A stretch of DNA of 46,036 nucleotides. Source: a virus. The stretch lies in IMG/VR virus record IMGVR_UViG_3300042566_000392, positions 1-46,036 of that record. The stretch is one strand, 5' to 3'. Numbering within the stretch: position 1 is the stretch's first letter; the number at the start of each line of letters is the position of its first letter. Made by a program: the position numbers and the translations under genes. The notes below the pieces were generated by a model. That model was not told where the DNA came from. It made no database searches and worked only from the letters and a program-made list of their open reading frames with translations. Below, in pieces: positions 1 through 46,036 of the stretch.

Positions 1-367
1 TGTGCAGGTGATGGGTGTGCCCATACCCGCTACCTCGGAACGTCCAGTAAGTATCGGCATAGGTGCCTGACGCCACCTGGTCCTCGTACACGATGTTCTT
101 GAATCTGTTGGAGCCCGAACGCTTCTCCCGTGCGTAGGCGATCAACTGATCAGCCAGCCAGCGATTGTCGTACTTGGACCCGCGAAGATCCTCATCGACG
201 TCAATGGCGTGAACCCAACCGTTCGCGTCGGCGTTGTGATCGCTCTCCCTGTCGGCGTGATCGGCATCCCCGACCGACCCGTCGCTGGCCTTATCGCGGG
301 TCGCCCAGCGTGCGTTGATCTGATCACGCAGGGTTACGCCGCCTGCCACAAGCTTCCAGCCGCTCAT
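1..367 (-). CDS. Endolysin, M15-like peptidase domain (N-terminal part; gene continues at 46036)
   Basis: This frame starts at ATG 367, overlapping the stop of the glycosidase gene by ATGA, and is still open at base 1. Joined to the other end of the window it continues in the same frame from 46036 to a stop at 45795, giving 202 aa. Visible motifs are SDHN (residues 42-45), HAIDVD (53-58) and HTHHLH (117-122). These match the metal-binding layout of M15/VanY-like D-Ala-D-Ala peptidases common in actinophage endolysins; H53, D58 and H122 are the likely zinc ligands. The C-terminal part resembles a small helical cell-wall-binding domain. It should cut peptidoglycan cross-links at lysis. The neighbouring holin gene supports this role. 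The exact peptidase subfamily is inferred. Confidence 0.82.
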   Translation of the reverse strand, partial: MSGWKLVAGGVTLRDQINARWATRDKASDGSVGDADHADRESDHNADANGWVHAIDVDEDLRGSKYDNRWLADQLIAYAREKRSGSNRFKNIVYEDQVASGTYADTYWTFRGSGYGHTHHLH

Positions 368-1263
368 GACGGGTTCCCGTTGCGCTGGATGGCTGCCCAT
401 GCGGTGCTGCCGTCCTTGATCTGCAAGCCACCGAGGTCGGGGCGATTCCAGGCGTACCAGTAAATCTGCTGCACGCCAAGAGCTGCGGCGTGGTCGTAGG
501 TCTGGTCTACGACGGCGGCGGCCTTGTCCTCGGGAATCGGGTCGGCGAGTAGGCCATACGTTGTTTCGGTCACCCAGATTTTGGTCTTGTTCGGGGCGTT
601 CATCGCGGCGAGAGCTTCCTTGACGTCGGTCAGGTACTCCTTCCACTTCGGAGCCCAGTAGCCGACCTCGGGGTAGATGTGGCAGGCGTATGCGTCACAC
701 GGCCAGCCCTTCAGTTCCAGGGCATCCAGGAACTTCTGAGCCTTGGTCATGCCACCCGACGACTGACGCGGCAACACCGATGCAGAGATGACCATCGCGT
801 CCGGGTCGATCGAGTCGATCGTGTTCTTCGCCCGCTGAGTCATGGTCGCAAGGCGGTTACACGTAGCCGTGTCGTACGGGTACATAAAATCGGCGAGCTG
901 AGGTTCGTTCCAAATTTCGTAGTAGTGGATACGGCCCCGGTAACGGGTAGCCAAGTTCCAGATGAACTTGTTCCACTCGTCAATGTCATACGGCAACGAG
1001 TTGGAGCCCTCGCCCAGCCAGGGGGCGAAGTGCGGCGCGTTCGGGTCCATCGCCAGCCATTGCGGAGTCGCACAAGCGACGTAGGTGATCTTCACACCCT
1101 TGGCGGTGTAGAAGTCCACCATCGCGTCCAGGCGATCCCAGTTGTACGTGTCTACTGCCGTGTGGATAGCGCGCCATGAGACACCGTTGTCCCACAGGCG
1201 AACGTGAGTCGGTCCATCAACCCACGGCTCCGCCTCCCACCCTGTGAAGTGCATCCCGAGCAT
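364..1263 (-). CDS. Clan-A glycoside hydrolase (GH39/GH5-like TIM barrel), tail or lysis associated
   Basis: A 299-aa protein with the sequence style of clan GH-A retaining glycosidases. The acid/base Glu lies in YYEIWNEP (E120) and the probable nucleophile in WVTETTYG (E233), spaced as in such barrels. There is no signal peptide. The start is ATG 1263 with AGGAG upstream. The gene lies between the glycine-rich tail fibres and the endolysin and overlaps the endolysin start by ATGA, so it is expressed with the late genes. It may be a virion-bound depolymerase that cuts host capsule or wall polysaccharide, or a helper of lysis. The substrate cannot be told from sequence. It occupies nearly the whole protein, with no obvious extra binding module. 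Confidence 0.78.
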   Translation of the reverse strand: MLGMHFTGWEAEPWVDGPTHVRLWDNGVSWRAIHTAVDTYNWDRLDAMVDFYTAKGVKITYVACATPQWLAMDPNAPHFAPWLGEGSNSLPYDIDEWNKFIWNLATRYRGRIHYYEIWNEPQLADFMYPYDTATCNRLATMTQRAKNTIDSIDPDAMVISASVLPRQSSGGMTKAQKFLDALELKGWPCDAYACHIYPEVGYWAPKWKEYLTDVKEALAAMNAPNKTKIWVTETTYGLLADPIPEDKAAAVVDQTYDHAAALGVQQIYWYAWNRPDLGGLQIKDGSTAWAAIQRNGNPS

Positions 1264-1274
1264 CGCTAGATCTC

Positions 1275-2042
1275 CTACTCGACTGGATAACGAATAATGA
1301 CGACGCCTGCTGCGCCACCAGTAGCCCGACCCGAGCCACCACCGCCACTGTTGGCTTCTGGTGAGCGGAGTCCTTGGCCTGCTTCATTCGGGCACGCCCC
1401 GTCTCCACCTCGACCGAAGATGAGCGCGGTTCCTGTGATCAGGCTTTCGAGGCCAACACCGCCAGCGCCGCCACCTCGGTAGCCGAAGTTGCCACCGACA
1501 CCGCCAGCGCCGCCACCACCACCGCCCGCGCCGTTACCGCCGTAGTCGGCACCTTGACCGCCAACCCCGCCAGCCTTACCAGCACCACTGCCTGCACCGC
1601 CGCCAGCGGTTCCACCGCCAGCACCGTCCAGGTACGCACCACCACCGCCAGAACCGTTAGTGGCTCGACCAGTGCCGCCACCACCTCCACCGCCGCCGCC
1701 GCCTGTGAGGCCAGCGAACGTGGTGTCTGCGCCTGGTGCACCGATGACGATGTTGTATGTCTGGGGGGTGAGCGCCTTGGTTCCCGTGACAACACCTCCG
1801 CCACCGCCGCCAGCCCACGCTCCGCCGTTACCGCCGCCACCTACGACGACGTACTCGACCGATCCCGCTGCGGTGCAGATGAACGATGAGTTGGCCTTGA
1901 AAACATGGAGTGCGTGAAGGACATCGTTGATGAACACAAACGACGTGGTTCCGCCGCTGCCGATCATCTTCTGCTTGACGCTCGGCGGGTTAGCGGGGCC
2001 GATCTCCTGCCACTCGCCCGCTTCTTTGATGTAGATACCCAC
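1275..2042 (-). CDS. Glycine-rich tail fibre/tip protein (paralogue 1)
   Basis: A 255-aa protein. GTG 2042 is chosen because AAGGAG lies just upstream and it follows the previous stop at 2051. The N-terminus VGIYIKEAGEWQEI resembles the start of the protein at 2809-3603 (IRVKNAGEWVQV), a short attachment-like segment. A beta segment (LHVFKANSSF, EYVVVGGGGNGG) leads into a long Gly-rich stretch and ends in GVVIIRYPVE. That is the layout of glycine-rich polyglycine-sandwich tips on phage tail fibres, where the last strand closes the domain. It is probably an adhesin subunit. Two paralogues follow at 2051-3603 and a more distant one lies at 44112-45437. Confidence 0.75.
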   Translation of the reverse strand: MGIYIKEAGEWQEIGPANPPSVKQKMIGSGGTTSFVFINDVLHALHVFKANSSFICTAAGSVEYVVVGGGGNGGAWAGGGGGGVVTGTKALTPQTYNIVIGAPGADTTFAGLTGGGGGGGGGGTGRATNGSGGGGAYLDGAGGGTAGGGAGSGAGKAGGVGGQGADYGGNGAGGGGGGAGGVGGNFGYRGGGAGGVGLESLITGTALIFGRGGDGACPNEAGQGLRSPEANSGGGGSGRATGGAAGVVIIRYPVE

Positions 2043-2050
2043 ACTGCTCC

Positions 2051-2812
2051 TTATCCGATTCGATACGCGACGATGACGACACCCGTCGCGCCGCCGCCGC
2101 CTTGGTATCCCGAGCCGGGAGCGCCGCCTGCTGTGGTGTAGCCGGAATGCCCTCCAGTGCCGCTGTTCGCGGGCGGGCTTGCTGGTTGCGGCCATCCCAT
2201 ACCCGCGCCGCCTTGGCAGTAGGTCACCGATGCGCCCGAGATGGTCGAGGTCACGTTGCGGCCCGTGCCAGGTTCACCAGCCGACGGGAAGAGCCCGCCG
2301 AGCCCGCCCTGAGCCGTTGCGACGCTGCCAAGGTTTGACGTTCCTCCTGTGCCGCCACGTTCACCCGCGTAGCCCCAACCGACAGGAGCGCCGCCAGCGC
2401 CCACCACGACGCTATGGGCGCCGACAGGAATCGCCTTACTGTCGTTGGTAAGGGAGTAGGCGCCTTCTCCGCCTTGGGAGTGCCTTGCATTATCAGCGCC
2501 GCCGCCCGCGCCGCCGCCACCACAAACAAACACGCGGAACGGTTGCGCCGCCGTAGACACGGTGAACGTGCCGTTCCCCGTAAACCTGTGGACGCGCCAC
2601 TTCTGGCCCGTGCCGTTGTAGTTCGTAACGTCGGTCACCGTGCCACCAGTCGCCGCGTTATACGGTTCCAGTGCAGTCGCCACAGCAACGTTCGACCAGT
2701 CGGAGCGCCTGCCCTCAGCGGACACTGCGCGCACGCGATAGGCGTAGGCAGTACCAGGTGTGAGGTTCGTGTAGGTCTTGGCAAGTACGTTGCCGACGTT
2801 TTCAATAGTCAT
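2051..2812 (-). CDS. FN3-like/glycine-rich tail fibre protein (paralogue 2)
   Basis: A 253-aa protein starting at ATG 2812, which overlaps the stop of the upstream gene (ATGA) and has GAGGTGG as SD. Residues about 1-45 look like the C-terminal half of a fibronectin type III domain (TNLTPGTAYAYRVRAVSAEG). A repeated motif follows, YNAATGGTVTDVTNYNG, matched in the next gene by YNEATGGTVKDFTRDG. The Gly-rich part starts at VFVCGGGGAGGG and ends with GVVIVAYRIG. It is likely a tail-tip adhesin. The FN3 half-domain suggests that it arose by splitting or duplication of the gene at 2809-3603. Confidence 0.75.
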   Translation of the reverse strand: MTIENVGNVLAKTYTNLTPGTAYAYRVRAVSAEGRRSDWSNVAVATALEPYNAATGGTVTDVTNYNGTGQKWRVHRFTGNGTFTVSTAAQPFRVFVCGGGGAGGGADNARHSQGGEGAYSLTNDSKAIPVGAHSVVVGAGGAPVGWGYAGERGGTGGTSNLGSVATAQGGLGGLFPSAGEPGTGRNVTSTISGASVTYCQGGAGMGWPQPASPPANSGTGGHSGYTTAGGAPGSGYQGGGGATGVVIVAYRIG

Positions 2813-3603
2813 GATGCCACCTCGTACTCCACGACAACTGCGCCAGCGTTGCCAGCAGCCCCAGGGTTGGAGGCTTGCCCTCCATCTGGAGCGCCACCGA
2901 CTCCACCTTCGCCAACGGTTGTTGCCAGCCCAAGTGCGGCCTGCTTGCCTGTGCAAGGGCTGGTTTGCGGGTGGTTGTTGCCTCCACCGTTGCCGCCGTT
3001 AGCGGCGGGAGTAGGTACACCAGATCGGCCAAAACCACCAATGATCGCATCCTGACCCCAAGCACCACCGCCACCGCCACCAGCCTTCAAGTTACCGACA
3101 GAGGAGTCGCCGCCAGCGCCGCCGCTTGTGTTAGTGCCAGCAGTGCCAGCCCCGCCGACCACAACGGGGGCAACGCCGACAGCCAAGGTCACTTCACTTG
3201 AGTAGTAGCCACCGCCACCACCCTTGCCGCCACCGTGAGGGCCGCCACCGTCAAAGCCGTTCTTGCCGCCACCTCCACCGCCGCCGATCAGGTAGACGGT
3301 GAACGGCTTGGGGTTCTTCGCGACAGTCAGGTCAGCACCAGTAAGGAACGTGTGACGCCGCCACGGGTTCCCGTCGCGGGTGAAGTCCTTGACCGTGCCG
3401 CCAGTTGCCTCGTTGTACGGCAGGGGAACGTTCTCGACCTCATAAGACCCGATCGAGCCCGCTGCCACTGTGCCAGCAGTCCAAGTCAGACTGATGCCAT
3501 TACCGACTCCTGTCGCCGTCAGCACGGGTGCTGTAGGCAGCGGAGGATGCGGATACACCTGTACCCATTCGCCAGCGTTCTTCACTCGGATTGCACTTGT
3601 CAC
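2809..3603 (-). CDS. FN3 plus glycine-rich tail fibre protein (paralogue 3)
   Basis: A 264-aa protein. GTG 3603 is preferred because it overlaps the collagen-like gene stop as GTGA. Order: a short N-terminal segment (IRVKNAGEWVQV), an FN3-like strand region around PVLTATGVGNGISLTW, the shared YNEATGGTVKDF motif, the strand FTVYLIGGGGGGG, then a long Gly-rich section and a closing strand GAVVVEYEVAS. Together with its two downstream neighbours it forms a set of three similar adhesin-like genes. Translational coupling implies fixed stoichiometry with the collagen-like fibre. Receptor specificity is unknown. Confidence 0.75.
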   Translation of the reverse strand: MTSAIRVKNAGEWVQVYPHPPLPTAPVLTATGVGNGISLTWTAGTVAAGSIGSYEVENVPLPYNEATGGTVKDFTRDGNPWRRHTFLTGADLTVAKNPKPFTVYLIGGGGGGGKNGFDGGGPHGGGKGGGGGYYSSEVTLAVGVAPVVVGGAGTAGTNTSGGAGGDSSVGNLKAGGGGGGAWGQDAIIGGFGRSGVPTPAANGGNGGGNNHPQTSPCTGKQAALGLATTVGEGGVGGAPDGGQASNPGAAGNAGAVVVEYEVAS

Positions 3604-4457
3604 GGCAGCGTCACCCACATGTCCCCGTCGGAACCATCGCTTGCGACAGGGACGCGGTCACTGACCGTGTAGCCCTTCGCACCAGCGCCTTGAACCCATG
3701 TCGTTCCGTTCCAGGTAAGAACGTCACCGACCTGGGGGTTCGTCAGCGTGACATCCGACAGGCCATCGAGTGTGGAAGGGGCTGCCGCGCCTGCCGGACC
3801 CTGCGGACCAACGGAGCCCGTGTCACCCTTGACACCTTGCGGCCCAGCGGGGCCGGTGTCGCCAGTCGTGCCGGTGTCACCCTTAGTTCCTTGCGGACCA
3901 GCAGGACCAGCAGGACCAGCGGGACCAGCGGGACCAGTAAGACCTATGTCGCCCTGCGGTCCAGCGGGTCCAGTGGCGCCAGTGTCACCCTTAACTCCTT
4001 GCGGGCCAGCGGGGCCGGTAAGGCCGATGTCGCCTTTGTCGCCCTGCGGGCCAGTGGATCCGACGGGTCCCTGGAAACTGCCGCCGTCGACGAACGTCGT
4101 GCCATCCCATAGCCAAACGTGGCCAGTGTCTTCAGTGATCCAAGCGTCACTGAGGTTGTTGCCCGTAGTCGGGAGCGCTGAAGAAGTGGGAACCGATCCC
4201 TTGACGACAATGCCAACGCCGGGTTCGCCTTGCGGCCCCTCTTCGCCTTGCGGCCCGAGTGGACCCTGCGGACCAATGGGACCAGCGATACCCTGCGGTC
4301 CAGCTTCGCCTTGATAGCCGCGCTCACCCTGCGGTCCTTGCGGTCCTTCGGGGCCAGTTGTGCCTGGAGCCACGACACCGTTGGTGACATCAGTGATGAA
4401 CTGATCCCACCTGTTGTGGTCTGCGAGATGACCAAGTTCTCCTGGGGTCTTCGTCAT
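3600..4457 (-). CDS. Collagen-like tail fibre protein
   Basis: A 285-aa protein with two blocks of Gly-X-Y repeats, at about residues 32-82 and 132-220, rich in GPQGP, GPAGP and GDTG. They are separated by a globular insert containing [16 protein letters not shown], a small beta module often found between collagen repeats in phage fibres. The N-terminal [17 protein letters not shown] probably anchors the protein in the baseplate or tail. The C-terminus (DMWVTLP) is another beta segment. Collagen repeats suggest a trimeric rod that presents the Gly-rich tips encoded just downstream. The start at 4457 is ATG. Confidence 0.85.
3840..4060. repeat. Collagen-coding 9-bp tandem repeats
   Basis: Short direct repeats of the GGACCAGCA/GGACCAGCG type in the plus-strand text encode Gly-Pro-Ala triplets of the fibre gene. 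Such repeats can change copy number by slippage and alter fibre length. They are coding repeats, not a CRISPR array. Confidence 0.6.
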
Positions 4458-4464
4458 GACTCTC

Positions 4465-4836
4465 CTAGCGGACTGGTTCGGCCTGCGTTACTTCCACGCC
4501 TGGATCGTTGATTCGGGGGCTAGAACCGACGACGTAGTAGTCGGTCCACTCGTCGTTGTAGTCATCGACGTAAGCAATGCCATGGATGCCATCGACGTCG
4601 ACGGCTTGGCGTACCTCAGTCAAGGTCAGGTAGTAGCCGCCGCGACCGATCTCATAGACGCAGTCGCTCGGGTATTTCTTCAGCGCTTCTTCAAGTGAGG
4701 GAGCCCAAGCGAATGAGCCGTCTGCTTCCTTGACGATGACGCCGTGGTTGTCTTGCGTAGGGACGCTCACATACCAAGTCGCCCAGGGCATACCGATCTT
4801 TGTGCTCTGGTGAAGTGTTGGCGTGAATGTCGGCAT
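4465..4836 (-). CDS. Hypothetical virion-region protein (123 aa)
   Basis: I do not recognise this protein. The start is ATG 4836 (MPTFTPTLHQ), with an AGGA-type SD and the short gap after the hairpin downstream of the capsid gene. The middle contains MPWATWYVSVPTQDNHGVIV and DCVYEIGRGGYYL, and the C-terminus is acidic (YVDDYNDEWTDYY). No membrane segment or coiled coil is seen. Its place between major capsid and fibre genes suggests a structural or decoration protein, by position only. Confidence 0.65.
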   Translation of the reverse strand: MPTFTPTLHQSTKIGMPWATWYVSVPTQDNHGVIVKEADGSFAWAPSLEEALKKYPSDCVYEIGRGGYYLTLTEVRQAVDVDGIHGIAYVDDYNDEWTDYYVVGSSPRINDPGVEVTQAEPVR

Positions 4837-4858
4837 CAGGAGTCCTGAAGTCCTGCTT

Positions 4859-4885
4859 GGGGGAGCCACAGACTGTGACTCCCCC
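4859..4885 (-). terminator. Hairpin downstream of the major capsid gene
   Basis: Near-perfect inverted repeat GGGGGAGTCACAG / CTGTGGCTCCCCC on the minus strand, with one G-U pair and almost no loop. It lies between the capsid stop (4898) and the next start (4836). No clear U-run follows, so it may be a partial terminator or an mRNA-stabilising 3' end rather than a full stop. Confidence 0.6.
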
Positions 4886-4897
4886 TCGCTGGGACTA

Positions 4898-6076
4898 CTA
4901 GCCGTTCTTGACGTCCAGAAGGATGCCGGCCTCGGGTGCGCCAACCTGGCAGCCGAACCACCCGTACCAGCCCATGCCGAACAGGCGACCGAACTTGTCG
5001 GACTGCGGAGTGACCACAGCACCGGCTTCGCGGACGACGCCCTCGACGAGACCCTCAGCACCGATGAACAAGATGTTCGCGGCTGCTTCTTCAGCAGGAG
5101 ACTGCTCAACCAGCGGCTTGGTCACGTCGACAGCGGTTCCCTTGTCGAGGCCCTTGTACTGCGGGGACTCGATGAACTGGACACCCTCGAAGATGCCCAC
5201 GGTGCCACGCCAGATGTTGCCATTGGCGTTCTCCTCCAGGTGCGGGTAACGCCAGCCTGCGAGATCAGTGGTCTCGCGGAGGGCAACCGACACGTCGGGG
5301 GTGATGAGGCCGAGGTACAGGCCATTGGCGAAGGGGATAACGCCCTCGTTGCGGAAGTTAGCAACGACGCGACGGATATGCCCTGCACCAAGTGACTCCG
5401 CACCGGCAGCGGCGTATGCGCCAGGCACGGAGGCCCCCGTGACGACGCCAGCGGCGCCAGCAATAAGCTGCTTGAAGCCGGTGCCTGCACCAGTGGCCGC
5501 GTAGCCACCCGTCGCTGAGTAGATCGCGTTCATGTAGACCGCATCAACGGTGTCGCGCATGGAACGGCGAACGTACTCGATCTGCATCGGGTCGATCGAA
5601 GTCCAGGCGTACTCCTTCAGACGAGCGGTGGTGACAGTTGCGTCGCCGTACTCGTTGAGGACGAGGTCAAGACGCTCCTCGATACCAGGCAGCGGCTTGG
5701 CATCGGGATCCTCGTACTCCGAGAGCGGAGTCGTGGCGAGGCTGAGGCCGTTCTTGCCGGTGCGGAACATCGTGATCTTGCCGCCTGGATGAGCGACAGC
5801 GGCAGGACGCACGTTGGCGAACTGGCGGTACATCGGCTCCCAGCGGTTACGCCAGCGGATGACCTTGTCGAATGTGGCCTTGACAGCCGCGAGATCGGTG
5901 CGAGTGGCGCCACCGAGAGCGAGGTTGGTCTCGCCCTTTGTTCCTGCCAGGTCAGCGCCACCGACGCCGAAGCCTGAGCCTGTGAGGTAGGGGCCGCCGG
6001 ACACCTGTCCGTGGTCCGAATAGCCATTGAGTCCTACTGCGCTAGACCCACCAGGGCCGTTTGCGAGCTGTGCCAT
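4898..6076 (-). CDS. Major capsid protein, N4-gp56 family
   Basis: A 392-aa protein. The region around LDLVLNEYGDATVTTARL, AWTSIDPMQIEYV and MRDTVDAVYMNAIYSATGG is the signature of the N4-gp56 family of HK97-fold capsid proteins. C-terminal elements NILFIGAEGLVEG and FGRLFGMGWYGWFG fit the same family. The start is ATG 6076 with GGAGT upstream. The scaffold-like gene lies immediately before it and a hairpin immediately after, as expected for a very highly expressed product. The N-terminal 45 residues are Gly-rich and flexible. Confidence 0.88.
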   Translation of the reverse strand: MAQLANGPGGSSAVGLNGYSDHGQVSGGPYLTGSGFGVGGADLAGTKGETNLALGGATRTDLAAVKATFDKVIRWRNRWEPMYRQFANVRPAAVAHPGGKITMFRTGKNGLSLATTPLSEYEDPDAKPLPGIEERLDLVLNEYGDATVTTARLKEYAWTSIDPMQIEYVRRSMRDTVDAVYMNAIYSATGGYAATGAGTGFKQLIAGAAGVVTGASVPGAYAAAGAESLGAGHIRRVVANFRNEGVIPFANGLYLGLITPDVSVALRETTDLAGWRYPHLEENANGNIWRGTVGIFEGVQFIESPQYKGLDKGTAVDVTKPLVEQSPAEEAAANILFIGAEGLVEGVVREAGAVVTPQSDKFGRLFGMGWYGWFGCQVGAPEAGILLDVKNG

Positions 6077-6093
6077 GAGTTACTCCAAAGGGT

Positions 6094-6561
6094 TTATATG
6101 GCCCCGCGAAGCGCTGCGAACAACTCCTCTTCGTTCTGAGCGTTCTCAATTTGAGACATGATCCCAGTTCCGACAGGAGGCTGTCCGCCACGATCGACGG
6201 CTGCCATGCGGTTGAATGAATCCGCTTGTGCCTGCTGGGCAGCGGATTGCTGCTCCTGCTCGACGGGCGGTTGCTGGGTCTGTACTCCAAAAACGTCCCC
6301 GTACTCCGACACCCACGCGAGCACTGCTTCAGGCTCGGGGGCAATATCGGTGGGGATGAAGGCAGCAATCTTGGGGTTGAGTTCCCTGGCAACTAGAACG
6401 TCAGCGATTACGCGCTTCCGCTCCTTGCCTGCCATCTCGGCAAGTTGGGTGTCTCGCTCCGCAAGGGCCTTGCTTTGTTCCTTCAACTGGGATCGAAGCT
6501 TCTTCACCAATGGGGTGTCGAAGTTCTCTTCAGTTTCGTCGTCGTCGTAGTACGTCGCCAT
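6094..6561 (-). CDS. Putative capsid scaffolding protein
   Basis: A 155-aa protein directly upstream of the capsid gene, the normal place for a scaffold. The N-terminus is acidic (MATYYDDDETEENFD), followed by a predicted coiled coil (LVKKLRSQLKEQSKALAERD, about residues 18-45). A mid-section with IADVLVARELNPKIAAFIP is followed by a Gln-rich stretch (about 110-135) and a charged helical C-terminus (NEEELFAALRGAI). Size, charge pattern and position all fit. Direct sequence recognition is weak, so the role is an inference. Confidence 0.72.
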   Translation of the reverse strand: MATYYDDDETEENFDTPLVKKLRSQLKEQSKALAERDTQLAEMAGKERKRVIADVLVARELNPKIAAFIPTDIAPEPEAVLAWVSEYGDVFGVQTQQPPVEQEQQSAAQQAQADSFNRMAAVDRGGQPPVGTGIMSQIENAQNEEELFAALRGAI

Positions 6562-6748
6562 TTACTTCTCCCTGTCGGTTCCCTGGATGGAGTCTCGCCG
6601 CCCGCACGGAAGGCTGGGGAGCCAACCGTGGCTGCTGCTATCGGTCTTCATTCGCGTCGTCTTGGCCGATCGGTAAGAGACGGTGTGGAACGCCAGGTCA
6701 TGAACCTGGGGCACTCTGCGTGTCGCTCCGTCGATATTCATTGTTCGC
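6562..6748 (-). promoter_or_regulatory. Long 5' leader of the scaffold-capsid transcript
   Basis: About 190 bases lie between the promoter at 6749-6777 and the scaffold ATG (6561). It contains a small perfect hairpin at 6693-6709 (CCAGGT / ACCTGG). An open frame of about 70 codons ends exactly one base before the scaffold start, but it is Arg/Ser-rich, lacks a good ribosome site and overlaps the promoter. I therefore treat the stretch as untranslated leader. Confidence 0.4.
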
Positions 6749-6777
6749 ATGATACGGGCCTTGCAATCAGATAGCAA
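6749..6777 (-). promoter_or_regulatory. Candidate promoter with embedded 15-bp motif
   Basis: On the minus strand, TTGCTA and TATCAT are separated by 17 bases, a good sigma-70/sigma-A pattern, pointing at the scaffold and capsid genes. The spacer holds the recurrent motif ATTGCAAGGCCCGTA (6753-6767), which runs into the -10 box. A regulator binding there would control capsid transcription. Confidence 0.6.
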
Positions 6778-6809
6778 GGAAGGGACCTGAATTCGATCAG
6801 GCCCCTTCC
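6778..6809 (-). terminator. Hairpin separating the 6817-6996 gene from the capsid promoter
   Basis: Inverted repeat GGAAGGGGCCTGA / TCAGGTCCCTTCC on the minus strand with one G-U pair and a 6-base loop. It lies just after the stop at 6817 and just before the promoter, so it probably ends or attenuates the upstream transcript. No strong U-run follows. Confidence 0.55.
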
Positions 6810-6816
6810 GACGCTG

Positions 6817-6996
6817 CTACTCCGCTGGGACGTCTTCAACCGGCTCAGTCACCCTTGGCTTCCGAGTGCTGGTACGAGTTGTGGCGACACGGGGGTCGGG
6901 GCTCGGGGCGAAGGGCAGGCCAGTGGCGGGATCGTTCTGCCCGTTCTTCTTGCCCTCGTGGCTCTCCCAAGCGTCACGCGCTGCTGCTGTACTCAC
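6817..6996 (-). CDS. Small hypothetical late protein (59 aa)
   Basis: GTG 6996 is chosen because AAGGAG precedes it at normal spacing and the upstream stop is at 7007. The product (VSTAAARDAWESHEGKK...) is polar, Pro-, Arg- and Thr-rich and ends in VEDVPAE. No domain is visible and it looks disordered. It lies between the ejection-like proteins and the capsid promoter, so it may be a minor virion component. Function unknown. Confidence 0.6.
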   Translation of the reverse strand: MSTAAARDAWESHEGKKNGQNDPATGLPFAPSPDPRVATTRTSTRKPRVTEPVEDVPAE

Positions 6997-7006
6997 TGCT
7001 TTCTCC

Positions 7007-8071
7007 TTACTGGGCTGCTCGGCCCGCTGACAGGGACGAAGCCCCCAGGCCAGATTGGCCTGCGAACCGAGCCCGCTCCTGTGAGGCGAGGCCCTTCTTC
7101 TTGACGGCGACATCTGCCGCCCCAGTCAGGTTGAACTGCTCCCTGACAAGTTCATCCGCCGTGGCGACCTCGGACGAGAGCGCCCCGAGCCGCTGGTAGG
7201 CGGGGGTCTGCTCGGCGACCTTGCCGAACTTGGTGGTCGAGTCGGCGAAAGTCGAGGTGTACGAGGAGTTCACCGAGTCGTAGTAGCCCCCGATCTCGTC
7301 CCGTAGCAAGTTCTGGATCCCGACGCCCTGCGTGGCAGCGGCCCCGCCCACGTTTGCCCTGTTCAGATTGCGGCGCGACTCGGAGTCCAGGTACGACATG
7401 GTCTTCTTCGGGTCCAGAACGTAGGCGGTCATCTCGGCGTCCGTCATCCCGTAAAGCTCCCGAAGCTGCCTCTTCACCTCGGCGTTGCCGGAGTAGTTGG
7501 TGTAGTCGCTGGCCTTCTGGAGGCGGTCGTTGACCTCGACGGCAGAGACGTCGTTGGCGATGAGGGACGCGAAGTCGGCGGGGTCGTCGAACAAGGTGGC
7601 CGGCATCTGGTGTCTCAACATCGCCTGCTTGTAGCCCTGCTCCATGGCGATGTAACTGGCGGGCAGGAGTTCGGCCAACCCGTTCTTGACCCGCTCGGCG
7701 TTGCCCGCGAAGCGTGTGGCCCAAGCGTCCTTGTATTCGGCGTCGTTCTTCAGCATGACCATGATGTCTTCGCCTGAGTAGCCGGCGCGGACGTACTTTT
7801 CCATGCCGTTGATGAACGCCTCCATGCCGTTGGTCTTGAAGTATTCGCGGGTGACGTCGATCAAACGGTTCGTCTGCGCTGCCTGCGCGTCAGCCTGGGC
7901 CTTGGCGGCAGCGGCCTCAGTCGCGGCCTTGTTCTCCCAGTACAAATCCTGAGCGCTCTTGGTGGGCGGCGGAGGCGGCGTCGGATCTGGGGTGGTGATG
8001 TTGATTCCACCCTTGAATCCCTCGCCAGCAAGCCCAAACGGGTTTGGGGCTGCGTAGTTAGTTGTGGCCAT
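7007..8071 (-). CDS. Putative internal virion (ejection) protein, 354 aa
   Basis: ATG 8071 follows a GGAG site. A Pro-rich N-terminus (PDPTPPPPPTK, residues about 28-38) leads into an Ala/Gln-rich helix (about 46-70). A helical core follows with LLPASYIAMEQGYKQAML and LIANDVSAVEVNDRL. I associate that core with a conserved, uncharacterised protein found next to giant internal proteins in several actinophages, but this is from memory. The C-terminus is long-helical and Ser/Ala/Gly-rich. With the next two genes and the giant protein it makes a likely set of internal proteins injected with DNA, standing in for a tape measure. Confidence 0.6.
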   Translation of the reverse strand: MATTNYAAPNPFGLAGEGFKGGINITTPDPTPPPPPTKSAQDLYWENKAATEAAAAKAQADAQAAQTNRLIDVTREYFKTNGMEAFINGMEKYVRAGYSGEDIMVMLKNDAEYKDAWATRFAGNAERVKNGLAELLPASYIAMEQGYKQAMLRHQMPATLFDDPADFASLIANDVSAVEVNDRLQKASDYTNYSGNAEVKRQLRELYGMTDAEMTAYVLDPKKTMSYLDSESRRNLNRANVGGAAATQGVGIQNLLRDEIGGYYDSVNSSYTSTFADSTTKFGKVAEQTPAYQRLGALSSEVATADELVREQFNLTGAADVAVKKKGLASQERARFAGQSGLGASSLSAGRAAQ

Positions 8072-8101
8072 TTACTCGCTCCTCATTCATTATCAGATGG
8101 G

Positions 8102-9100
8102 TCACCTCACGAAGCCGAAGTCCTTAAGCATCGACATGGCACCGGCGTTCAGTTCCCTGCGACCCGCCATGGTGTCTCCCCACTCGGCCTTCTTGCGAAG
8201 ATCCTGCTGGAACTCGTACAGGCTCTTGGCTCGCACCGCCCCCGTGCTCGGGTCAGTTACCTGCAAGGCGGACTGAATGTCGGGGTGATCTAGGCCCACG
8301 TTCACCGATGGCTGCTCCATCACCTGGGAGTAAAGCTGGATGTACGGATCGGAGAGGGTCTTCATCGAGGTGCCCTCGTTGATCTGGCTCGCCAAACTCT
8401 GGTAGCGGGACTTCGAGTTGTTGATGATCTGGCTGTTCAGATCCGCCTCGGTTGTCTTGCTCGTCATCAGGTTCTGCACTGCCTCCGCGTACCACTGGTC
8501 GGAGAAGGTCACCCCGTAGTCCTTGGCCTTCTGGCGGAGGCTGGCGGCAGTCGTCTGGGCGTTGCCCTTGAGTGCTCCGTCGGCATCAGCATTGACGTAT
8601 GGGGCCAAGAACGCGCTGACCATGCGGTCGGGAAGCTTGGCCGCCTGATTGGCACCGATCTCGCCATAGTTGTCAGTCAGGCCCTTCTCGGCGAAAGCCC
8701 GAAGTTCCTCATCCGAAATGCCACTGACGTCTGCCCCGACGGTGTTCGCCTGCTCGCGGATCGTTGCCAGAAGATTGTCAACGCGGCGATTCCACGACGC
8801 TGAGTCGGTGTTCTTCGCGTTCTCTGCCTGGCGCTGATTGCCGTCACGGGTCGCGTACCAGTTCGACTGGACGATCTTGTTGCTGACCGTGTTCGCGTCC
8901 CACGAGGAGCCATCGTTCTTGCCAGGGATGATCTTCCCTGTCTTCTTGTCGATGCGTGCGTCGGGGAAACCCTGAGACTGGTACGCGAGGAGCATCAACT
9001 CGGGATTCGACAGGAGTAGACCTACGCCGTAGGTGTTGCCCAAGTCTTCCTGGAGTGCGCCCTCATCGAGCGTGTCGATCTTGTTCGGAGGCTGTGCCAT
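8102..9100 (-). CDS. Putative internal virion protein, 332 aa
   Basis: An almost entirely helical-looking protein (LLATIREQANTVGADV, AASLRQKAKDYGVTF, SDQWYAEAVQNL). There is no signal peptide or membrane segment. Its start overlaps the previous stop as TAATG. The C-terminal part has SLYEFQQDLRKKAEWG, which resembles fold elements of its neighbour at 7007-8071. Position among giant and Ala-rich proteins supports a virion role. I see no enzyme motif. Confidence 0.6.
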   Translation of the reverse strand: MAQPPNKIDTLDEGALQEDLGNTYGVGLLLSNPELMLLAYQSQGFPDARIDKKTGKIIPGKNDGSSWDANTVSNKIVQSNWYATRDGNQRQAENAKNTDSASWNRRVDNLLATIREQANTVGADVSGISDEELRAFAEKGLTDNYGEIGANQAAKLPDRMVSAFLAPYVNADADGALKGNAQTTAASLRQKAKDYGVTFSDQWYAEAVQNLMTSKTTEADLNSQIINNSKSRYQSLASQINEGTSMKTLSDPYIQLYSQVMEQPSVNVGLDHPDIQSALQVTDPSTGAVRAKSLYEFQQDLRKKAEWGDTMAGRRELNAGAMSMLKDFGFVR

Positions 9101-9945
9101 TACATGGCTCCCTTCAGCACGGAACTGAACGCCTTGGAGAACTTCTGCGCTACCTGCATCTCCTGGTAGTCCTCTTCCCTCTTGATCGCCTCGGTCTCAT
9201 GCTGCTGGTAGTCGAGACCAGGGTCCTTTCTGAAATCCTTGGCATAGGAGCCGTAGTAGTTCTTGAACTCGTCGTCCGACAACGTGCGACCGATGAGGTT
9301 TGTTGAGACTGAATCCATGGCGCGCCGGATACCAAGCTCGTCGATGGGCTGCGGAGCGGCAGGCCCCTTGCGGCCATCATCGCCAGGGGCTAGTGGCTGG
9401 ATCCCGCGTGCTTGCGCGTACTCCTCCGCCAACTCAAACGGGGACACCTGGATTCCGATCGAGTTGTAGTACGCCGACTGGGTGACGAACTTGCCGAAAG
9501 CCGACGAGCCCGAAGTCCCGCCCTGCTCCTTGGCGATGGCATTGAACAGCCCCCTGTACTGCGGGTAGTTCATGTACATCGAGTTAGCCGAAGTCTTATC
9601 CATTTCGACTGAGAAATTATTGGGGTCGTTCATCTCGGCGGCTAACCCGTACCCGCCTGGCTGGATGTTCAGTGCCTGAAGGGGCTTAGGCATCCATGCG
9701 CCGCCTTCATCCACGTCGAATTCAGGAACGACGATTTCCCTCCTGGGCGCCACTGGCGGAGTCTTTGGCGGATTGACTGCGGGTGATGACGCTGGCGGGG
9801 TAGACGGCTTCGCCTCCACGGTGGTGTTGCCGCCGCCTGGCTTTGCCGAAGGGCGCTTATCGGACTGTCCAGCAGGGCAGGCTGCCATCACTCCTCCTGG
9901 ATTCTTAATCATCGACCCAGCGGAGTCGTAGCAGTACAGCGTCAT
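9100..9945 (-). CDS. Putative internal virion protein, 281 aa
   Basis: ATG 9945 overlaps the stop of the giant gene (ATGA), so the two are translationally coupled. The N-terminus contains two Cys residues (MTLYCYDSAG, AACPAG), then a Pro/Ala/Thr-rich linker (about 45-70). A globular part follows with YMNYPQYRGLFNAIAKEQGG and FELAEEYAQARG, and the C-terminal helix (about 225-281) is amphipathic. Function is unknown; it is probably part of the same ejection complex as the giant protein. Confidence 0.58.
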   Translation of the reverse strand: MTLYCYDSAGSMIKNPGGVMAACPAGQSDKRPSAKPGGGNTTVEAKPSTPPASSPAVNPPKTPPVAPRREIVVPEFDVDEGGAWMPKPLQALNIQPGGYGLAAEMNDPNNFSVEMDKTSANSMYMNYPQYRGLFNAIAKEQGGTSGSSAFGKFVTQSAYYNSIGIQVSPFELAEEYAQARGIQPLAPGDDGRKGPAAPQPIDELGIRRAMDSVSTNLIGRTLSDDEFKNYYGSYAKDFRKDPGLDYQQHETEAIKREEDYQEMQVAQKFSKAFSSVLKGAM

Positions 9946-12900
9946 GAAAGGCTCCCATACTTCAGTTTCTTCAGGATTGTTCGGATGTAGTTGGCTGCCT
10001 GCGGGCTTGCCTGCCCGATCCCGTCAAGCTCCTGCCACATTGCAGCGTCGAGCATCTTCTTCTGCTGCTTGCCGGCATCCGTGTAGGCGTTAACGCCAGC
10101 CATGGCCTCGTTGTAGGCAAGCCATGTCTGGCTCGCGGCGTCCATGTCCGCTGCCGGTCCAGTGAGGTTTCCGCCCGACTCGTTGTACATGTCAGCGAGC
10201 ATCTCCTGGACGTCGAAGAACAACGGGACGATTCGGTTCTCGGAGTAGCGGTTGGCGTCGCTGTCTGCCTTGTCTCGCAGAGTCGGCATCGAGTTCTTCA
10301 GGGAAGTAGTTTCAGCGGTCTTCTGTTCCTCTAGGTAGTTGATTGCCTTTCTACCCGACTCCGTTGACGAGTCGTACTTGGCGATCTCGGCGTCGTATGC
10401 GTCTTCCGTCTCCTGAAGCACCTTGCTGGGCTGGGCCGCGATGATCTCCGTGAGGAGTTCGTCTTCGGTGCGGTTAACGCGGTAACCGAGCGACTTAATC
10501 ATCGCCCACGCATCCCACGAGAATTCCTTATCTTCGGGGACCGGCGCCATGAACATGTATGCCGTGGGGTACTTGCCCGAAAGCTCCTCGCCGTCAGTGC
10601 GGTACCAGTCGACGACACCCTTGTAGGGCTGGAACCCAGGGATGGTCGCCAGGATCTCATCATTCGTCTTGGTCTTCGACACCGTGAACGGGAGGAGTGC
10701 TCCAGTGGTATCGAGGCGAGCCCACTCCGTGTAAGCGCGGGGCAAGTCATTGGGGTACTTCCGCGTCAAGTAATTCCATAGATCGCTTGCGCCGTCGATA
10801 CCCATGTTGCGTGCCGCGTCACCGATGTTGTTCTGGTACACCTGAGGTGAAGCCGGAACCGTGAAGCCCATCAGGAGCTTTGACAAAAACAGTCCGACGG
10901 AAAGGCGCTGGGCTAGTGCGTACTCTTCGGTGGTCTTGAACATCTCTGTGCCCTGAGTGGCGTCAATCTGGCCATTCGCCGCCATGATCGACACTGCGCC
11001 AGCAACCGACGAGGCCATTGCGGAGTCCTGCTCGCCGGAATCCATCGCGTTCCAAATCTTCTGCACGCTGGCAGGCATGATGGCCTTCGCGTAGTCGCCA
11101 AGGATGCTTCCGTCCTGGCCGGCGGTTGAGTATTCACCCAGCGTCATGGATCGCAAGCCCTGAAGTTGAGGGGCGAAGTTAAACAGCGTTGCCAGCGGAA
11201 TAGTCGCCATAGGGCCAGAAGCGGTAGGAAGCCATGCCATCGGGTCAGTCGAAGGAGCGATCGACTTTAATCGGCCACCGACCGTGAACGGGTCGAGGAT
11301 CGAACCGAGCCCCATGCCTCCACCGCCGAAGCCGCCGAAGACCGTCGACATCACGTCCTGAAGGATCTGGTTGCCTGGGTAGGCGAAGTACACATCGCCA
11401 TTGGAATCACGGTAGGTGAACCCAGTGTCATCGAGCACCTGATAAGTGATGGCCAACTTGTAGTAGGCGTCGGGGTAGTTCTGTGCGAGCCGGCCAGCGC
11501 GTCGAGCGAAGTCCTCCGTCGCACGGTAGTAGCGAGAGAAGTTGCGAATCTTGTAGGCAAGGATCGACCGATTGTTCGGGTTATCCATGTACGACAAGGT
11601 GAAGGCGTAGGAGGCGTCCTGTGCCTGACGGTCGACAATTCCGCGAGCGATCATCTCGTCGATCTCGTCAGCCTGGCGGCCATTGGAGAACATCTTGACG
11701 AGAGCGTCCTCGCGGGGGCGGAGCACTCTGCGGTTCGCCAAGTAGTTGGCGTAGTAGATCGGCTCTCGGGCGATGCGTGCATACTGCGCGCCCATCCAAT
11801 TCCAGGCCCGATCCAAGAACATCGCCTTCTCGTTCTTAGCCGTTGGGATGTTGGCCTGCTCCCGACCGAGGACGTACTCAGGCTTGTCCTTGGTGTCCAT
11901 CGCCTTTAGGTCTTGCACCGAAACGATCGGGCGGTCACGGCCCTTGCTGTCAGTCGTGCGCCACTGCACGTCGACCCGACGCGAGCCATCTCCCAGGAGA
12001 GTCCCCTGGCCGTCGACATCGCTGTAAGTAATGAACTTCTTGCGAAGCTCCAGGTTGGGGGTCCGATCGGAGCGGAGGAAATAGGGGAGGCTGCCCTCGT
12101 AGTAACGCGACGCGAACTGCTCGATGGATGCGTCATCCGAAATGAGGGAGTAGCGCTCTTTGTATCCATAGGAAGTGTCTTCGCGGACAGCCTTAGCAAT
12201 CGCCGCCTTGGCCTTCTCTGGCTGGAAAGCGTAGACAACAAACACCTTGCCAATGGGGCCATCGTCGTTGACGATCGTCTGCAACCGACGATGCCAAATC
12301 TCGTTCGCCCTCGGGTTGGCATCCTCCTTAGCGGAAAGGCCGATGTTCTTGAACTCGCCATAGGAAACGGGCTGCTTGATTCGCGCAAGCTCGACATCGG
12401 GGTAGTCATCAAAAGCTTCGTCGCCGGTTTTGATCTTGGACAGTTGGCCGCTCTGGGCGGTTGAGCCATCCTCCGCAAGGTTGTAGAGCATCACCTGGCC
12501 GGTATGACTAGACATGAGATCCTGGATGTCACGGCCTTCAGGCGACAAGCCGCGCACGCCGTCCTCGACCTCGTTGAGGCCCGACACCTTCTGGCGAACC
12601 ATCACATCGCCGAGAAGTTCGTACATGGGCATTGAGTTGCCGCTCTCCTGAGCCGCAGTGGCTATGGCTATGCGCTTCGGGTCGACGTTGGGGGTGAGCA
12701 GGTCTTTCATCCACATCTGGTTCTGTGCCCACTCTTGCTCGTTGATCCACGTTCCAAGCCTGCGGCTGCGCTTGGCGAACATGCCTAGGCGCGACTTGGA
12801 AGTGATCTCGTACTCAGGCAACTCGGTCTTCGCACCAGGACTCTTCTCAACAATCTTCAAGTCAGCCGTAGCGTCACGCTGCGCGGTAGAGGCTCGACGT

Positions 12901-15900
12901 CCTTTCTGAAGATCACCAATGTGGAAAATGCCATCAGTGAGGAAGAACGACAAGATGTCCTCGATCGCCGAGCGCTGGGAGAAGCGTGGGCCGAAGAGGG
13001 TGCCCAGCGACCAAATGTCCGTGGTGCGCTGCGCCGTCGTGGACAAGGCAGAACCAAGGGGGTTGGCGCGAAATTTACGAATGGCCTCGATCTCCCTTAG
13101 GTCGGGCAAGGAGATCCGTCGCGTCGTCTGGTACAGGTGAATGGCGGACTCGCGGCCAAGTTCATCAACCGACGGCGACCACCTGACAGCGTCCTCGCCC
13201 ACCTGAATCGGGTTACGGATGCGAGTCATGTAGTCATCGACCTTCGCCTGCACACCCTCCATCGAGGTGACCTGATAAACGTTGGGGTCCACCACCTTGG
13301 CCGGCGCGGCCACGGGGGCCGTAGTTGGCGTAGTGAGCACCGGCACGGTCTCGTCAACCACGGCGCCGGCGCTGGGAGCGGTCGCCTCTGGGACGGGTGT
13401 CGCTCCCGTTGCGGGCACGGTGGTCGGAGCTGCTGCATCATCAGCGAAACTGAGTTCACCATTGGCAATTCGGCGCTGTAGGTCTAGGGCAGGATTTTCT
13501 ACCTGGCCGTAGTAACCCTCCTTGTAGGGCTCAATGTTGTAGCGACCTTCAAGCTTCTTCGCGTACTCAGTGACTTGGTCCAGGTCTTTCTGTAGCGGCG
13601 CCTTGTCGAGGTTCATTCGACCGCCGCCCTTGACCCAGCCGCCGTCTCTCCAAATGACAGAAGCGTTCGGCATCCCGATGCTCCAGACGTCGCCTTCCTT
13701 CTTGTTCCACGCCTTCTGGTAGCCCTTGCGCCACATCTTGACGGAGATGCCCTGCCGGGCGGTCTCGACGGAGTAGACGTAATCGCCTACCTCTTCCTGG
13801 AACCCGCTGTAGTTAAGGGATCCGTTGCGGTCCTTGAACCACTGGGGGATGTTCTGGTCTAGGTCGCTAATTAGAACCTGCGGAAGGTCAGGCAAGTCAG
13901 ACTTCGCGGCGATCTGCTTGGCCTGATTTTGCAACTTGCTGTAGTAGGCGAGCAGTGGGCTGACGTCCGAACCTTGCGCGGCGCTCTCGATCAACCTGTA
14001 GCGGGCAAGGTCGATCTGCTCTGCCACCCAAGCGTCACGCTTGAGAATCAGTGAGGTCATGTCGGCGCGGGTGCGGAGCGACCCCAGGAACTTCTCTAGT
14101 TCGTCTGGGCGCTGGCCGGCCCTCACGGCCTTCAGTTCACTGAACTCCTCGTTCCCGATGTAACTGCTTACCTCATTTTCAATCTCATCGTTCGTCTTGA
14201 AGAACGGAGGGCGGAGCTTCTTAATGTTCTTGCCATAAGTAGCGGCATGGTCGCCCATGTATTCGCCTGGGACGGACTTACCGCCATCCTCGAATACAGG
14301 AGTGGGGCCGTACTTATCGAAGAAGCCTTCGTTGTAGTACGAGTCCCAGGTCCCCGTGTTCCACCACGACCACACTGAATCGCTGCCACGCCGCTCGGCC
14401 ATGAGCCTGAGTTGCCTGGGAGTGATGAGGCCGTTCTTCTTCCAGTCAGACCAAGCCGGATTAGTTCTTTCACTTTCCAGGCCGGTCTTAGAAGCTCTTA
14501 CCGTGATTTTCTCGGGAATGTCTGGGTCAGACGTAACGCCGTCTGCGCCTTCAGCGCCGAAGCCATCGGCAACCGCTACTCCGTCGTTGTTAGCACGGAT
14601 CTGCTTGGCGATCTCCTCCTTGGCCTCGGGCGTCTCCTTGCCGAACCCGTACCAGTCAAGGTAGGCGCGCTCTGCTGCGTCATCGCTAAGAATGGACTTC
14701 GCGTATGCGGCCTGTAGCGCCTCATCGCTTTCGTAGTAGACCCCAGCGTTGCCCTGCTTGACCATGAACTCGTCGAGAGATTCAGCGACACGCAAGGAAG
14801 CGGGCAGGGGTTCCATGCCCTCAATGGAGTAGCCGCCGCGCTCCTCCCACTGCTTGTTGAGTTGGGCGACCCATTCAGGGCTCTCCTCGCCCTGCTTCAA
14901 CCCAACCGAGGCGAGGAAGTCATCGACTCTCTTCGGGTCCGACAGGACGTATTCAGCCCACTGCTTGTTGACCTGAGGAGCCAGCGCCTCAAGCTCGTCG
15001 TGCAGTGCCAGCGCGAGGCTGTCGTTGCCTTCGCTGACGGCCCTGCCCATGGCGTCGGTGATCTCGACGAACGTCGGAGTTGAGTCACGGACGCTTTCGA
15101 CTTTGGGAATCTTGGCACCGCGAACACGGACGTCATACAGTTCGCGGGCACGGGCTTCATTGAAGTCGTTGCCGAAGGCGAACTTCTGCTCGTCGACCCA
15201 GCGCAGGAAGTCAGTATCGCGGCGAAGTGGGGAAATTTTCTCCCACGCCTTTACCACTTCCTTGAAGCGGGCCTTTGCGCTCGGGATCGCGTTGGCGTGT
15301 GGCTCATCGACAACGACAAGTTTTCCGTAAGGCCCTTCGCGGAACGGGTACCACACAAAATCGGGATCGTCATGATTCCTGAAAATGTCAATGGGCTTGG
15401 GGTCGTCGGGGCCTGGCTTCTCTCTAGACGGCCTTACCTTGGGCTCAACCCATTCTGGGTGCTCCTTGGCAAGCTGCTCGATTACGACAGCCCGCTCCTC
15501 GTCGCCAATGGCGGAATCAAATCCACCCAAGTCATCCCAGGCTTCCGACCTGGACATGGGGCGTGGCAGAAATGCGTAAGGGTCAGTCAATTCCTCGGGG
15601 ATGGGGAGGTCGTACTTCTTGGAGGCGTCGTAGATTGCTTTCTTCAGCGCCAGTTCGTTGGCCCTGTCGCGCTCCCAGTTGCCCGTGCCGGATCCCCTGC
15701 TCTTAATCTGACCCGACTCATTCCAGGAAATGTTTGAGTCGCCAGATATAGGGGACTCCTCTGGGGTCTTGCCGATACTCGCGGAGTAGCCGCTCGGCTC
15801 GCCGCGCCAGACGTCCTTGCGGAACCACACCTGGGCGCCCTTGGTTCCTGGCTTCACTGGCTTCTCGGGCAAAACGAAAATGTCATGAGGCGTTGGGTTC

Positions 15901-18857
15901 TTGGAGCCGTTCATGACCTCCTGCCAAGTGACAGGAGTCTTGATACTGGCCTTGCTATCGGCTGCAACAGAAGGAGTCGGAACGCCGCCAACAACCTCGT
16001 CTACGACATCATCGACAACCGTGGCCGGCTCAGTAATCGCCACGGCTGGCGAATCACGAATGGCGACAGGGATCTCGTCGAACAGCGGAGACGCTCTTTG
16101 CAGATCCTCTTCATCGAGTGCCTTGTAGATCGCGGCACGCATCCGGCGAACACGATCTCGCTGCACAACGACGTTCGCCTGCTGCTTCTTAATCTCGTCC
16201 TTCGCGGCGGCAAGACTCCTGGAAATCTCGGCAGGACTCACGCCCTCATCGAGGAGAAGGAGTGTCTGCTCGTCTGCTTCAGCGAGAAGCTTCTCCGCCT
16301 TAGCGATTGCCGCCTCTGACTCCTTGATGCTGACCTCAGCCGCCAGCCCGCTCTTCAGGTTGGCGTCCATCATGAGAGCCGATGGCATCCCAGGAGTCTC
16401 CAGGGAGTAGCGCTCGCCCTTCATCCCTGTGGTAACGAGGGCGTCGACGCGGGCCATCGCCTCTGCCTTGGACAGGTCTACGCCGGCAGCGGCAGCGCCA
16501 GAACGGACAGTGGCGGCGGCGATGAGGCGTCGAGTCTTCTCGTCAGCCATACGGAAGTTATGGAAGATCAAGGCCGAGATGTCACGGGAGTAGAACTGGC
16601 GGGCAAACTTGTACAACTGAATGGCGTTAGAGCCAGTGCTGATGTCTAGGCCCTGGCGCAGGTCGGGCATCGTGGAAAAAAGACGACTAACTTCATCGGC
16701 GATTTCCCCCTTCCGGCCTGGCAGCGTGTCGCCCCAGGGTGCGATACGCCGAGATGTCGCACCAAAGGTCTTGTACTCAGTCTCCAGCATGTTCGCTAGA
16801 TCGCCTGGGGTCTCAACGTCCCTCATGAAGCGGTCAACAACCGCCTGTGTGCGGGTCGTATTCATCTGCCCAAGGACCGTTGCGTTAACGGTACGTCGGC
16901 GAAGGTCAGCCAAGACACCTGTGTACGGCATCGTCATGCCACGCTTGTCACCCTTGGCCACTCGGTCGGCGATCGACTTAGGCATGTTGCTGTCGGTGTA
17001 ATTCCTTGCAGCGCCCAAGGCCCCTGTCATGATTTCCTTGGGAAGAACGCCGGCTTCCACTGCGGCCTCAAGCGCCTCAGGGGTCGCCTCGTCGATTAAC
17101 TTCAAGTCCATTGCGCGGTTGATCGCGTAGTTGGTGTACACCTCACGCGCACTCTCACCGATCTCGCCAGCACGCGCACGCCACATGTCATTGGAGTTCT
17201 CGATGGCGTCCACGAGGGATACGCCTGCTTTACCTTCAGGGATGTCGTCGATGTAGCGCTTGCCGTCTACGCGGCTTACTGATTTTGCAAAGAAGTCAGC
17301 AACGTCGCTGGGGATCCACTTGTACTGGCGGGCAATGCGGGCATCTTGGCGTGCGGCTTGCCAGGAGCCAATGCGCATGTCTTCCATGCGGTCGAGTTCG
17401 CGGAGGAACCCCTCGAAGTAACGCCGAGCGCGGTTCGTCTCCAGGCCAGCCACCTTGGTGGACTTCAAGGCCTTAGATACCGAGCCGGCTGCTGCCTCTG
17501 GGGCAATCTTCAAGATTGCGTAGCGCGTAGCGGTAACCGCCCGAGCAAACGGGAAGGCGTAGTTGATCGGATCCAAGGCGAGAGTGGCACCGACGTTCAT
17601 CACGTCAGACGCAATCTCACGGCCACGAGAGCCAGAGAAATTGTCGCCAAACACCGCTTTGCCCATCATCGGGCCGAGTGAGCCGACGTTAGCTTCCTCA
17701 ATCTTGCGGACCAGTTCGTCCAGATCGAAGTTGGACTGACGTGGGCCGCCCTCGAAGATGTCTCCAAGAAGGTTCAGAACTTCTTCATCCTGAGAGGTAG
17801 CCCACAAGTCCATAACCTTGTCGGGCTTGCCCTCAGCGCCAGCCTGAGCGACGGTCATAGCGGCGTCGATGACCGCCGGCGGATACTCCCGCTTCAGGTC
17901 GTCAATCATCGTCTGGTTGAAGTCGCCCTTGTCGGTGTCATCCCAGTTGAACGGAATGGACATGACTCCCCTGAAGAAGTCCCCTATTGCGCCGGAGTCT
18001 TGCGCTCCCACTGGCGAGTAGTTCGGAGATTCAGGGTTAGTAGAAGTGGAGGGGTCGTAGCCGTATGCCCGACTGGCGTGTGTCGCCTGATCGCCAAACC
18101 ACGCCAAAACACCTAGCGCCGAGCCCGCCCACTCGCCGCCCTTCGTCATCAGGCCCTTAATGGCAGTGGGGTCCTTCGCGGCTTCAGTGGCTATCTCCTC
18201 CAACTTCGCCGCAACGTACTCAGGGAAGATCGCGGCAAGCTTGGGATTGTCCTTCTTTAAGGTCAAGTAAACGTTCCGCATGGCCTGAGTGGCGCCGGCC
18301 TTACCGCCACCCGACTGCTGCATCAACTCGATGTACCTGTTCGCAGGTGCGTCGATCTGTGAGTAGGTGCCCAAGCCCCTCATCTCGGCACTGCTGAGGT
18401 AGACGCCTTCCTTGCGAGCGTTATTCACAGCCTGAACAAGCGCTGGGTGATACTGCGAGAGCATTTCGTTAGCGTCGTCCCACATTTCCATCAAGCGGTC
18501 AGCCTCAGACATGTACCACTTGCTGATGGCCGGCTGATCCATCGCTGGGGTGCCGACCATGTTGCGATTCTCGATTGGGGTTACGGGGAGCGGGTAGCCC
18601 TCCAACGTGGTGCCTGCCCGCGCTGCGGCGCGTAACTCAAAAGACTTCTTCGCGGTATCGCGGTAAAGCTGGTTGCGCTTCTCTCTCGTGCCAGCCGCAG
18701 AGAAGTCGTCCGTTGGCCGGAGGGCGCGGATAGCCTCATTGTCAGGGATGTCGTAAGCGGCAGTCGGAGTGCCATCCTTAGCGACAGGAACGTTATACGC
18801 GGCAGTAGGCGTGCCACCGTTGTAACCGGCGGCGGGGTCCTTCGGGTTAAACGCCAT
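9942..18857 (-). CDS. Giant 2971-aa virion protein (putative ejected internal protein)
   Basis: The largest gene, about a fifth of the window, with no internal stop. The N-terminus has two copies of GTPTAAY (residues 15-21 and 29-35). Low-complexity Ala/Pro/Thr/Val linkers near residues 940-970 and 1805-1860 divide it into three large blocks. A helix-rich, coiled-coil-like stretch lies near 840-900. The last block contains YRATEDFARRAGRLAQNYPD, then a Gly-rich turn (GGFGGGGMGLGS). No catalytic motif was recognised by eye. Size, lack of a tape measure, and linkage to portal and N4-type capsid genes suggest a protein packaged in the head and injected, comparable in place and size to N4 virion RNA polymerase. 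That comparison is not proof of polymerase activity. Confidence 0.7.
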   Translation of the reverse strand: MAFNPKDPAAGYNGGTPTAAYNVPVAKDGTPTAAYDIPDNEAIRALRPTDDFSAAGTREKRNQLYRDTAKKSFELRAAARAGTTLEGYPLPVTPIENRNMVGTPAMDQPAISKWYMSEADRLMEMWDDANEMLSQYHPALVQAVNNARKEGVYLSSAEMRGLGTYSQIDAPANRYIELMQQSGGGKAGATQAMRNVYLTLKKDNPKLAAIFPEYVAAKLEEIATEAAKDPTAIKGLMTKGGEWAGSALGVLAWFGDQATHASRAYGYDPSTSTNPESPNYSPVGAQDSGAIGDFFRGVMSIPFNWDDTDKGDFNQTMIDDLKREYPPAVIDAAMTVAQAGAEGKPDKVMDLWATSQDEEVLNLLGDIFEGGPRQSNFDLDELVRKIEEANVGSLGPMMGKAVFGDNFSGSRGREIASDVMNVGATLALDPINYAFPFARAVTATRYAILKIAPEAAAGSVSKALKSTKVAGLETNRARRYFEGFLRELDRMEDMRIGSWQAARQDARIARQYKWIPSDVADFFAKSVSRVDGKRYIDDIPEGKAGVSLVDAIENSNDMWRARAGEIGESAREVYTNYAINRAMDLKLIDEATPEALEAAVEAGVLPKEIMTGALGAARNYTDSNMPKSIADRVAKGDKRGMTMPYTGVLADLRRRTVNATVLGQMNTTRTQAVVDRFMRDVETPGDLANMLETEYKTFGATSRRIAPWGDTLPGRKGEIADEVSRLFSTMPDLRQGLDISTGSNAIQLYKFARQFYSRDISALIFHNFRMADEKTRRLIAAATVRSGAAAAGVDLSKAEAMARVDALVTTGMKGERYSLETPGMPSALMMDANLKSGLAAEVSIKESEAAIAKAEKLLAEADEQTLLLLDEGVSPAEISRSLAAAKDEIKKQQANVVVQRDRVRRMRAAIYKALDEEDLQRASPLFDEIPVAIRDSPAVAITEPATVVDDVVDEVVGGVPTPSVAADSKASIKTPVTWQEVMNGSKNPTPHDIFVLPEKPVKPGTKGAQVWFRKDVWRGEPSGYSASIGKTPEESPISGDSNISWNESGQIKSRGSGTGNWERDRANELALKKAIYDASKKYDLPIPEELTDPYAFLPRPMSRSEAWDDLGGFDSAIGDEERAVVIEQLAKEHPEWVEPKVRPSREKPGPDDPKPIDIFRNHDDPDFVWYPFREGPYGKLVVVDEPHANAIPSAKARFKEVVKAWEKISPLRRDTDFLRWVDEQKFAFGNDFNEARARELYDVRVRGAKIPKVESVRDSTPTFVEITDAMGRAVSEGNDSLALALHDELEALAPQVNKQWAEYVLSDPKRVDDFLASVGLKQGEESPEWVAQLNKQWEERGGYSIEGMEPLPASLRVAESLDEFMVKQGNAGVYYESDEALQAAYAKSILSDDAAERAYLDWYGFGKETPEAKEEIAKQIRANNDGVAVADGFGAEGADGVTSDPDIPEKITVRASKTGLESERTNPAWSDWKKNGLITPRQLRLMAERRGSDSVWSWWNTGTWDSYYNEGFFDKYGPTPVFEDGGKSVPGEYMGDHAATYGKNIKKLRPPFFKTNDEIENEVSSYIGNEEFSELKAVRAGQRPDELEKFLGSLRTRADMTSLILKRDAWVAEQIDLARYRLIESAAQGSDVSPLLAYYSKLQNQAKQIAAKSDLPDLPQVLISDLDQNIPQWFKDRNGSLNYSGFQEEVGDYVYSVETARQGISVKMWRKGYQKAWNKKEGDVWSIGMPNASVIWRDGGWVKGGGRMNLDKAPLQKDLDQVTEYAKKLEGRYNIEPYKEGYYGQVENPALDLQRRIANGELSFADDAAAPTTVPATGATPVPEATAPSAGAVVDETVPVLTTPTTAPVAAPAKVVDPNVYQVTSMEGVQAKVDDYMTRIRNPIQVGEDAVRWSPSVDELGRESAIHLYQTTRRISLPDLREIEAIRKFRANPLGSALSTTAQRTTDIWSLGTLFGPRFSQRSAIEDILSFFLTDGIFHIGDLQKGRRASTAQRDATADLKIVEKSPGAKTELPEYEITSKSRLGMFAKRSRRLGTWINEQEWAQNQMWMKDLLTPNVDPKRIAIATAAQESGNSMPMYELLGDVMVRQKVSGLNEVEDGVRGLSPEGRDIQDLMSSHTGQVMLYNLAEDGSTAQSGQLSKIKTGDEAFDDYPDVELARIKQPVSYGEFKNIGLSAKEDANPRANEIWHRRLQTIVNDDGPIGKVFVVYAFQPEKAKAAIAKAVREDTSYGYKERYSLISDDASIEQFASRYYEGSLPYFLRSDRTPNLELRKKFITYSDVDGQGTLLGDGSRRVDVQWRTTDSKGRDRPIVSVQDLKAMDTKDKPEYVLGREQANIPTAKNEKAMFLDRAWNWMGAQYARIAREPIYYANYLANRRVLRPREDALVKMFSNGRQADEIDEMIARGIVDRQAQDASYAFTLSYMDNPNNRSILAYKIRNFSRYYRATEDFARRAGRLAQNYPDAYYKLAITYQVLDDTGFTYRDSNGDVYFAYPGNQILQDVMSTVFGGFGGGGMGLGSILDPFTVGGRLKSIAPSTDPMAWLPTASGPMATIPLATLFNFAPQLQGLRSMTLGEYSTAGQDGSILGDYAKAIMPASVQKIWNAMDSGEQDSAMASSVAGAVSIMAANGQIDATQGTEMFKTTEEYALAQRLSVGLFLSKLLMGFTVPASPQVYQNNIGDAARNMGIDGASDLWNYLTRKYPNDLPRAYTEWARLDTTGALLPFTVSKTKTNDEILATIPGFQPYKGVVDWYRTDGEELSGKYPTAYMFMAPVPEDKEFSWDAWAMIKSLGYRVNRTEDELLTEIIAAQPSKVLQETEDAYDAEIAKYDSSTESGRKAINYLEEQKTAETTSLKNSMPTLRDKADSDANRYSENRIVPLFFDVQEMLADMYNESGGNLTGPAADMDAASQTWLAYNEAMAGVNAYTDAGKQQKKMLDAAMWQELDGIGQASPQAANYIRTILKKLKYGSLS

Positions 18858-18860
18858 CTA

Positions 18861-19250
18861 CTACCAACCGTTCTTTTCGGCGAACTGCAACAACTTCGCC
18901 AACCGCTCAGTGTTCGACGACACCGAAGAAAGCTTGCGAAGCGTTTCGGTCAATGACGGAGCCCTCTGATAATCGGCCCCACTCGCTGGGGCTAGAGCAG
19001 CAGAGCCCACGCCAGGACCCATATCGACACCAGAAGTAACAGGTTCATCTGGTCGCTGCGTGGGGGCAAAGAGTTCACTGGGCTTCGGCGGCGCCGGAGT
19101 AGCCGCCATCGGGGCCGCTGCTTGAATATCACGCATCTCCTGTCCCTCGCCGTAGTAAGAGGCAGGAATGTCCCTGACGGGCTGCTGATCCGTGCGCGAC
19201 GACATGGCGCCTGGAGCGCTAACGGGTACGCCGCCAAGCTCTGCTGCCAT
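18861..19250 (-). CDS. Small virion-region protein (129 aa)
   Basis: ATG 19250 (MAAELGGVPVSAP) is preferred over an upstream ATG because GGAGGAG lies just before it. The sequence is Ala/Pro-rich and low in hydrophobic residues up to residue 95, then a helical C-terminus (LTETLRKLSSVSSNTERLAK). It sits between the hairpin after the 51-aa gene and the giant gene. It may be a flexible head protein or chaperone of the giant protein. I do not recognise a family. Confidence 0.62.
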   Translation of the reverse strand: MAAELGGVPVSAPGAMSSRTDQQPVRDIPASYYGEGQEMRDIQAAAPMAATPAPPKPSELFAPTQRPDEPVTSGVDMGPGVGSAALAPASGADYQRAPSLTETLRKLSSVSSNTERLAKLLQFAEKNGW

Positions 19251-19267
19251 CACTCCTCCTTCGGGGG

Positions 19268-19311
19268 CCTGACCGAGGCTCAACAGCAGTGGGGCTGGAG
19301 CCTCGGTCAGG
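19268..19311 (-). terminator. 13-bp perfect hairpin between portal-side and giant-protein genes
   Basis: CCTGACCGAGGCT and AGCCTCGGTCAGG form a perfect 13-bp stem with an 18-base loop, just after the 51-aa gene stop (19321). There is no U-run on the minus strand, so it may set relative expression or mRNA stability rather than stop transcription fully. Confidence 0.6.
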
Positions 19312-19320
19312 GACTATCGA

Positions 19321-19476
19321 CTAAACGCTGGTGCTGTTGTTCGGGCCACCAATGCTGGGCACCGACGGCATGACGATCTCGTTCTCTCCCGGATTTTCAC
19401 CAACGGGAATACCCGACTGGATCGGGGACAAAGTGGCGCCCAAATTGTGGCCACCGGCTTCTCCAAAAACTGCCAT
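19321..19476 (-). CDS. 51-aa virion-region protein
   Basis: A short gene read directly from the sequence: ATG 19476 to TAG 19321. AGGAGGTGA, an almost perfect SD, lies just before the start and after the portal stop at 19496, which makes translation convincing. The product begins MAVFGEAGGHNLG and ends IGGPNNSTSV. It is Gly/Pro/Ser/Asn-rich with no hydrophobic helix, so it is probably extended or disordered. A decoration or head-completion role is possible from position only. Confidence 0.68.
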   Translation of the reverse strand: MAVFGEAGGHNLGATLSPIQSGIPVGENPGENEIVMPSVPSIGGPNNSTSV

Positions 19477-19495
19477 AACTACTTCACCTCCTCGG

Positions 19496-21361
19496 TCATA
19501 ACAACCGCTGCCTGACTGTCCGTGCAGACATACGCGGGTCTCGACCGTCGCCAGACAGTTGTGTCAACAACTGCTGCATGGAAGGTGGCTGGTTCGGGGT
19601 CTGAATATCGGCAGGACCCTGCTGCGGCTGGCCTGGCATACCTGGCTGCGGCTGGCCTGGCTGCGGCGGCTGACCACCCATCGCCATCATTGCTGCCATC
19701 GGATCTTCGCCACCTGGCTGTCCGCCCTGCTGCATGGCTGCCTGCTCGTCCATCGCCGCCTGCTCCTCAGGGCTCGGCGGCTTCGGAGCAAACGCCATGC
19801 CGGTGGCCTCCTCGATCGGGATGCCCTTCTTGCGAGCGTTGATGATCTCCGTGATGTTGTTGATGATCTCGGTCGGATCCTGGCCCTGAGTAGCCAACTG
19901 CGGGATCGCCTGCGCGTAGCCCTGAACCGCCGCCATCGTCGCGGCCCGAAGGCTCTCGACGTCGAGCGTGCGCTCCTCCTCAACCACATTCAAGTTGATC
20001 GGGAGGTTGTTCATGACGAAACGCTTGGACACAAGGCCAGCACCGAGAGCCTGGAGTGACCACACCAATGCACGGTTCGGATCGAGCCCAGCCATGAGGC
20101 CGTACTCAGCGGAAACGCTATTGCTGTAGATGTCCTTCTCGGGGGTGTACTTCAACTCGTAAGAAGTTCCATTGACCGATGCGTACACGGTCTTGTGCTC
20201 CTTGGGGAACATCTTCTTGTCCATGTCGAGCGCGATAGACAAAGCGTCAGCCAAGGCAGCGCCCAACTGGGCCTGCGCGGATTTGATTCGCGTATCGAAG
20301 CCACCCATCAACGCCTGCACGCCACGGCCAGTAACGATGGAAGCGTCAGTCTGGCCGGCACGCACATCGGGGTAATGCGTCGCAAGCTTGAGTTCTTCAT
20401 CAAGGGCGCGCATCTCAAACATCGACGAGTTCGGAACTTCGATCCCAACGCGGCGGATCTTCTCGGGAGAGTTAGAGCGCAAGATCGCGTCAGGACCGAA
20501 AGAGAACTCCTGGACATCTGCTGGCAGCGCGATGGGTGCCTCGACCGCCTTCTGCGCCGCCTCCAAGTTCAGAAGCGCCAAACGTGCCTTCGCGGCATAC
20601 ACCCACAGAGCGTCGTCGAACTGTCCACGAGTCTCGCCATCAAGCGTCTTATAGTCAGCAATACGAACAGGAATCCGGCCTAGAACATTCTCCATGTTCT
20701 CCAACACGAGGCCCTTGCGCTGCGGAACGAACAGCATGATCTGGTCATCGTCGTAATAACGGACAACCTCAACCTGCTCGTCGCCAGTGTCACGGCCATA
20801 GGCAGTGTTGCGCGTCAGTTGGCCGGCATACTCGGGGTAAAGGGCAGCAAGTTCCGACGCCCTCATCCGCACCACGCGGCTGTACGTCACCAAGCGGTCG
20901 AAGCGGTCCTTCTCGAAATACGTTCCCATGCACGAGTCGATAGCAATGTGCGGGCGCTTCTCGTCGAAGTTCGGCTCAACCCGAAACGGAACGAAACCGT
21001 AAGAAGAAAGCTGGTGAGCGGCGTAAACAAGCTCAGTGCCAAGGTTCGAGGCGTAAGCCAAGTGACCGATGATGCGCGTCAACTTGTCAGAGCGGGAACT
21101 CTTCGACTCATCGAGGGAGGAAGACGACGCTGCCACCAACGAGGGAAGCACGCCGACCATCATGGCGGTGTCCTCAGCGGCGGACTTGATCGTGTTCTGC
21201 ACCACCGGCATAGGCCAGTCCGAAGGGAAGATTCCCTTGAACACCTGATTGGCACGGCCAGATTGGACGGCAGCCACAGCGACCATGCGGGCATCGCGGT
21301 CAGCGTTGTTCTTGCGTAGGCGCTCGACCCTTAAAGCGATCTTCTCCGCGTATGTCGCCAC
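19496..21361 (-). CDS. Portal protein
   Basis: About 621 aa. GTG 21361 is preferred because GGAGG is adjacent; a longer frame from 21457 would overlap the terminase gene. Order: helical N-terminus, portal-like core (LGTELVYAAHQLSSYGFVPF; YYDDDQIMLFVPQ), then a helix-rich stem/wing region. The core segment ALWVYAAKARLALLNLEAAQKAV is typical of long portals. The C-terminal 80 residues are Gln/Pro/Gly/Met-rich (GGQPPQPGQPQPG) and probably disordered. It lies directly after the terminase gene, as usual. It forms the DNA entry ring to which terminase and tail dock. Confidence 0.8.
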   Translation of the reverse strand: MATYAEKIALRVERLRKNNADRDARMVAVAAVQSGRANQVFKGIFPSDWPMPVVQNTIKSAAEDTAMMVGVLPSLVAASSSSLDESKSSRSDKLTRIIGHLAYASNLGTELVYAAHQLSSYGFVPFRVEPNFDEKRPHIAIDSCMGTYFEKDRFDRLVTYSRVVRMRASELAALYPEYAGQLTRNTAYGRDTGDEQVEVVRYYDDDQIMLFVPQRKGLVLENMENVLGRIPVRIADYKTLDGETRGQFDDALWVYAAKARLALLNLEAAQKAVEAPIALPADVQEFSFGPDAILRSNSPEKIRRVGIEVPNSSMFEMRALDEELKLATHYPDVRAGQTDASIVTGRGVQALMGGFDTRIKSAQAQLGAALADALSIALDMDKKMFPKEHKTVYASVNGTSYELKYTPEKDIYSNSVSAEYGLMAGLDPNRALVWSLQALGAGLVSKRFVMNNLPINLNVVEEERTLDVESLRAATMAAVQGYAQAIPQLATQGQDPTEIINNITEIINARKKGIPIEEATGMAFAPKPPSPEEQAAMDEQAAMQQGGQPGGEDPMAAMMAMGGQPPQPGQPQPGMPGQPQQGPADIQTPNQPPSMQQLLTQLSGDGRDPRMSARTVRQRLL

Positions 21362-21387
21362 ACCACCTCCAGACCTTAGAGGCGACA

Positions 21388-21402
21388 ATAGCAAGTCCCG
21401 TA
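21388..21402 (+). promoter_or_regulatory. Copy of the 15-bp recurrent motif (terminase-portal gap)
   Basis: ATAGCAAGTCCCGTA in the 46-base gap between terminase stop and portal start, oriented against transcription. It matches the copies at 24764-24778 and 37404-37418 exactly over these 15 bases. Confidence 0.6.
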
Positions 21403-21407
21403 CTTTC

Positions 21408-23321
21408 TTACAAGAAGGCGCCTTGACTATCGCTCCGCAAGGCTGCCACCTCGTCAAGCCTGACCGTGAATCGGCGCTCTCGATCCCGCTCCGACAAGAA
21501 CGGATTGGCCTTGCCGAAGTGGGAAGCGCGGTTCTGCTTGAACATCAACTCCTTGGCCCGAAGTTCCGCAAACCACAGCGCCATCACGCAGTCAGTCTGG
21601 CCCGCCTTCTTGCCCCGATCCGGCGACCAGGACACCAGCTCATCCACGAGCTTCTTGATCCCAGCCGCCGACTGATTGGGCATCGAGACCAGATTGTCGC
21701 CCTGATGCCGACCAACACCCTTGGAATCCCTGACCGAAGTGCCAAACAGGGAACTCATGGCGGCGACACCGTAGACATCGTCGGTCTTGTTGCCATAGGT
21801 GTAGTGCGGCTTCATGGGAATACCCCTGGCAGCCAGGAATCTCGTGATCGTTTCGTCCTGCACGAGGGACAACTGGAAGGCGTTCGCCTCGATAATCCAC
21901 TCATTGGGCTTGTAGCGCTCCGTCAACTCCTCGATGACTTCCCGCATCTGCTTCGGAGTCGGCCCCGTCAGCACCCTCATGTCTAGAACCCAGCGCCGGC
22001 CAGACCTTCGATCGACCGCGTAGGCGCAGGCAGCCGTATTTCCCTTCACCGCAGGGTCCATGGAGCAGATGACGTAAAGCTGGGCGTTCTCGTCAGGGTG
22101 CCCCTGGACCCCCAACTGCAACTGGCCCGCCCCCCGATAGCCGTCGATCGACCCACGGATGCAGACGGGGTCGAAGATCGCCTCGTCATCGACGTCCTGC
22201 TGCTGATACACGAGGGACCAACGGCGAGGACCGACCTCGTTACGGACCCTGGCGAGCCTGGGGCCGGTCCAACGGTCGTAAACCATGCCCTCTTCAGCGA
22301 CATCTGACTCAGAAAAGGGCTGATCGGAGAACGGCCACAGCGGAATCCAGCCCTCGGTGTCGTCGGTGTACTCCAGGACCGCCGGCATCCCCAGGTACGT
22401 CCACGGAATGACGTGATCGTTGTAGTGATCCTCGTTTCGCAGTTGCGAATACAGGTCAATCGGGGACACGCGGGTGCCTACGACGACGAGTTGGTCGTCG
22501 GGGCCGATACGGGAGGCGACTTCCTGGCGAATCCAGTCCATCTGGCTCTCCCACTGGTGAGCATTGGACAGCACGACGGCGTCGTCGATGAGGATCAACT
22601 TGGCTCGGGACCCATAAATCTGTCCCCCCATACCGACGGCCTCGATCGTAGGGTCCTTCTCCTGGCTATCCCTCTGATCTCCCCATAGATAAAGCTTCGT
22701 TGCAGACCACTGGTCAGCCGTCTCCCTAAACCCACCTGTAGGGCCGAACGCCAACTGGAGCGCCTGATAGCGCGGATGCGTGAGGCGCTGCTTGATCGCC
22801 CACAGAAGCTTCGCGGCAAAGTTCTGGGTCTTCGAGATCACCAGCACCGACATCGTCGGATCCTTCAGGATCTTCCACAAGACGTAAGAAATCGTCACCG
22901 TCATCGACTTCGCGTGGTTAGGCGGGATGTTAATCAAGATGCGGCGCCGGCCCGAGGCCCCAGTCTCATACGTCATCCCAGGATGCAGCCAACGCGGCGG
23001 CCTGCCCTCCAAGACATCGAACATATTCAACTGGTGCGGCCACAACTTCATGCCCAGGTACTGCTCACAGAACTCTGGGAAGTCAGGAACGATCAGATCC
23101 CGCAGCGACGGGTCCTTGATGATGTCCCGGTTCTTGTCGATCTGCTCACGGAAGACCGGGTCCTCCTGGCGCTGCAACTTGTACCAGCCCATCGAGCGGC
23201 CCACGAGCTTCAACGCCTCAGAGACCAACATGCCCTGACCTATGTAGCGGACAACGTCAGCCTTAACCTCCGACGCTGGCCTTCTATCCCCGCCCACAGT
23301 CCTATTTGCCATACCCTCCAT
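21408..23321 (-). CDS. terL: Terminase large subunit
   Basis: A 637-aa protein. The ATPase domain shows a Walker A-like NIPPNHAKSMTVT (131-143) and Walker B LILIDD (242-247). The nuclease domain has acidic residues at D422 (CSMDPAVKG), E477 (WIIEANAF) and D576 (GQTDCVMALWF), the RNase-H-like pattern of TerL. It drives DNA packaging and cuts the concatemer. The start is uncertain: ATG 23321 has no SD and lies right beside a motif copy, ATG 23312 has GGAGG too close, and GTG 23297 is another option. No small terminase subunit was recognised next to it. It is the first gene of the late region. Confidence 0.92.
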   Translation of the reverse strand: MEGMANRTVGGDRRPASEVKADVVRYIGQGMLVSEALKLVGRSMGWYKLQRQEDPVFREQIDKNRDIIKDPSLRDLIVPDFPEFCEQYLGMKLWPHQLNMFDVLEGRPPRWLHPGMTYETGASGRRRILINIPPNHAKSMTVTISYVLWKILKDPTMSVLVISKTQNFAAKLLWAIKQRLTHPRYQALQLAFGPTGGFRETADQWSATKLYLWGDQRDSQEKDPTIEAVGMGGQIYGSRAKLILIDDAVVLSNAHQWESQMDWIRQEVASRIGPDDQLVVVGTRVSPIDLYSQLRNEDHYNDHVIPWTYLGMPAVLEYTDDTEGWIPLWPFSDQPFSESDVAEEGMVYDRWTGPRLARVRNEVGPRRWSLVYQQQDVDDEAIFDPVCIRGSIDGYRGAGQLQLGVQGHPDENAQLYVICSMDPAVKGNTAACAYAVDRRSGRRWVLDMRVLTGPTPKQMREVIEELTERYKPNEWIIEANAFQLSLVQDETITRFLAARGIPMKPHYTYGNKTDDVYGVAAMSSLFGTSVRDSKGVGRHQGDNLVSMPNQSAAGIKKLVDELVSWSPDRGKKAGQTDCVMALWFAELRAKELMFKQNRASHFGKANPFLSERDRERRFTVRLDEVAALRSDSQGAFL

Positions 23322-23440
23322 GGTATTGCAAGGCCCGTTTCATGTGAAACATTTAGACACGCCGAGTCAGGGCCTTGCAATAGTCAGACCTAGGAAGTAA
23401 CTTCTGAATCCCACACACACAGAAGCGAGACGGATTCTTC
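23322..23440. promoter_or_regulatory. Divergent early/late control region with inverted motif pair
   Basis: The gap between terminase (minus) and the nuclease gene (plus) contains TATTGCAAGGCCC (23324-23336) and its exact inverted copy GGGCCTTGCAATA (23370-23382). A good plus-strand promoter overlaps the second copy: TTGCAA at 23375-23380, 17 bases, TAACTT at 23398-23403. A TTTCATGTGAAA palindrome (23338-23349) lies between the copies. This is the probable switch between early and late transcription. Confidence 0.65.
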
Positions 23441-24286
23441 ATGAACGATTGCAAGGTCTGTAGTTTGCCCCTCGATCAGATCGACGGCCTACAAATCCAC
23501 CCCACTTGCGAACTCGACCCAGGCGTCACCGCCGGTGAACTCTTCAACCTCATCGAGAACTCGATCATCAACCAGCCGCGCAGCCTCCAGAAGCGCATCG
23601 GCCCATCTGAGGTCGGCGTCCCCTGCGACCGTCGCCTCGGCTACCAACTTGCCGGCATGGCTGAAGTTAACCAGCGCGGCGTCGCCTGGAAGCCATACGT
23701 CGGCACCGCCCTCCACGAACAATTCGCCGACATCATGGCCAAGGCTGAGATTGCACGCTTCAACGAAGAAGGCGCCGTCCCCCGCTGGCATGTTGAAGAG
23801 CGCGTCACCGTCGGCGAGATCGGCGGCGTCTCCATCACTGGCTCCGCAGACCTATTCGACGAAGCAACCGGCACCGTCTTCGACTGGAAGACGACATCTA
23901 AGAACCAGATCCGCGAGAACTACCGCAAGAACGGCCCAGGACCCCAGTACCGCGCCCAAGCCCACCTCTACGGCAAAGGCTTCGCCGACGCTGGCTACAA
24001 AATCCTCAACGTCTCCCTCATCTTCCTCACCCGCGATGGCGAATGGGAAGACCGCTACGTCTGGGCAGAGCCCTACGACGAGCGCATAGCCCTCGACGCA
24101 CTCGTCCGCGCCAACGCAATCCACACCGCGATCGACCTGCTCGGCGCCGAAGAAGCAATCGGTCGCCTGGGCACCACAGACGTCTACTGCCGCAACTGCC
24201 CGTTCTACCGCCCCCGCGCGAAGAACCCTGCCGAAGGCTGCCAAGGCCACGGCACCACGAACTCCAGCGACACCGCTGGTGCTTAG
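23441..24286 (+). CDS. Cas4/RecB-like PD-(D/E)XK exonuclease with Cys cluster
   Basis: A 281-aa protein. The nuclease core is visible: GTALHEQF with H92, ADLFDE with D137, VFDWKTT with D148 and K150, and QYRAQAHLY with Q173. C62 and the C-terminal C250, C253 and C267 (CRNCPFYRP...GC) match the four-Cys iron-sulfur arrangement of Cas4/AddB-type nucleases. The N-terminus has an extra CKVC...HPTC segment (C4, C7, C23) that could bind zinc. It is the first early gene, upstream of an OB-like protein and the primase/helicase, so it probably processes DNA ends in replication or recombination. The host-defence Cas4 role is unlikely, with no CRISPR nearby. Confidence 0.8.
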   Translation: MNDCKVCSLPLDQIDGLQIHPTCELDPGVTAGELFNLIENSIINQPRSLQKRIGPSEVGVPCDRRLGYQLAGMAEVNQRGVAWKPYVGTALHEQFADIMAKAEIARFNEEGAVPRWHVEERVTVGEIGGVSITGSADLFDEATGTVFDWKTTSKNQIRENYRKNGPGPQYRAQAHLYGKGFADAGYKILNVSLIFLTRDGEWEDRYVWAEPYDERIALDALVRANAIHTAIDLLGAEEAIGRLGTTDVYCRNCPFYRPRAKNPAEGCQGHGTTNSSDTAGA

Positions 24287-24314
24287 TAACTAACCAACAA
24301 TCAAGGAGAACACC

Positions 24315-24740
24315 ATGTCCATTTGGGACAACGCAGAAATGCAGATCAGCTCGGACTACATCAAGTTCGAGAACCCCGGCGACACCGTCACCGGCACCGT
24401 CACCAACATCGGGATCCACCGCTGGGACGACGGAACCGTCAGCCCGCAAATCACCCTCGACGTCGACGGCGAAACGAAGACCGTCACCGCAGGCCAGGTC
24501 GGGCTCAAGGCACTCCTCGCAGAGAAGCGCCCCGAGGTTGGCGAAACCCTCACCGTCACCTTCACCGGCATCGAGAAGCGCGCCGGCGGCAAGACGCTGA
24601 AGAAGTGGACCGTCGACGTCGAGCGCGCCGATGAGGTCGCCGAGGTCGAGGCAAAGCCCGCCAAGAAGGCAGCAGCCAAGAGCGAGCACACCCCCGAGCA
24701 GATCGAGGCAGCAAAGCTCCTCGGCATCGAACTCGACTAA
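24315..24740 (+). CDS. Putative single-stranded DNA-binding (OB-fold-like) protein
   Basis: A 141-aa protein with a clear AAGGAG before ATG 24315. The first 100 residues look like a five-stranded beta barrel (GDTVTGTVTNIG, PQITLDVDGETKTV, GETLTVTFTGIEKR, KTLKKWTVDVER). They are followed by a Lys/Ala-rich linker and an acidic end (GIELD), as in many phage ssDNA-binding proteins. Its place between an exonuclease and a primase-helicase supports the role. The family was not identified with certainty. Confidence 0.6.
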   Translation: MSIWDNAEMQISSDYIKFENPGDTVTGTVTNIGIHRWDDGTVSPQITLDVDGETKTVTAGQVGLKALLAEKRPEVGETLTVTFTGIEKRAGGKTLKKWTVDVERADEVAEVEAKPAKKAAAKSEHTPEQIEAAKLLGIELD

Positions 24741-24746
24741 CCCCAA

Positions 24747-24791
24747 GTGCCCTGTCAGGTGCGATAGCAAGTCCCGTACCTGACAGGGCAC
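24747..24791 (+). terminator. 14-bp perfect hairpin with the recurrent motif in its loop
   Basis: GTGCCCTGTCAGGT and ACCTGACAGGGCAC form a perfect stem. The 17-base loop contains the main part of the motif copy ATAGCAAGTCCCGTA (24764-24778), whose last base begins the right arm. It lies between two early genes. No T-run follows the stem. It could be a terminator, an RNA signal, or a cruciform presenting the motif. Confidence 0.6.
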
Positions 24792-24817
24792 ACCCATCTC
24801 ACACACAAAGGAGCACC

Positions 24818-25018
24818 GTGCTAGACCCCCGAAACCCCATCCCGCTCGGACGACCACTCGACATCACCGTCTCCGACCCGTGGGAGCCAGGCACCATCAC
24901 CTTCAACGCCAGCATCATCGTCATCACCTCGACGATGATCGTCTGCCTGGAGAACGACGAATTCGTCGCCTACCCGCTGCACCGCATTGTCGCCATCAAC
25001 TGGCTCGCAATGCCATGA
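24818..25018 (+). CDS. Small early protein (66 aa)
   Basis: GTG 24818 is preceded by AAAGGAG. The stop overlaps the primase start (ATGA), so the two are coupled. The product is beta-rich with a hydrophobic middle (FNASIIVITSTMIVCLEND) that looks more like a strand pair than a membrane helix. It resembles a small beta-barrel domain. It may be a replication accessory factor, from context only. Confidence 0.6.
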   Translation: MLDPRNPIPLGRPLDITVSDPWEPGTITFNASIIVITSTMIVCLENDEFVAYPLHRIVAINWLAMP

Positions 25019-27165
25019 CCAACCCGTACGCCGCCTGGAAGCGGTACCACGAAGCCGGCTGGACAGGGATCCTTCCCCTGCCCCACCGCAAGAAGCACCC
25101 CGTCCCCGAAGGAACCACAGGACGCGAAGGCAAAGACCCTTCCTACGCAGACATGATGACCTGGGGCGACGACGGCAACCGCAACATCGCCCTACGGATG
25201 CCCACCACTGTCATCGGCATTGACGTCGACCACTACGGCGACAAGCGTGGCGGCGACACAATCGAGAAACTGGAAACCGAACTCGGGAAACTACCCCCCA
25301 CCTGGAAAAGCGGATCACGCCAAGGCACCCCAGGGATCTACTACTACACAATCCCCGACGGCTACCTCGCCATCAGTCAACTGACCGACGTCGAAATGAT
25401 CCAGCACCACCACCGCTACTCCGTCGTATGGCCGTCCGAAAACCCCAGCGACAGCCTCAACGTCTACCAGTGGACAAATCCCGACGGTGAACTATCCGAC
25501 GAAGTCCCAAGCCCAGGCGACTTCCCGCCACTGCCAACCGCGTGGCGAATGCGGCTCATACGAAGCAACGAACTCGCCACCAAGGAAAACGTAGCGCCCA
25601 CCAAGGCGCTGTCCATCATGGCCGAATTCCCCGAAGGTGACCCCTGCAAGCACATCCTTGCCGGCGCATCCAAAGTCTTCGGGCCAGGAGCGAAACACGA
25701 GCTATACAACGAAGCCGTCCTCGCCATCTGCGGCGCCGGCAGGAAAGGCTGCCCAGGCGCAAAGAACGCCCTAAGCGCCCTGCGGGAAAACTTCATGGCC
25801 GTCATGAGCACCGGCCCCAACCCTCGCACCGCTGGCGAAGCCAGCAACGAATGGAACCGAAGCATCCTCGGCGCCATCGGCATGGTCGTCAAAGACCCGC
25901 AAGGCACACGGTGCGTGGACGACGTCATCTCCGAATGGATGGACCACCTGGAAAAAGAACCCGCCCCAGCACTTGAAGCTGGGGCGATCGACACAGCCAC
26001 CACCGACGATCAACCACCCGCCATCACCAAGCTCAACATCGACAACGACGCCTACCTGATGGAACAAGCGACCGCCCGCTTCCTCGACCTTCTCGTCAAC
26101 GACAAAGCCAAAACCCTGTTCAACACACACAAGCTAGGAGAAATCCCCGCCATGACCGGCATCAAACTCGACGAATTCCTGAAAGAAGCAGACGAAGAAG
26201 ACCGCTGGCGCATCGAAGGGCTCTGGCCATCAGGAGGCCGGACCTTCTTCGCCGCAGCAGCCAAAGCCGGCAAAACCACCATGGTCGTCGGCAACGTCAT
26301 CCCCGCCATCGTCGATGGCCACAAGTTCCTCGACGAATTCGTCACCCAACCACTCAAAGGCACACTCGCCTACCTCAACATGGAAGTCAGCAAAGGCACC
26401 CTCCGCATCTGGATGCGCGAAATAGGGATCCAAAACATGAACAAAGTTGTCGTCTCCAACATGCGATCCAAAGCCGGCAACCTCGCCCTATCCACCCCAG
26501 ACGGACGCCAGCGACTAGGTACTTGGTTCGCCGAAAACAACGTCGAAGTCGCCATCCTCGACCCACTGGCACCAGTCCTCGCCAGCCTCGGCCTCGACGA
26601 AAACTCCAACACCGACGTCGCCACCTTCTTCTCCTGGTGGTCCGAAGCCCTAGACCTTGGCGGCGTCACCGACGACCTCATCGTCCACCACACCGGCCAC
26701 GCAGGACAACGATCACGAGGCGCCTCCCGACTCCTCGACGAGCCAGACGCCATCTGGACACTCAACAGAGGCGAAGACACCGACCCAGACAGCGACAACC
26801 CCTACGGCGCCTCCGCAGTCCGCACCTTCCACGCCTACGGCCGCGACGTAGACCTCGACCCGCAAATCCTCACCTACGACCCCAACATCAGGCGGCTCAG
26901 CCTCGGAGGCAGCCCCAAGCTTGTCGCCAAGCACACCGCCACCACCGTCATCACCAAGCACCTCGCAGACCGACGCGAACACAGCGAAAAAGACGTCATA
27001 GAGGCAGTCAAGAAAAACCCCCTAGCCAGCACTGTCGACGCCAAAGCACTCATCCAAGAACTCATCAACAACAACACCCTTCGCAGTAACTACACCAAGA
27101 CGGGCCGAAACCTCATGCTCGCCATCGGCCTCACCGTCGCCGCCACCGAACTGGAGACCACATGA
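25015..27165 (+). CDS. Bifunctional primase-polymerase / RecA-like helicase
   Basis: 716 aa from ATG 25015. The N-terminal prim-pol domain (about 1-190) shows GIDVDHYG with the metal-binding Asp pair, and HHRYSVVWPS with a conserved His. A middle helical part follows. The C-terminal RecA/RepA-like ATPase (about 385-640) has Walker A AAAKAGKTTMV and Walker B VEVAILDPLAPV, followed by HHTGHAGQRSRGASR, typical of hexameric replicative helicases. It primes and unwinds phage DNA; polymerase is presumably supplied by the host, since none is encoded. A putative origin with DnaA boxes lies about 600 bases downstream. Confidence 0.87.
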   Translation: MTNPYAAWKRYHEAGWTGILPLPHRKKHPVPEGTTGREGKDPSYADMMTWGDDGNRNIALRMPTTVIGIDVDHYGDKRGGDTIEKLETELGKLPPTWKSGSRQGTPGIYYYTIPDGYLAISQLTDVEMIQHHHRYSVVWPSENPSDSLNVYQWTNPDGELSDEVPSPGDFPPLPTAWRMRLIRSNELATKENVAPTKALSIMAEFPEGDPCKHILAGASKVFGPGAKHELYNEAVLAICGAGRKGCPGAKNALSALRENFMAVMSTGPNPRTAGEASNEWNRSILGAIGMVVKDPQGTRCVDDVISEWMDHLEKEPAPALEAGAIDTATTDDQPPAITKLNIDNDAYLMEQATARFLDLLVNDKAKTLFNTHKLGEIPAMTGIKLDEFLKEADEEDRWRIEGLWPSGGRTFFAAAAKAGKTTMVVGNVIPAIVDGHKFLDEFVTQPLKGTLAYLNMEVSKGTLRIWMREIGIQNMNKVVVSNMRSKAGNLALSTPDGRQRLGTWFAENNVEVAILDPLAPVLASLGLDENSNTDVATFFSWWSEALDLGGVTDDLIVHHTGHAGQRSRGASRLLDEPDAIWTLNRGEDTDPDSDNPYGASAVRTFHAYGRDVDLDPQILTYDPNIRRLSLGGSPKLVAKHTATTVITKHLADRREHSEKDVIEAVKKNPLASTVDAKALIQELINNNTLRSNYTKTGRNLMLAIGLTVAATELETT

Positions 27166-27710
27166 ACACCTACGCGGAAGACGTCATCGAGCACCTGAGG
27201 AAGAAGAGCGTCGGGGTCACCAGACTCATCAACCTCCGAGACAGCCACGGGTACAGCAAGAGGCGAGCCCTCTACGTCATCAACGAACTCGTCGCCTACG
27301 ACTGCATAGAAAAATTCCCCTTCGGGAACGTCGCCCTGTACAAAGTCACCCACCCCGACGATGTAAGCCTGGCGCAGGCCGAGAAAGCCGCCGAAGCCGA
27401 CGAGAAGAAACGCGACGAAGCCAAGTCACAGAAGGCCAAGGAACGCAAGCCACGCGACCACAAGCCGGTCGTCGACAAGATCATCGACGGCGACGAGGTC
27501 AGCACTGGCGCCAGCACCCCACTCGCCTACGCAGCCATCCTCAACGCCTACCCCAAGCTAGAAGGCGCCAGCGGCGCACTCCAAGCCCTCGTCGACATCG
27601 GCCACGAAGCAGCACCCCTATTAGCCAAAGCGACAGTGGCCGCGATTATCTGGCGAATGATGGAACGCGGCGTCATCAAAATCGACATCAGTGAAACGCG
27701 AACCACATAA
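27162..27710 (+). CDS. Winged-helix-like protein, possible replication or regulatory partner
   Basis: A 182-aa protein whose ATG overlaps the primase stop. The first 65 residues (AEDVIEHLRKKSVGVTRLI, GYSKRRALYVINELV) look like a winged helix that binds DNA. A highly charged Lys/Glu helix (about 70-105) links it to a C-terminal helical domain (PLAYAAILNAYPKL, LLAKATVAAIIWRMM). It ends directly before a strong terminator and the DnaA-box region, so it may bind the origin. That is inference; no family name can be given. Confidence 0.62.
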   Translation: MNTYAEDVIEHLRKKSVGVTRLINLRDSHGYSKRRALYVINELVAYDCIEKFPFGNVALYKVTHPDDVSLAQAEKAAEADEKKRDEAKSQKAKERKPRDHKPVVDKIIDGDEVSTGASTPLAYAAILNAYPKLEGASGALQALVDIGHEAAPLLAKATVAAIIWRMMERGVIKIDISETRTT

Positions 27711-27713
27711 CCC

Positions 27714-27744
27714 GAAGGCCCTCGTCACCACGACGAGGGCCTTC
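27714..27744 (+). terminator. Terminator after the replication operon
   Basis: GAAGGCCCTCGTC and GACGAGGGCCTTC form a perfect 13-bp stem with a 5-base loop, four bases after the stop of the 27162-27710 gene. It is followed by AAATTAT rather than a T-run. Confidence 0.75.
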
Positions 27745-28046
27745 AAATTATCCACAAAGTTATCCACAAAGAAAGAAAGAAAAAGAACCAAAAAGAAAGA
27801 AAGAAAGTGGCTCAGGCTCGTAGTCGGCGGCTGTGGCAAAGAGACCCCCGCGTCTCGGACTCAGCGGCGGAACGTCAGCGAGCCTGATCCTATCCACACT
27901 GTCAAGGTCTTGTCAACACTATTTGCAAACAGGACTGACAATGACATTCTCGATAACAACGACAAACGTTCGAGCTCAGGCCATGGAGCAGAGCTCCATG
28001 CCCCCCGCTCTCACTTAATCAAGACAACAGCACTGAGGACACCACC
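27745..28046. other. Putative replication origin with two DnaA boxes and a purine-rich tract
   Basis: TTATCCACA, the classic DnaA-box sequence, occurs at 27748-27756 and 27760-27768 as part of a 12-base direct repeat (TTATCCACAAAG). It is followed by an AT-rich GAAA-repeat tract to about 27808. A third partial match, TATCCACA, lies near 27891. An inverted repeat CATGGAGC / GCTCCATG is at 27982-28000. The stretch is noticeably AT-richer than its surroundings and directly follows the primase-helicase operon. No convincing gene was seen here. Confidence 0.55.
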
Positions 28047-28388
28047 ATGAGCATCAGAAAAGCGACACCACTGACATGCTGGCAATGCCGCAGCGACATC
28101 ATGATCGGCCTTGACGCTGACATGTGTGGCATCGACGCCAGAGTCGACCCTTGGCCCGTGACCCATCGAGGCGAACTCCTTGCAGCCCTCAGCGGGAAAA
28201 AAACCTACGAACTGGACATCCGAGGGCACCTTCACCGCCGAGGTCGATGGCGACTGAGAAAACCGGCGAAGACGGTAATGGCGGAGCATCGGTGTGAGGA
28301 GCCGCTGGAGAAGGCGTGGCTGGATCTAAGTCCCTGTACGCCCCCTGCGGGGGCCAGGGGTGACGATGACGACGTAGCGCCGTTCTGA
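28047..28388 (+). CDS. Small Cys-containing early protein (113 aa)
   Basis: ATG 28047, with a weak GAGGA-type ribosome site. The protein carries CWQC near the N-terminus, MCGIDARVDPWPVTHRGE, LHRRGRWRLR and a late AEHRCEEP. That layout fits a conserved small zinc-binding protein of unknown function in many actinophages; the match is from memory. The C-terminus is low-complexity and acidic (GARGDDDDVAPF). It stands alone after the putative origin. Confidence 0.65.
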   Translation: MSIRKATPLTCWQCRSDIMIGLDADMCGIDARVDPWPVTHRGELLAALSGKKTYELDIRGHLHRRGRWRLRKPAKTVMAEHRCEEPLEKAWLDLSPCTPPAGARGDDDDVAPF

Positions 28389-28872
28389 GAGCCAACTAGG
28401 CGACGGCTTCTGGGCATCTATCCCAAAGGTGGGACATTTCCGGCGAGGTATATGTATATCTACGGTTCACTTCGTTAAAACCCCCCGGTCGCCCGCGCCC
28501 GCGCCTGGCCGAGGCCCCCGCCTGCCCCCCCGCCTCATGCCCTCGCCCTCACTCCTGCGACTCCCGCACAAGTCTGAGCAATGGCCGGGGCCCGAGCTGT
28601 CGATATATGTCATGGCCGGCCCGCCTCGGCGCGTACATGCCCCCGACGTCGGCCCGCGCAGGCCGAGGCCCGAGGGATGACCACGCCTCGACTAGTCATA
28701 AAGGACTAGAGCCCCGACCACCTGCCCCCCTAATGTGACGAGCCTCACACCGGAACCCCCCTTAATGGTCGTTGACACGGGAACCGACGTGAGGGACCAT
28801 CCGTCGAAGGCTTTGCAAGAGCCTTACCGAGGCCCCCTACCAGGGTCACGGACCCAACCCGAAAGGATCGAC
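28389..28872. other. 484-base gap: C-rich, structured, no convincing gene
   Basis: This stretch holds runs of C on the plus strand (G-runs on the minus strand, possible G-quadruplexes) around 28480-28540. A short TATATGTATAT element lies near 28452. An inverted repeat CTAGTC / GACTAG is at 28692-28709, and a small hairpin AAGGCT / AGCCTT at about 28808-28826 encloses a motif-like TTGCAAG. The gene at 28873 follows. Candidate promoter, non-coding RNA or packaging/initiation signal; nothing decisive. An open frame at 28429-28680 is Pro/Arg-rich and looks like a composition artefact. Confidence 0.4.
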
Positions 28873-29106
28873 ATGTCACGCAAACATTTTCAGTCTCTCG
28901 CCACGGCCCTAGGCCTCCAGCTCCGCTACGCCGCCGACGTCTCATGGGAGACGGGGCAAGGTTTCCTCCTCGCTGTCGAGGCAATCGAGCGCGACCTCGA
29001 CGCGCAGTCGGCAACCTTTCGCCGCGACACGTTCCATGAATGGGTGATGGACACGGCGACAGGCCGCCGGGATGCCGAGGGCAAGCTTGTGAAGGTCAGC
29101 GCATGA
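28873..29106 (+). CDS. Small early protein (77 aa)
   Basis: ATG 28873 with GAAAGGA at five bases, inside the conserved start-associated sequence CCAACCCGAAAGGA. The product is helical (SRKHFQSLATALGLQLRYA; LLAVEAIERDLDAQSATF) and ends KLVKVSA. Its stop overlaps the next start as GCATGAG, the first of several similar junctions in this region. It resembles small phage early proteins of unknown function. Confidence 0.65.
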   Translation: MSRKHFQSLATALGLQLRYAADVSWETGQGFLLAVEAIERDLDAQSATFRRDTFHEWVMDTATGRRDAEGKLVKVSA

Positions 29107-29375
29107 GCGGCGACCGCCCTCGCGCCGCTCGGGCGTTGCGTCGCCCTGACGGGGCGTTCTCGATCGTCCTCGCCGACGGCTGGCACATTCCCGCCGCCTC
29201 GATCGTCGAGGCGCATCGAATCCTTAGGGACCTCCAGGCGGGCGCGCCCGTTCCCCTGTCGGGCAGTTCGTGGCCGACGTCGGGCCGAGGCCAGGCCCAG
29301 GCCCTCGACTGCCCCGAGATGCCACACCCTGACCCCTCGCGCCTCGTCGGCGCCGAGTCGGTCGCCTTGTTCTGA
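29103..29375 (+). CDS. Small early protein (90 aa)
   Basis: ATG 29103 overlaps the stop of the upstream gene (ATGA). The sequence starts MSGDRPRAARALRRPDG with a basic N-terminus. A beta-like middle (AFSIVLADGWHIPAASIVEA) and helix (HRILRDLQAG) follow, then a Pro/Ser-rich tail. No family recognised. A strong hairpin at 29384-29413 follows immediately. Confidence 0.6.
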   Translation: MSGDRPRAARALRRPDGAFSIVLADGWHIPAASIVEAHRILRDLQAGAPVPLSGSSWPTSGRGQAQALDCPEMPHPDPSRLVGAESVALF

Positions 29376-29383
29376 CCCTCTGA

Positions 29384-29474
29384 GAGGCCACGAGATCCCC
29401 CTCTCGTGGCCTCGACTGGTGGCCCGACCAAGCCTCCTGCACGACCCCCAACCGATCGAAAGGAAGTACCCCGC
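29384..29474 (+). repeat. Early-gene cassette spacer 1 (hairpin plus start-associated sequence)
   Basis: Perfect 12-bp stem GAGGCCACGAGA / TCTCGTGGCCTC at 29384-29413, then CGACTGGTGGCCCGACC and CCAACCGATCGAAAGGA before ATG 29475. The same order of elements recurs at 30306, 30710, 31163 and 32082. Confidence 0.65.
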
Positions 29475-29834
29475 ATGACATACGTCGCCCTTGGTGCTCA
29501 CACTTGGCAGCGCGCCGAGTCTGAAGCCGAAGCCCTTGCCGGACTCATCAGGAACGGCGGCCGCGCCCCGTTCCTGATCGTTCGCATCGACGACGCATGG
29601 ATCGATCCCCGTGTCGATCAGCTAGGCCGAGTATGGGCCGATCGTGGCCCCGTTCTGGCTGCCCTGTACAAGGCCGACCCGTTGACTCTCGCGACCGTCG
29701 AGCCGTACGTCATCGCCGAAGCCTGGAGCCTCGCGCGCCGAGGTGGCAAGCGTCAGCATCTCGACCCCGTGACGCTCCAGCCGTACGCCCCGCGTTCGAT
29801 CCTCGCAGTCGAGGCCGAGCAGGTGTCGGCATGA
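29475..29834 (+). CDS. Early protein (119 aa)
   Basis: ATG 29475, ten bases after GAAAGGA. The sequence has an alpha/beta look (TYVALGAHTWQRAESEAEAL; FLIVRIDDAWIDPRVDQLG; VLAALYKADPLTLATVE) and ends EAEQVSA. The stop overlaps the next start as GTGTCGGCATGAGC. I do not recognise it. No Cys or membrane segment. Confidence 0.6.
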   Translation: MTYVALGAHTWQRAESEAEALAGLIRNGGRAPFLIVRIDDAWIDPRVDQLGRVWADRGPVLAALYKADPLTLATVEPYVIAEAWSLARRGGKRQHLDPVTLQPYAPRSILAVEAEQVSA

Positions 29835-30160
29835 GCGCCGGGATCCACGGCGAGCGCGTGGCCCGTGGTCGCTCGTTCCTCGCGCAATACGCCGAGGCCG
29901 ATGGCGGCTCGCTGAACGATCCCGACGCTTGGATGCACGCCAGCGCAGCGATCGCGGACATTCTGCACGCCCTCGACTTCCTCGCCGCTGACGGTTCGGA
30001 ACTCGGCAACGAGTACCAAGGCGACGTCGAGCGCGTCCTGAACCTCGCGCGGATGCACTACGAGGAGGAGCGCGAGAGCGTGGCCGAGCGTGCGTCGGTG
30101 GAGTCGTTCCGCTGGATCGTGTCGCCCGAGCAGGCGCAGGCGAGCGGGGCGACGGCATGA
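29831..30160 (+). CDS. Early protein (109 aa), mainly helical
   Basis: ATG 29831 overlaps the previous stop. The product is strongly acidic and helical (AIADILHALDFLAADG; DVERVLNLARMHYEEERE) and ends QASGATA. It probably forms a small helical bundle. Its stop again overlaps the next start (GGCATGAG). Function unknown. Confidence 0.6.
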   Translation: MSAGIHGERVARGRSFLAQYAEADGGSLNDPDAWMHASAAIADILHALDFLAADGSELGNEYQGDVERVLNLARMHYEEERESVAERASVESFRWIVSPEQAQASGATA

Positions 30161-30297
30161 GTCCGCGCCGCATGGGGCAGGCCCCGCGCCTCGTTCTCAC
30201 TCGGCGCGGCTACACCGTCGCCGGGGTCGCGTTCGCTTTTGCACTGGTCGGCGCCACAGCCCTCGTTGAGGGTCTCGGCACGATCCTCGCCTCCTGA
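30157..30297 (+). CDS. 46-aa single-pass membrane protein
   Basis: A short gene read from sequence: ATG 30157 (overlapping the previous stop) to TGA 30295-30297. A basic N-terminus (MSPRRMGQAPRLVLTRRG) is followed by one hydrophobic helix at about residues 20-43 (AGVAFAFALVGATALVEGLG). The positive-inside rule puts the N-terminus in the cytoplasm. It may alter the host membrane early in infection, for example in superinfection exclusion; this is a guess. Confidence 0.6.
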   Translation: MSPRRMGQAPRLVLTRRGYTVAGVAFAFALVGATALVEGLGTILAS

Positions 30298-30305
30298 CTG
30301 CCTGA

Positions 30306-30385
30306 GAGGGCACGGACCTAGCGCCGTGTCCTCGACTGGCCGCCAGACCTAGCGACCAGCACCACCCCAACCCGAGAGGACCTAC
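30306..30385 (+). repeat. Early-gene cassette spacer 2
   Basis: Hairpin GAGGGCACGG / CCGTGTCCTC (30306-30333, one G-U pair), then CGACTGGCCGCCAGACC and CCCCAACCCGAGAGGA before ATG 30386. Confidence 0.65.
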
Positions 30386-30700
30386 ATGACCACCGTGACC
30401 GAACCCAGCGCCAACCTCGTCCTTCAACTAGTCGCCGAATGGCTCGGCAAGGCTGACGGGATGGAAGGCCCCGCGCCAACTGGCAGGGAGGCCGCTTTTC
30501 AGGGCCTTGGACCACAACTGAACCTGGGCTGGGACTGGCCCAGCAGTGGGCCGACTCCCACTGTCCTACTGGAAGGCGGCGGCCACTACGAGTGGGCTCT
30601 CGACTGCTGCTCGTGGGTCCAAGAACAACTGAACGCTCGCAAGGTTCCCGTGTACGTCGAGCCATACGCAGGCTACGCGCTCTGCATCTACCCCGTCTGA
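30386..30700 (+). CDS. Early protein (104 aa)
   Basis: ATG 30386, five bases after GAGAGGA. The protein contains LVLQLVAEWLGKADG, then a Pro/Gly-rich part, and a C-terminal region with YEWALDCCSWVQEQLNARKV and YVEPYAGYALCIYPV. Three Cys residues could have a structural role. No known family. It is a cassette-type gene with its own spacer on both sides. Confidence 0.6.
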   Translation: MTTVTEPSANLVLQLVAEWLGKADGMEGPAPTGREAAFQGLGPQLNLGWDWPSSGPTPTVLLEGGGHYEWALDCCSWVQEQLNARKVPVYVEPYAGYALCIYPV

Positions 30701-30709
30701 CCGCTTGCA

Positions 30710-30790
30710 GGCGCCACGAGATCCCCCTTTCGTGGCGCCGACTGGCCGCCAGACCAGCGACCTACCCCAACCCGAAAGGAAATGCCAAGA
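30710..30790 (+). repeat. Early-gene cassette spacer 3
   Basis: Perfect 10-bp stem GGCGCCACGA / TCGTGGCGCC (30710-30739), then CGACTGGCCGCCAGACC and CCCCAACCCGAAAGGA before ATG 30791. The central CGACTGGCCGCCAGACC is identical to spacer 2. Confidence 0.68.
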
Positions 30791-31108
30791 ATGAACACAC
30801 TCACCCCCACCATGCCCCGCTGGGTCATTGATGCCGGACACGCCTGGCTAGTCGTCGAGCTTGCTGACTACCCCCACGCCCTCAACTTCGGGACGGGATA
30901 CGGCTACATGGATGATTCACGGATCTACCTAGAGGAAGACGTCGAGGCTGTCGCCTTTCTGGAGATGCATCCCGAGATCCTTTCGCGCCACCTCGATTCC
31001 TGTCATTACGACGGCGACGCCCCATGCCGCAGGCTGAAGGCAAACGAGGCCATCCTCGACGCCGAGCGATTCTGGGCAGCACGCCGAGCCCACTACGCCA
31101 ACGCCTGA
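30791..31108 (+). CDS. Early protein (105 aa)
   Basis: ATG 30791 is preferred over ATG 30782, which is too close to GAAAGGA. An aromatic alpha/beta N-terminal part (WVIDAGHAWLVVELADYPH; GYGYMDDSRIYLEED) precedes a helical C-terminus with CHYDGDAPCRRLKANEAIL. That could be a small Zn site if joined by the His residues nearby. Function unknown. Confidence 0.58.
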   Translation: MNTLTPTMPRWVIDAGHAWLVVELADYPHALNFGTGYGYMDDSRIYLEEDVEAVAFLEMHPEILSRHLDSCHYDGDAPCRRLKANEAILDAERFWAARRAHYANA

Positions 31109-31125
31109 CCCGCGTGTCGGTCCCC

Positions 31126-31153
31126 TTGATTGCAAGGCCCTGACCCGTATCCT
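31126..31153 (+). promoter_or_regulatory. Candidate promoter containing a recurrent motif copy
   Basis: TTGATT (31126-31131) and TATCCT (31148-31153) are 16 bases apart. The motif ATTGCAAGGCCCTGA (31129-31143) overlaps the -35. It points at the 31249 gene and the downstream early block. Confidence 0.5.
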
Positions 31154-31162
31154 GGACACCCT

Positions 31163-31248
31163 GCCGACGTCGCCTCGCCTCTTGTGGCGTCGGCGGGGGA
31201 TCGAGGACACGACCAGCCCTCGACTACACCCAACCGAAAGGAATGACT
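31163..31248 (+). repeat. Early-gene cassette spacer 4 (variant)
   Basis: Hairpin with outer stem GCCGACG / CGTCGGC (31163-31194) and inner CC/GG after a bulge. It is followed by CGAGGACACGACCAGCC and CCCAACCGAAAGGA before the start. It is less regular than the other spacers and is preceded by a promoter. Confidence 0.55.
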
Positions 31249-31635
31249 GTGAATATCGAACCCCGCAAGACCGTAATCAACAAGCCTGCGCGCTCGTTCG
31301 AGACCACTTGGGATCTGTCATGCGATCTGTTGTCCGAGGACGGCAGCATGACTCCGATTCTTCAGGTCCGCACCGCTTACGCGAAGGACTACCGCGAATA
31401 CACGTCGACCGCCTACTACATGGAGGAGGGTGAACGCTTCACCGTGTGGGCGTCGGGCTGGCCGTCGGTCACGATCTACCGCGTGCGTGGCGTGCAGCGT
31501 TACTCGTTCCGTGAGCTTGAAGGTATGCACCGTGATGCCTTGTTCGCGCTGATGGACAAGCCTGTCAGCGAGGGCGTGTTGCGCCGCACCGTGCTCGATG
31601 CCTTGGTTTATGCCCCGGTCACGGTGTCGGCATGA
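31249..31635 (+). CDS. Early protein (128 aa)
   Basis: GTG 31249 is six bases after AAAGGA; the in-frame ATG at 31243 touches the SD and is less likely. The protein has a beta-rich core (FETTWDLSCDLLSEDG; VTIYRVRGVQRYSFRELEG) and ends YAPVTVSA. The stop overlaps the next start as GGTGTCGGCATGAGC. No family recognised. Confidence 0.6.
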   Translation: MNIEPRKTVINKPARSFETTWDLSCDLLSEDGSMTPILQVRTAYAKDYREYTSTAYYMEEGERFTVWASGWPSVTIYRVRGVQRYSFRELEGMHRDALFALMDKPVSEGVLRRTVLDALVYAPVTVSA

Positions 31636-31835
31636 GCGCGCTATACGAAGTTTCTTTCACGATGGATTACGCGACCATAATCGTCGGCATCGAGCACGAG
31701 AACGACAACGAGACCGAGATCATCTCTGCCGCTGACACTCTCATTCGTGAGGACCTTGGCCTCACCTACTCAGTGACGGATCGCGCGACCGACATCCGAG
31801 TCGAGTACCAGCACACAGTCGAGGTGTCGGCATGA
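31632..31835 (+). CDS. Early protein (67 aa)
   Basis: ATG 31632 overlaps the previous stop. A compact alpha/beta sequence (ALYEVSFTMDYATIIVGIEH; ADTLIREDLGL) ends EVSA, again at a GTGTCGGCATGAGC junction. Acidic. Function unknown. Confidence 0.58.
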   Translation: MSALYEVSFTMDYATIIVGIEHENDNETEIISAADTLIREDLGLTYSVTDRATDIRVEYQHTVEVSA

Positions 31836-32071
31836 GCCACGGCCTGCCCCTCACATGGGACCACACCACCAGCGCCGGAACTGGCACGCACGCTGGCTCG
31901 TGGATTCTCGTTCACACATACGAGGACGGGACCGTTCACATTGGACCGTTCACCACGGAGGGCGAGGCCATGACGTTTATGAACGACTGGCCCGACGACG
32001 AAGACATGACTGATGACCCGTTCATTGCACCGTTGAATTCCCCTCAGAACGTCGGCGCCGTAAAGACCTGA
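31832..32071 (+). CDS. Early protein (79 aa)
   Basis: ATG 31832 overlaps the previous stop. It contains GSWILVHTYEDGTVHIGPF, a beta-hairpin-like segment, then an acidic helix (EAMTFMNDWPDDEDMTDD). It could be a small DNA-mimic-like acidic protein, but this is only composition. It is followed by spacer 5. Confidence 0.58.
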   Translation: MSHGLPLTWDHTTSAGTGTHAGSWILVHTYEDGTVHIGPFTTEGEAMTFMNDWPDDEDMTDDPFIAPLNSPQNVGAVKT

Positions 32072-32081
32072 CCCCTGGACA

Positions 32082-32168
32082 GGCGGCCACGGTTTCCTCC
32101 CGTTCCCGTGGCCGCCGATCGAGGACTCAGACCACCCTCGCAAACCCAACCAGAAAGGAGATCCCGCA
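32082..32168 (+). repeat. Early-gene cassette spacer 5
   Basis: Perfect 11-bp stem GGCGGCCACGG / CCGTGGCCGCC (32082-32116), then CGAGGACTCAGACC and CCCAACCAGAAAGGA before ATG 32169. The stem shares the GGC-CACG core with spacers 1-3. Confidence 0.65.
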
Positions 32169-32636
32169 ATGGGACTCGACCAATATCTGCGCGTCAGCGC
32201 CGAACTGAGCACTGGCGACAAGATGAGCGCCGCTGAAGAATTAGCACTCAAAGCCACCGGCCTCGACGCTATGCCTTCCATGCGATTTTGCCCCGCAAGG
32301 ATCGAAAGGCAAGTGTTCGCGTGGCGCAAGGACTACCGAGTGCAGTCCTGGATCGAAGGCCTGTACGGCGCACGCGAATCCATTGACAAGACGTACCTCT
32401 CGTTCGCCGAACTCGACCGACTCATCCTCGACATGCAGGCGTGCATCACCGACCCGTCAAAGCTCGATGAGTTGTTCCCCTTCACTAATGGCTGGGACTG
32501 GTGCGGCCCCGAGGAAGCCGACGCAGAGCGCGACAGTTCGATCGGTGGATTCATCGAAGCGTTGCCTGCACTGACCGAGATCCGCTCGGCCTACAACTCG
32601 TACGCCATGACCATCACCTACTCGGCGAGTTGGTGA
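32169..32636 (+). CDS. MGLDQYL-type early protein (155 aa)
   Basis: ATG 32169, nine bases after AAAGGAG. The N-terminus MGLDQYLRVSAELS matches a small phage protein type often starting MGLD-YL, of unknown function. Helices (AAEELALKATGLDAMPS; FAELDRLILDMQACI) alternate with FCPARIERQVFAWRK and GWDWCGPEEADAE. No catalytic motif was identified. It is followed by a translationally coupled neighbour. Confidence 0.62.
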   Translation: MGLDQYLRVSAELSTGDKMSAAEELALKATGLDAMPSMRFCPARIERQVFAWRKDYRVQSWIEGLYGARESIDKTYLSFAELDRLILDMQACITDPSKLDELFPFTNGWDWCGPEEADAERDSSIGGFIEALPALTEIRSAYNSYAMTITYSASW

Positions 32637-32974
32637 CCGAGATGGCTGAACTCACCTACCTCAAGCCCGAGGACGTATTGCCCGAAGGCTGGCAAAGCGA
32701 GGACGAAGGCTTCGTGGTGTCTGACTACATCTGCGAGCACACCTGGCTGGAGGCCCGTTACGACGACAAGGCCGACGAGCCGTACTGGTGGTCGGAGTTG
32801 TGGCTCACGCCCGACAAGTGCGAAGGCGAAACCCACAACGAGGGCTACGACGTCTGGGGCGACACCGCTCACGAAGTCATCGAGGCCATCGGCCCACTGA
32901 AAGAACTCAATCCCATGGAGTTCTGCCACTACTGCTCAGGCCGCTGGCCACTACCCGAAAAGGAAGAAGAATGA
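32633..32974 (+). CDS. Early acidic protein (113 aa)
   Basis: GTG 32633 overlaps the previous stop (GTGA); ATG 32642 is the alternative. The product is very acidic and Trp-rich (EDVLPEGWQSEDEGFVVSD; EPYWWSELWLTPDKCEGE) with a C-terminal FCHYCSGRW, a CxxC-like motif with a His. It could bind zinc or mimic DNA. Function unknown. Confidence 0.58.
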   Translation: MTEMAELTYLKPEDVLPEGWQSEDEGFVVSDYICEHTWLEARYDDKADEPYWWSELWLTPDKCEGETHNEGYDVWGDTAHEVIEAIGPLKELNPMEFCHYCSGRWPLPEKEEE

Positions 32975-33327
32975 ACATCGCCATCACACACTTAGGCAAC
33001 TACGCGCCCTCGATCATGCCGTCCGCCGGCGGCTACGAGATCGACGGCCAGGTCACCATCGACGGCATCACCTACCGATTCTCCGCATCGACATTCGACA
33101 CGGAGTCATACTCGGGCGGCCTCGACTTGACCCTCTACACGATCGGCGAGGACGACGAGGTGTCCGGCGAGGTCGAGTGGGATGAAGACACCGACCCCGA
33201 CTGGGATGAAGTCGAGGAGCGCATGATCGAGCTTTGCGAAGAAGTCGATGCCGCGATCTACGGCGAGATGCTGCACGCGAAGGATCGTGCGCTCGCCCAC
33301 TACCGCCTGAAGATGGCGAGCGCCTGA
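32971..33327 (+). CDS. Early acidic protein (118 aa)
   Basis: ATG 32971 follows AAAAGGAAG and overlaps the previous stop. A beta-rich N-terminus (GYEIDGQVTIDGITYRFSAS) is followed by a very acidic middle (EDDEVSGEVEWDEDTDPDWD) and helical C-terminus ending MASA. Function unknown. The next gene starts on its last stop base (TGATG). Confidence 0.58.
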   Translation: MNIAITHLGNYAPSIMPSAGGYEIDGQVTIDGITYRFSASTFDTESYSGGLDLTLYTIGEDDEVSGEVEWDEDTDPDWDEVEERMIELCEEVDAAIYGEMLHAKDRALAHYRLKMASA

Positions 33328-33566
33328 TGCTTGACGTTCTCGCAGCAGAAAACCGCATCCTCACCATCATCACGGGGATCATCCTCGGCGGCGTCGCTCT
33401 CATCATGCTCGGGCTCAAGACCTACTGCGGCATTGCTGTCGCTCGTGCTCGTCGCCCATTCATGAAGGAAGCCCAGGAGCGTTATCTCGCTGGGCTCCGT
33501 GAGCAAAACACCAGTAATAGCAAGCCTTTTACCCCCAACCCCACGCAAAAGGAGAACCAAGAATGA
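33327..33566 (+). CDS. Single-pass membrane protein (79 aa)
   Basis: ATG 33327 shares its A with the upstream stop. A hydrophobic helix at about residues 10-30 (ILTIITGIILGGVALIMLGL) is followed by a basic cytoplasmic-type tail (ARARRPFMKEAQERY). The C-terminus (NSKPFTPNPTQKENQE) overlaps a weak motif copy (AATAGCAAGCC) and the SD of the next gene. Membrane role unknown. Confidence 0.62.
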   Translation: MLDVLAAENRILTIITGIILGGVALIMLGLKTYCGIAVARARRPFMKEAQERYLAGLREQNTSNSKPFTPNPTQKENQE

Positions 33567-34507
33567 CAATCCAACTAAACAAGACTCATGCCGACCGCGC
33601 CTACGGCGTGCTCGCCAGCGTCCCGACCGGCAGCGATCTCGTCGGCGCCCTCAGTGCAGGCGATCTACTCTGGTCAGTCGAGGGCCTGCCGATCTCGGCG
33701 TACCGCAACGGCGACAACTTTGCCCTGCCTGGCTACCAGTGCGTCTCTCGCATCACCCCGTATGACGATCCGATCCCGCTCGGCATCGTGTCCAAGTCCT
33801 ACGAGGTGATCCAGAACATCGACGCCTTTGCCCCGCTGGAGCAACTGCGCCTCGATGGCCGACTGTCCTACGCGCAGGCTGGCGGCACCAAGCTTGGCGC
33901 GCGTGTGTTTGTTCTCTGTGATCTCGCCGAGGGCACGACGATCACTGGCGAAGATCCGCACGTTCGGCGCCTGATTGCCACTACCGCGCACGATGGCAGT
34001 GGCAGCTTGAGGTTGATCCCCATGCTGGAGCGTGTCTACTGCACTAACGCATTGACCATGGTCGGCAAGTTCCGCAAGGCGATCATCTCGATCAAGCACG
34101 ACCGCCTCGCCGCCGGCAGAGTGCTCGATCTCAACACGTCGCTCACCAAGTCACTGCTTTCTCTCGCCGAAATGGAGCGCGAGTACGAGGCACTGATGTC
34201 CACGACAGTTCACGGCGGCGACGTCGAGGTGTTCCTCGCAGAGCTTTTCCCTCGGCGCGGCCAGTCGGCCACCGATCGGATGCGCGACACCGTCGTGAGG
34301 AACCGTAACGATGTGCGGAGTATCTACAACGGCCAGACCGGCACGCAGGCGAACCTGCATGGCACTGCCGCTGGCCTTCTCAATGCCGCGACGGAGTGGG
34401 AGCAGCATTTCCATGGCAAGAGCGCTGAGCGTCGCTCTGCTCGACTACTGGAGGGTCGCAGCGATCAGTTCATGGACCGCGCCTGGTATCTGGCTGGTGC
34501 CCTGTGA
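33563..34507 (+). CDS. DUF932 / TIGR03299-like protein
   Basis: A 314-aa protein with ATG 33563, AAAAGGAG before it. The sequence (SYEVIQNIDAFAPLEQL; VFVLCDLAEGTTITGEDPH; RVYCTNALTMVGK) matches the DUF932 phage/plasmid protein family. Its members often sit near replication or recombination genes and have no settled biochemical function. It lies at the end of the early operon, coupled to the next gene. Confidence 0.8.
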   Translation: MTIQLNKTHADRAYGVLASVPTGSDLVGALSAGDLLWSVEGLPISAYRNGDNFALPGYQCVSRITPYDDPIPLGIVSKSYEVIQNIDAFAPLEQLRLDGRLSYAQAGGTKLGARVFVLCDLAEGTTITGEDPHVRRLIATTAHDGSGSLRLIPMLERVYCTNALTMVGKFRKAIISIKHDRLAAGRVLDLNTSLTKSLLSLAEMEREYEALMSTTVHGGDVEVFLAELFPRRGQSATDRMRDTVVRNRNDVRSIYNGQTGTQANLHGTAAGLLNAATEWEQHFHGKSAERRSARLLEGRSDQFMDRAWYLAGAL

Positions 34508-35034
34508 GTAAGAAGAAGGCGAAGGGTGGCCAGTACGAGGACATGGAAGTGTTCGACGAGTTGCCACCGCCACCGCCCCGCAGACCGGGGACTGGTACTC
34601 GGCGCGTCCATTACAAGGTGTCGGGCGCTGTCGCCCGAGCCCTCGTGGTGGCTCAGGTCAGCCCGAAGTGGAGAAAGTTGGCGCACTACGCCAGCGATCA
34701 GGATGCTCGCCGCGCAGCACACAAGTTACGAAACTCGCGTGTGTGGTGCAGCCTCGGTGTACTGGAGACCGCGTACCGGCCAATGGTGGAGGGCGACCTC
34801 GACGGCGGCTGGCACCTGTTCGTCCGCTACACGAGCGTCAAGCTGAGTGAGCACGACATCGCCATGAACCTGGCTCGCAAACCCGACGAGGCAGCCGAGG
34901 CCCTGTATGGCGACGCCCTCGACGGCGATGCAATAAATGTCGTTACTGGTGCCTCAATGCAAGCCACGGACCCAAGTGATGGTTTAGACTCCGAGGATCA
35001 AACCATAACCGAGGCGGTAACTGGATTGGTATGA
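34504..35034 (+). CDS. Early protein (176 aa), Lys/Pro-rich N-terminus
   Basis: GTG 34504 overlaps the DUF932 stop. Residues 1-30 are basic and Pro-rich (SKKKAKGGQY, PPPPPRRPG). The middle (GAVARALVVAQVSPKW; DARRAAHKLRNSRVWCSLG) looks like a small DNA-binding-type fold, and the C-terminus is acidic. It ends the early operon, followed by a terminator. Function unknown. Confidence 0.6.
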   Translation: MSKKKAKGGQYEDMEVFDELPPPPPRRPGTGTRRVHYKVSGAVARALVVAQVSPKWRKLAHYASDQDARRAAHKLRNSRVWCSLGVLETAYRPMVEGDLDGGWHLFVRYTSVKLSEHDIAMNLARKPDEAAEALYGDALDGDAINVVTGASMQATDPSDGLDSEDQTITEAVTGLV

Positions 35035-35052
35035 GCGTGGGGAAGCGCTCAC

Positions 35053-35088
35053 GTCGGCCCTCCTGGCCCCCCGTACAGGAGGGCCGAC
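35053..35088 (+). terminator. Terminator ending the early operon
   Basis: GTCGGCCCTCCTG and CAGGAGGGCCGAC form a perfect 13-bp stem followed by CCCTTTATA. It lies 18 bases after the last early stop. Confidence 0.72.
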
Positions 35089-35197
35089 CCCTTTATACTG
35101 AAGACTCCATGGCAGTGGCGCCTAGCGCCCCCTTTCATGGTTGGGAGGCTGAAGTCGGGCTGGGATTGGTACCCCAGCATCAACTGATCGAAGCCAA

Positions 35198-35235
35198 GAC
35201 GAAGCCCCCGCTGGTTATCCGGCGGGGGCTTCGTC
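35198..35235. terminator. Bidirectional terminator between convergent blocks
   Basis: GACGAAGCCCCCGC and GCGGGGGCTTCGTC form a perfect 14-bp stem with a 10-base loop, facing the plus-strand early genes and the minus-strand block ending at 35251. Frames through this hairpin were not counted as genes. Confidence 0.72.
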
Positions 35236-35250
35236 GTTAGCGGGGATAGT

Positions 35251-35340
35251 TCACGGTTTGATGAACAAGAACGTCACGGCGCTGACGACCGCGATCCAGG
35301 CAACGGAAAACGCAAGCAAGAGGAGCGCATATCTGGTCAT
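35251..35340 (-). CDS. 29-aa membrane peptide
   Basis: ATG 35340 overlaps the previous stop (ATGA) and has GGAGA upstream. The product is almost entirely one hydrophobic helix (TRYALLLLAFSVAWIAVVSA) with a short C-terminal tail. It is probably a single-pass membrane micropeptide. It could be an antiholin-like or exclusion factor; no evidence beyond topology. Confidence 0.5.
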   Translation of the reverse strand: MTRYALLLLAFSVAWIAVVSAVTFLFIKP

Positions 35341-35684
35341 CTTGGGTCTCCATGGCCGGCGTCGCGCAGAAGCTCGACGTACTGCTCCAGCCTGAGGATG
35401 ACAGGCCAGTCGCCGATAGTGGCAGGGCCTTGGCCGTCGAGACGCAGCACAGCCCACGCGAGGACGCCGAACGCAGCGCGCTCCGCTTGCTGCTTCATGG
35501 CGGCGGCAGGGTTGAATCCCCGACGAGCCTTGACCTCGATGTCGTGGCCGACGACGCCAGTGACGTCGGTTCCCGACCGGCCTGCACCAGTGGACTCGGC
35601 GTAGGGGAATCCGTTGGCCGCCAGGTAGTCGGCGACGATGCGTTGCGTCGCGTAGCCACGATGTTTACGAGACTGGCTAGGCAC
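35337..35684 (-). CDS. Holliday-junction-resolvase-like PD-(D/E)XK nuclease
   Basis: 115 aa from GTG 35684, overlapping the upstream stop. SRKHRGYATQRIVADYLAAN, then GRSGTD (D40) and HDIEVKARRG (E50 and K52), give the PD-(D/E)XK active site. The sequence resembles the short resolvase-like proteins common in actinophages. The C-terminus has a WPVILRLEQYV strand. It likely resolves branched DNA in replication or packaging, or processes recombination intermediates. It is unusual that it lies in the minus-strand block beside the integrase and not with the replication genes. Confidence 0.78.
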   Translation of the reverse strand: MPSQSRKHRGYATQRIVADYLAANGFPYAESTGAGRSGTDVTGVVGHDIEVKARRGFNPAAAMKQQAERAAFGVLAWAVLRLDGQGPATIGDWPVILRLEQYVELLRDAGHGDPR

Positions 35685-35892
35685 CCGCCCTCCCGTCGGC
35701 GAGACCGAGGTCATAGTTGCGCTGTTCGATGCCAGGCAGGTTGGCCTTCCAAATGTTGTTGAACTTCTCCAGCTCTTCACCCCGAGCGAGTCGAAGGTGA
35801 TAGCAGTACAGGCAACGATCCTCAGTAACCATCGAGTCGTTGGCCCTGGGACATTGCCGGTCGTGGCCGTCTGGCCTGTTGGTGTCGCTCAT
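35677..35892 (-). CDS. Small Cys-rich protein (71 aa)
   Basis: ATG 35892 overlaps the upstream stop (ATGA). DRQCPRAND...EDRCLYCYHL gives three Cys with nearby His, a likely zinc site. The rest is helical (ARGEELEKFNNIWKANL). Small Zn proteins are typical of this block. Function unknown. Confidence 0.6.
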   Translation of the reverse strand: MSDTNRPDGHDRQCPRANDSMVTEDRCLYCYHLRLARGEELEKFNNIWKANLPGIEQRNYDLGLADGRAGA

Positions 35893-36059
35893 GCCGCTGC
35901 CTCCTTCTCTCGACGTCTTGCTTGCTTCCGCGCTTCGTTCTGCCTGTCACGCCTGGGCCTGGATTCGGCTGACTGCGCCGCCAGTAGGACACGGTGATCG
36001 CAGTCAGGGCATGACAGTGGGTCGGTGTGGATCAGTTCACAGGTGGCGCACTGGATCAT
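35889..36059 (-). CDS. 56-aa Cys4 zinc-finger-like protein
   Basis: A short gene read from sequence: ATG 36059 to TGA 35889. The N-terminus MIQCATCELIH...SCPDCDH has a CxxC-CxxC pair, and the C-terminus is a long basic helix (RPRRDRQNEARKQARRRE). This combination of zinc ribbon and basic helix could bind nucleic acid. Both ends overlap neighbours by ATGA, which supports it as real. Confidence 0.62.
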   Translation of the reverse strand: MIQCATCELIHTDPLSCPDCDHRVLLAAQSAESRPRRDRQNEARKQARRREKEAAA

Positions 36060-36220
36060 GCGCGCCAGCCACTCGTTCTAGCGCGGGCGCCCTTCTCTTT
36101 GATTACGCACTGGCGACAGTCCCGTGCCCCACCAAGGCGATAGATGTAGGCGTCAGGCTCGGCCAGCGAGTGACCCGCCAGGCAGTGAGTGAAGGGGCTG
36201 GCGTTAGTCGACGTTGACAT
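36056..36220 (-). CDS. 54-aa HNH-like/CxxC zinc protein
   Basis: A short gene read from sequence: ATG 36220 to TGA 36056. The pattern HCLAGHSLAEPDAYIY...RDCRQC is the zinc-binding pattern of many small phage proteins related to HNH endonuclease zinc ribbons, but no nuclease core follows. Start and stop both overlap neighbouring genes, giving a tightly packed operon. Confidence 0.62.
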   Translation of the reverse strand: MSTSTNASPFTHCLAGHSLAEPDAYIYRLGGARDCRQCVIKEKGARARTSGWRA

Positions 36221-36419
36221 CGGCCTTCAGCCCCTTCACTGTGACGCCACCTTCGCTCGGCTCGACGTCGCCATTGAGAACGCACAGCAGGAACGTCGTC
36301 AGGATCTCGGTGTCGTCGGGCAGGTTGTACTTCTCGATCTCGGCAAGAAACACCCGCACGTCGGCGAGGGTTGCCGCTTCGAGCCCGATAGTGATGCTGG
36401 CGTTCGTCTTGATGGTCAT
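36204..36419 (-). CDS. Small protein (71 aa)
   Basis: ATG 36419. The product (TIKTNASITIGLEAATLADVR; YNLPDDTEILTTFLLCVL) has a beta-strand start and helix, with acidic surface. It is followed by the zinc gene starting within it. No family recognised; the operon position is the only context. Confidence 0.55.
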   Translation of the reverse strand: MTIKTNASITIGLEAATLADVRVFLAEIEKYNLPDDTEILTTFLLCVLNGDVEPSEGGVTVKGLKADVNVD

Positions 36420-36538
36420 TTACTTTCCTTTGCGAATAGTGCGTTTTCGAGTTCGCGGATGCGAGCCTCGGCTTTCATGAGTTCAAGTTCCAGGCGCCGG
36501 ATGCGCACCAGGTGGTAGTCGCTGGCCGAGTTGTTCAT
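36416..36538 (-). CDS. 40-aa coiled-coil peptide
   Basis: ATG 36538 shares a base with the previous stop. The peptide MNNSASDYHLVRIRRLELE continues as a heptad-like helix (MKAEARIRELENALF). It probably dimerises. It could regulate a partner protein; function unknown. Confidence 0.5.
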   Translation of the reverse strand: MNNSASDYHLVRIRRLELELMKAEARIRELENALFAKESK

Positions 36539-37086
36539 CACGGCACCAACTTCTGGCAGGAGGAACCACGCAACGTCCAGTGATGCCACGCGCCGTCGGA
36601 GATGACTTCGGCGAAAGCAATGCGCTGGTACATGGCTGGGTACTTCTCGATCTTCTTGATGTCCCACAAGAAGGCGCGCAGTGTGTCTGCCTGACGCTTG
36701 GTCGCACCAAACTTCTGGATCCGCTCGGCCACGATGTAGGGCAGACCGTGGCGCCATGCCGGCATGAACTGGAATAGACCGGCGGCTCCGCTGCCACGAT
36801 TGACGGCGTTCACTCGGCCTCGTGACTCTCGGCGCTCGACACACTTGGCGAATGATTGCCAGCGGGGGGGGACTGCTGCGGCTTTGGTGAAGATTGCCGC
36901 CGTGCGTTGCGCCTCACGGGACTGACCAGTATTGGTCTGTGGAGTCGACGTGCGAGGGACGACAAGATTCTCGCTGCTTGCTGCGACGGTGATCGCATTA
37001 GCGGCCACTGTCGGGGGTAGCCAGGCCGGTGCCTGGGTCGGGGTCATCATCAAGCTGACTGTCAGTAGTAGTCCGATCACGTTCAT
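36538..37086 (-). CDS. Secreted lytic-transglycosylase-like protein (182 aa)
   Basis: An N-terminal signal-like segment (VIGLLLTVSLMMTPTQA) is followed by a linker. The lysozyme-fold motif CVERRESRGRVNAVN...GAAGLFQFMPAWRHG then follows, in which a Glu of ERRES is the probable catalytic residue. The fold resembles Rpf/soluble transglycosylases. ATG 37086 is used; GTG 37080 has better SD spacing. It is separate from the lysis genes and overlaps the upstream gene by 89 bases. An early or lysogenic exported wall enzyme or exclusion factor is possible. Confidence 0.66.
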   Translation of the reverse strand: MNVIGLLLTVSLMMTPTQAPAWLPPTVAANAITVAASSENLVVPRTSTPQTNTGQSREAQRTAAIFTKAAAVPPRWQSFAKCVERRESRGRVNAVNRGSGAAGLFQFMPAWRHGLPYIVAERIQKFGATKRQADTLRAFLWDIKKIEKYPAMYQRIAFAEVISDGAWHHWTLRGSSCQKLVP

Positions 37087-37387
37087 CCTTTTCGAGAAGG
37101 TTCACCGCGCTGTCTTCAGCGGTGCTGGATACGCGCCAGATGCGACCTTCGGCGGTCGCCTGCGCTATGACTGGGAACAAGACGGCGGCATACTCCCTGC
37201 CCTGGCATGTCTCGCATGAACAGAACGGGTAGCCAGAGGGCGACTCGGGGTAATCCATGTCGTCGCTGTCTTCTGCCTCCTGGTGCTCCCAGAAGAATTC
37301 CTGAAGGCGAGTGATGGCAGCGTTGATCTCCTGATCGACACTGGCGTCGCACGCCCAGTCAGAAAGACTTGTCAGAGTATTGGCCAT
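36998..37387 (-). CDS. Early/lysogeny-block protein (129 aa)
   Basis: ATG 37387 with AGGAG, placed about 15 bases after the motif at 37404-37418. The product has an N-terminal helix (VDQEINAAITRLQEFFW), an acidic segment, and FCSCETCQGREYAAV with three Cys, a likely metal site. The C-terminus is polar and disordered, and overlaps the transglycosylase gene. Function unknown. Confidence 0.6.
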   Translation of the reverse strand: MANTLTSLSDWACDASVDQEINAAITRLQEFFWEHQEAEDSDDMDYPESPSGYPFCSCETCQGREYAAVLFPVIAQATAEGRIWRVSSTAEDSAVNLLEKDERDRTTTDSQLDDDPDPGTGLATPDSGR

Positions 37388-37403
37388 GGCTCTCCTATTC
37401 CGA

Positions 37404-37418
37404 TACGGGACTTGCTAT
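37404..37418 (-). promoter_or_regulatory. Copy of the 15-bp recurrent motif
   Basis: ATAGCAAGTCCCGTA on the minus strand, running into TATCGG, ahead of the 37387 gene start. It would overlap a possible -10 box. Confidence 0.6.
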
Positions 37419-37438
37419 TGGGGAATGGGAAAGCACGC

Positions 37439-37642
37439 TTATCGCGTGAATTCCATGCCTGTTCTGGCGAGGGTGAAGTCTTCCCACTGGCGGTTCAGGC
37501 TGGTGAAGCCGAGGCTGGCCGCCTGGTCGAGGACTGGGGTGATGTCGTAGTCAGAGGTGAAGAGGACGACGAGCCGGTCGCTGCTGTCAATGAAAGCAGT
37601 GGCTTCGGAGTCGTCCCGTAACACAGTCGGTGAGCTTTGCAT
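37439..37642 (-). CDS. Small protein (67 aa)
   Basis: ATG 37642 (MQSSPTVLRDDSE) is chosen; ATG 37660 and a GTG at 37720 are in frame. No SD is seen. TACATT lies six bases before ATG 37642, so the message may be leaderless. The product (AFIDSSDRLVVLFTSDYDITPVLDQ) resembles a thioredoxin-like or ACT-like strand-helix pattern, without a family match. Function unknown. Confidence 0.5.
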   Translation of the reverse strand: MQSSPTVLRDDSEATAFIDSSDRLVVLFTSDYDITPVLDQAASLGFTSLNRQWEDFTLARTGMEFTR

Positions 37643-37827
37643 GGGACAAATGTAGGTCATTGACTGGTCAGTGTCTGTACCGACACGCGGTACTGGCCTT
37701 TCAATACAGAACTTGCACACAAAGAACCCCCGCGTTAGCCATTAGTTGTGTATACCTGGATAAAGGACGTTACGTCACGGATTTTCAGATGTACATACCT
37801 AAAGTCCAAATGTCCCTTGCTTTAATG

Positions 37828-38256
37828 TCAGGCAATCTCCCTGATGAGGCCTGTGTCGATCCCAGGCCGAGCCTTGACATAGAACCAGCCATCATGCGTG
37901 TCGTGCAGGTAGGTGACGACTGCATCTTCCCCTTGCAGTCGTTCAATCCAGTTGTTCAGCTTCTTTTCCTGGTCGGCGGTCAGCGTCACTCCCGACTCCC
38001 TGCGCGCGTGGTAGCGGAGCATCAGGAGGGGGTAGGCGTTGACGTGATCTACACGAATTGGAGACCACGGGATCCACTGGTCGTACCTGAGTTGATCGGT
38101 CAGGCCGGCGCGAGAGAGAGCGGCTGAGACCGTTCCCACGGCCACCTCGACTCCAGTTGTCTCTTTCACGCGATCGGCCATCTGTTTATGTGTTAGGCCC
38201 TCTTCGACCCATTGAGCCAGGGTCGAGTCCGAGGGAAGAAAACGGGGAGGTGCCAT
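37828..38256 (-). CDS. Repressor-like HTH protein (candidate immunity repressor)
   Basis: 142 aa from ATG 38256 (a GTG at 38265 is in frame). LAQWVEEGLTHKQMADRVKET and VAVGTVSAALSRAGL form a helix-turn-helix with its recognition helix (VSAALSRAG). A second part (VDHVNAYPLLMLRYHARR; QEKKLNNWIERLQGEDA) is helical. I recall similar proteins in many temperate actinophages. It lies between intergenic regions rich in motif copies and near the integrase, so it is the best candidate to bind the 15-bp motif. That link is inference. Confidence 0.7.
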   Translation of the reverse strand: MAPPRFLPSDSTLAQWVEEGLTHKQMADRVKETTGVEVAVGTVSAALSRAGLTDQLRYDQWIPWSPIRVDHVNAYPLLMLRYHARRESGVTLTADQEKKLNNWIERLQGEDAVVTYLHDTHDGWFYVKARPGIDTGLIREIA

Positions 38257-38514
38257 GCTAACCACGCCCTTGCGATTGACTTAGATGTGTGTATCGGTCA
38301 TGGCCATGCTATACCTACTTGTCGGGTGTAGAACAACACACCGCATGAGACACGCCCGAAAAAATGTTGGTATTCCTAGATTTTACGAATCCACAAAATG
38401 GGACAAATCTACGCAGCGGACTTGTAATAGAGGCTGCCCGCCATGGCCTTGCAATCCGATTTTGATAAGTGTTTTGCAAATGCAAGTGCCGTATGCAAAT
38501 GCTAATGTACCTGC
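38257..38514. promoter_or_regulatory. Control region between repressor-like and integrase-side genes
   Basis: 258 bases, AT-richer than the surroundings. On the minus strand TTGTTC and TATAGC are 17 bases apart (a candidate promoter facing the HTH gene). Motif copies lie at 38441-38455 (minus, ATTGCAAGGCCATGG) and 38480-38494 (plus, ATGCAAGTGCCGTAT). Direct repeats of TGCAAATGC lie at 38475-38483 and 38494-38502. It may also hold attP; no tRNA-like core was seen. Confidence 0.5.
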
Positions 38515-38796
38515 ATGAAGACATGTTGCGACTGCCAATTCAGCTTGCCAAAGGAGTGCTTCGCCACCCGCTCAAAGTCCAAGGACGGGCTGCAATCGAG
38601 GTGCCGGTCCTGCCAGTCGGCCTACTTCCAGAGGTGGGATAGACGAGGCAAGAAGGCCAGCAAGCCCGATCCTGTATCTGATAATCGGACATCTCCAGCC
38701 CAGGTCGAGCCGCCCAAGTCCCAGCCCAAGGCCCTGCATCCAGCACTAGAGGCGGCAGCCGAGGCAATCTTTCAGAAACGCAAGGCGATTCGTTAG
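38515..38796 (+). CDS. Zinc-ribbon protein with endonuclease-VII-type Cys motif (93 aa)
   Basis: ATG 38515. CCDCQFSLPKECF...CRSCQSAYFQRW is the Cys pattern seen at the start of recombination endonuclease VII-like proteins, but the nuclease domain is missing; the rest is a basic linker (RRGKKASKP) and short helix. Possible roles are excision factor or regulator beside the integrase. Real function unknown. Confidence 0.6.
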   Translation: MKTCCDCQFSLPKECFATRSKSKDGLQSRCRSCQSAYFQRWDRRGKKASKPDPVSDNRTSPAQVEPPKSQPKALHPALEAAAEAIFQKRKAIR

Positions 38797-38807
38797 CAAG
38801 TTGCATA
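38793..38807 (+). promoter_or_regulatory. Diverged copy of the recurrent motif before the integrase
   Basis: TTAGCAAGTTGCATA overlaps the stop of the zinc-ribbon gene, upstream of the integrase start (38857). It differs from the consensus at a few positions and would be a weak site. Confidence 0.4.
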
Positions 38808-38856
38808 CCCAAACACCTATGCTTGCCCAAGACCAACACAAACAAAGGGGTCCATC

Positions 38857-39843
38857 GTGCCACTACTGTCCGCAGCCACCGCTGATTACCTGGATTACCG
38901 CATCCTCGCCGCGTTCCGAGAGAACACCGTCAGGAACGATAAGCACGCCCTCTCCAGGCTCTACAAGTCCACCGGCGACATCCAACTCAGCAAGATCACG
39001 CCGGCCTCGATCGACGATCTACTGGGCGGGATGCTGAAGTCCCGCGAATACGCCATCGGCACCATCAACGCCACCCACTCCAGCCTGTCAGCGTTCTTCC
39101 GCTGGTGCCGCACCCGTGGCCATGTCCTGCCCAGCCACGACCCGCTGGCTGGCCGCCGCTACATCCCAACCCCGCCAGTGGGCCGTCTCTACATCCCGCT
39201 GCATGAGTTCCCCGTCGTCCTCGATGCGGCGACCAAGCCAAGGGATCGAGCGCTGATCGCCGCAGGGTTCTACACCTTGTGCCGCCAGTCCGAACTGGTC
39301 ACCTTGCGGGTGCGCGACCTGGACTTGGGGTCGGGCCGCCTGTCGGTCCTCCTGCACAAGACCTACGGCTCCGACGAAATGCCTGTCTCTGCTGAGTTCG
39401 ATGAGGAGATGAGGCTCTGGCTCCTCGCCTACCAAGAGGAGGTCGGCAGGCCACTGGACCCTGACTGGCTCCTATTCCCAGCGATGGCCACCTCGGGCTA
39501 CAAAGAGTTCAAGCTTGCGCCTACCTCGAAAATCTCCCGCTCCTCCACCATCGTCAGGAGGGTGCTGGAGTCAGCCGGCTACGAGGACAAGCGACTCGGC
39601 GTTCACACCCTGCGAAGGTCAAGTGCGCGTGCATTGTTCGATGAACTGAGCGGCTCGGGCTATGACGGGAGCCTCCGGCTCGTGAGTTCGATGCTCCACC
39701 ACAGCAGTACAGTGACGACGGAAAAATACCTGTCTCTCGACCTCGACAAGGAGCGACGCAACGAGAAGTTTCAGGGCGCATCCCTGTTCCCAAGTCTTAG
39801 GACAGATAACATCGTCCCTATTCGCAAGCCCCGATCGGCCTAG
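38857..39843 (+). CDS. int: Tyrosine integrase
   Basis: A 328-aa protein. The N-terminal arm and SAM-like core-binding domain (about 8-95) precede a catalytic domain with R143 (CRQSEL), K168 (HKTYG), H250-x-x-R253 (HTLRRSS), H281/H282 and nucleophile Y291 (TEKYLSL). All key residues are present, so it should be active. It integrates and, with a directionality factor, excises the prophage. It lacks a strong SD. The attachment site was not found. It is followed by a coupled CxxC gene. Confidence 0.88.
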   Translation: MPLLSAATADYLDYRILAAFRENTVRNDKHALSRLYKSTGDIQLSKITPASIDDLLGGMLKSREYAIGTINATHSSLSAFFRWCRTRGHVLPSHDPLAGRRYIPTPPVGRLYIPLHEFPVVLDAATKPRDRALIAAGFYTLCRQSELVTLRVRDLDLGSGRLSVLLHKTYGSDEMPVSAEFDEEMRLWLLAYQEEVGRPLDPDWLLFPAMATSGYKEFKLAPTSKISRSSTIVRRVLESAGYEDKRLGVHTLRRSSARALFDELSGSGYDGSLRLVSSMLHHSSTVTTEKYLSLDLDKERRNEKFQGASLFPSLRTDNIVPIRKPRSA

Positions 39844-39852
39844 GAGATGAGC

Positions 39853-40080
39853 GTGGCAGTTAGGTCAATCCGCATGTGTGACGCTTGCGGCAAGGACGAG
39901 GCCAAGAACAACGTCGTCCTTGGCATCGACATCAAGCGCACCGACGGGGTCCGAACCACTGGCGACCTATGCCAGTCATGCCTGGGGAAGATGGCCAGCG
40001 AGTACAAGCTTGGCCACACTTCACGCCAGCGCCGCACGCCCTTCAAGGTCCACGAGTTCGACGAGATCCCAAGGCAGTAA
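39853..40080 (+). CDS. Small CxxC zinc-ribbon protein (75 aa)
   Basis: GTG 39853 has AGGAG six bases before it; ATG 39847 touches the SD. CDACGKDEAKNN...LCQSCLGKM shows two CxxC pairs in a compact zinc ribbon, and the C-terminus is basic (HTSRQRRTPFKV). Its last 60 bases overlap a gene on the opposite strand (40021-40260). It may help integrase or regulate it. Confidence 0.6.
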   Translation: MAVRSIRMCDACGKDEAKNNVVLGIDIKRTDGVRTTGDLCQSCLGKMASEYKLGHTSRQRRTPFKVHEFDEIPRQ

Positions 40081-40260
40081 CCGAAGCAACTCTCGGTCGA
40101 GAACGCCATCGTTGAGCGGATAACCGTGCATGATCTGGTAGCCCCTGATCCGCGCAGTTGTCGGCTCATCGTATGTGCCGGTCACCTCAATCTTCAGCAA
40201 CCGCTGTAAGCCCTCGACCCGAGGCCCCTGCATCCCAGGGCCGACGAAGTCAATGTTCAT
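40021..40260 (-). CDS. Peptidoglycan-binding domain protein (79 aa)
   Basis: ATG 40260 overlaps the stop of the tail protein (ATGA). GPGMQGPRVEGLQRLL...GTYDEPTTARIRGYQ is the PG_binding_1 pattern of repeated helices that bind peptidoglycan stems. It is short and has no catalytic domain, so it may be a virion or tail-tip wall-binding part. The last 60 bases overlap the zinc-ribbon gene on the plus strand. Confidence 0.7.
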   Translation of the reverse strand: MNIDFVGPGMQGPRVEGLQRLLKIEVTGTYDEPTTARIRGYQIMHGYPLNDGVLDRELLRLLPWDLVELVDLEGRAALA

Positions 40261-42155
40261 ACGGTGCGAAGCACAAGCTGGATGATGCCGCCGAATCCCG
40301 ACGCCCTTGTCGGCGGCGCCGTCTGAGTGAATGTGGCGTCATCAGCAAGCGCGACATACGAGCCAGAGGACTGCGCTTCCTTCACCAGCAAGTTGGCACC
40401 GTTAGTGCAGGCCGTCATCAGTGCGTTCCAACGGTTCCAGGCACGCCCCTCGTATCCGAAGGTGACGCCGTACTGATCCTTCTCGAAGTCGAAATTCAGC
40501 AGTGGTAGCAACACTGTCTGCCCACGGTTGTCGACGGCAGGGTAGGCACGAACTGACCATGCTGTCAGTGTCGGGCCGCTCGCGTCGTCGGGCGTCAAGG
40601 TGAAGCGCAGCGCCATCGTTGACATGGATGATCGAGCGCCAATGCTAAATAGTTTCTCCGAGCCAGTCTGCTCAGTCATCGAACCAACCGAGACAGGTCG
40701 ATCGCTCTCATCGTGGTAGGTGACATCGACTCGGCCAGCGAAGTCAGGGTAGGCAGACACCTTCACTGACTGGAAGTTCTTGCCCTCCAGTGTGCCGAAG
40801 CGAATGTAGGAAGAGTCGAGCCAGCCGGTGTCGAGCAGGCTGTCACTATCCGCTGACCACATGACAGCAGGCGCGCCAGGGGCCACCATGATGGCGGTTC
40901 GCTCGCCTGTCATGATCGCTCCCGTTACTGGGCTCGTGCCTGCGACGCGGATCCAAGTCGACCACGGAGCGCGGCCATCCTTCTCCAGGCCAGACAAGTC
41001 GATGATGACCATGCCACCTCGGCCGTCGCCGGCGTCCTCGACTGGGTACGACAGGAATCTGTCATAGCTGGAGAACACTCGGGTGTCCGTCGATGGCTTC
41101 GGTGACCCTAGGAGCGGCCCGTAGGTGAGACCTCCAGCGTCGTTGAGTTGCCCGATACGGATGCCAGCGGTGGAAGCGATGCCAACGAAAGTCCCCAGGT
41201 ATGACTCGACGTCTGTCACCTTCTCGTTGGTGGGGAACTCGGCCACCACGAATGGCGCCGTAAAGGCAGGCAGTTCACCATTGTTGGGATCCAAGGTGAG
41301 CGCCAGGATTGAGGAACTGGCAGCGCCATGGCCCGACAGGAGGATCGACTTCGGGGTGGACGTGGCGCCAGTGAAGATCCACGAAGGATCCTTCATGTCT
41401 ACCTTTGGCGTGTCGGCGGTGAGGTCGACGGCGGTGTCGCCAGGTACGCCAGGATTCTCGTGCAGCTTTGGGCCGACACCGATGAGGACTCGGTTCTTCA
41501 CCCACCACGCCTGAGGCGTGACCGCTGGATCGCAAGTGAAGGCATCAGTCAGCGCCATCTCCCCCTCGATCAAGGTCGCCTTGATCTTGCCAGGGATGGA
41601 CACGAGCAGTTTGTTGCCGGCAACGACGAGACCACCGACGATCCCGCCAGCGGTGGCAGTGTCAGTGGCGTCGGTCTCGGTGTTGTACCGCGTTACTAGA
41701 TCGCCGCTCGCCATGAACGCCATTGGCCCAGCCTTGACGAGCAGGGCCTTGGTTGCTTCTTTGCCGAGGGCGACCGTGCCAGCCACCGGCAGGAGCGAGA
41801 TGTTGCCTGGCTTGGTGAAGACATCGACGCCGGCAGAGTTACGGAACCTGCGGCTGACATTGGGTTCGGTGATCGGCTCCATGAACTCCTGGCCTGCGCC
41901 AGCGGACCAGTCAGTCTGCGAGCGGGTCCACCATCCTTGGAGTGAGTTGTCGCCAGGGTTCTGCGACGAGTCGATCTGGTCCTTGACTACCTTCGCCAGC
42001 ATCCGCTGGTGCGGGTACTGGTCTGAGGCCCCCGACAAGAACGCGATGCCGGCAACGGTGTAGTCCGCTGCCATCCCGACAGGGTTCTCGTAACTGGTGC
42101 TCGTTGTCGGATACCCCAGATAGTGAGGTAGCCCGTGGATCTCGTCGATGCGCAT
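40257..42155 (-). CDS. Large beta-rich tail protein (632 aa), possible nozzle/hub
   Basis: Start ATG 42155. The sequence is dominated by beta strands and loops with repeated motifs, for example WIFTGATSTPKSILLSG, FVGIASTAGIRIGQL and GMVIIDLSGLEKDG. That layout resembles beta-propeller or nozzle-type tail proteins of podoviruses. The C-terminus holds a compact domain with NGANLLVKEAQSSGSYVALA. There is no enzyme motif. Position after the adaptor genes supports a tail role. Exact part inferred. Confidence 0.58.
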   Translation of the reverse strand: MRIDEIHGLPHYLGYPTTSTSYENPVGMAADYTVAGIAFLSGASDQYPHQRMLAKVVKDQIDSSQNPGDNSLQGWWTRSQTDWSAGAGQEFMEPITEPNVSRRFRNSAGVDVFTKPGNISLLPVAGTVALGKEATKALLVKAGPMAFMASGDLVTRYNTETDATDTATAGGIVGGLVVAGNKLLVSIPGKIKATLIEGEMALTDAFTCDPAVTPQAWWVKNRVLIGVGPKLHENPGVPGDTAVDLTADTPKVDMKDPSWIFTGATSTPKSILLSGHGAASSSILALTLDPNNGELPAFTAPFVVAEFPTNEKVTDVESYLGTFVGIASTAGIRIGQLNDAGGLTYGPLLGSPKPSTDTRVFSSYDRFLSYPVEDAGDGRGGMVIIDLSGLEKDGRAPWSTWIRVAGTSPVTGAIMTGERTAIMVAPGAPAVMWSADSDSLLDTGWLDSSYIRFGTLEGKNFQSVKVSAYPDFAGRVDVTYHDESDRPVSVGSMTEQTGSEKLFSIGARSSMSTMALRFTLTPDDASGPTLTAWSVRAYPAVDNRGQTVLLPLLNFDFEKDQYGVTFGYEGRAWNRWNALMTACTNGANLLVKEAQSSGSYVALADDATFTQTAPPTRASGFGGIIQLVLRTV

Positions 42156-42505
42156 TAGAGGATGTCTCCCCAGGTTCCACCGGCCACGAGTGGCGTCTTC
42201 CCGTCCAGCTTCTCGGCGGTCTCGTTGGCCTTGCGGAAGTCGTCAGCGATAGCGGCGTGCTTGACGGTGGCACCAGCCGCGTGCGCTGTTGCCGGCGTCC
42301 CATCGAATCCACGCTCCAGGGTTGCCGATAGTCCTGCCATGGCAGTAACGAGGCACGCCTCTTCACTAATCGTGTCGGGGTCGATGATGATCGTGAACGG
42401 TGCGGTGGGCCAGCCAGCGACCGACTGCATCTGCATGGTCGGGGTCGTGGCGTCGACAGCCATCGTGAGTTGGGTCTCGACGGCGATGTTGGAGTAGTTA
42501 CGCAT
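42155..42505 (-). CDS. Small tail protein (116 aa)
   Basis: ATG 42505 with AGGAA. TMQMQSVAGWPTAPFTIIID, CLVTAMAGLSATLERGFDG and TPATAHAAGATVKH match a small beta domain very common in phage tail and adaptor proteins, where a GYDGT-like loop follows the last strand. It is probably a tail-fibre attachment or adaptor module. Its stop touches the next start. Confidence 0.66.
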   Translation of the reverse strand: MRNYSNIAVETQLTMAVDATTPTMQMQSVAGWPTAPFTIIIDPDTISEEACLVTAMAGLSATLERGFDGTPATAHAAGATVKHAAIADDFRKANETAEKLDGKTPLVAGGTWGDIL

Positions 42506-42512
42506 GGCGTTC

Positions 42513-43415
42513 CTATCGTGAGTAATGGACTCTTTGGACGGTGCTGTTCAGCAGGCGCATCCGCTCGTCGGCGAGCCGCTGCTGGTACAGGGAGAACAGG
42601 TAGTTCGACTGCCGTTGCGCTGTCGTCTGGCCTTGGCTCTTCGCGTCCAACTGGTTCGCTTCGATCGTGCGGGTGGAAAGTTCGGCAGCCTCGGCGGTGG
42701 CCAGAAGCCGGCTGGCGGTCAGGAGCACCACCACATCCCATGCCGTCTGGGGCAGGAAACATTCGCTGAACATCTGAGTGCCGAAGTAGAGGACGGCTGG
42801 ATCCCTGGAGACGACAACCGAAAGTTCCTGGCGAGGTGAGATACGCCCATCGTTGAGGTACAGCGCCTTGCCTGACTCTGCCGCCGTCGAGGGCGCGTTC
42901 TTGTCGAACTGCCAGTCACGAAGCCAGCCGACGTCGCCGCCGCCTACGCCCCACGAGTCAGCCACGCGGACAGACAGGACGTCTCTCGCATACGCCGGCA
43001 GTGGGTAGATGTAACTACTCGCTGATGGCTCTATCGACAGTGTCTCCACGCCGTAAAGCTGAGAGCCGACACTGGTGATGGACTGGTTGATCGCGGACTT
43101 GATTAACTGGCGCGGGTACAGCGGAGCCATGATGACTCTGGTTCCGGCTTCGTGCGCCTCAGGGTTGGTGCCATCCATCCCTCGGCCATACGGCGGGATG
43201 CTGAGGGTGCCGCTCACGCGGTCAGCGGAGTCGACCCAGATGAGTTCGTCACCGATCTGGATACGGCCACGCGACACGAGGGTCGGGTCGGCAACTTTGA
43301 GGGAGAAGGTGCCGAACTCGATGTTCTGCTCCAGGTGAGTGGAAAGTTCCTGGTCACGGATGAAACTTCGGAGGTACGCGCTCACCTCCTCGACCATGTC
43401 GGAGAGTGACTTCAT
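42513..43415 (-). CDS. Putative head-tail adaptor / tail connector (300 aa)
   Basis: ATG 43415. The N-terminal part has the same beta motif as its neighbour (GDELIWVDSADRVSGTLSI, GRGMDGTNPEAHEAGT). The rest is helical (VVVLLTASRLLATAEAAELS; QRQSNYLFSLYQQRLADERM), similar to connector proteins of short-tailed phages. The order before the 116-aa and 632-aa tail proteins is consistent. The assignment is moderate. Confidence 0.6.
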   Translation of the reverse strand: MKSLSDMVEEVSAYLRSFIRDQELSTHLEQNIEFGTFSLKVADPTLVSRGRIQIGDELIWVDSADRVSGTLSIPPYGRGMDGTNPEAHEAGTRVIMAPLYPRQLIKSAINQSITSVGSQLYGVETLSIEPSASSYIYPLPAYARDVLSVRVADSWGVGGGDVGWLRDWQFDKNAPSTAAESGKALYLNDGRISPRQELSVVVSRDPAVLYFGTQMFSECFLPQTAWDVVVLLTASRLLATAEAAELSTRTIEANQLDAKSQGQTTAQRQSNYLFSLYQQRLADERMRLLNSTVQRVHYSR

Positions 43416-43417
43416 GG

Positions 43418-43660
43418 CTAACCCTTCTTCTCTGCTGCGGCTACGGTCGCCCTAATGTCGGCGAGTTTGCTGGTCGGCGGCTGGAGTCCTTGGGACTTCG
43501 CTGCCTTGTATTCGGTGATGATCGCCTGGTTCTCGTACTGCCTGGCGTACATCGGGTCGAGCCCTTGGGTGCTGTTCTTGCTAACGGGCGCCTTTGATTG
43601 AAGGCACTCGGCGTAACTGGCGTGGTCCTTAGTGCGGCATCCGCTTGTGCAGTTATTCAT
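43418..43660 (-). CDS. Small Cys-containing late protein (80 aa)
   Basis: ATG 43660 overlaps the upstream gene stop. The N-terminus MNNCTSGCRTKDHASYAECL has three Cys and a His, a probable zinc site. It is followed by a helical segment (QYENQAIITEYKAAKSQGL). The C-terminus (LADIRATVAAAEKKG) is helical. Virion or assembly factor, unknown. Confidence 0.58.
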   Translation of the reverse strand: MNNCTSGCRTKDHASYAECLQSKAPVSKNSTQGLDPMYARQYENQAIITEYKAAKSQGLQPPTSKLADIRATVAAAEKKG

Positions 43661-43970
43661 CTGCCGACCCCATGACCTTCTCGGCGGTGGCCGTCGCACG
43701 AGTGAGCACATGCAGCGGAGTGGCCAGCGCGTTCACGGCCATCGCCTTGTTCCAGGCGAACCACCATTCGTTGTCGGGCAGGCCCCCGTCGATGCCGGTG
43801 ATGTCTTCGATGGCGAGCCTGATGACGCTCTTCAGGCGCTCGGCCAGCGTCGGGTCATTGAGTAGGGCGGCAGTGACGTTCTGCTCCTCCTCATTGGTCA
43901 GCATTACCAACGACCCGTCGGGGTCGATGAAAGCTGGAGCGCCAATACGGCTAGTCAGGATCTCGATCAC
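43653..43970 (-). CDS. Small late protein (105 aa)
   Basis: GTG 43970 is chosen because AAGGGAAAG is at normal spacing and it overlaps the preceding stop. It begins VIEILTSRIGAPAFIDPDG, followed by helices (LLNDPTLAERLKSVIRLAIE; LATPLHVLTRATATAEKVM). The pattern resembles small structural or assembly proteins beside tail connectors. Function unknown. Confidence 0.58.
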   Translation of the reverse strand: MIEILTSRIGAPAFIDPDGSLVMLTNEEEQNVTAALLNDPTLAERLKSVIRLAIEDITGIDGGLPDNEWWFAWNKAMAVNALATPLHVLTRATATAEKVMGSADE

Positions 43971-44092
43971 TACCACTTTCCCTTCGGGCAGGTTGCGCTG
44001 CGAAGATGCGTCTTGATCCGCATGAAGCAACCGCACTCCTTACAGGTCGATGTCGGGCGAAAAAGCGACGAGCAGTCCAGGCAGATAGCCAT
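43970..44092 (-). CDS. 40-aa zinc-ribbon-like protein
   Basis: A short gene read from sequence: ATG 44092 to TAG 43970. Four Cys and conserved residues (MAICLDCSSLF, CKECGCFMRIKTHL, CPKGKW) match a short widespread phage protein with a C-x2-C, C-x2-C-x-C, CPxGKW pattern. It probably binds zinc. It is found near tail genes in many phages. Function unknown. Confidence 0.7.
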   Translation of the reverse strand: MAICLDCSSLFRPTSTCKECGCFMRIKTHLRSATCPKGKW

Positions 44093-44111
44093 CCGCTCGG
44101 CGGCATCCTCG

Positions 44112-45437
44112 TTACGCGATGGCGTACTTGATGACGGCGATTCCTCCACGTCCCACCCCTCCTCCAGTTGGCTTTGCGTCAATGCAGGTCCTTGACTCCT
44201 CACGATACCCTGCATCGCAAGGGGTCCACCGCGTCTCGGTGTACCACTGGGTGTTGTCTCCAGAGCAAGTCCTGACACAGGTAGTCCCAGACAGGTTGCC
44301 GCCATCGTCGCAGGCATATCTGGTCTCGTAAGTCGGGACAGTCGTAAAGCAGTTGTAGGAAGCGCCAAACGGAGGGTAGTAACCACTCACCTGGCAACTC
44401 CACCCTGGAGGACAAGCGCCGTTGACGCATGGATCGCCCTGGATCGTGGTCGTACCTGTCTGCCCCTGGTACGAGCGAGCCCCGTAGGAGCAGTCGTAGG
44501 AGTAAGGCCCGCCGGTCGAGTAGGAATACTGGTAGGACTGCTGCGGGTAGGAAGCCTTGCGGAGGTAGCCACCGCCGCCGCCCGTGCCAGGGTTGGCGCC
44601 GACCACCGGCCCAACATCAGTAGCGCCGTCCCCCGAAACGGTGACAGAGCCGATGGCCGTGGCTAGGTCGGCGTCGACCGCTGTGCCTGGCGTCGGAGTA
44701 GCGGTAGTGCCCGACCCTCCAGCCGCCTCGACTACGCCGCTTGATGTGCTGACCTTCGTCAGTTCACCAACACCACCCACCGTGACGGTGACGATGTCGG
44801 CGTAGTTGGCTTCCTTGGCCGTCCAGGAGGTGACCGTTCCACCGACGCCGCCTTGGCCGGCGACCGTCAGCGAATCCGCCTGGCCGCCGGCGCCACCACC
44901 CACGGCGAACACCTCGATGTCAGTGCCGTTGGCTAAAGCTGAAACGAAAAGCCCCTGGCCTGGTGCCGTGAAGACGTGATAGCGGAACCCGTTGACGTCG
45001 ACGATCGTGCCACCCGTCGAGGTCGTAGGCAGGGTTCCGCTATACCCAAAAGGGGTGAAGTACCACTTCCCCGAAATGTAGACAGCCGACACTGCGCCGA
45101 GCTGCGAACCACTGTTGGGGATTCCACCGCCGACTGGGGTGGCCCCTGGGCTCATCGTGATGAGTCCGCCACCTGTCTGGTAGGCGACCACTCGATCACC
45201 GTCGACGGCAGTTGCCGGCAGCGTGACTGTGACCGCAGTGTCGGAGGTCGAGATGTAGCAAGACCTGACGACCGCCGTGGTGCTGGCAGTGATGACAGTG
45301 ACGTCAAGCTGCGACTCGGGGAAAGCGGGGATGGAGTCGGCGAACGTGGAGAACGCCGTCTCTATGTTCCGCGCATCCGTAAGGCTCGGGATCTGGAATT
45401 CAATCCCAGACCCTCCGCCGGTATGTGCCTTAGGCAT
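44112..45437 (-). CDS. Glycine-rich tail protein with Cys-rich insert (441 aa)
   Basis: An N-terminal helical segment (TDARNIETAFSTFADSIPAF) precedes beta strands (GFRYHVFTAPGQGLFVSAL; DIEVFAVGGGAGGQADSL) of the polyglycine-sandwich type. The unusual part is a long Cys-rich insert, about residues 300-415. It carries about a dozen Cys (YDCSYGARSY; PCVNGACPPGWSCQV; YACDDGG; CVRTCSG; CDAGYREESRTC) just before the closing strand GRGGIAVIKYAIA. It lies after the lysis genes and before the adaptor. Probably a host-recognition subunit stabilised by disulfides or metals. Confidence 0.72.
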   Translation of the reverse strand: MPKAHTGGGSGIEFQIPSLTDARNIETAFSTFADSIPAFPESQLDVTVITASTTAVVRSCYISTSDTAVTVTLPATAVDGDRVVAYQTGGGLITMSPGATPVGGGIPNSGSQLGAVSAVYISGKWYFTPFGYSGTLPTTSTGGTIVDVNGFRYHVFTAPGQGLFVSALANGTDIEVFAVGGGAGGQADSLTVAGQGGVGGTVTSWTAKEANYADIVTVTVGGVGELTKVSTSSGVVEAAGGSGTTATPTPGTAVDADLATAIGSVTVSGDGATDVGPVVGANPGTGGGGGYLRKASYPQQSYQYSYSTGGPYSYDCSYGARSYQGQTGTTTIQGDPCVNGACPPGWSCQVSGYYPPFGASYNCFTTVPTYETRYACDDGGNLSGTTCVRTCSGDNTQWYTETRWTPCDAGYREESRTCIDAKPTGGGVGRGGIAVIKYAIA

Positions 45438-45461
45438 TAGTACCTTCTCTCGTGTTGTTTT

Positions 45462-45605
45462 TCATCGACCGCCGACAATCTCCATGGCCTTCTTCAGACC
45501 CTTGGCGTAACCCGCTTCCCACTCGGTCACGATCTCCTTGGGCATCTTCCAGTTGATCTCCTGGCTGATCTGCGCCCGAAGCATGGCTTCAGCCACGTTG
45601 TCCAT
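45462..45605 (-). CDS. 47-aa late protein
   Basis: ATG 45605 (MDNVAEAMLRAQISQEINWK) overlaps the holin end by 17 bases. The product is helical and charged and ends LKKAMEIVGGR. It follows the lysis genes. No membrane helix. Possibly a lysis regulator or a structural peptide. Function unknown. Confidence 0.5.
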   Translation of the reverse strand: MDNVAEAMLRAQISQEINWKMPKEIVTEWEAGYAKGLKKAMEIVGGR

Positions 45606-45798
45606 CGTCGTCCTTCCCGTCGTGCCCAGCCGAAGCCAGCAGGGCGATCCACGCACCGAGGCACACCGACCCAAGAACGGTCAGCGCCACGCGAGTCTCG
45701 GGTGAGATCCCTTCCTGTGTTGCCAGGACGACCCCGCCAGTTAGCAGGACACCTGTCGCAAGCAGCAGGGGCCAACGGGCGAGGTCGCGCAGGTTCAT
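45589..45798 (-). CDS. Putative holin, two transmembrane helices (69 aa)
   Basis: ATG 45798 overlaps the endolysin stop (ATGA). Two hydrophobic helices are seen: about residues 8-26 (RWPLLLATGVLLTGGVVLA) and 36-55 (RVALTVLGSVCLGAWIALLA). The C-terminus is charged (GHDGKDDDGQRG). Size, topology and position next to the endolysin are typical of class II holins. It would form the membrane holes that let endolysin reach the wall. Confidence 0.78.
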   Translation of the reverse strand: MNLRDLARWPLLLATGVLLTGGVVLATQEGISPETRVALTVLGSVCLGAWIALLASAGHDGKDDDGQRG

Positions 45799-46036
45799 GA
45801 CGGCGTGCTCTCCAGCGACTTCCAGATCGCCTTGTGCGTCTTGTCGCAGTACGGCTGAACGGTCCAGCCCATCCACTTCTGCATCGACTCGATGGCCTTC
45901 ACAGGGAAGCCCTGCTCTCCCTCGGGCTGAACGTCGCCGTGGTAGAAGCCCAACTCGGCCAGACGGCACGCAAGCCGCCAGGTCGCCTTGTTCTTCTCGC
46001 CGTTCTCCAGCGAACGGATCATCACGTCGAAGTACG
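45795..46036 (-). CDS. Endolysin C-terminal part (joined to 1-367)
   Basis: The frame is open at the right edge and in phase with the frame at base 1 (…HHLH then TYFDVMIR). It ends with TGA at 45795. It contains a helical module (KATWRLACRLAELGFYHGD; FPVKAIESMQKWMGW) typical of small peptidoglycan-binding or helical capping domains. A GTG start at 46025 would also be possible if the window were linear, but the in-frame match strongly favours one gene. See the entry at 1-367. Confidence 0.8.
   Translation of the reverse strand, partial: YFDVMIRSLENGEKNKATWRLACRLAELGFYHGDVQPEGEQGFPVKAIESMQKWMGWTVQPYCDKTHKAIWKSLESTPS

Follow-up and report, generated by a model that had tools for sequence, protein, structure and literature searches.

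The window, the whole stretch of DNA analyzed here, is the complete IMG/VR record IMGVR_UViG_3300042566_000392, a 46-kb linear virus record of 46,036 nt. The structural genes on its minus strand include those for a terminase large subunit and for a protein of tape-measure size; its plus strand encodes a Cas4-like exonuclease, a primase-polymerase/AAA protein, a DUF932 protein, and an integrase. The protein relatives of the window belong to Streptomyces, Gordonia, Arthrobacter, Mycobacterium, and Rhodococcus phages, which makes an actinobacterial host likely. Nucleotide searches with the window, both near and distant, against phages and plasmids returned no relevant match, relatives sought through the DUF932 protein, the primase, and g32169 were not found in viral contigs, and a terminase search of genome contigs retrieved no relative. 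A minus-strand ORF (3600-4457) holds repeats in 9-nt steps (GGACCAGCA-like) at 3788-4364, for which a collagen-type reading is suggested. On the plus strand, an array of small genes is punctuated by a repeated intergenic cassette, whose copies are listed here as gaps A to F (H1, strong hairpin; H2, second small hairpin).

28807..28872, plus strand: gap A, an incomplete copy, with a weak hairpin at 28807-28825, a second hairpin at 28827-28851 (loop CCTACCA), the leader CCAACCCGAAAGGA at 28854-28867, and the start ATG at 28873
29376..29474, plus strand: gap B, with H1 at 29384-29413 (12 bp), a possible H2 at 29418-29437, CCAACC at 29448-29453, the Shine-Dalgarno sequence GAAAGGA at 29458-29464, and the start ATG at 29475
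30298..30385, plus strand: gap C, with H1 at 30306-30333 (10 bp), H2 at 30336-30359, CCAACCCGAGAGGA at 30367-30380, and ATG at 30386
30701..30790, plus strand: gap D, with H1 at 30710-30739 (12 bp), a possible H2 at 30744-30762, CCAACCCGAAAGGA at 30767-30780, and ATG at 30791
31109..31248, plus strand: gap E, with, 5' of H1, promoter-like TTGATT (31126-31131) and TATCCT (31148-31153) and operator-like ATTGCAAGGCCC (31129-31140); then H1 at 31159-31198 (15 bp), H2 at 31201-31223, the leader CCCAACCGAAAGGA at 31229-31242, and the start GTG at 31249 (or ATG at 31243)
32072..32168, plus strand: gap F, with H1 at 32082-32116 (11 bp), a possible H2 at 32120-32140 (by eye), CCAACCAGAAAGGA at 32146-32159, and ATG at 32169
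29475..32071, plus strand: the small-gene array punctuated by the cassettes
29475-29834, 29831-30160, and 30157-30297, plus strand: gene group after gap B
30386-30700 and 30791-31108, plus strand: single genes after gaps C and D, respectively
31249-31635, 31632-31835, and 31832-32071, plus strand: gene group after gap E

Gaps B to F follow one order: stop codon, H1, spacer, CCAACC, a GAAAGGA-like Shine-Dalgarno sequence, and start codon. A descriptor of this order (a hairpin of ≥9 pairs and ≤ -15 kcal/mol, followed by 20 to 60 nt, CCAACC before a Shine-Dalgarno-like GRRAGGA, and a start codon) matched exactly five sites in the window, namely gaps B to F, all on the plus strand (29384-32169). 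The expectation was 0.017 matches per second-order Markov window, with a maximum of 1 among 60 random windows, and the same descriptor had no matches in the other loci compared. An earlier note on this DNA had claimed at least five gaps with a shared order, and these counts bear it out. Its description of the sequence held in part: the proposed GGC-CACG core of the stems is present in B, D, and F and loosely in C, while E, the fourth gap, lacks CCACG, and the CGACTGG..GACC spacer occurs in B, C, and D only, with GATCGAGGAC..GACCA instead common to E and F. Aligned without gaps over 51 nt, B, C, and D are mutually 61 to 78% alike. The repeated element is real, non-random, and structured.

H1 lies at a nearly constant distance from the next start (about 50 to 61 nt in all five gaps), whereas the stop precedes it by 8 to 10 nt in B, C, D, and F but by 50 nt in E, where the promoter-like and operator-like stretch intervenes. 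Thus, the cassette goes with the downstream start and gene. No homology was found among the proteins encoded downstream of the cassettes, which rules out gene duplication as the origin of the repeats. In Mycobacterium phage Jeon, the homologue of g30386 is joined by an overlap, with no spacer of this kind. Genes inside a group overlap at ATGA, and groups are separated by cassettes; the array therefore has two standard junction types, coupled and separated. An identical 14-mer, GTGTCGGCATGAGC, is present at three overlapping junctions (29823, 31624, and 31824), where it gives unrelated proteins the same VSA C terminus.

The H1 hairpins of B to F fold at -17.6 to -28.4 kcal/mol, each more strongly than 300/300 dinucleotide shuffles of its own gap; the main hairpin of gap A performs no better than shuffles (151/300). 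Since MAFFT misaligned the stems, H1 was aligned by hand for B, C, D, and F (E was not alignable). In this alignment, all pair columns stay paired and none is broken; three columns have changed on both sides, F carries one paired insertion, and loop length ranges between 6 and 13 nt. The stem pairs therefore covary among these copies. Because the arms covary and the loop length varies, the data point to a folded RNA rather than a DNA operator. Together with the near-constant distance to the start and the unrelated downstream genes, the covarying stems also suit the earlier label of a repeated start-associated element and are compatible with the proposal that it could insulate genes or set their expression. 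Most gaps can also form a smaller second hairpin that encloses a GACCA-like loop. Its combined shuffle test gave a p of about 4e-5, a value obtained with a motif picked from the same copies, of which B, C, and D are related; taken gap by gap, H2 is unsupported by the shuffle test in F and weakly supported in D and B. We regard this predicted hairpin as suggestive. The leader is predicted to be only moderately accessible (0.44-0.77), and Rfam at gathering score has no match in the whole window, with weak sub-threshold hits only.

Start-associated repeats are known from other actinophages. The cluster K start-associated sequence (SAS), described in 2011, is a 13-bp element, GGGATAGGAGCCC, that precedes many small-gene starts by a few bp, independently of gene family, and about half of its sites carry an imperfect 17-bp inverted repeat (ESAS) whose consensus varies by subcluster (PMC3203893). 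Adephagia ESAS contain SigA-like promoters, and the role of such repeats was still called unclear in 2024 (PMC11373665). The cassettes share with SAS/ESAS a short repeat upstream of small-gene starts, often with an inverted repeat farther upstream, and independence of gene family. H1 provides that inverted repeat in all five gaps, in a different sequence, as a perfect GC-rich hairpin that in four gaps directly follows the stop. The 13-mer GGGATAGGAGCCC is absent from the cassettes, in which the leaders read CCAACCnGAAAGGA, and SigA-like -35/-10 hexamers inside the element are represented by a weak candidate in gap E only. The earlier note saw a likeness to cluster K SAS with a sequence of its own and an added hairpin. 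The likeness is sound for a start-associated repeat with its own sequence; the hairpin is not strictly an addition, given the ESAS inverted repeat, and the comparison fails for promoters, which four of the five cassettes lack.

Gordonia phage CaiB (cluster DR) also has repeated intergenic regions (PMC9302106). These resemble the cassettes as repeated gene leaders with a hairpin adjoining a fixed Shine-Dalgarno sequence, but their sequence is different, some copies have a promoter-like TATAGT, and there is no constant separate post-stop hairpin. Between its small genes, phage Jeon repeats two hairpins (the second being CACCGG..CCGGTG) followed by a fixed leader ahead of the start; its sequence is unrelated, and its first hairpin, unlike H1, overlaps a promoter-like TTGCAT-17-TAGGTT. 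The promoter-like hairpin cassettes of Jeon (L029) recur between small genes at 1633-7475, and no description of them was found in the literature searched. Repetitive extragenic palindromes and the intercistronic hairpins of phage T7, which are thought to stabilize or segment polycistronic mRNA, are likewise intercistronic RNA hairpins, but they are unrelated in sequence and have no tie to a fixed ribosome-binding leader. Hairpins between actinophage genes are as such ordinary, because strong ones were found in 2/15 to 10/18 of the larger gaps examined in six other actinophages.

Promoter calling gave no sigma-70-like promoter for the plus strand from 23000 to 40300, and no -10-like hexamer was found in B, C, D, or F. 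The TTGATT-16-TATCCT of gap E is a weak promoter candidate by eye (8/12 matches), under the promoter-call cutoff. Repeats of the form ATTGCAAGG[C/T] lie at 6767 (-), 23325 (+), 23381 (-), 23448 (+), 31129 (+), and 38455 (-). Four of them occur with ATTGCAAGGCCC; they flank the divergent terminase/exonuclease region, and one is inside gap E. These repeats are probably an operator of a phage regulator. Only 1 or 2 U occur in the 10 nt after H1, and none of B to F was listed on the plus strand as a canonical intrinsic terminator (GC hairpin plus U-rich tract). Two long terminator-like hairpins, around 35054-35096 and 35196-35237, end the plus-strand gene run. With no plus-strand promoter called and 1 or 2 U after the stems, neither an ESAS-type promoter nor a canonical terminator fits the cassettes.

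RNA punctuation with an independent translation start is favored, since expression of the genes behind four cassettes seems to require read-through. Judged from sequence, there is an even chance that the cassette is an RNA punctuation and leader module in a read-through early transcript, with each group translated independently; we infer read-through transcription, mRNA stabilization, and translational insulation. The cassettes would sit within one early transcript read through all groups. The post-stop H1 would close one ATGA-coupled gene group, shield the next unit from upstream ribosomes and upstream sequence, and give processed mRNA a protected end. H2, where formed, and the C/A-rich CCAACC patch would hold the next Shine-Dalgarno sequence unstructured, and this free site would allow each gene group its own translation rate.

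The main rival to the leader module is partial termination, which we consider possible though rather unlikely. Here the H1 hairpins would be partial, U-poor terminators as in actinobacteria, and they would either give graded expression across the array or be overridden by antitermination. GC-rich hairpins of 10 to 15 bp, placed 8 to 10 nt past the stop in four gaps, speak for it, as does the frequency of post-stop hairpins in other actinophages; U-poor terminators are known from Streptomyces, in which 3' ends can be GC-rich hairpins with few U (PMC12207403). However, the 1 or 2 U after the stem fall below the 3 or 4 reported for Streptomyces intrinsic terminators (PMC12207403), what stays nearly constant is the distance to the next start, and the promoter-like site in E precedes the hairpin. 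Because no sigma-70-like promoter lies behind B, C, D, or F, five efficient serial terminators would starve the downstream genes. It is improbable that the cassettes are promoter/operator sites of the ESAS kind, at which transcription starts under repressor control. The missing -10-like hexamers in B, C, D, and F, the lack of any called plus-strand promoter, and covarying arms around a variable loop, unlike a fixed DNA operator, outweigh the SigA-like promoters of cluster K ESAS (PMC11373665), the promoter-like hexamers beside hairpins in the repeated regions of Jeon and CaiB, and the combination in gap E of TTGATT-16-TATCCT with operator-like ATTGCAAGGCCC. We give little credence to recombination joints or recently copied spacers kept for gene swapping, with RNA structure secondary: B, C, and D are 61 to 78% alike over 51 nt beside unrelated neighboring genes, and the 14-mer is common to overlapping junctions too, but paired arm changes are unexpected from mere homology and a swap at a cassette was seen in no relative. 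The earlier note had also proposed that the cassettes provide homology for gene exchange; the unrelated genes behind similar cassettes are at most compatible with this, and no relative carrying the same cassette was retrieved. Least credible are RNase III-type sites such as those that process phage T7 mRNA between early genes, for although H1 forms intercistronic hairpins within an early small-gene array, stems of 10 to 15 bp are shorter than those of typical sites.

The cassette sequence was found nowhere outside the window. Its exact spacer, CGACTGGCCGCCAGACC, had one match in viral contigs, a chance match inside coding sequence, and a search for GACTGG..CCAACCnGAAAGGA gave six matches, all unrelated. 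Distant relatives reached through the terminase, IMG/VR contigs L036, L037, and L039 (L036 and L037 are the same contigs as L020 and L019), have the same layout. The terminase of L036 and L037 is 45% identical to that of the window, and the early genes of all three contigs are preceded serially by stop, hairpin, second hairpin, GAAAGGATGA leader, and ATG (4 to 5 cassettes per contig by descriptor; 7 to 8 in L019/L020 by leader search). They differ from the window in their unrelated sequence, an apical GTCTTAAGAC motif, and lower GC. Orthologous gaps among these contigs show both-side changes in H1 and H2. In L036 and L037, CCTGC has two possible pairing partners, a 5' box GGCGG and, alternatively, GCAGG beside the Shine-Dalgarno sequence, so that the leader could have two states. 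A single spacer of the cassette type occurs in L012, whose terminase is closer, in front of the DUF932 gene; CCTTGATTGCAA is common to gap E and L012, where it also precedes the DUF932 gene. Most other contigs of the terminase family have no serial cassettes. The layout is thus recurrent but sporadic.

Taken together, the cassette is a new variety of the known actinophage start-associated repeats, with covarying stems, near-constant spacing, and mostly promoterless copies. A general phage design is a more doubtful extension: early arrays would be interchangeable translation units with a two-hairpin leader, the architecture kept while the sequence is homogenized within each genome and differs from one genome to the next through replacement; a phage-encoded RNA-binding protein might recognize the leader at the GACCA-like loop. 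The same layout in different sequence in a distant relative, along with covarying stems, near-constant spacing, and few promoters, allows a role as RNA leader to be told apart from one as promoter, a distinction within reach of simple reporters. The cassettes could also be a natural source of insulated ribosome-binding sites for use in high-GC bacteria.
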